From IMG/VR virus record IMGVR_UViG_3300030098_005752, positions 1-28,313 of that record: a stretch of 28,313 nt of DNA. The stretch is one strand, 5' to 3'. Every line of letters begins with the position of its first letter. Position 1 is the first letter of the stretch. Source of the stretch: a virus. The translations under genes and the position numbers were made by a program. Below the pieces are notes generated by a model. The model was given only the letters and a program-made list of their open reading frames with translations. It ran no database searches and had not been told where the DNA came from. This document shows, piece by piece, positions 1 through 28,313 of the stretch.

Positions 1-2
1 TG

Positions 3-977
3 ATCGGTGAAGATCTAGATGATTATGTTCAATACCTGATTGATAATCCGTGCGATTTTGCCGGAATTCCAAGCGGGTTTCCTAGATTTGATCAAGCTAT
101 TGGCGGTGGACTTAGGAGAAAATGCGTCGATCTGGTTGCCGCTAGGCCAAAGGTTGGTAAGTCGATGTTTGGTGACGCCGTAGCTATGCATGTTAGCAGC
201 GAGCTAGACATACCCGTTTTGGTTCTTGACACAGAGATGTCAAAGAAAGATCACCACAATAGAATGCTTGCCTCTTTGTCCGGAGTGGAAATTAACAAGA
301 TTACTACTGGAAGATTTGCCGAGAGCGAAATAGAAAAAGAAAAGGTTCTAGAAGCAAAACAAAAGTTGAAAGAAATTCCATATCACTATATCAGTATTGC
401 GGGAGAATCTTTCGAGAACATTTTGAGCCAGATGCGCAAATGGATATATCAAGATGTTGGATTTGACGAGAACGGTCAAACTAAAGACTGCCTCATAGTG
501 TATGACTATCTGAAGCTAATGGGGTCTGAGGGCATTAGCTCTGCTATGCAAGAGTATCAAGTCTTAGGATTTCAAATTACAAAACTTCACAACTTTGTGG
601 TCAAATACGATGTTCCATGCTTGGCGTTTGTGCAGTTGAATCGTGACGGCATTACAAGAGAGTCTACGGACGTTGTGTCGGGTTCAGACAGACTGATATG
701 GCTATGTACAAGCTTTTCTATCTTCAAGATGAAATCTGACGAAGAAGTGGCCGACGACGGTGCCGAACATGGAAACAGGAAACTAGTACCCGTTGTTGCT
801 CGACACGGTGAAGGTCTAGATGATGGCGACTACGTTAGTATGAAGATGTTTGGCAAGTACGGAAAAATAGAGGAAGGCGTTACAAGAAACGAGATACACG
901 AACAAATCAGGTCGAGAAGCGAAGGTTTTGAGCTAGATGAAGACGTTGACGAAGAATCAGATATTTCAAATTTGTGA
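3..977 (+). CDS. Replicative DNA helicase, DnaB-type RecA domain (5' partial)
   Basis: This is the C-terminal ATPase domain of a hexameric DnaB-family helicase, which unwinds the replication fork. The reading frame is open from the left edge, so the N-terminus lies outside the window. Walker A (ARPKVGKS) is encoded at 141-164, just upstream of an internal ATG at 165; a start at 165 would remove the P-loop and must be wrong. Further DnaB motifs follow in order: LDTEMS (H1a), Walker B-like CLIVYDYLKLM, the QLNR segment with a following DVVSGSDR, and a C-terminal ARHGEGLDDGDYV resembling the K-R/GxxG region. The tail is acidic. The gene overlaps the primase start by 41 bases, which suggests coupled translation of two proteins that normally act together. 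The family call is firm; whether an N-terminal primase-binding domain exists cannot be seen. Confidence 0.92.
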   Translation: MGEDLDDYVQYLIDNPCDFAGIPSGFPRFDQAIGGGLRRKCVDLVAARPKVGKSMFGDAVAMHVSSELDIPVLVLDTEMSKKDHHNRMLASLSGVEINKITTGRFAESEIEKEKVLEAKQKLKEIPYHYISIAGESFENILSQMRKWIYQDVGFDENGQTKDCLIVYDYLKLMGSEGISSAMQEYQVLGFQITKLHNFVVKYDVPCLAFVQLNRDGITRESTDVVSGSDRLIWLCTSFSIFKMKSDEEVADDGAEHGNRKLVPVVARHGEGLDDGDYVSMKMFGKYGKIEEGVTRNEIHEQIRSRSEGFELDEDVDEESDISNL

Positions 978-1986
978 ACATTTGTTTGACAGGTTGCCAC
1001 ACCTGCTCACAGCTCTTGAAATAGAATATGTAGAGTATCCCAACCGATACTCTTTTGCGTGTCCCGTACACGGAGGAGATAACCCAGAGGGTTGTAGTAT
1101 TTTTACGGATGGAACTACGGCAAAGGGCAACTGGCAGTGTTGGACAAATCATTGCGAGGAAGATTTTACAAACAGCTTACTGGGCTTTGTGCGGGGCGTA
1201 CTTTCTAACAACCGAGGTAAAAAGGTCTCACTCAACGAAGCAGCCGGATACTGCTCAAACTTTTTAAACATGAGCATTGAGGCGTTAGAGCAAATCGAGG
1301 GCAAACAGCAGAGATCTTTAAATGTTTTGGATGTCTTCAACAGGGCTATTGAACGAGAATATATCGATGTGTCTAGAGACGAAATACGGTCTAGGATAAA
1401 TATCCCAGCAGAATATTATATTAAGAGGGGATTTTGTCCGGAAACCCTAGACACTTTTGATGTTGGCTTCTGTTCTGAAAAAAATCGACCAATGTCCGGA
1501 AGAGTTGTTGTCCCAGTGTACGATGAAGGCTATAATTATGTAGGCTGTGTCGGAAGATCCGCTAACGGCCACATGTCTCCAAAATGGCTTCACAGTAAAG
1601 GCTTTAAAAAATCTATACTTTACGGTCTAAATATAGCCTTTGAACACATTCAAAAGACACAGACGGTCATATTGGTTGAGGGTCAGGGTGATGTTTGGAG
1701 AATGCATGAGGCGGGCCATAAAAATTGTGTGGGTATTTTTGGATCGAGCATCAATGACGACCAGCTATTACTGCTGGAAAAAACTGGAGCCATGAACGTT
1801 GTTATATTGACCGACTCTGATGAGGCGGGCAACAAGGCGTGTAGCCAAATAATGAAAAAGTGTGGAAGAAGATTCAACTATTACAGGCCCGAGATATCAA
1901 CCAAGGACGTTGGAGATATGTCGGTTGAGCAGCTCAAACAAGAATTACATCCTCAGATTGGATCACTGCTAGCTAATGCAAATTAA
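937..1986 (+). CDS. DnaG-type DNA primase
   Basis: This primase would make RNA primers for replication. The 349-residue protein has a CHC2-like zinc finger near the N-terminus (C42, H45, C68, C73), a DnaG catalytic core with the recognisable elements YYIKRGFCPETL, RVVVPVYD and SPKWLHSKG, and a Toprim domain with VEGQGDVWRM (about residues 248-257) and LTDSDEAG (about 290-297) carrying the acidic metal-binding residues. It is shorter than bacterial DnaG (about 580 residues) and ends after Toprim, so the C-terminal helicase-binding domain of DnaG is absent. It overlaps the helicase gene by 41 bases and the following glycosyltransferase by 11 bases. No splice or frame problem is seen. Confidence 0.92.
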   Translation: MKTLTKNQIFQICEHLFDRLPHLLTALEIEYVEYPNRYSFACPVHGGDNPEGCSIFTDGTTAKGNWQCWTNHCEEDFTNSLLGFVRGVLSNNRGKKVSLNEAAGYCSNFLNMSIEALEQIEGKQQRSLNVLDVFNRAIEREYIDVSRDEIRSRINIPAEYYIKRGFCPETLDTFDVGFCSEKNRPMSGRVVVPVYDEGYNYVGCVGRSANGHMSPKWLHSKGFKKSILYGLNIAFEHIQKTQTVILVEGQGDVWRMHEAGHKNCVGIFGSSINDDQLLLLEKTGAMNVVILTDSDEAGNKACSQIMKKCGRRFNYYRPEISTKDVGDMSVEQLKQELHPQIGSLLANAN

Positions 1987-2932
1987 GCACTTGATTATAA
2001 CGAGACTAATGATTTCTTGGAATGCTCAACAGTCGCTGTCCGACATTGAGCAGTACCCAAATATGCAAAAAGCTCAACAGAGGTTAAATTCCAGAATCAA
2101 TATTGTAAATAACTTTTATATACCGGCCATCAATAGCCAAACGAACGACCAGTTTGAAAATATTTTTCTTATTGATAGACTACACAAGGATCTAGATTAC
2201 TCCGGATTTCACTTTTATAAACTTAAAAATTGTAAAATACTCTGTGAAGATTCTCACAGAACCCTAGATCCACACTTGGCACAGTTTTACACACAAAACC
2301 CGCTAACAGAACAAGAAAAAGACAATGGGTTCAAGACTATAAAGATGGTCGATGGAACAGAACAAGATATTCAGATACTTTCCGCATCGGCATCAAGCGA
2401 CAAATACCAAACGGGATTTCATAACGAAGCACAGAACTACGTTACCAAAGAATATTCAGACACAGATTTCATCGTTACCACAAGGCTCGACACAGACGAC
2501 GCTATTCAAAAAAACCACATACAAAATATCCAAGACGTTGTATACGACAAAAAGAGAAGTATGTTTATAGATCACAGGTCGGTGTTGTGTGCGCAGGTGC
2601 GTAACTATTTACCGCCTCAAATCAAAACATTCAAGAAGTTTTCATACGGTGGATCAAGAGGCACGATGATGCTATCCACCACCTTTAGACCAAATGAATT
2701 CAAACAGTACAATTGCTATCGCGCTGGGCACACCAGTATGTGCGGGAAGTTTGAAGTGAACCACAGACACAGGATAGAAAAGTTAGGAGGTCTGTATCTA
2801 CATTGGAGAGGAAACATGACCAAAAATCGCATAGGATGCCATACTCGCCTAGAAAATACACCTGAAGTTAAAAACCTTTTTCCATTCTTACACGACTACG
2901 ATGGCGTGTCCAACGAACATAACTTTAGATAA
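1976..2932 (+). CDS. Putative rhamnosyltransferase-like glycosyltransferase
   Basis: This 318-residue protein resembles the putative rhamnosyl transferase family (Pfam PF11316 type), GT-A enzymes that add a sugar to a surface glycan. The key segment is FIVTTRLDTDDA, with the D172-T-D174 pair expected to bind metal and sugar nucleotide; the N-terminus LIITRLMI is also typical. The start overlaps the primase stop by 11 bases. It is out of place: a sugar transferase inserted between primase and dNMP kinase genes in the replication cluster. The donor sugar is not determined by the sequence; 'rhamnosyl' is a family label only. Confidence 0.72.
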   Translation: MQIKHLIITRLMISWNAQQSLSDIEQYPNMQKAQQRLNSRINIVNNFYIPAINSQTNDQFENIFLIDRLHKDLDYSGFHFYKLKNCKILCEDSHRTLDPHLAQFYTQNPLTEQEKDNGFKTIKMVDGTEQDIQILSASASSDKYQTGFHNEAQNYVTKEYSDTDFIVTTRLDTDDAIQKNHIQNIQDVVYDKKRSMFIDHRSVLCAQVRNYLPPQIKTFKKFSYGGSRGTMMLSTTFRPNEFKQYNCYRAGHTSMCGKFEVNHRHRIEKLGGLYLHWRGNMTKNRIGCHTRLENTPEVKNLFPFLHDYDGVSNEHNFR

Positions 2933-2937
2933 ATCAC

Positions 2938-2944
2938 AAAAGGA
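2938..2944 (+). promoter_or_regulatory. Ribosome binding site deciding the dNMP kinase start
   Basis: AAAAGGA lies seven bases upstream of the ATG at 2952. An upstream in-frame ATG at 2901 lies inside the preceding gene and has no comparable site, so 2952 is preferred. Confidence 0.65.
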
Positions 2945-2951
2945 TCAGTCA

Positions 2952-3854
2952 ATGAAAAGCAGAATTTTAGCATTTGCTGGCAGCAAACAGTCGGGGAAAA
3001 GCACCGCTACAAACTTTCTTCATGGATACCAATTAAGATCACATTTGGTGATTGACGACTTTGGAATTACAGATGAAGGCAAGCTGGTTATCGACACGAA
3101 CATGATTGGTGCGGATGGGGAAGAATCCAAAGGGCAAGGATTTTTGGACATTCATAGGAGCGATTTAGAGTTCGCAGAATGGGCGGCATACAGCATGTGG
3201 CCATACATCAAATGTTATTCTTTTGCTGCACCCCTTAAGCAGATTTGTACTGGTCTGTTTGAGCTGGGTGAAGATCAGGTATACGGTACTGATACGCAGA
3301 AGAACACAAAAACAATGTTTAGATGGGAGGAAATGCCCGGCATTGTTACCGATAAAACCATACTCAACAAAAAAGACATCAAACCCCTAATCGAAAGCGG
3401 GGCACTCAAATACCACAAGTCCGGTAAAATGAGCGCGCGAGAGTTTTTGCAATTCTTCGGAACAGAAATCTGCCGTCACATCTACGAAGACGTTTGGCAT
3501 TCTCGGCTTATCAAGGATATAGAGGCCGAACAACCTCTCGTTGCGGTAATCGATGACTGTCGTTTTCCGAATGAAGCCGAAGCTATCCAGTCCGCTGGCG
3601 GAAAAGTGATTCGTCTAATGAGAAACAATATCAAAGACGCTCATGCTAGCGAACGCGCCCTCGACGCATATGACAAGTTTGACGCCACAATAGACAATAG
3701 GAAACTTTCCATTGCCGAAACCAACATGGAAATTATCAAAACTCTAACTGAATGGGGATGGCTTGGAGCCGAGATTAAACCGGAGGCGCCCGCAGACAAA
3801 CAGCAACCTGCAATCGTCGGTGGTATTCACAAATTTCGAGAGGAAAGCGCATGA
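2952..3854 (+). CDS. Deoxynucleoside monophosphate kinase
   Basis: This enzyme phosphorylates dNMPs to dNDPs for phage DNA synthesis. The 300-residue protein begins with a hydrophobic strand and a P-loop (AGSKQSGKST). It has the typical phage dNMP kinase segments FFGTEICRHIYEDVWHSRL in the middle and VIDDCRFPNEAEAI followed by GGKVIRLMRN, the strand and arginine-rich region that closes over the nucleotide. The start at 2952 follows a clear AAAAGGA site and places the P-loop near the N-terminus, as in the family. The last four bases (ATGA) overlap the next gene. Its placement among replication genes fits nucleotide supply at the fork. Confidence 0.88.
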   Translation: MKSRILAFAGSKQSGKSTATNFLHGYQLRSHLVIDDFGITDEGKLVIDTNMIGADGEESKGQGFLDIHRSDLEFAEWAAYSMWPYIKCYSFAAPLKQICTGLFELGEDQVYGTDTQKNTKTMFRWEEMPGIVTDKTILNKKDIKPLIESGALKYHKSGKMSAREFLQFFGTEICRHIYEDVWHSRLIKDIEAEQPLVAVIDDCRFPNEAEAIQSAGGKVIRLMRNNIKDAHASERALDAYDKFDATIDNRKLSIAETNMEIIKTLTEWGWLGAEIKPEAPADKQQPAIVGGIHKFREESA

Positions 3855-4873
3855 TAGTAACATATGTTCGTAGCTCTTCATACAATAACTATGATTACTG
3901 TCAGATGCAGTACTTCATAACCTATGCCTTGGGACATCGGTCTATTTCTGGCAAGAAGGCCCAGTTGGGGACCATTGTCCATAAGGTTATGGAGTGCTTA
4001 GCCGCCTGCAAAAAAGAACTTCAGGATACCGGCAAGAAGACAAAACTTTCCATTACGGATGATGCTCTTGGCGAAATCAACTTTACGCAGAAAAAACTAT
4101 ACACCAAAAAGTTTGTGAAAGAACTTTTGGACGCTAGTTACCAATACTATACCGAAAATTGCACCCATAACTACACTGGCGCGGACATGAGATTTTGTTC
4201 TGGGCTGGTTGACGATGCCTTGCTGTACAACGACGGACAATTCGATCCGCGAGAAAGGAATGTTGTAGCTTCGGAGCCGCAGTTCGACATTCCCATTGAG
4301 GAAGACTGGGCCAAGTATAAATACAAGATGCCGGACGGCAAGGTCGTAGAGGGACAACTGGCAATTAAAGGAACGATAGACTTGGTAACGGAGGTCGATG
4401 ACGGAGTAATAGAAGTTATTGACTGGAAAACCGGAAGAAGACTCAACTGGGCCACCGGAGAGGAAAAAACTTACGAAAAACTACTTGAAGATCCGCAACT
4501 CTTATTGTATAATTACGCTATCTCAAAACTATTTCCCGATTACGAACAGGCAATCATGTCGATATTTTTCATCAGAGATGGTGGGCCGTTCAGCATGTGT
4601 TTTGACAAGTCTGATCAGAAAAAGTTCTTGGGAATGTTGGAAACTAGATTTAAACAGATTCAGCATAACGAGTATCCGAGGCCAATCTCTTCTACGAGAA
4701 CAAATTTTAAGTGTACGAAGCTGTGCCATTTCTACAAAAACAACTGGCCCGGCACTAATGTCTCAATGTGTGAACATGTAGAGGAACACCTCAAAGCCTT
4801 CGGACATGACGAAACTGTTGAGAAATGTACTAGAGATGGATTCGAGATCGGATATTATGAGGCGCCCGGATAA
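3851..4873 (+). CDS. Cas4/RecB-like PD-(D/E)XK nuclease, possible Fe-S protein
   Basis: This 340-residue protein has the RecB/Cas4 nuclease layout. It shows an N-terminal SSSYNNYDYC segment, a conserved GTIVHKVME helix, the catalytic motif with D177 in IDLV, D191-W-K193 in EVIDWKTGR, and the downstream Q-LLLYNYAI helix. Cysteines C17, C288, C292 and C307 are placed as in Cas4 and AddB, where one N-terminal and three C-terminal cysteines hold a 4Fe-4S cluster, although the spacing here is wider. Its likely role is DNA end processing or recombination in the phage replication cycle. No CRISPR array or other cas gene is present, so it is not part of an adaptation module. The start overlaps the kinase stop as ATGA. 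Confidence 0.82.
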   Translation: MIVTYVRSSSYNNYDYCQMQYFITYALGHRSISGKKAQLGTIVHKVMECLAACKKELQDTGKKTKLSITDDALGEINFTQKKLYTKKFVKELLDASYQYYTENCTHNYTGADMRFCSGLVDDALLYNDGQFDPRERNVVASEPQFDIPIEEDWAKYKYKMPDGKVVEGQLAIKGTIDLVTEVDDGVIEVIDWKTGRRLNWATGEEKTYEKLLEDPQLLLYNYAISKLFPDYEQAIMSIFFIRDGGPFSMCFDKSDQKKFLGMLETRFKQIQHNEYPRPISSTRTNFKCTKLCHFYKNNWPGTNVSMCEHVEEHLKAFGHDETVEKCTRDGFEIGYYEAPG

Positions 4874-5376
4874 TGATTGAAATAGAAATAACACAAGATA
4901 TGAAGAAACGAGCTTGGAGAAAAGCTCGTCAGATGGGAGAAATTAACAACTCGATTACAAAAGGCGACGGCAACATTGCCGGGTTCTTGGGTGAGGAAGT
5001 AGCTAATGATATTATAAAGGGGGACATCAGCAACACCTATGATTACGATATCGTAAAAGATGGTGTCAAATGCGATGTCAAAACAAAAAGATGCACTAGC
5101 GAACCGAAACCCTACTACGAATGTTCCGTCGCTGCTTACAACACTAAACAAAAATGTGATTACTATGTTTTTGTCAGGCTGGAAAATATAAACGGTAGAT
5201 GGACAAGGGCTTGGGTTCTTGGATGCTGTAACAAAAATAAATATTTCAAGAATGCTAGATTTCTAACCAAGGGTCAGAAAGACGGAAACAATAGCTTTAG
5301 AGTTAAGGCGGATTGTTACAATATGGAAATACAAAATCTTGAGCCGATGGAGACGATATGGGCACAGCAGAGTTAG
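4873..5376 (+). CDS. Small PD-(D/E)XK nuclease-like protein
   Basis: This 167-residue protein shows a minimal restriction-endonuclease-like core: FLGEEVANDI (E41/E42), then YDYDI (D57, D59), then CDVKTKRC (D68-V-K70), giving the E...D...DxK pattern expected of the fold. It could be a resolvase-like or structure-specific nuclease; the exact substrate is not visible. It has eight cysteines, several in the second half (for example GCC), with no clear metal-site spacing. It overlaps the upstream nuclease gene by one base (TAATG) and the next gene by 19 bases. The pairing with the Cas4-like gene suggests the two act in the same recombination or degradation step; that is inference. Confidence 0.6.
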   Translation: MIEIEITQDMKKRAWRKARQMGEINNSITKGDGNIAGFLGEEVANDIIKGDISNTYDYDIVKDGVKCDVKTKRCTSEPKPYYECSVAAYNTKQKCDYYVFVRLENINGRWTRAWVLGCCNKNKYFKNARFLTKGQKDGNNSFRVKADCYNMEIQNLEPMETIWAQQS

Positions 5377-6275
5377 TAGATCTAAATAAAGAATTCCACC
5401 TAGGAAACGGTTTTACTCTTGAGACATGCGAAAGGTTGGCTAAGCTGCTTACTGATGAGTATAGGGTTATTGTCAAGTATGATATGGCTCAAGATATGCC
5501 GCTGTATTCAGACAACAAGCTAAACGTGGTAATCTCCACATCGAGGGAAACACACGACGTTCCCAACGAATTCCACAGAGAAGATGTGCTGATCATATTT
5601 CAGCATTACTTCATGCTTGATACGTGGGGGCACCCTGTACCCAACCCTCTTGTTTTCCCGCTTCCGTTAGGACCGTTTAATGATGACAAAGAACAAATCA
5701 TCAAACCTCTTTCAGAAAGAAAATACGATTTTTCTTTTGTGGGACAGATTCCGGACACGGGTACGAGAGATTGCTTTAAGCGCAACCTAGACAAGCTAAT
5801 TGAAAATACTGACGATAAGTTTAAATTCTTTGTTCGTTACACGGACGGTTTCGCTAGAGGCTTGGACGCAAAAGAGTACCTAAGTATTCTGGGAGATTCT
5901 AGAATTTCACTATGTCCACAAGGAGCCAATTCTCTTGAGACTTTTCGCTTTTTTGAGTCGATAATGATGGGAGCCATACCTCTTGTGGAAATTCTACCTA
6001 AACTTTGGTATTACGAATCGTCGCCACACTTTAAGGGGCCGTGGAGAGATCTTGATAGGACGTTGAGTCGCTCGTTAAACTTCTTACAATCGCCAAACTG
6101 TAGACAGCTTCTCTACCAAGTTGGCGATTACTGTAATAAAGTTTTGACGCCTCAAAACTTGGCGAAACATCTACAAACACAAATTGAGCACCGAAGAAAA
6201 CACGTTAACACCCACAGAGAAACACTGGGTCAGATGAGGAAAAAATTGAATGAGCTGGATTCCCATAAACTGTAA
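5358..6275 (+). CDS. Exostosin-like glycosyltransferase (GT47-type fold)
   Basis: This 305-residue GT-B enzyme ends with the exostosin-like donor-binding region RISLCPQGANSLETFRFFES followed by MMGAIPLV, where the glutamate and the small-residue turn usually contact the sugar nucleotide. The middle segment KYDFSFVGQIPDTGTRD is typical of this group. It is clearly homologous to the protein at 23033-23836: they share the PLPLG turn, DRKY/ERKY, the CPxG motif, SxETFR and WYYE/WFYE. The start at 5358 follows GGAG at 5348-5351. It overlaps the nuclease gene by 19 bases and the polymerase gene by 26 bases. It is the second sugar transferase found inside the replication cluster. Confidence 0.75.
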   Translation: MGTAELVDLNKEFHLGNGFTLETCERLAKLLTDEYRVIVKYDMAQDMPLYSDNKLNVVISTSRETHDVPNEFHREDVLIIFQHYFMLDTWGHPVPNPLVFPLPLGPFNDDKEQIIKPLSERKYDFSFVGQIPDTGTRDCFKRNLDKLIENTDDKFKFFVRYTDGFARGLDAKEYLSILGDSRISLCPQGANSLETFRFFESIMMGAIPLVEILPKLWYYESSPHFKGPWRDLDRTLSRSLNFLQSPNCRQLLYQVGDYCNKVLTPQNLAKHLQTQIEHRRKHVNTHRETLGQMRKKLNELDSHKL

Positions 6276-7842
6276 AACTCATTTTAGTCTACTTAAAGCA
6301 TTTTGCAAATGTGATAAGCTTGCACAAAAGTGTAAAGAGTACGGATACAAAGCGTGTGTTATGGCAGACACAGAGTCCCTCTCTGGAGCTATGGACTTTC
6401 ATAGCGCATGTCGCAAACATGGCATCAAGCCAATTTTAGGATGTGACTTCGGGGCGTACATGCTAATAGCGAAAAACAAGCAGGGATGGTTCGACCTTAT
6501 TCGTATAGTTTCGCAGGGGGGTCTTAATCTTTTCAAAGACATGGCTGCAAAGGGTAATTTGATTTGCGTAACAGGCGAACATCAGAACGGTTATCACAAG
6601 CTATTCGGTAAGAATCATTTCTCGTACCCATACCCTGATCGTGGTATTTATTATGTAACCCAAGATGAGGCGGAAGCACACCGCATTCTGCTATGCTCGG
6701 GTATGAAGACGACACTACCAAAAGTTCACTCCTTGTTATCGTCGGGCGAAAGTGTAGATAACCAAGAGTTTTTTGAGAAGGACGTTTTTTATCTGCCAAG
6801 CCCGGAAGAAGTATCCGACACTCAAGATGAGATTGAGCTGCTCAATACTATTGTTGATATGTGTGAAGACTACGAGATAGCGTCAAAGCCCATGCTGCCA
6901 AAGTTTCAGTGCCCCAACGATATGGATGAGGACGAATATCTAACGCAGTTGTGTCGGGAAGGATGGAAACAAAGACTTATTAATTCCGGTAAAATTGATA
7001 CACCAGAAAACAAGGACACGTATCTACAAAGAATTAAAACAGAACTCGATGTTATATTCAAGGCCGAATTATCTGGGTATTTCTTGATTGTTCAAGATAT
7101 AGTAAACAGTGTTAAACGACGCGGATGGTTAGCTGGTCCCGGTCGAGGGTCAGCCGCCGGATGTTTGGTGTCTTTTTTGGTAGGGATTACAGAAGTTGAC
7201 CCTATTGAGTATGGCTTAATCTTTGAAAGGTTCTATAACGAAGGTAGAAATACAGATGAGTACATCTCATTACCGGACATCGATATGGATGTTCCAGCCG
7301 AACATCGAGACGAGGTGATTAATGATATTCGAGAAAAATACGGACATGAAAAAGTTGGACAGATGATTACCTTTGGTAGACTTCAGGGAAGAGCCGCCCT
7401 AAAAGAGGTTCTACGTATCAACGATGCTGTTTCCTTTATGGAAATGAACAGAATCACGGAAAGTATTCCTGATGAAGCAAAGATTTCTGACCAACTAGAG
7501 TTAATGGAAGACAAATCCATCATTCGATGGACTTTGGAAAACGAACCAGACGATCTTAAAAACTGGTGCCTGCTGGACGAAGAAGGAAACCTGAGCGGTG
7601 CCTTGGCACATCTTTTTGAGCAGGCCATAAGAATAGAAGGGACAAATAAGTCTCAGGGAAAACATCCGGCTGGCGTTATTATATCCAAGCACTGCCTATC
7701 GGATGTATGCCCCATGACGGTTGACAAGTCAGGCGACCCCGTGGTGGCTTTTGAAATGACTGCACTTGAGGCCCAAGGTCATGTAAAGTTCGATGTTCTT
7801 GGGATTGATTTACTTAGCAAGATAATGGATATTTCTCAATGA
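6250..7842 (+). CDS. dnaE: DNA polymerase III alpha subunit, N-terminal half (PHP and palm)
   Basis: This 530-residue protein is the first half of a bacterial-type (C family) replicative polymerase. It contains a PHP domain (about residues 1-230), then the palm with the GPGRGSAAG loop and PDIDMD carrying D343 and D345. Near the end is VKFDVLG with D515, matching E. coli DnaE D401, D403 and D555. All three catalytic aspartates are thus in this half. It stops 15 residues after D515, exactly before the fingers domain, which is encoded at 9446-11005. The PHP HxH motif is replaced (IPINCKTHFS where E. coli has VHLRVHSDYS), so PHP nuclease activity is probably lost. GAGGA at 6236-6240 precedes the ATG. 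Confidence 0.92.
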   Translation: MSWIPINCKTHFSLLKAFCKCDKLAQKCKEYGYKACVMADTESLSGAMDFHSACRKHGIKPILGCDFGAYMLIAKNKQGWFDLIRIVSQGGLNLFKDMAAKGNLICVTGEHQNGYHKLFGKNHFSYPYPDRGIYYVTQDEAEAHRILLCSGMKTTLPKVHSLLSSGESVDNQEFFEKDVFYLPSPEEVSDTQDEIELLNTIVDMCEDYEIASKPMLPKFQCPNDMDEDEYLTQLCREGWKQRLINSGKIDTPENKDTYLQRIKTELDVIFKAELSGYFLIVQDIVNSVKRRGWLAGPGRGSAAGCLVSFLVGITEVDPIEYGLIFERFYNEGRNTDEYISLPDIDMDVPAEHRDEVINDIREKYGHEKVGQMITFGRLQGRAALKEVLRINDAVSFMEMNRITESIPDEAKISDQLELMEDKSIIRWTLENEPDDLKNWCLLDEEGNLSGALAHLFEQAIRIEGTNKSQGKHPAGVIISKHCLSDVCPMTVDKSGDPVVAFEMTALEAQGHVKFDVLGIDLLSKIMDISQ

Positions 7843-8072
7843 CAACAAACAGTATAACGGTACAAAAACAAGAGTACAAATCTGTCATTTTTTCCGGATG
7901 CTCAATTGAATCCAATGGGGTTTCAATATGTAATCTAAACGATTATGTAACTAGGGTCACTGGACGTTCCGCCCTGTATCAGGTGTGGTCTGACAGACAC
8001 AGGGTCTACGATGTGTTTCACAACATTGACGATGCCGTCAATAAATTTTTAGAACTTAAAGATAAGAGGTAA
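7839..8072 (+). CDS. Small hypothetical protein
   Basis: This 77-residue protein is not recognised. Its start overlaps the stop of the polymerase N-terminal half (ATGA), so it is probably translated by coupling. It is predicted soluble, with a beta-rich N-terminal half (VIFSGCSIESNGVSICNL) and a short C-terminal helix (DDAVNKFLELKDKR). No metal site, membrane segment or homing-endonuclease motif (LAGLIDADG, GIY-YIG, HNH) is visible. Sitting between the two polymerase halves, it could be a polymerase accessory protein or simply a passenger. Composition is similar to its phage neighbours. Confidence 0.6.
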   Translation: MTTNSITVQKQEYKSVIFSGCSIESNGVSICNLNDYVTRVTGRSALYQVWSDRHRVYDVFHNIDDAVNKFLELKDKR

Positions 8073-8078
8073 TCAACC

Positions 8079-8774
8079 ATGGCTAATTTCCGGGACATTA
8101 TTGTATTCGACTTTGAGACCGGTGGGGCCAATCCGCACACATGTCAACCTACGCAAATTGCAGCCGTGGCAATCCATGCCAGAAAGCTTGAATTGCAACC
8201 GGGAGGTGTGTTTAATAGCGAGATGAGACCCATTATAGATGACGAGAAGGCTATTAAAGCCGGAGTTGCCCCGCTTGAAGATAAAGCTCTGGAGATTACA
8301 CGGAAGACTAGAGAGGGTCTAGCTAAAGCCCCCCTACCAAAAGGCGTTTGGAAAAAGTTTGGAAAGTTTTGTGACAAATACAACTTTAAAAAGACAAGCT
8401 GGACAGCTCCAATAGCTGCGGGCTACAACATCAACGGTTATGATATGCCAATTGTTGAGAGGATGTGTCAGCAATATGGTCCACTCGACGAGAAAAAGAA
8501 TTGTCAGAAAATTTTTAACCCAATCTTTACCATCGACGTTATGCAGCATATTTATTGTTGGTTTGAAAACAACCAAGATGTCAAAGGTTATAGCATGGAC
8601 TATATGCGTGACTACTTTGGTATGAGTAACGAAAGCAAGGAAAACGCTCACGATGCATTACAGGACGTTAAAGACACGGCCAATTTAATGATTAAGTTTT
8701 TAAAGTTGCAGCGAAATTTACTCAAGAAGGTTAAGTTTGAAAAAGCGTTTGCTAAAGGAGAGACGTATGTCTGA
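8079..8774 (+). CDS. DEDDh 3'-5' exonuclease (DnaQ/epsilon-like)
   Basis: This 231-residue exonuclease has all five DEDDh residues: D11 and E13 in VFDFETGG (Exo I), D122 in GYNINGYDMP (Exo II), and H191 and D196 in NAHDALQDVKDT (Exo III). It would proofread for the polymerase whose two halves flank it, as epsilon (DnaQ) does for DnaE in bacteria. That pairing is supported by location and by the apparent loss of PHP active-site histidines in the polymerase. A lysine-rich C-terminal helix (LLKKVKFEKAFAKGE) follows the catalytic domain. A six-base gap separates it from the 77-residue gene, and it overlaps the next gene by 8 bases. Confidence 0.9.
   Translation: MANFRDIIVFDFETGGANPHTCQPTQIAAVAIHARKLELQPGGVFNSEMRPIIDDEKAIKAGVAPLEDKALEITRKTREGLAKAPLPKGVWKKFGKFCDKYNFKKTSWTAPIAAGYNINGYDMPIVERMCQQYGPLDEKKNCQKIFNPIFTIDVMQHIYCWFENNQDVKGYSMDYMRDYFGMSNESKENAHDALQDVKDTANLMIKFLKLQRNLLKKVKFEKAFAKGETYV
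8754..8760 (+). promoter_or_regulatory. Strong ribosome binding site for the FkbM-type gene
   Basis: AAAGGAG lies six bases upstream of the ATG at 8767 and sets that start over the in-frame ATG at 8737. It lies inside the 3' end of the exonuclease gene. Confidence 0.7.
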
Positions 8775-9453
8775 TGGATTTTACGATTTTATAGAAATTG
8801 GTACGTCAGATTTTGATACGCTGATAGAAAAAGCTACAGATGAAATGAAAGGCATTTCAATAGATCCTTTACAGCATTTTTTAGATAGGTTGCCAAATCC
8901 TAAAAATTGCACCAAAGTTTGTGCTGCTATATCAGATGAACAGTGTGAAATTGATTTACATTACATAAAAGATGAGGATATAGTAAAGTATAATCTGCCT
9001 TATTTTGTACGAGGTTCTGCAAGTTTAGGACGTAGGCATCCTTTTATTTTAACCCTCCTAGCAAACGAAGCAGCAGATAATCCAATACCGGAACCAATAG
9101 ACCCGGATGAAATTTATTCCAAGAAAAAAGTACCAGTAAAAAGACTAAAAGATATTATTGATGAATACAAAATTGATGAAATTAAAATTTTAAAGATAGA
9201 CGCAGAAGGTTGTGATGATAAAATTCTTTTAGATTATTTTGAGTGTTGTGAAAAAGAAAATTACCCATTTCCATACTTTATCCAATATGAACACGTACTA
9301 CTACCTAGCGTAAGAAGAAAAAATTTAGAAGAAACAGCAAAAGCACTTCGCTATCATGTTCAGGCTAAAAGATTAGATGATACAATACTCATCAAGAAAA
9401 AAGAGGGAAAAATTTGTCCAGCCTGTGGCGGGAAGGGTAGAATAGATGAATGA
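8767..9453 (+). CDS. FkbM-type methyltransferase with zinc-ribbon-like tail, AT-rich
   Basis: This 228-residue protein resembles FkbM-family SAM-dependent methyltransferases, which usually O-methylate sugars. FIEIGTSDFDTLI is motif I, GISIDPLQ is the acidic ribose-binding strand, and IKILKIDAEGCDDKIL is the hallmark FkbM segment. The C-terminus ends with CPACGGKGRID, half of a CxxCxGxG metal-binding repeat, which the family does not need. Base composition differs from its neighbours: five 60-base lines inside the gene that I counted by hand gave 22-35% G+C, against 47-50% in two flanking lines. It therefore looks like a later arrival. It lies between the exonuclease and the polymerase C-terminal half and overlaps both. 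Confidence 0.75.
   Translation: MSDGFYDFIEIGTSDFDTLIEKATDEMKGISIDPLQHFLDRLPNPKNCTKVCAAISDEQCEIDLHYIKDEDIVKYNLPYFVRGSASLGRRHPFILTLLANEAADNPIPEPIDPDEIYSKKKVPVKRLKDIIDEYKIDEIKILKIDAEGCDDKILLDYFECCEKENYPFPYFIQYEHVLLPSVRRKNLEETAKALRYHVQAKRLDDTILIKKKEGKICPACGGKGRIDE
9431..9437 (+). promoter_or_regulatory. Ribosome binding site of the polymerase C-terminal half
   Basis: GGAAGGG lies eight bases upstream of the ATG at 9446. It falls within codons for the GGKG of the upstream protein's zinc-ribbon-like tail, so the tail-coding bases also serve translation of the polymerase half. Confidence 0.6.
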
Positions 9454-11005
9454 ATTTGATATTAATAATTTTGACGATACAGATGTCTGGGATCTAATCT
9501 GTGATGGGCAGACTAAAGGGGTTTTTCAGCTAGAGTCTAGCTTGGGAAAGCATTGGGCTAAGCAGGTTAAGCCTAGAAATATTAAAGAGCTTGCAGCACT
9601 CATTAGTCTGATTCGTCCCGGATGTCTAAAGGCCAAGGACGCAAATGGCAAGAGCATGACACAGGTATATGTGGATAGAAAGTCAAACAAAGAACCTGTA
9701 ACCTATCCATCTTCAGCCTTGGAGGAAATACTCTCTGAAACCTATGGCGTGCTCGTTTACCAAGAGCAATCAATGAAGATTGCACAAAAGCTTGCGGGGT
9801 TTGACCTGAAGGAAGCTGACGCCCTACGTAAGGCTATCGGCAAAAAGAAGGCGGATCTCATGGAGAAAGTAAAGAAATCTTTCCTAGAGGGCGCTGCTAG
9901 TCAAGGAATCGTTACCACAGAGGTGGCTGAAGAGATCTTTTCTTGGATTGAAAAGTCAAACCGATACGCTTTCAACAAGTCTCATGCCGTATCATATGCT
10001 ATCAACGCATACTGGAGCGCATACTGCAAAAACTATCGAAGAGTAAAGTTCTATGTGTCGTATTTAAATCATTCCGACAGGAAACCTGACTCCCAGAGAG
10101 AAATGAAAGAGCTGATAGTCGATGCTAAGTTTTCAGATGTTGAGGTATATCCTCCGCGCCTTGGACATCTTCACACAGACTTTTACTCAGAAGGCAACAC
10201 AATATATTTTGGACTTAACCATATAAAACATGTGGGTAAAAATGAATGCGAAAAAATAGAGAAGATATGCGCAGAGGCAGATGTAAGTCTGTATTCGTGG
10301 ATGGATGTTCTCACCAAGATCATTTACAAAGGAAGACTTAACAAAAGATCCGCCATCGCGCTCATATCTGTTGGAGCATTTAATGGTGTTAATAACACAA
10401 AAGACAGACAGGCCATGCTTTATGAGTATGATAGTTGGCGAGATTTGACGGCCAGAGAGCAGGAGTACATATACAGCAATAGATATGAATTTGATCAGAA
10501 TTCATCTTTAAAGGACGCCATGTCGAGCCTTATAAATAACTGCAAAATAAACAGCAGGAGGATGTCCTCTGTGCTAAATATTAAGCAGATGCTGGACAAG
10601 CCTCCTCACGACCTCAAAGATAGCATTCCAATGATCGCCAGCGGAGAGACAGAGTACTTAAGCTGTGCGCTAACTTGTAGCAATGCTGACAGTTTTGATA
10701 TAAATTTTGCAAGTTCTCTGTGCAAAGACATAGCTAGAGGCACTATAACAGGTAAGACAAGGCTAGCCGCACAGATCAATACGATAAGATTGCATAAAAC
10801 AAAAAGAGGCAAGAATCCGGGGCAGTTGATGGCATTCTTGTCTGCCGAGGACGGCAGTGGTGAACTTGACTCAATAACAGTATTTCCAGAGTGCTACGAC
10901 AAACACAAGGATATACTAATCGAAGGCAATACTGTTTTGATGTCTGGAGAAATATCTAAAAGGGAAAATACCTCACTAATAGTGAACAAGGTTTCCCAAA
11001 TTTGA
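9446..11005 (+). CDS. dnaE: DNA polymerase III alpha subunit, C-terminal half (fingers to OB fold)
   Basis: This 519-residue protein continues the polymerase begun at 6250. It opens with a DDTDVWDLIC segment and GVFQLES (residues 25-31), the start of the fingers. It then has RPGCL, GVLVYQEQSMKIAQ, ADALRKAIGKKK and YAFNKSHAVSYA (residues 174-185), all standard DnaE motifs. The C-terminus is an OB fold (LAAQINTIRLHKTKRG ... GELDSITVFP). The tau-binding domain of E. coli DnaE is missing, and no obvious clamp-binding peptide was found. Compared with E. coli DnaE, the two halves together lose only a non-catalytic linker helix at the break. It has its own start and ribosome binding site, so it should be made as a separate subunit. 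Both halves add up to 1049 residues. Confidence 0.92.
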   Translation: MNEFDINNFDDTDVWDLICDGQTKGVFQLESSLGKHWAKQVKPRNIKELAALISLIRPGCLKAKDANGKSMTQVYVDRKSNKEPVTYPSSALEEILSETYGVLVYQEQSMKIAQKLAGFDLKEADALRKAIGKKKADLMEKVKKSFLEGAASQGIVTTEVAEEIFSWIEKSNRYAFNKSHAVSYAINAYWSAYCKNYRRVKFYVSYLNHSDRKPDSQREMKELIVDAKFSDVEVYPPRLGHLHTDFYSEGNTIYFGLNHIKHVGKNECEKIEKICAEADVSLYSWMDVLTKIIYKGRLNKRSAIALISVGAFNGVNNTKDRQAMLYEYDSWRDLTAREQEYIYSNRYEFDQNSSLKDAMSSLINNCKINSRRMSSVLNIKQMLDKPPHDLKDSIPMIASGETEYLSCALTCSNADSFDINFASSLCKDIARGTITGKTRLAAQINTIRLHKTKRGKNPGQLMAFLSAEDGSGELDSITVFPECYDKHKDILIEGNTVLMSGEISKRENTSLIVNKVSQI

Positions 11006-11015
11006 AAGGGAAGAC

Positions 11016-11324
11016 ATGAATAGATGTCATTTTTTAGGGAAGCTCATAGGAAATCCAGAGCTGTTTGAAGACTACAATAGCGACGTAGTTAACTTCAAAT
11101 TAGAAGTTGAAGAATATAGAAAAGACAAAGAAGGTATGAAAAAAAGACGAGTGGACATCCTAAACTTTGAAGTGTGGGACAGTGCCGCCAGAACCATTTA
11201 CAAGTATGCTTCGGCCAGCGACCTTCTATCGGTAGAAGCTATCGCTAGGAACGTCAATGGTAAAAATAGTGGGCACACCGTTTTCCGTGTCACGAACTTT
11301 AAAATTATTCCGAGAGGTGTGTAA
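11016..11324 (+). CDS. ssb: Single-stranded DNA-binding protein (SSB-like)
   Basis: This 102-residue protein has the layout of a bacterial SSB OB fold: MNRCHFLGKLIGNPEL at the start (the family's MNxVxLxGRLxxDPEL), VVNFKLEVEEY, then ILNFEVWDSAARTIYKYAS (the family's FxVxxWGKxAExxxxYxxKG), and a final strand FRVTNFKII. It lacks the usual flexible acidic tail (DDDIPF in bacteria) that recruits partner proteins, so it is either a minimal SSB or acts only as a fold. GAAAGGGAAG precedes the ATG. It closes the replication module; the next gene starts the glycan cluster directly after its stop. Confidence 0.8.
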   Translation: MNRCHFLGKLIGNPELFEDYNSDVVNFKLEVEEYRKDKEGMKKRRVDILNFEVWDSAARTIYKYASASDLLSVEAIARNVNGKNSGHTVFRVTNFKIIPRGV

Positions 11325-12971
11325 ATGGGAAGAAGAAAACGTGTACTCTTCTGCTCAGAGGCGTCTTGGCTCGGCACCGGATATTCCGTATACACCAAAG
11401 AAGTCTTATCTAGACTGAATCAGATTTCAGATCTAGAGGTGGCCGAGCTGTCCTGCTATGTAGACAAAAATAATCCAAAGATACAATCGGTGCCTTGGAA
11501 AGTTTTTCCAAACAAACCATTGCCAGACGACCCCCTGTTTCAAGCGTATAACGCAAACGCTAGTGCTCAGTTTGGGGACCACTCTTTTAACAATGTGCTG
11601 TTATCTTTTCAGCCAGACATTGTTATGGATATTCGAGACTGGTGGATGATAGAGTATCAACAAAGATCTCCTTTCCGTGACTTCTTTCACTGGGCGATTA
11701 TGCCTACGGTTGATGCGAAACCTCAAGCCTCACAATGGATTAATACATATGCTTCAGCAGATGCTGTATTCACATACTCGGAATTTGGCAGGGATGTTCT
11801 ACTTGACCAATGCGACAGTATAAACTACATAGATATAGCTTCGCCCGCAGCCAGCAACACATTCCATCCAGCTCCCGACAAAGTTTCACACAGGAACAAA
11901 ATGGGGATCTCGCCCGACTGTATAGTGGTCGGCACAGTTATGAGAAATCAGAAAAGGAAGCTTTATCCCGATCTATTTAAATCATTTCGTAGATTCCTTG
12001 ATCAGATCGACGATAATAGTGTATTCCTCTACTGCCACACATACTATCCAGACGTGGGATGGAACATACCCGAACTGCTCGACGAATACGGTTTAGCCAG
12101 TAGGGCTTTGTTCACATACAAGTGCAAATCTTGCGGGGCAATTTCGGTAGACTTCTTTCAAGACACCGTTCATGCGTGTCCGTCTTGTGGAAACTTTGCA
12201 AATACATTGACAGGGGTAAATAATAGCGTTACCGAAGAAGAACTAGCCCAAGTCTACAACCTTTTTGATATATATGTACAGTACGCCAACAGCGAAGGTT
12301 TCGGAATGCCTCAGTTGGAAGCCGTGCATTGCGGAGTTCCTCTCATTTCCACGTATTATTCCGCGATGGAATCTGTGGTAGATAATATCGGAGCCATAGG
12401 TATTGAACCGTTGGCGTACTACAAGGAGTGTGAAACCGGTTGTAACCGTGCCGTGCCCAATAACGACAAGTTTGTACAGGAGTTAGTAAAGCTTCATCAG
12501 TGTCGGGACCGTTTGCCGGAACTTGGTGGCCAAATGAGAGATGCTGCACTAAGGGAATACAACTGGGATAAAACAGCCAATGCTTGGCTGAAGCATATCA
12601 ACACAGTACCCATAAGAGACGCTCGTGAAACTTGGCTTTCGCCTACAAAAATAATTGAACCAGCTCCGGGTATTCCTGAAAACATAGAATCAAATGTAGA
12701 CAGAGTAGACTTCTTGTTTAATCATGTGTTATGCAAACCCGAATGGATTGGTGGATATTTGTGGAAAAAGGTTTTAAAGGATTGCACATTTGGTTACAGG
12801 TGTGAGAACGTCAACAAGGACTTCTACTTTAACGAGTCGCATCTTCAGTCCACGCAAGGAAATCAACCATTTAATTGGGATGGAGCATACCAAGAACTGA
12901 AAACATTTAGAAATCAGATAAATGACTGGGAAAGAGCTAGGGCACAGCTTGTACAGAGAGGAGTTGTGTAG
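11325..12971 (+). CDS. GT4-type glycosyltransferase with inserted zinc ribbon
   Basis: This 548-residue GT-B enzyme begins with VLFCSEASWLGTGYSVYTKEV, the glycine-rich acceptor loop. It carries the GT4 donor site YANSEGFGMPQLEAVHCGVPLI, where the two glutamates contact the nucleotide sugar. Between the two Rossmann domains is a four-cysteine zinc ribbon, C267-x2-C270-x14-C285-x2-C288, not part of standard GT4 enzymes. A C-terminal extension of about 120 residues (DRVDFLFNHV onward) has no assigned function. It starts directly after the SSB stop codon. The zinc ribbon may mediate contact with a protein or nucleic acid partner; this is inference. Confidence 0.85.
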   Translation: MGRRKRVLFCSEASWLGTGYSVYTKEVLSRLNQISDLEVAELSCYVDKNNPKIQSVPWKVFPNKPLPDDPLFQAYNANASAQFGDHSFNNVLLSFQPDIVMDIRDWWMIEYQQRSPFRDFFHWAIMPTVDAKPQASQWINTYASADAVFTYSEFGRDVLLDQCDSINYIDIASPAASNTFHPAPDKVSHRNKMGISPDCIVVGTVMRNQKRKLYPDLFKSFRRFLDQIDDNSVFLYCHTYYPDVGWNIPELLDEYGLASRALFTYKCKSCGAISVDFFQDTVHACPSCGNFANTLTGVNNSVTEEELAQVYNLFDIYVQYANSEGFGMPQLEAVHCGVPLISTYYSAMESVVDNIGAIGIEPLAYYKECETGCNRAVPNNDKFVQELVKLHQCRDRLPELGGQMRDAALREYNWDKTANAWLKHINTVPIRDARETWLSPTKIIEPAPGIPENIESNVDRVDFLFNHVLCKPEWIGGYLWKKVLKDCTFGYRCENVNKDFYFNESHLQSTQGNQPFNWDGAYQELKTFRNQINDWERARAQLVQRGVV

Positions 12972-12974
12972 ACT

Positions 12975-14057
12975 ATGAAGATACTATACATAGGAAACTA
13001 CAGAGATGGAACCGGATGGGGCAATGCGTGCGTTAATAATATACTAGCGATTGACTCCGTAGGCATCGATGTTGTTCCGAGAGCTATTACCTTTGAAAAC
13101 GAAACACAAGACTATCCTACTAGAGTCAAAGAGCTGGAACAATCGTCCACTGAGGGTTGTGATGTTTGTATTCAGCACACTCTACCACATCTGTACTCCT
13201 ATGACGGACGATACAAAAACATAGGGTTTGCTGCGGTAGAAACCAGCAACTTCAAAGATTCTGGATGGCACCGCCATATGAATATAATGGACGAAATATG
13301 GGTTCCAAGCACCGCATGTAGGGAAGCGTGCATAAACAGCGGTGTCAAAGTTCCTGTTAAGGTTGCACCACACTCGCTCGACGTTAGTCAGTATGTTGAC
13401 AATAACGGCAACAAGATACAAAACCTACTCAACACATTCAACTTTGCTTTTGTTGGAGAATTTGTAGAAAGAAAAAATTTAAAGGCTTTAATCCGCGCGT
13501 TTCACATGGAGTTCGATTACGGCGAACCGGTTAATCTTTTGATCAAGACCTCAAAGGCAAGCCTAGAGGATGTGCAAAAGTATGCAGCACAAATCAAGAT
13601 GGGACTTAAAATTCGACAAAGATACAAAGAGGAGATTGTCATCGCTGGGAGACTTGAGACCACTGATTATATTTCAGTTTTGTCTCAGTGTCACTCATTC
13701 GTTATGCCTAGCAGGGGCGAGGGTTTTTGTATTCCAGCGTTAGAAGCTATGGCATTGGGTATGCCTGTTATTCATACGGCGTCCAACGGTATGGACGATT
13801 TTTGCTATGGAGCCGCTGTCCGCTCTTACTCACAGCCGTGCTTTGGAACTACCGACACGCTGTCCAATATAGATACCGCCAAAAGCGATTGGCGTGAAAT
13901 AGATATTAGAGCGTTATGCTCGGCCATGAGGAAAGCTTTCAATCGGTGGGTTACAGGAGATATGAACAAGGAAAAAGAATCCGCTATCGAGCGAGCGTCT
14001 AAGTACAGTCACAGCTCGATTGGGGCACAACTAAAGGAGTTGTTGAATGACAAGTAG
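12975..14057 (+). CDS. GT4-type glycosyltransferase
   Basis: This 360-residue GT-B enzyme has a short glycine-rich N-terminal loop (GNYRDGTGWGNAC), the interdomain segment FAFVGEFVERKNLKALIRAF with the conserved KN, and the donor site SRGEGFCIPALEAMALGMPVIHT with the E-x7-E pattern. It resembles phage and bacterial GT4 mannosyl- or glucosyltransferases, but the sugar cannot be read from sequence. GAGAGGAG lies about 12 bases upstream of the ATG. It overlaps the next gene by 11 bases. Confidence 0.87.
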   Translation: MKILYIGNYRDGTGWGNACVNNILAIDSVGIDVVPRAITFENETQDYPTRVKELEQSSTEGCDVCIQHTLPHLYSYDGRYKNIGFAAVETSNFKDSGWHRHMNIMDEIWVPSTACREACINSGVKVPVKVAPHSLDVSQYVDNNGNKIQNLLNTFNFAFVGEFVERKNLKALIRAFHMEFDYGEPVNLLIKTSKASLEDVQKYAAQIKMGLKIRQRYKEEIVIAGRLETTDYISVLSQCHSFVMPSRGEGFCIPALEAMALGMPVIHTASNGMDDFCYGAAVRSYSQPCFGTTDTLSNIDTAKSDWREIDIRALCSAMRKAFNRWVTGDMNKEKESAIERASKYSHSSIGAQLKELLNDK

Positions 14058-15105
14058 AGCAACACCTGAAGCAATACGATCTATAATGCGAAGGCAACAT
14101 ATAAAAGACGAACAGAAACTTAATATATTGACGTTTTGCACACACGAAAGATATGAGCAACAGTTGTGCAAGACTGGTCACAACTTTTACTGTCTTGGCT
14201 ACGGAAAAACTTGGGACACTGATTACGGAGAGATTCCGGACAATTATCATATACTAAGCAGTGTGCCGCCCCCGCACGTTGATATAGATTTGATTTTGTG
14301 CCACACCGCCTGTCAGAGGCTGGAAATTTCAAAGAGGATAAGAAGCGATCTCAATATTCCTATCGTTCTTCACACTCACACACTACCAGACATAAGACAC
14401 GATGTACCATCTCAGGTTGAAAATTTTAAAACCATATCTAGCGACGTAGATCAAATATCATTTATCTCGGACTTTAATAGAGGCGCATGGGGGTATGATT
14501 CCACTTTACGTGGTCCAAATCGCAACGGAGCCGTGTACATCGAACACGGTATAGACTTTGATTTCTGGACAAACTTTGACGAAGTGCAGAGAGATAATGT
14601 TTGCTTATCGGTGGTTAACGATTGGCCAAATCGAGACTGGTGTTGCGGTTGGGAACTTTGGAAACAGACTGTTGGACTGAACGATGGTTCCAGAACCGGC
14701 GCAGATCTGCCAATACGTGTATTTGGTAAAAGTCCCGGATTGTCTGAACCGGCATCTTCCATAGAACATCTGAGACAGATTTATCACTCCTCTCGGATAT
14801 TCTACAACACATCATTACACTCTCCGGTCCCCACTGTATTAATGGAGGCTATGGCTTGCGGGTGCGCCATTGTTTCTACAGAAACGTGTATGATTCCCGA
14901 GATAATTGAACACGGAAAAAATGGACTAATGTCCAACGACCCCAAAGAGCTAAGGAGTTTCTTAGTAAAGTTAACACAAGACGAGGACATGGCCAAAGAA
15001 CTAGGCAAAAATGCACAGGAAACCATAAAGGAAAGGTATAACTTGGCACAGTTTGTTAACAAGTGGAATAACTTCTTTTATTCAGCCATCGAACAATATT
15101 CATAA
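14047..15105 (+). CDS. GT4-type glycosyltransferase
   Basis: This 352-residue GT-B enzyme has the donor-site segment SPVPTVLMEAMACGCAIVSTET and PEIIEHGKNGLMSNDP, a strong GT4 signature. The N-terminal domain (about residues 20-180) has VLHTHTLPD and ISFISDFNRGAW, consistent with acceptor binding. AAAGGAG at 14033-14039 precedes the ATG by seven bases. The three GT4 genes from 11325 to 15105 are adjacent and probably act in successive steps on one glycan, but the order of sugars is not visible. Confidence 0.88.
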   Translation: MTSRATPEAIRSIMRRQHIKDEQKLNILTFCTHERYEQQLCKTGHNFYCLGYGKTWDTDYGEIPDNYHILSSVPPPHVDIDLILCHTACQRLEISKRIRSDLNIPIVLHTHTLPDIRHDVPSQVENFKTISSDVDQISFISDFNRGAWGYDSTLRGPNRNGAVYIEHGIDFDFWTNFDEVQRDNVCLSVVNDWPNRDWCCGWELWKQTVGLNDGSRTGADLPIRVFGKSPGLSEPASSIEHLRQIYHSSRIFYNTSLHSPVPTVLMEAMACGCAIVSTETCMIPEIIEHGKNGLMSNDPKELRSFLVKLTQDEDMAKELGKNAQETIKERYNLAQFVNKWNNFFYSAIEQYS

Positions 15106-15114
15106 GGACTAAAA

Positions 15115-15537
15115 ATGAGAATCTACCTTTCCCCCACTAAACCAGAAGAAAAAACTCACCAATGGGTAAGCAACATCGCCGTACTTAACGGTGTCGTGGA
15201 AGATTGCGAGGCAACGTCCATTATCTGCGACAATTTTCTATCAACCTTTACTCAAGAAGAACTCGTTCCGGTAATGGCGAAAATCTTATCAAAAATGAGG
15301 CTAAACTGCGAACTGATTATCGTTCAGCCAGATATTGAGATTCTGGCTCATAAGTTTGGTCGAGAAGAGATTTCACTAGAATTCCTGAATGATGCTCTAT
15401 TTAGAGTTGGAGCAATTAAGAGCGTGACCTCGGCGGAGCAGATACGACAAGCTCTTCCCGAAGTTGTTCAAATCACACATCAGAATTTTGACGTGGCAAC
15501 ATCTACCATCACAATCAAGGCTAAGAGGGTTCAATGA
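15115..15537 (+). CDS. Short methyltransferase-like protein, lacks SAM motif I
   Basis: This 140-residue protein resembles the second half of a class I methyltransferase: DCEATSIICDNFLSTFTQEELV followed by AKILSKMRLNCELIIVQPD matches the strand 4, helix and strand 5 portion in which a 'lkpgG' turn usually precedes the last strand. The N-terminal glycine-rich SAM loop is absent (it starts at MRIYLSPTK). It is therefore either a catalytically inactive partner subunit or a degenerate protein that has kept a full-length frame. AAGGA lies six bases upstream of the ATG. It ends with ATGA overlapping the next gene. The function is unknown. Confidence 0.5.
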   Translation: MRIYLSPTKPEEKTHQWVSNIAVLNGVVEDCEATSIICDNFLSTFTQEELVPVMAKILSKMRLNCELIIVQPDIEILAHKFGREEISLEFLNDALFRVGAIKSVTSAEQIRQALPEVVQITHQNFDVATSTITIKAKRVQ

Positions 15538-16334
15538 TACCATATACTGTTTGCAAGGGTTGCGTTTTTGCACAGGGTTCTCCGGAACAACAATCATCAT
15601 GTCAGCTAGATAGACCCATTAAACTCGGACTGCAAGACGACACAGAAGACGGCCATTTTGTACTGAAGCGGGTATGTTCGACATATCGGCCAGACGAATG
15701 GCTAAGCGACCTATCGTTAGCCGAATCGGAAGACATTGTGGCGACGGTTCGCAAGGAGGTCATTCCTCCTGTGGGATTTTTTATTATCCTGAAAACAGAA
15801 GAGGATCATGCGATTGGAAAGCTTGAAGCCACATTGATAGATATTAAAAATCAAGATCTAGAAAGTAGCCCGTCTTTTGTCGTGGTAATTACGGACAAAG
15901 TAGAATATAATGAAGAAGCGTTTGCACTACTGGACTCCATGTTTGAATACGACGAAACCAAGTATCATATCGTACAGCTTGAAATGACACCAGACACTTT
16001 ACATAAAAGAATTGATGAAGCCTTCAGGCACGCTAAAAACGGTTGGGCATACGTCACATCCTCTGGCGAAAGCGTTGCGTCGGACTTAATGACTCGTATT
16101 GACAAACGAGTAAATGAAGACATGAAAAAGCTAGTAGTGATTAAACCATACGATGCAATCAACGGACTACTGTTTCAGACGACCGTGTTTAAGTTTGTCA
16201 ACGGAAACAAGAGTAAGCTTTACGAAGACGAGGTGCAAGATTCTAGATCCTTTTTGGAAAAGATAGAAGAAGCCTCACAAAGGAGCGATGACAACGAAAC
16301 ATTTATCACTTGGGAGGAATTTAATGCTTCCTAA
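15534..16334 (+). CDS. Cys-cluster protein with degenerate glycosyltransferase-like domain
   Basis: This 266-residue protein is not assigned to a named family. The N-terminus carries four cysteines, C7-x2-C10, C23 and C48, which could bind zinc or an iron-sulfur cluster. From about residue 75 it looks like a GT-A fold: VGFFIILKTEED, then SFVVVITDK, and GWAYVTSSGESVASDL where a DXD-containing strand would be expected. Here no DXD is present. A following GLLFQTTVFKFVNGN resembles the acceptor region of GT2 enzymes. It would then be a non-catalytic partner of the true GT2 enzyme encoded next, which overlaps it by 11 bases. This is inference from the pattern only. Confidence 0.4.
   Translation: MIPYTVCKGCVFAQGSPEQQSSCQLDRPIKLGLQDDTEDGHFVLKRVCSTYRPDEWLSDLSLAESEDIVATVRKEVIPPVGFFIILKTEEDHAIGKLEATLIDIKNQDLESSPSFVVVITDKVEYNEEAFALLDSMFEYDETKYHIVQLEMTPDTLHKRIDEAFRHAKNGWAYVTSSGESVASDLMTRIDKRVNEDMKKLVVIKPYDAINGLLFQTTVFKFVNGNKSKLYEDEVQDSRSFLEKIEEASQRSDDNETFITWEEFNAS
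16312..16318 (+). promoter_or_regulatory. Ribosome binding site deciding the GT2 start
   Basis: GGGAGGA lies five bases upstream of the ATG at 16324. An in-frame ATG at 16288 would add 12 residues before the first beta strand and lacks a comparable site. Confidence 0.65.
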
Positions 16335-17073
16335 AGTAGCTATTATCTGCGCGAATTACAACTATGGCGACTACATTTTGGCTGCTATGGAAAGTGTCGC
16401 CAAACAAACATACCAAGGAGAACTGAGTCTATATGTCGTAGACGATGGATCGTCAGACGATTCATGGGAAAAAATTTCCAATTACTACGAAAGCCAGAAG
16501 GAAAAAATATCTAGCCCCACTACACCCCCTTGGCTTTACATCAAAAGAATCGAAAACTCTGGAGCAAGTATTGCACGCAACACAGCAATCGAAATGTGTT
16601 GGGGTTGGGCCGATATCATCGGCGTTTTAGATTCAGACGACGAATACTATCCTGAAAAAGTAGAACGTCTAGTATCAAAGCTTGTGGAGCACGATGAAGT
16701 CGGTGTTGCTTATGCGGATTATGACATACAAACACCAACACACTGCAAGCGGGAGTTTAAAAACTCTTTTAACAGGCAAACGCTAATGGAGAGATGTATT
16801 GTACATAGCAACTCGCTGATAAAAACAAAATATCTCCGGCAGGTAGTTTTGCCGAATGGTGAGATTTTCGACAGCAGACTGCACGGCCCGGCAAGTAAGG
16901 GATTTTTTGGCTGCACTGAGGACTACGACTTGTGGATTCGTCTGTCAAAAGTGTGCATGATCTCCCATGTGCCGGAATGTTTGGCGAAAGCTAATGAGCA
17001 TGGCAATAATCAGTCTTTGAAAATGACTCAAGAGATATTTCAGCACCACGCTCAGATTTTAGGCAATAGATAA
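16324..17073 (+). CDS. Family 2 glycosyltransferase
   Basis: This 249-residue GT-A enzyme starts with VAIICANYNYGDYILAAMES, then YVVDDGSSDDSWEKI (D40, D41), RIENSGASIARNTAIE and GVLDSDDEYYPEKV, whose D103-S-D105 is the metal-binding DXD. C-terminal CTEDYDLWIRLS has the ED pair used as the catalytic base in GT2 enzymes. All catalytic landmarks are present, so it should be active on an unknown nucleotide sugar. It overlaps its neighbour upstream by 11 bases and the next gene by one base (TAATG). Confidence 0.9.
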   Translation: MLPKVAIICANYNYGDYILAAMESVAKQTYQGELSLYVVDDGSSDDSWEKISNYYESQKEKISSPTTPPWLYIKRIENSGASIARNTAIEMCWGWADIIGVLDSDDEYYPEKVERLVSKLVEHDEVGVAYADYDIQTPTHCKREFKNSFNRQTLMERCIVHSNSLIKTKYLRQVVLPNGEIFDSRLHGPASKGFFGCTEDYDLWIRLSKVCMISHVPECLAKANEHGNNQSLKMTQEIFQHHAQILGNR

Positions 17074-17816
17074 TGAAAACATCTAGCTTTACAACACCAA
17101 TCACTAATAAGCGAAGCAATAAATCTCACATAACGAGTATCAAGAAATCGCAAATCAACATGCAAGACACTGCTGTTGTGTTGCTGGGTGCGGGTATTGG
17201 ATCAAGAATACGCTCCCACGAACCCAGAAGTTTGATAAAAATAGAGAACAAGACTCTGATACAACATCAAGTAACAACCATACGCGAACTTTTCAAGGAG
17301 CCAGAAATAATTAGCGTTGTTGGATGCAAAGCACAAAAGGTGATAAAAAAAATTCGCGGAGATGTCAGAATAGTAGAAAACCAGATCTACAACGATACCA
17401 ACGCTTCGGAAAGTATGAGGCTCGCCTTTAACAGTAGCACAAGGTCTAGCTTTCTTTTTATGCATGGCGATCTTTACTTTAATAAGAACACGCTCAATGT
17501 TGACTATAGTAAATCTTTTATACTGGTAGACAACAAGGGTATGATTTCCGACAAGGAAGTAGGCGTAACTGTATGCGACAGTCGAGCGACTATTTTGTCA
17601 TACGGACTACCCACCAAGTGGTGCCAAATTGTATATGTTACAGGCAGAGAACTCAAAATGTTGCAGAACATATTTAACAAGTTTGATGACATTCAGAAAA
17701 AGATGTTGTCATTTGAAGTAATCAACAGGATGATATCCATGGGCGCAACTTTCAAATGTTATGAACCAGATGAAATGTCAATCCTAGAGATAGATCGAAT
17801 AAAGGACATATCCTAA
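17073..17816 (+). CDS. Sugar-phosphate nucleotidyltransferase-like protein
   Basis: This 247-residue protein looks like an NTP-transferase domain that makes an activated sugar or choline (LicC/RmlA type): AVVLLGAGIGSRIRSHEPRS is the nucleotide loop, LFMHGDLYF carries the metal-binding aspartate, and the C-terminus has ILEIDRIKDI, typical of these enzymes. The conserved lysine of the G-x-G-x-R-x(4)-P-K signature is arginine here (R52), an unusual change that may reduce activity. A second possible start (17160) would remove a basic 29-residue extension; neither start has a strong ribosome binding site. The product sugar nucleotide is unknown. Confidence 0.65.
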   Translation: MKTSSFTTPITNKRSNKSHITSIKKSQINMQDTAVVLLGAGIGSRIRSHEPRSLIKIENKTLIQHQVTTIRELFKEPEIISVVGCKAQKVIKKIRGDVRIVENQIYNDTNASESMRLAFNSSTRSSFLFMHGDLYFNKNTLNVDYSKSFILVDNKGMISDKEVGVTVCDSRATILSYGLPTKWCQIVYVTGRELKMLQNIFNKFDDIQKKMLSFEVINRMISMGATFKCYEPDEMSILEIDRIKDIS

Positions 17817-18865
17817 TGAAGGTAATGATTTCGAGTGACGGAACTCATGCTCATTTTTTCCAAAGGGTTTCGTGGCTAAATGCTTTTACGGCCTGTGGTA
17901 TCGAGACCCGAATGTGGGACTGTAAATCCAGTTCACCATTTGACGCCTTTGATTCATTTGAGCCAGATATTTTTCTGGGACAAACCTACAATCTAGACAA
18001 CGCTCTTTTAAAATGTATTTCGGAAAGACCTCACCTCAAGGTTGGACTAAGAGCTGGGGATTGGGGAGACCATGAAGATTCCGTAGATAAGTCCAAATAC
18101 AACATTCTGTTCTGCTCAAAAAAAGAGAAAGATGTTTTAAAAAAGCTAAAAGACGAAACGGGCAAGCCGGATTTTGTTCATATCCATTATCCGCATGATG
18201 CTCTAATGAAAACCCACAATCACTTTGGGTCTATCGGTATCGACGCTGTGTCTCTCATGATGTGCGCTGACACTACTATGTACTCAGGTGGACAATACGA
18301 TCCTACGCTCGAATGCGACTTGGGTTTTGTTGGAGGCTACTGGCCCCACAAGGGTTTGGTAATTGACAGATATTTACTACCCTTACTACACCCAGTAGGA
18401 CGATACAAAGCTAAAATCTTTGGAAACCAACCGTGGAAAGTGCCACAGTATTGTGGAGTTCTGTCGGACCAAAATATGAAAAACCTTTTTGTTTCCGCAA
18501 AGATATGTCCGAATCTCAGCGAGCCACACGCTCACGCATTTGGAATAGATGTAAACGAAAGGATTTTCAAAGTTTTGTGTGCCGGAGGGTTTTGCATATC
18601 AGATAATGTGGAAGCGTATCGTATGTTTGGAGACGGAATTGTGATCGCAGAGTCTCCACAACACTTTTCAGAGATGGTCGAATATTACATTAGTAATCCT
18701 GTGGAAAGGTCAGCCATAGCTAAGAGAGGGCAACGATATGTAAAAACCAACCATACAGGATTCCACAGAGCGTTGCACATATTGAAGAGTTTTGGCTTTA
18801 ACAGTGGACCAGAAGTAGACGCGATTTCCTTGAAGGTACAAGAATTACACAGGGATTACACATGA
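17816..18865 (+). CDS. CgeB-like GT-B glycosyltransferase
   Basis: This 349-residue protein has the C-terminal donor domain of the CgeB / Glyco_trans_1_2 type: KICPNLSEPHAHAFGIDVNERIF followed by LCAGGFCISDN and a later FSEMVEYYISNP helix. The N-terminal Rossmann part has PDIFLGQTYNLD and VGLRAGDWGDHE. This group occurs in phage and bacterial glycan loci. It starts at the TAATG overlap with the preceding gene and ends with ATGA overlapping fcl. The donor sugar is unknown; proximity to GDP-fucose synthase is suggestive only. Confidence 0.7.
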   Translation: MKVMISSDGTHAHFFQRVSWLNAFTACGIETRMWDCKSSSPFDAFDSFEPDIFLGQTYNLDNALLKCISERPHLKVGLRAGDWGDHEDSVDKSKYNILFCSKKEKDVLKKLKDETGKPDFVHIHYPHDALMKTHNHFGSIGIDAVSLMMCADTTMYSGGQYDPTLECDLGFVGGYWPHKGLVIDRYLLPLLHPVGRYKAKIFGNQPWKVPQYCGVLSDQNMKNLFVSAKICPNLSEPHAHAFGIDVNERIFKVLCAGGFCISDNVEAYRMFGDGIVIAESPQHFSEMVEYYISNPVERSAIAKRGQRYVKTNHTGFHRALHILKSFGFNSGPEVDAISLKVQELHRDYT

Positions 18866-19821
18866 AAAAAGTATTGGTAACGGGCGGTCGTGGATTTCTA
18901 GGAAAGGCCGTTTGCAAGAAGCTCAAGCAGAACTCGCAATACACAGTGGTGCCACTGGCCGGTAAAGCCGAATGGGATCTGACAAAGCAAAGGTATGTTG
19001 ATTACGCCCTAAAAGAGTTCGAGCCTGATGTGGTGGTACACTTGGCGGCTAGGGTTGGTGGCATTGGGGCCAATAAAGACAATCCCGGCCTCTTTATGTA
19101 TGAAAACCTAGCAATGGGTATGAACCTTATTGAATCTTGTAGAAAATACGATAAGCTTCAAAAATTCATCATGGTCGGGACCGTATGTGCATATCCTAAA
19201 TTTACGCCGGTTCCATTCAAAGAGGACGACATTTGGACTGGCTACCCAGAGGCAACAAATGCGCCTTACGGGATAGCAAAAAAGACACTGATGGAAATGC
19301 TGATTGCATACAGCGCCCAATACAATTTTAACTGCACAAATCTTATTCCCGTAAACATGTATGGACCACATGATAATTTTGATCCTAGAATCAGTCATGT
19401 TATACCTGCCATGATACTAAAATTTGACAAGGCTATTGATAGGCAGGAAGACACTGTTGAGCTGTGGGGCACAGGTAAGGCTAGTAGAGAATTTTTATAC
19501 GTAAATGATTGCGCTAGAGCCATCGATAGAGCAGTGGAAATAAACACTACGCCACATCCCATAAACATAGGGACCGGATCTGAATGTACAATTCAACATC
19601 TGGCTACAAAAATTGCCCACATCATGGGATATGAGGGCACCATAAAGTTCAACGAAAACGGGATGGACGGTCAACCCAGAAGGTGTCTAGACACATCTAG
19701 AGCAACTAGAGTTCTAGGATTTGAAACGAAAACAGACTTAGACAAAGGATTGCACGACACAATAAGCTGGTACTACAAAAACAAGGAAAAGTTTGTTGAT
19801 TACTTCGATCATATTCAGTAA
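18862..19821 (+). CDS. fcl: GDP-L-fucose synthase
   Basis: This 319-residue enzyme converts GDP-4-keto-6-deoxy-D-mannose to GDP-L-fucose (epimerase plus NADPH reductase). It has the NAD(P)-binding TGGRGFLG loop, AARVGGIGANK, GTVCAYPKF, and the SDR catalytic pair Y136-x3-K140 in PYGIAKK. C109 and H179, the epimerase acid/base residues of the E. coli enzyme, align at the same numbers; the SDR serine S107 is threonine here. MYGPHDNFDPR, TGKASREFLYVND and DGQPRRCLD are fucose-synthase signatures. The partner dehydratase (gmd) is 7 kb downstream. Overlaps upstream gene as ATGA. Confidence 0.96.
   Translation: MKKVLVTGGRGFLGKAVCKKLKQNSQYTVVPLAGKAEWDLTKQRYVDYALKEFEPDVVVHLAARVGGIGANKDNPGLFMYENLAMGMNLIESCRKYDKLQKFIMVGTVCAYPKFTPVPFKEDDIWTGYPEATNAPYGIAKKTLMEMLIAYSAQYNFNCTNLIPVNMYGPHDNFDPRISHVIPAMILKFDKAIDRQEDTVELWGTGKASREFLYVNDCARAIDRAVEINTTPHPINIGTGSECTIQHLATKIAHIMGYEGTIKFNENGMDGQPRRCLDTSRATRVLGFETKTDLDKGLHDTISWYYKNKEKFVDYFDHIQ
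19783..19787 (+). promoter_or_regulatory. Ribosome binding site for a TTG start
   Basis: AAGGA lies five bases before a TTG at 19793 (or eight before a second TTG at 19796). No ATG is available before the first conserved beta strand, so the glycosyltransferase at 19793 is taken to use a TTG start. Confidence 0.55.
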
Positions 19822-20641
19822 AAATAGACCGTTACAATTAGATCTTTGCATACGGAGCATGAAGCAGAATTTACCCGAGTGCAAAAACATTGTTGTGATT
19901 TATAAAAACTCAGAAGGCTTTGCAGATGCTCAACAGATATTGATGGACGAGCATCCCCAAGTCAATTTTTGGGAGCAGGGAGGCTCTCTGTTTGCCGATT
20001 CTTTACACGCTACGATCTCTTCTGACGAACAATACGTTGGATACTTTACTGACGACGATATAGTTTTTGCAAATAATCCCACTAACTATGAAATTTTGTC
20101 AGACCCATCAGTGGCGTGCGTTTCGCTAAGAATGGGTTTAAATATATGCAAAAGGTCATCAAATACCGGGCAGTCCACCGCAGATTTACCAGAAAGATAT
20201 TCACATCTAGATACGCACACTTTGGTTTGGCCAAAGACATTACAACTATATGGATCATATTGGTCTTATTCTCTATCTGTTGATGGTCATGTTTTTAGAA
20301 AAAAAGATATGATCAACATGTTGGACGAAATATGTCACATTTCTAAACTTTATCCGGAAAGATGGAAGCATACCCCAAACGAATTAGAAAGCGCTCTGCA
20401 AAGATTCTGGACAATCACACCCAATGTAATGGTGTCCCCCATGAGCAGCAGGGTTGTCAATAGTCCCAACAACCGTGTCCAGAACACACACCTAAACCTT
20501 TCGGGCGCTCAACACTCCTACGATGAAGACTTTCTACTGGGCAAATATATGGCTGGCAACAGAATTAATTTAGATTACTTGGACTTCAGCAACATCCAGT
20601 GTCCCCACACGGAAATAGATCTCTTGAGAGGGTTGGTATGA
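19793..20641 (+). CDS. GT-A glycosyltransferase, TTG start
   Basis: This 282-residue protein begins LITSIIFSKNRPLQLDLCIRS, the first strand and helix of a GT-A fold, and has YVGYFTDDDIVF, a DDD motif expected to bind metal and nucleotide sugar. Later WSYSLSVDGHVFRK resembles the acceptor side of this group. It starts with TTG within the last 29 bases of fcl. The coding frame is clean to the stop. The sugar is unknown; the overlap with fcl suggests co-expression with fucose synthesis. Confidence 0.7.
   Translation: MLITSIIFSKNRPLQLDLCIRSMKQNLPECKNIVVIYKNSEGFADAQQILMDEHPQVNFWEQGGSLFADSLHATISSDEQYVGYFTDDDIVFANNPTNYEILSDPSVACVSLRMGLNICKRSSNTGQSTADLPERYSHLDTHTLVWPKTLQLYGSYWSYSLSVDGHVFRKKDMINMLDEICHISKLYPERWKHTPNELESALQRFWTITPNVMVSPMSSRVVNSPNNRVQNTHLNLSGAQHSYDEDFLLGKYMAGNRINLDYLDFSNIQCPHTEIDLLRGLV
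20626..20632 (+). promoter_or_regulatory. Ribosome binding site for the exostosin-like gene at 20638
   Basis: GAGAGGG lies five bases upstream of the ATG at 20638, which overlaps the previous stop as ATGA. An in-frame GTG at 20599 is therefore not needed. Confidence 0.6.
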
Positions 20642-21462
20642 TAGACGTAAAGGAGTTCGTAAGGGGTGAAAATTTTCCCAATGTTTGTGATATGAGGGTC
20701 GGCACAGAACCAAATCTTGATTACGAAGAGCAACTTGAGCCACCCGACAAAAAACACGTCAGTGTATACGCAAAGTCTGAAAATCTGTCCACCGCATTCA
20801 ACTTAATTTCCCGATTTCCCGACAAAGTTTTTACCTTTGTCTCACACAACAGCGACATGACGATAAACACATGCACAATGCCTGAAAATATCGTAAGATG
20901 GTTCGCTCAAAATAGAAACACAGATCAGCCCAAAATTTATTCATTGCCTATTGGTCTTGAAAACAAATACTGGCACCCCTATAAAGATGAGGTGATGCAG
21001 AGAACTCGAATTGAATCTATGTACGGAGGGCATCCAGCAAGATCAATCAATTGCTTTGCACAGTTCAACTGCACAACCCATGGGGAAAGATATCACGCCC
21101 TAACGACAGTAGACCCAAGCGTCTGCGATACTATGCTGGGAAGCAACGGCAACAAAGAGCAACATTTAGACTTTTGTAAGAATCTTATAAAGTATGGATT
21201 TTGTTTGTGCCCCAGAGGCAACGGAATAGACACACATAGGCTGTGGGAGGCTTTGTATATGGGGTGTATTCCTATATGTAAAAAATATCACGCCCATCAG
21301 TTTGAACACGACCTTCCGATACTGTTTGTTGACGAATGGAGCGATATCACACCAGAACTGTTGTACGAAACTTACCACCAAAAGAATAAAAGGTTGTTGT
21401 TTGATTCCGAGATCCTGAAGATGTCCTACTGGACTGAAAAGATTAATACATATGAATTATGA
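20638..21462 (+). CDS. Exostosin-family glycosyltransferase
   Basis: This 274-residue protein has the exostosin donor segment YGFCLCPRGNGIDTHRLWEA followed by LYMGCIPIC and PILFVDEW, the strongest part of the GT47 signature. The upstream part has the FTFVSHNSDM strand and YSLPIGLENK turn. It is shorter than eukaryotic exostosins, which carry a second domain. It overlaps the next gene by 11 bases. It is similar in plan to the proteins at 5358 and 23033 but less close to them than they are to each other. Confidence 0.78.
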   Translation: MIDVKEFVRGENFPNVCDMRVGTEPNLDYEEQLEPPDKKHVSVYAKSENLSTAFNLISRFPDKVFTFVSHNSDMTINTCTMPENIVRWFAQNRNTDQPKIYSLPIGLENKYWHPYKDEVMQRTRIESMYGGHPARSINCFAQFNCTTHGERYHALTTVDPSVCDTMLGSNGNKEQHLDFCKNLIKYGFCLCPRGNGIDTHRLWEALYMGCIPICKKYHAHQFEHDLPILFVDEWSDITPELLYETYHQKNKRLLFDSEILKMSYWTEKINTYEL

Positions 21463-22174
21463 TTTAGTTTCACTGTGTCATCCGAAAGATTACGTAAAGC
21501 TTGAGTTTTGTATAAATTCTTGTCTTAAATTTTTCAATCCCAAGCCTGACGGTATATATGTGGTTTCTCCCCACGTAGTCGAGTCCCCGGCGATAACACA
21601 CATACATGATGATGACGCGATTACGATAGAAAAGCGAGATATAAAATACCGAAGGCCAAACTGGATATACCAACAACTTATTAAGCTTTGCCAAGACTTT
21701 ACTAAGAACGACCACTATCTATGCGTTGATAGTGACTTAATATTCAATCGGACCATCAATCTTTTTGACGGCGAAAAGTCTAAGTTTTTTATTAGTGACA
21801 GAGATCAAAAACATGATCCGTATTTTAGCTTTATGAAAATGGCCTATGACCTAGAGAGGCAAGTAGACTTTACTTTTATCAATGATTTTATGATGTTTGA
21901 TAAGTCCATATGTAGGGAAATTGTTCCAAGTGTTGGGAAATTTCTAGAGCTTTGCAACGATAATGTATCGGACGAATGTCTTCTTTCGGAGTTTGAACTA
22001 TATGGAAATTATGTAACGAAGCATCACCCCGATCTATATACTTTTAAAAACACAAAGACCCAAACCAACGGAAGGTTCGCACACCAACCTTGGCACAAGG
22101 AAGAAATCATTAACTTACTAGAAGCAAACGTCGATAAAGACATAGACCTGTTCACAGTGCATAGCTGGACTTAA
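21452..22174 (+). CDS. DUF6492-like GT-A glycosyltransferase
   Basis: This 240-residue protein resembles the DUF6492 group of putative glycosyltransferases: YDLVSLCHPKDYVKLEFCIN at the start, RRPNWIYQQLIKL in the middle, and HYLCVDSDLIF with a DSD metal-binding motif, followed by FINDFMMFDK. All DXD residues are intact, so it is probably active. No donor or acceptor can be read from sequence. It overlaps the previous gene by 11 bases. Confidence 0.65.
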   Translation: MNYDLVSLCHPKDYVKLEFCINSCLKFFNPKPDGIYVVSPHVVESPAITHIHDDDAITIEKRDIKYRRPNWIYQQLIKLCQDFTKNDHYLCVDSDLIFNRTINLFDGEKSKFFISDRDQKHDPYFSFMKMAYDLERQVDFTFINDFMMFDKSICREIVPSVGKFLELCNDNVSDECLLSEFELYGNYVTKHHPDLYTFKNTKTQTNGRFAHQPWHKEEIINLLEANVDKDIDLFTVHSWT

Positions 22175-22177
22175 CAA

Positions 22178-23032
22178 ATGATAGTAAACACATTTATATC
22201 TGATGGTGGACCAATACCAGAGTATACAAATATATCTCTAAGACAAGCTCGCCACACAAATCCAGATGCTGACATTAGGTTCATATGTGCAGACAATCAG
22301 GACATATTTGACGAACTTAATATAAAATGGATTCCACAGGGGTCCATAACTAGCGACCTTTTAAAAGAATTTAACAAGGTGTGTTGGTTTAAGAGACACG
22401 GAACGCCAAACACGACCTATCCCAGTCCGGAGCTATTTTGGCACCGAACAGCGGAAAGGATATACTACTTAGAAGCGTACATCTCTCAAAACAATATCGA
22501 GAACGTGTTTCATTTTGAAAACGATGTTCTGATATATGGGCACTTATCTGAAATTGGGGTATCCGAACATAGTATAATGATACTACCCATGTCTAGAAAT
22601 AAATGCACATTTGCTTTTACACACGTACCAAAACCGTCGAGCATTTCTAAACTGTGCTTGTATTTTAACTGGTTATTGTCTGCACATGGTGAAGGCCGTC
22701 TATCGCACCATCTACAGGATCATGTCAGCGAGATGTCGTTACTGCATATGGCCTTTACCGACTCTATTGTGGTTGGACTACCGACGATACCTCTGCATAG
22801 TAAACGTATGCTATTTGATCCGGGGTCTTACGGGCAGTTTTTAGGTGGCACTAACAATGGGCACGGGCCGGGATTTACCGATAGCGAACACTTCATAGGA
22901 GACCAGATTAATCAAGGCAAAATAAAAAAGGTAGAATTTGTAGACGGGTGTCCATTTGTGGATGGAATTAAGTTATTCAATCTTCATGTTCATAGTAAAA
23001 ATCTTGAACTTTTCGCTAATTATGGGGAATAA
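22178..23032 (+). CDS. Putative glycosyltransferase with END in place of DXD
   Basis: This 284-residue protein has a GT-A-like plan: VNTFISDGGPIP, ADIRFICADN, VFHFENDVLIY where the DXD normally lies (here E-N-D), then the segment LFDPGSYGQFLGGTNNGHG and a late LFNLHVHSKNLE. The same DPGxxGQFLGG pattern occurs in poorly studied viral and bacterial glycosyltransferases. It is predicted soluble. There is a three-base gap to the previous gene and the next gene starts immediately after its stop. Function is inferred. Confidence 0.55.
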   Translation: MIVNTFISDGGPIPEYTNISLRQARHTNPDADIRFICADNQDIFDELNIKWIPQGSITSDLLKEFNKVCWFKRHGTPNTTYPSPELFWHRTAERIYYLEAYISQNNIENVFHFENDVLIYGHLSEIGVSEHSIMILPMSRNKCTFAFTHVPKPSSISKLCLYFNWLLSAHGEGRLSHHLQDHVSEMSLLHMAFTDSIVVGLPTIPLHSKRMLFDPGSYGQFLGGTNNGHGPGFTDSEHFIGDQINQGKIKKVEFVDGCPFVDGIKLFNLHVHSKNLELFANYGE

Positions 23033-23836
23033 ATGAAAACCGTAATAGAACTGCTAGACGGGAAGTGGGAATATGACTACTTCAACCTCATAGCGAAACA
23101 AATAATTGTTGGCGACGACCTAGATATTGTTTTTATGAAGTGGGATCAAGACATCCCCAAGACTAAAAATAAATGTATCCTGTTTGTCACATCTGACGAA
23201 CATCACAAATACCATGAAAAGTTTACCAACCATCCCAACGTACTGCTTACTTTTCGGAACTACCTCCCAGAACAACAGCACCCCAAGGTAAAGGCTCTGC
23301 CGCTTGGGTATCTACAGGGGTTTGAGTATCCAGAAGTAGAATTTAGCGACAGGAAATATACATACGGTTTTAGTGGTACGTTACCAGACCCTCCCTGCGA
23401 AGCTACACGACATGCTCTCAAGTTCTCCCTAGACAGAATGACGCACGATCAGCACGACAAGTTTGTGCTATTCTATCAGGGTTGGGCAAAGGGTTTGAGT
23501 ATGCAGGAGTATGCGGAAACAATGCATAATACCAAGGTTGCGCTGTGTCCCAAAGGTTACACAAGTAGCGAAACATTTAGATACTTTGAAGCCGCCAAGG
23601 CTGGATGTGTTATAATCAGCGAGCCAAAGCCAAACGTATGGTTTTATGAAGATGCTCCACACATCGAAATAAAAGACTGGCTTGAATTGCCCAGTATACT
23701 GCCAGATATCCTACAGGATGAAAGTCTTCTTCTGCACCATCACGACCTAACAAAAAAATGGTGGAACGAAAAGTGTTCACCAAAGGCTGTTGGACAATAT
23801 ATAACAAAAGAGTTAAACAAGATAGGTTACAAATGA
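23033..23836 (+). CDS. Exostosin-like glycosyltransferase, paralogue of 5358-6275
   Basis: This 267-residue GT-B protein has the donor segment VALCPKGYTSSETFRYFEAA followed by GCVIISEP and WFYEDAPH. It aligns along most of its length with the protein at 5358-6275 (PLGY, SDRKYTYGFSG, FYQGWAKGLSMQEYAE against VRYTDGFARGLDAKEYLS). The two appear to have arisen by duplication, one kept in the replication cluster and one here. GGGGAA precedes the ATG, which directly follows the upstream stop. Confidence 0.72.
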   Translation: MKTVIELLDGKWEYDYFNLIAKQIIVGDDLDIVFMKWDQDIPKTKNKCILFVTSDEHHKYHEKFTNHPNVLLTFRNYLPEQQHPKVKALPLGYLQGFEYPEVEFSDRKYTYGFSGTLPDPPCEATRHALKFSLDRMTHDQHDKFVLFYQGWAKGLSMQEYAETMHNTKVALCPKGYTSSETFRYFEAAKAGCVIISEPKPNVWFYEDAPHIEIKDWLELPSILPDILQDESLLLHHHDLTKKWWNEKCSPKAVGQYITKELNKIGYK

Positions 23837-24735
23837 AACTTCAGTTTGAAAACTTTTGGGGCGACTTCCCCGTTCGTGACAATATTGTAACAGTGGCCCT
23901 GAGTATGCGTCACGATGTACAGATTGTGAACGGAAACGCCGACGTGGTAATTCACAATGGTCCAAAAGTACAAAAGCGCAATAACGCAATAACTATAGCT
24001 TGGTTCATTGAATCAATGAATAGAATAGGGGAACCAGACTACAGTAAATATGACTACTCTTTCAATAGTTGCAATTTTGAAGACGATAGAAATTATAGAA
24101 TTCCTTTCTGGTCAACGCAGATGAATTGGAACAATGCGCCGTCACACGACATGAATCGTGGTCCAACTTATCTCGTGTCGCTAGACAAACTCTACAATAG
24201 AAACATCTCAACTAGAGACAGACTGTGTTCATCTGTCGCATCGGGCACGCTTGGCAAGAGGGCAGAATTCTACCCGAAAATATCGCAATATATTGGAGTA
24301 ACTCATGGCGGCGACTTTCTAAGAAATACATCAGAGACAATCGCCAAGCCGCCTCCGGGCGTAACGCGCACCAGAGTTTATAGCGATTACCTTGAGAAAA
24401 TAAACTTCATATCAAAATTTAAATCGAATCTATGTTTCGAGAATGATGACCGCGATGGCTATGTTTGTGAAAAAATATTACACGCTTTTTATGCGGGATG
24501 TCTACCTATATACTGGGGACCGAAAAACGTGGGTGAAGATTTTAACAAGGATGCATTTATTGATGTTGGAGATTTTGCATCCGATGAAGAAGCTATCGAG
24601 TATATACAAGAAGTACTATCAGACGATGCAAAGCTACTTTCGTATTTGCAGCAACCGGTCTTTAACGGCAACAAAATCCCAGACCACGCAACACCGGAGG
24701 CGTTGTCTCTGTTTTTTGAGAGCATAGGAGTTTAG
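23833..24735 (+). CDS. GT10-family fucosyltransferase
   Basis: This 300-residue protein matches alpha-1,3/1,4-fucosyltransferases (CAZy GT10), which transfer L-fucose from GDP-fucose. The signature at about residues 199-245 is SNLCFENDDRDGYVCEKILH followed by AFYAGCLPIYWG and DFNKDAFIDVGDF, all near-canonical. The N-terminal half holds the acceptor domain (FIESMNRIGEPDYSKYDYSF). The start at 23833 overlaps the previous stop as ATGA; an upstream in-frame ATG (23758) lies deep in the neighbour. GDP-fucose synthase and GDP-mannose dehydratase in the same window could supply its donor. Confidence 0.92.
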   Translation: MKLQFENFWGDFPVRDNIVTVALSMRHDVQIVNGNADVVIHNGPKVQKRNNAITIAWFIESMNRIGEPDYSKYDYSFNSCNFEDDRNYRIPFWSTQMNWNNAPSHDMNRGPTYLVSLDKLYNRNISTRDRLCSSVASGTLGKRAEFYPKISQYIGVTHGGDFLRNTSETIAKPPPGVTRTRVYSDYLEKINFISKFKSNLCFENDDRDGYVCEKILHAFYAGCLPIYWGPKNVGEDFNKDAFIDVGDFASDEEAIEYIQEVLSDDAKLLSYLQQPVFNGNKIPDHATPEALSLFFESIGV

Positions 24736-25320
24736 ATGGCTGGATATTTTTCTGTCGATGGAAGTGACTACTTTTTTCTACATATCCCGAAAACCGGGGG
24801 AAAGATGTGGGAGTATCTTTTTAGCAATTTAGGCTTGACATCTGGGCACGATGTGGTAAAATGTAAACCATACGGTTTCTCTTTTACGGTCATACGAAAC
24901 CCGTTTGACAGACTGGTAAGCTGCTTCTGTTATCTGAAGGCGGGAGGGTGTCACGCCGGAGATGCGGAAGACGCAATGAGGTATGGTATAACCACCAATA
25001 GCTTTTCAGATTGGGTCAAGCTGGCGTCACAAAATCCCGAATACTATCTTGAACAGCAGCATGTGATGCCTATGATGAAAAGGATAGGCGATAAGAGTTA
25101 TTTTGATCACATTGCCCTGTTTGAAAATCTAGAACAGGAAACTAGAGAGTTGCACAACATGATGTATGGTCACGAAATAGAAAACGTCCCCGTGATCAAC
25201 AAAAGCAACCATATGCACTTTGAAGAATATTACACAGAAGAAACAAAAAATATCGTGTCAAATCTGTACGCAGACGATATAAAACTATATGAGGAGCTAA
25301 CTAATGCACAGAATATCTAA
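24736..25320 (+). CDS. PAPS-dependent sulfotransferase
   Basis: This 194-residue protein resembles carbohydrate sulfotransferases (Sulfotransfer_2 type): FFLHIPKTGGKMWEYLF is the 5'-phosphosulfate-binding loop at residues 13-29, and FTVIRNPFDRLVSCFCYLK is the 3'-phosphate-binding strand and helix at 50-68. It lacks a membrane anchor and would act in the cytoplasm with host PAPS. It follows the fucosyltransferase with no gap and overlaps the cupin gene by 17 bases, so its likely acceptor is the sugar made here. That acceptor is inference. Confidence 0.88.
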   Translation: MAGYFSVDGSDYFFLHIPKTGGKMWEYLFSNLGLTSGHDVVKCKPYGFSFTVIRNPFDRLVSCFCYLKAGGCHAGDAEDAMRYGITTNSFSDWVKLASQNPEYYLEQQHVMPMMKRIGDKSYFDHIALFENLEQETRELHNMMYGHEIENVPVINKSNHMHFEEYYTEETKNIVSNLYADDIKLYEELTNAQNI

Positions 25321-25711
25321 AGACGGAAAGTTGTATCACTGCTATTTTAATGCGGCAGACTATACAGCGGGACGCATGGACGCTACCGATCCGGAAGAAT
25401 ATTTACAGTGTGCAATTATCAATATGGACAAGGGTAAGAAGTTTGATCCGCATGTTCATATCCCCTGCGAAAGAACAACAGATACAACACAAGAAGCATG
25501 GGTAGTCCTCAAGGGTAAAATTCAAGTTACTTACTACGACGAAGATTGTCAGGTTATGCATGAGGATGCGGTCATCTCTGCCGGAGGATGCACGATGAGT
25601 TTTTGGGGTGGTCACAAGTACCAGTGCTTAGAAGATGAAACCGTGGTTTATGAATTCAAAAGCGGACCATACTTTGGCAAAGAGGCGGATAAAAGGGTTT
25701 TCAATGACTAA
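25304..25711 (+). CDS. WbuC-like cupin protein
   Basis: This 135-residue protein has a single cupin barrel: KFDPHVHIPCE (metal histidines), then EAWVVLKGKIQVTYYDED, and a late GGHKYQC. This resembles WbuC-like cupins found in O-antigen loci. The reaction is not known. GAGGAG at 25292-25297 precedes the ATG. It overlaps the sulfotransferase by 17 bases and the methyltransferase by 8 bases. Confidence 0.75.
   Translation: MHRISKDGKLYHCYFNAADYTAGRMDATDPEEYLQCAIINMDKGKKFDPHVHIPCERTTDTTQEAWVVLKGKIQVTYYDEDCQVMHEDAVISAGGCTMSFWGGHKYQCLEDETVVYEFKSGPYFGKEADKRVFND
25691..25697 (+). promoter_or_regulatory. Ribosome binding site deciding the methyltransferase start
   Basis: AAAAGGG lies six bases upstream of the ATG at 25704, which places the SAM-binding loop directly at the N-terminus. 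The in-frame ATG at 25635 would add 23 residues and lies inside the cupin gene. Confidence 0.65.
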
Positions 25712-26273
25712 GCTACATTTGGGATGTGGATGGAGAGACTTCGGAGATGACTGGATTCATATTGATGGTGGAGACTACGATCACTTGGATCACCACGATA
25801 TCACTGATTTGCCACAGTCGTCAAACTCGTGCGATTTGATATATGCATCGCACGTATTAGAGTATTTCGACAGAGAAGAAGCGGTCTCCGTTTTGCAGGA
25901 GTGGATCAGAGTACTAAAGCCCGGAGGAGTACTGAGAATAGCGGTTCCAGATTTTGAAGCCATGGCCTCCTTATATTTTATGCCAACAGGAACCGGCGGT
26001 TTCGGTAATCCGCCACAAAAATTGTCTCAATTTCTGGGACCACTGTATGGCAAGATGCAAATGGGTGACGATACAATATATCACAAGACTGTGTACGACT
26101 TCGAGGAGCTATCCGAGTTGCTAGAATCACAGGGTCTTAAAGATGTTAAAAGATACGAATGGAGAAACACGGAGCACGCAAAATTTGACGATCACTCTCA
26201 GGCTTATATTCCACACATGGAGAAGGATACGGGTGTATTAATCAGCCTTAACGTCGAAGGGGTTAAAGAATGA
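25704..26273 (+). CDS. SAM-dependent methyltransferase (type 11)
   Basis: This 189-residue class I methyltransferase begins KLHLGCGWRDFGDDWIHIDGG, with the glycine loop and the acidic ribose-binding residue. It continues with LIYASHVLEYFDREEAVSVL and WIRVLKPGGVLRIAVPD, the post-I and motif III region typical of predicted sugar or lipid methyltransferases. The middle segment (MASLYFMPTGTGGFGNPPQ) resembles the substrate lid of such enzymes. It overlaps the cupin by 8 bases and the next gene by 4 bases. The substrate is unknown. Confidence 0.85.
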   Translation: MTKLHLGCGWRDFGDDWIHIDGGDYDHLDHHDITDLPQSSNSCDLIYASHVLEYFDREEAVSVLQEWIRVLKPGGVLRIAVPDFEAMASLYFMPTGTGGFGNPPQKLSQFLGPLYGKMQMGDDTIYHKTVYDFEELSELLESQGLKDVKRYEWRNTEHAKFDDHSQAYIPHMEKDTGVLISLNVEGVKE

Positions 26274-26875
26274 CCACATCTAGTGTAAAGTTATTTGAAA
26301 AAAACGTGGCTGAGTTCTTTGGCGCCCCTTACGCTGTGGCAGTTGATTGCTGTACGCATGGGGTGGAGCTGTGTTTGCGTTATGTCGAGTCTGAGAGTGT
26401 AATCTCGCCACACCACACCTATCCATCTATCCCCTTCTTGGCAGAAAAACTTTCCATACCTCTAGTCTGGAAAGATGAGGCTTGGCAAGATTATTATGAG
26501 GTTGGATACGGCTCACAGTGTGCAACCCCTATCTATGACGCTGCCGTTCTATGGAAGCGGGACGCCTATCTACCAAATAGTCTGATGTGTCTTAGTTTTC
26601 AATTCCAAAAACATCTGAGCTTGGGACGTGGAGGAATGATACTTACTGACAACGAAGATACCGCACAACACTTACGAAGAATGGTTCATGATGGGCGAGA
26701 ACCCTCTATTCCTTGGCGAGAACAAAACATAAGCCACAAAGGATATCATTACTATATGACACCAGAAACAGCCACTTTAGGCTTACAGAAATTACCCGAA
26801 GCCATTGCCAAAGAGCCTCGACGGTGGGTTCTCGAAGACTGGCCCGACTTAACAAAAATGGAGATTTTTAAATGA
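26270..26875 (+). CDS. Very short DegT/DnrJ/EryC1-type aminotransferase
   Basis: This 201-residue protein keeps the PLP core of sugar aminotransferases: FFGAPYAVAVDCCTHGVEL (phosphate loop), SPHHTYPSIPFLAE, D90 in ATPIYDAAVLW (pyridine-nitrogen ligand) and K114 in SFQFQKHLSLGRGGMILTDN (Schiff-base lysine). Family members are normally 360-400 residues; here the part between the second strand and D90 is cut to about 20 residues and the C-terminal domain is missing. It overlaps gmd by 4 bases. Gmd's product is the substrate of GDP-perosamine synthases of this family, so this could be a minimal enzyme of that kind or a partner of another protein. Confidence 0.8.
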   Translation: MTTSSVKLFEKNVAEFFGAPYAVAVDCCTHGVELCLRYVESESVISPHHTYPSIPFLAEKLSIPLVWKDEAWQDYYEVGYGSQCATPIYDAAVLWKRDAYLPNSLMCLSFQFQKHLSLGRGGMILTDNEDTAQHLRRMVHDGREPSIPWREQNISHKGYHYYMTPETATLGLQKLPEAIAKEPRRWVLEDWPDLTKMEIFK

Positions 26876-27843
26876 GTAAAGTTGCACTAATTACCGGCAT
26901 TTCCGGACAAGACGGAAGCTACCTTGCTGAACATCTTCTAGAGCAAGATTACGAAGTGCATGGAATTGTCAGGCGTCAGTCTGTGGCGGAAAGTCAGGAA
27001 TCTAGAATAGACCACCTGATAGACAAGGTAGAGACCCATTACGGAGATTTGATGGACTGGTGCTCCTTGGATCGTGTGGTGCGAGAATGTAAACCCACCC
27101 ACGTCTTTAATCTTGGGGCGATGAGTCATGTTAGAGTTAGTTCGGACATGCCCTCGTTTACAATCAAAGCCAATGCGGAGGGTGTTTTGAACTTGCTAGA
27201 GGTATGTAGAAACAACTGTCCAGAGGCAAAGTTCTATCAAGCTAGCTCTTCCGAGATGTTTGGTAATAGCGTGGATGACGATGGCTATCAGAGGGAAACT
27301 ACACCGATGACCCCCGTAAGTCCCTACGGCTGCTCCAAGCTCATGGGTTACTCGCTGGTCAGGCACTATAGACACGCCTATGGAATGCACGCCTGTAATG
27401 GTATACTGTTCAATCATGAGTCGCCCAGACGTGGATCTAATTTTGTGACCAATAAAGTCGTAAAGGCTGCTGTGCAAATTTCACTAGGAATGAGAGATAA
27501 GCTGTTCTTAGGTAATATGGACTCATACAGGGATTGGGGGCACTCTAAAGATTATACTAGAGCTATGATTGATATCATCAACCACGACACCGCCAGTGAC
27601 TTTGTGGTTGCAACAGGAAAAACACACTCCGTCAGAGAGTTGTGCGAGGTTGTATTTAGCTACCTCGACATGGACTACAATGATTATGTAGAGCAGGATG
27701 CTAGATTTATGCGACCAGAAGAACTAAAGTATCTACGGGGAGATCCATCCAAAACAAAAGCAACTTTTGGTTGGGAGCCGGAGTATACCTTTGAGTCCAT
27801 GATGCACGAAATGGTTCGACACTGGCAGGATTTTTATGTATAA
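26872..27843 (+). CDS. gmd: GDP-mannose 4,6-dehydratase
   Basis: This 323-residue enzyme makes GDP-4-keto-6-deoxy-D-mannose from GDP-mannose, the first step to GDP-fucose. It has the NADP-binding TGISGQDGSYLAE loop, LGAMSHVRVS, SSEMFG with the acidic residue E128, the SDR pair Y152-x3-K156 in SPYGCSK, and the family motif NHESPRRGSNFVT. Then come MDSYRDWGHSKDYTRAM and RPEELKYLRGDPSKT, all diagnostic of Gmd. It starts with ATGA overlap and the next gene begins inside its last eight bases. Fcl (18862-19821) supplies the following steps. Confidence 0.96.
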   Translation: MSKVALITGISGQDGSYLAEHLLEQDYEVHGIVRRQSVAESQESRIDHLIDKVETHYGDLMDWCSLDRVVRECKPTHVFNLGAMSHVRVSSDMPSFTIKANAEGVLNLLEVCRNNCPEAKFYQASSSEMFGNSVDDDGYQRETTPMTPVSPYGCSKLMGYSLVRHYRHAYGMHACNGILFNHESPRRGSNFVTNKVVKAAVQISLGMRDKLFLGNMDSYRDWGHSKDYTRAMIDIINHDTASDFVVATGKTHSVRELCEVVFSYLDMDYNDYVEQDARFMRPEELKYLRGDPSKTKATFGWEPEYTFESMMHEMVRHWQDFYV

Positions 27844-28313
27844 AACGTATGTAATGCACTACACGCCACTTAAAGACCGGCGTGAGTTTATTGATCGGCA
27901 ACTATTGAACCAAGGTATTTCTGATGCTGAATTCATAACAGAGTTCGACAAAGAAGACCTAACGGAACAAGATCTATCTGCATACAATAAGGATAAAGAT
28001 CTACATAAAGAACTATGTGAAATTTCTCGGAAGCCACACGGACTTATTGGTGAGTCGCCATATAGCTACGAGGAATTGTCGCCATCTTCAATATCTCTTA
28101 ATCTCAAACATCTAGAGGCGTTTAGAAGATTTTTGGATCAGGAGTTGTGTTACGGACTTTTCTTGGAAGACGACTGTCGGTTTATCGAGCACAAAGACAT
28201 ACAGGATGTAATACAAAATGCTCCCCCGAACTGGGATGTGTTGTTTATAGGCGGGGCGTTTGATCATAGGGTAATAAATGTTGCTAGCATATACTCTGCC
28301 CCGCCCAGCACGC
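27836..28313 (+). CDS. GT25-like glycosyltransferase (3' partial)
   Basis: This frame begins with ATG at 27836, eight bases before the gmd stop ends, and stays open to the right edge. The first 159 residues start YKTYVMHYTPLKDRREFIDR and later contain YGLFLEDDCRFIEH, where the LEDDxxF motif is typical of GT25 (LPS-type beta-galactosyl/glucosyl) enzymes, followed by WDVLFIGGAF. The remaining part lies outside the window. It extends the glycan cluster beyond this window. Confidence 0.75.
   Translation, partial: MYKTYVMHYTPLKDRREFIDRQLLNQGISDAEFITEFDKEDLTEQDLSAYNKDKDLHKELCEISRKPHGLIGESPYSYEELSPSSISLNLKHLEAFRRFLDQELCYGLFLEDDCRFIEHKDIQDVIQNAPPNWDVLFIGGAFDHRVINVASIYSAPPST

Follow-up and report, generated by a model that had tools for sequence, protein, structure and literature searches.

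A DNA polymerase III alpha subunit split into two genes around an exonuclease gene, without an intein at the break, in a clade of uncultured phages

In nearly all bacteria, the replicative DNA polymerase III (Pol III) alpha subunit consists of one chain; cyanobacteria make it in parts that inteins rejoin. The window that we analysed (the whole 28,313 nucleotides of IMG/VR virus record IMGVR_UViG_3300030098_005752) encodes it in two genes 1.6 kb apart, which raises the question of whether the products work together as two chains, are spliced into one, act apart or are remnants of a broken gene. A sequence-only reading had proposed a working two-subunit enzyme encoded at 6250-7842 and 9446-11005; both open reading frames are found at these positions, and the comparative evidence favours a two-gene, intein-free alpha that probably works as two subunits. 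The features that we refer to are listed here.

6236-6239, + strand: Shine-Dalgarno-like GAGG upstream of the alpha-N ATG (read directly)
6250-7842, + strand: alpha-N, N-terminal half of Pol III alpha (PHP, palm, thumb), 530 aa, Pfam PF02811 and PF07733
7135-7161, + strand: GPGRGSAAG motif, alpha-N residues 296-304, invariant among 43 non-redundant relatives
7273-7290, + strand: PDIDMD with catalytic D343 and D345 (alignment, motif conservation)
7792-7794, + strand: D515, third catalytic aspartate (alignment, motif conservation)
7839-8072, + strand: 77-aa protein, conserved cassette member, ATGA overlap with the alpha-N stop, homologues in 137 loci (first set)
8079-8774, + strand: DEDDh 3'-5' exonuclease, DnaQ/epsilon-like (RNase_T, 5.6e-12; phrog_192, DNA polymerase exonuclease subunit)
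8767-9453, + strand: FkbM-type methyltransferase, variable cargo, overlapping the exonuclease stop and the alpha-C start (PF05050, 2.4e-08)
9430-9437, + strand: Shine-Dalgarno-like GGGAAGGG upstream of the alpha-C ATG (read directly)
9446-11005, + strand: alpha-C, C-terminal half of Pol III alpha (fingers, HHH, OB), 519 aa, Pfam PF17657 and PF14579
9518-9538, + strand: GVFQLES fingers motif, alpha-C residues 25-31, near-invariant in 43 relatives
9965-9988, + strand: YAFNKSHA, intact in the window, a split-intein site in some relatives (motif alignment, intein comparison)
11016-11324, + strand: SSB-like protein directly 3' of alpha-C (PF00436, 5.3e-08)

Stop codons and other genes separate the two frames, so they do not form a single polypeptide; across both genes, the domain order PHP, palm/thumb, fingers, HHH and OB is preserved according to Pfam and fold comparison. 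Alpha-N matches PHP and DNA_pol3_alpha, and alpha-C matches DNA_pol3_finger and HHH_6, with an OB fold that falls under the Pfam cut-off yet is clear by fold comparison. Single-chain AF2 models have pLDDT of 91.1 (alpha-N) and 90.1 (alpha-C). Using VIA-align, the alpha-N model matches E. coli alpha (2hnh) with Z 27.2 over chain residues 4-570, and the alpha-C model matches 5lew with Z 23.1 and E. coli alpha (5fku_A) with Z 21.7 over chain residues 583-1073. D343, D345 and D515 align with D463, D465 and D618 of Taq alpha and are all invariant among the relatives; this triad, together with GxGRGSAAG in a Pol-beta-like palm, identifies the protein as a C-family Pol III alpha. The remaining core motifs are present as well, as had been claimed, and the catalytic motifs are invariant or near-invariant in the 43 non-redundant relatives. 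Median dN/dS is 0.034 for alpha-N and 0.032 for alpha-C, and each half has its own start and Shine-Dalgarno sequence.

As judged from alignments, the cut separates palm from fingers, within a linker of variable length. Against Taq alpha (2hpi), alpha-N reaches residue 626 at its own residue 523, which leaves seven residues to its end, and alpha-C begins at residue 645 from its residue 4; against E. coli alpha, alpha-N ends at 563 (residue 523) and alpha-C starts at 591 (residue 9). From these alignment ends, about 8-12 linker residues are absent as compared to the E. coli and Taq enzymes, which agrees with the earlier proposal that the loss is confined to a linker, with alpha-N stopping 15 residues past D515 and alpha-C beginning shortly before GVFQLES. 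Since the break falls at a natural domain boundary, only the covalent tether would be lost.

The gap holds a conserved DEDDh exonuclease gene and usually the gene of the 77-aa protein, both of which the sequence-only reading had overlooked; the locus therefore appears to be a replicase cassette and not merely two separated pieces. The exonuclease gene sits between alpha-N and alpha-C in all 273 loci, its active-site residues D11, E13, D122, H191 and D196 are near-invariant among 33 representatives, as expected of a DEDDh enzyme, and it overlaps the alpha-C gene in 153 of the 202 loci where the two are adjacent. The gene order alpha-N, small protein, exonuclease, alpha-C is found in 155 of 273 loci. 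Apart from L002, only L001 and L088, whose sequences are the same, have the FkbM-type methyltransferase. Overlaps between genes of the window's cassette are typical of coupled translation. The 77-aa protein has no Pfam or PHROG match; we considered it as an analogue of theta (HolE), an idea prompted by its length alone with nothing supporting it, and we do not claim this.

The sequence-only reading had suggested searching phage genomes for the same break point. The same linker break is found in all 273 viral loci that carry both halves (identity down to about 37%, contigs up to 205 kb), including a second contig identical to the window (L001), and no fused alpha was found inside the split clade among these loci. 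In the tree, a branch with support of 100 separates the split representatives from fused phage and bacterial enzymes; reference phage and bacterial alpha enzymes are nearly all intact. The split lineage is thus one well-supported clade, and the arrangement is stable and ancient; neither gene breakage nor an intein accounts for it. That the split is universal in a large uncultured clade, and not peculiar to the window phage, had escaped the sequence-only reading. With the halves of the window, L224 and L260 as queries, no isolate exceeded about 33% identity, and the clade is known from uncultured phages. In one clade member, TerL shares only about 26% identity with those of Bacillus phages, so the clade is left without taxonomic placement; a Terminase_6C profile search gave no match. 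Each of 18 contigs of 59-154 kb contains exactly one alpha-N, and neither Pol A nor Pol B was found in these possibly incomplete contigs, in which the split alpha is the sole recognisable replicative polymerase among the families searched.

Our preferred reading, which we hold with considerable confidence, is that the window's Pol III alpha is an obligate two-chain subunit which assembles without splicing, together with the exonuclease, into a core that is probably the phage's main replicase. Alpha-N would supply PHP, palm, thumb and all three catalytic aspartates, and alpha-C would supply the fingers, HHH and OB regions. Both halves would be translated from one operon built around the proofreading exonuclease gene and would assemble unspliced into a polymerase-exonuclease core. 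Most simply, the split would have arisen once, on the stem of the large uncultured phage clade, and then been retained. We infer physical assembly, activity, the replicase role and the exonuclease as a partner, the last solely from gene position. A more elaborate version, which we put forward tentatively and consider somewhat doubtful, starts from an ancestral dnaE that took up the proofreading gene at its palm/fingers hinge; the four products would now form a single obligate complex, with the 77-aa protein as its fourth subunit.

It is improbable that the halves are rejoined, by trans- or cis-splicing of RNA or by a split intein, into a mature enzyme of one chain. Such an outcome has parallels close by: some relatives have split inteins in these same two genes at FNK/SHA and GPGRG/SAAG (with endonuclease-like genes within those of the inserts that were examined) or a contiguous intein at RPG, and in other phages the alpha gene is interrupted at the DxD motif, where a homing endonuclease gene separates the parts. 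At the break itself, no locus has intein blocks, nor are the extein ends extended by parts of an intein; the termini are short and variable (DLLSKIM plus a few residues, and a start at FDINNF), and inteins were recognised solely at other sites, in a few relatives. The inteins occupy invariant motifs, unlike the break, which falls in a variable linker, and the gap consists of ordinary genes that vary among relatives and always include the exonuclease. An Rfam search of 7500-9700 found no intron (the sole match was a chance snoRNA, E 0.75), to which one may object that a trans-spliced RNA may be too divergent for Rfam. The intact YAFNKSHA and the lack of intein residues at the break bear out the earlier remark that the cyanobacterial-type cut lies elsewhere. 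As a separate observation, the relatives' inteins in these two genes, including the one at FNK/SHA beside the cyanobacterial site and none at this break, had been missed by the sequence-only reading.

Just as improbable, in our estimate, is that the halves act apart, with alpha-N as an enzyme of its own and alpha-C as a DNA-binding factor, or with each pairing with the host alpha. The genes are separate, in some loci several genes apart, and no beta clamp homologue (PF02767) was found in 14 contigs, so host factors are probably used. Against this, both halves retain their catalytic or template-binding motifs and always co-occur in order, and in C-family polymerases one would not expect a palm lacking fingers to polymerise.

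We give still less credence to a gene that a homing endonuclease or inserted cargo has broken, with its pieces decaying or no more than partly functional. Phages are prone to such fractures, and HNH or endonuclease VII-like genes adjoin the halves sporadically in some relatives, but the element common to the break in all 273 loci is the proofreading exonuclease, not a homing endonuclease. The dN/dS of about 0.03, the intact motifs, the universal retention down to about 37% identity and the lack of another polymerase in the 18 long, possibly incomplete contigs also argue against decay, which the selection and conservation data have largely refuted. An assembly error or sequencing frameshift (likely elsewhere, e.g. 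Staphylococcus phage MVC_VPHSA2, which resembles a frameshift) has nothing in its favour at this locus and a negligible chance of being correct, since 273 loci, drawn from many samples, have the same arrangement, and entire genes lie between their halves.

Polymerases in two genes are known from other systems. Cyanobacterial DnaE is interrupted in the Y-CFNKSH region, and protein splicing restores the chain; the window differs in its intact site and its intein-free break. T4-like phages with a split gene 43 likewise encode a replicative polymerase in two genes without known splicing, but of family B. For phage Pol III alpha in two genes there are precedents in jumbo phages, in endonuclease-associated splits and, at the same linker, in phiT1. 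In cultured phages of the Tybeckvirinae (ATCC 8014-B2, Satyr), Staphylococcus RQ1 and Bacillus KLEB27-3, alpha is likewise in two annotated genes; unlike in the window, the cuts fall inside the invariant PDID or GVFQLES and the gaps hold GIY-YIG-like, LAGLIDADG-like or HNH genes. No Rfam introns were found in the Tybeckvirinae and Staphylococcus splits. In the cultured Rossellomorea phage phiT1 (gp20 and gp18; GenBank PV767480), alpha is cut in the same palm/fingers linker with no endonuclease between, but the gap holds only a 49-aa ORF and no exonuclease. Its alpha is 35-37% identical to the intact enzymes of Moorella, gut and Bacillus phages (the nearest) and about 28% to the window. PhiT1 fell outside the split clade in a first tree and as its unsupported sister (72) in a second, which does not warrant calling its split independent; the two splits may or may not share an origin. 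Group 2.2 jumbo phages are reported to have a split minimal Pol III alpha, made as two free-standing proteins that have been proposed to reconstitute the enzyme, an NTP-binding part and a Mg2+/template-binding part, encoded by distant genes, and with Pol B also present (Iyer et al. 2021, PMC7824862). They resemble the window in having a C-family polymerase as two separate proteins; unlike that minimal core, the window's alpha is of the full DnaE type with PHP, HHH and OB, a palm/fingers cut and an exonuclease between, in a lineage whose 18 long contigs, possibly incomplete, gave no Pol B or Pol A. Our literature search, in which subscription papers were scarcely covered, found no account of this arrangement.

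The clade offers a deep, stable natural experiment in which the fingers would need no tether to the palm, and its natural, co-inherited halves make the assembly of a C-family polymerase directly testable. Where two-part constructs of Pol III alpha are wanted, the linker break points to a naturally occurring place to cut. With inteins and an intein-free break in the same genes, the lineage displays two different ways in which evolution has arrived at a split polymerase, and the split alpha can serve to recognise this big, uncultured group of phages. If the four-product complex exists, this lineage would have, throughout, a stable, splicing-free two-chain alpha whose assembly may depend on the exonuclease.

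The sequence-only reading had placed the two halves of the phage DnaE-type Pol III alpha in separate genes, here alpha-N and alpha-C, and both ORFs lie exactly where it put them, with three other genes between them.

Genes of the split-alpha cassette and its downstream neighbour in the window
6250-7842, alpha-N, 530 aa (Pfam PHP and DNA_pol3_alpha)
7839-8072, 77-aa protein; start codon (ATG) overlapping the stop codon of alpha-N
8079-8774, DEDDh exonuclease (RNase_T; phrog_192, 'DNA polymerase exonuclease subunit')
8767-9453, FkbM-type methyltransferase overlapping both neighbours (exonuclease and alpha-C), with a C-terminal CPACGGKGR zinc-finger-like tail
9446-11005, alpha-C, 519 aa (Pfam DNA_pol3_finger and HHH_6, weak OB match)
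from 11016, SSB-like gene downstream of alpha-C

The locus is a replication region, since genes for a DnaB-like helicase, a primase, a dNMP kinase and a PD-(D/E)XK nuclease lie upstream of alpha-N; the 28,313-base record probably covers only part of a larger genome. Glycosyltransferase and sugar-nucleotide genes (GT1, GT2, exostosin-like, fucosyltransferase, GDP-mannose dehydratase, epimerase, sulfotransferase) are very numerous at 1976-2929, 5358-6275 and 11325-27843, some interspersed among the replication genes.

The two proteins match consecutive stretches of PHROG 405 (247-609 by alpha-N, 627-1063 by alpha-C). Alpha-N aligns with Taq alpha up to residue 626 (query 523) and alpha-C from 645 (query 4); on E. 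coli alpha the same two ends fall at 563 (query 523) and at 591 (query 9), which leaves about 8-12 linker residues absent from the split enzyme. These ends bear out the break point proposed from sequence, as does the catalytic triad of alpha-N (D343, D345, D515) the motif assignments. In fused phage and bacterial references the two profile ends are ~14-32 residues apart at this linker. AlphaFold2 models built with family alignments, each half alone, were confident for alpha-N (pLDDT 91.1, pTM 0.88) and alpha-C (pLDDT 90.1, pTM 0.81). VIA-align superposes alpha-N on residues 4-570 of E. coli alpha 2hnh at Z 27.2 (3.5 A over 489). Alpha-C fits 5lew 611-933 at Z 23.1 (3.3 A over 319) and, over a longer stretch but less tightly, 5fku_A 583-1073. 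The break lies at the palm/fingers junction.

Six scans of viral contigs and one of genome contigs, mapped by HMM, gave 273 loci with both halves (not all independent, many being near-copies and some contigs having been retrieved repeatedly), and 33 representatives at <70% alpha-N identity. All 273 are split at the same linker with an exonuclease gene between the halves; the gap, counted from the alpha-N stop up to the alpha-C match, measures 675-5337 bases, with a median of 929. The order is alpha-N, small (77-aa) gene, exonuclease, alpha-C in 155 loci and alpha-N, exonuclease, alpha-C in 94; a few deep lineages (L211, L214, L236) have the small gene after alpha-C. The FkbM gene, found only in the window, in its identical copies L001/L088 and in L002, is local cargo; other loci carry different cargo genes at the three cassette junctions. 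The same cassette is on two short contigs binned as Lokiarchaeota (JABXKB010000087.1, 926-5304) and Flavobacteriales (NZWA01000066.1, 3227-7503), probably mis-binned phage, although the bins are possible host leads.

Decay of the split alpha was rejected: across 43 non-redundant members the motifs for catalysis and template binding vary little or not at all, and pairwise dN/dS has a median of 0.034 in alpha-N and 0.032 in alpha-C. Each of 18 contigs of 59-154 kb, possibly incomplete, has a single alpha-N, and neither a family A nor a family B polymerase could be recognised in them. Exonuclease residues D11, E13, D122, H191 and D196 are near-invariant in the 33 representatives.

Splicing across the break is unlikely, as no Rfam intron family was found there and no locus has intein blocks there. 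The latter absence is informative because relatives carry inteins in the same two genes.

Inteins and other interruptions in relatives
Split intein at FNK/SHA of alpha-C: L037 10012-12859, L039 3497-6440, L052 8235-11124, L219 9485-12337
Split intein at GPGRG/SAAG of alpha-N: L230 5992-8759, L286 3936-7040, L303, L304
Contiguous intein at RPG of alpha-C: L210 9615-11972, L222 8500-10863
PDIDMD of alpha-N, no visible intein: L231 5998-8846, L236 5277-8403

These inteins are sporadic and lie within invariant motifs, whereas the palm/fingers break is universal and lies in a variable linker. The inserts that were scanned contain endonuclease-like genes (NUMOD3/DUF559 in L039; TnsA-like between the alpha-N pieces of L230). 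The FNK/SHA loci have a three-gene alpha, whose extra cut lies beside the site of the cyanobacterial DnaE intein. The PDIDMD interruption, with a LAGLIDADG gene in L236, may be an intron or a true fracture.

The 33 split representatives group on one side of a branch in a concatenated tree (support 100, stem length 0.73), and a second tree, from which the longest branches were left out, gives the same grouping. The 77 bacterial loci examined have a fused alpha, and so do most of the reference phages, sporadic split cases excepted. The simplest reading is a single origin of the split on the clade stem.

A split phage Pol III alpha is already a known kind, given three sets of precedents. Group 2.2 jumbo phages have a split minimal alpha together with Pol B (Iyer and colleagues, PMC7824862), unlike the full-length alpha here. 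Alpha is cut at invariant motifs in Tybeckvirinae, Staphylococcus PhiSepi-HH3 and RQ1, and Bacillus KLEB27-3 and Jayan, several with an endonuclease gene between the pieces. Rossellomorea phage phiT1 (PV767480) shares the linker position of the cut and has a 49-aa ORF (4707-4856), and no exonuclease gene, between its halves; the first tree puts it outside the clade and the second makes it an unsupported sister (72). In a survey of ~2000 bacterial genomes, the only divided cellular enzymes mentioned are intein-split or sporadically fragmented (PMC3919608). Apparent splits in Staphylococcus phage MVC_VPHSA2 (L421 459-3565) and a MAG dnaE (L360 2734-5928), in overlapping or neighbouring frames, are likely sequencing frameshifts. 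As far as the records and papers searched show, what is new is a full-length split enzyme with a lineage-wide fixed palm/fingers site and an exonuclease gene that separates the halves in every locus.

Most likely, alpha-N and alpha-C are co-produced from coupled genes and would bind through the palm/fingers interface into an active polymerase, with the exonuclease as its probable proofreading partner. The 77-aa protein may be a further replicase subunit, since it is kept in the cassette even where it has moved.
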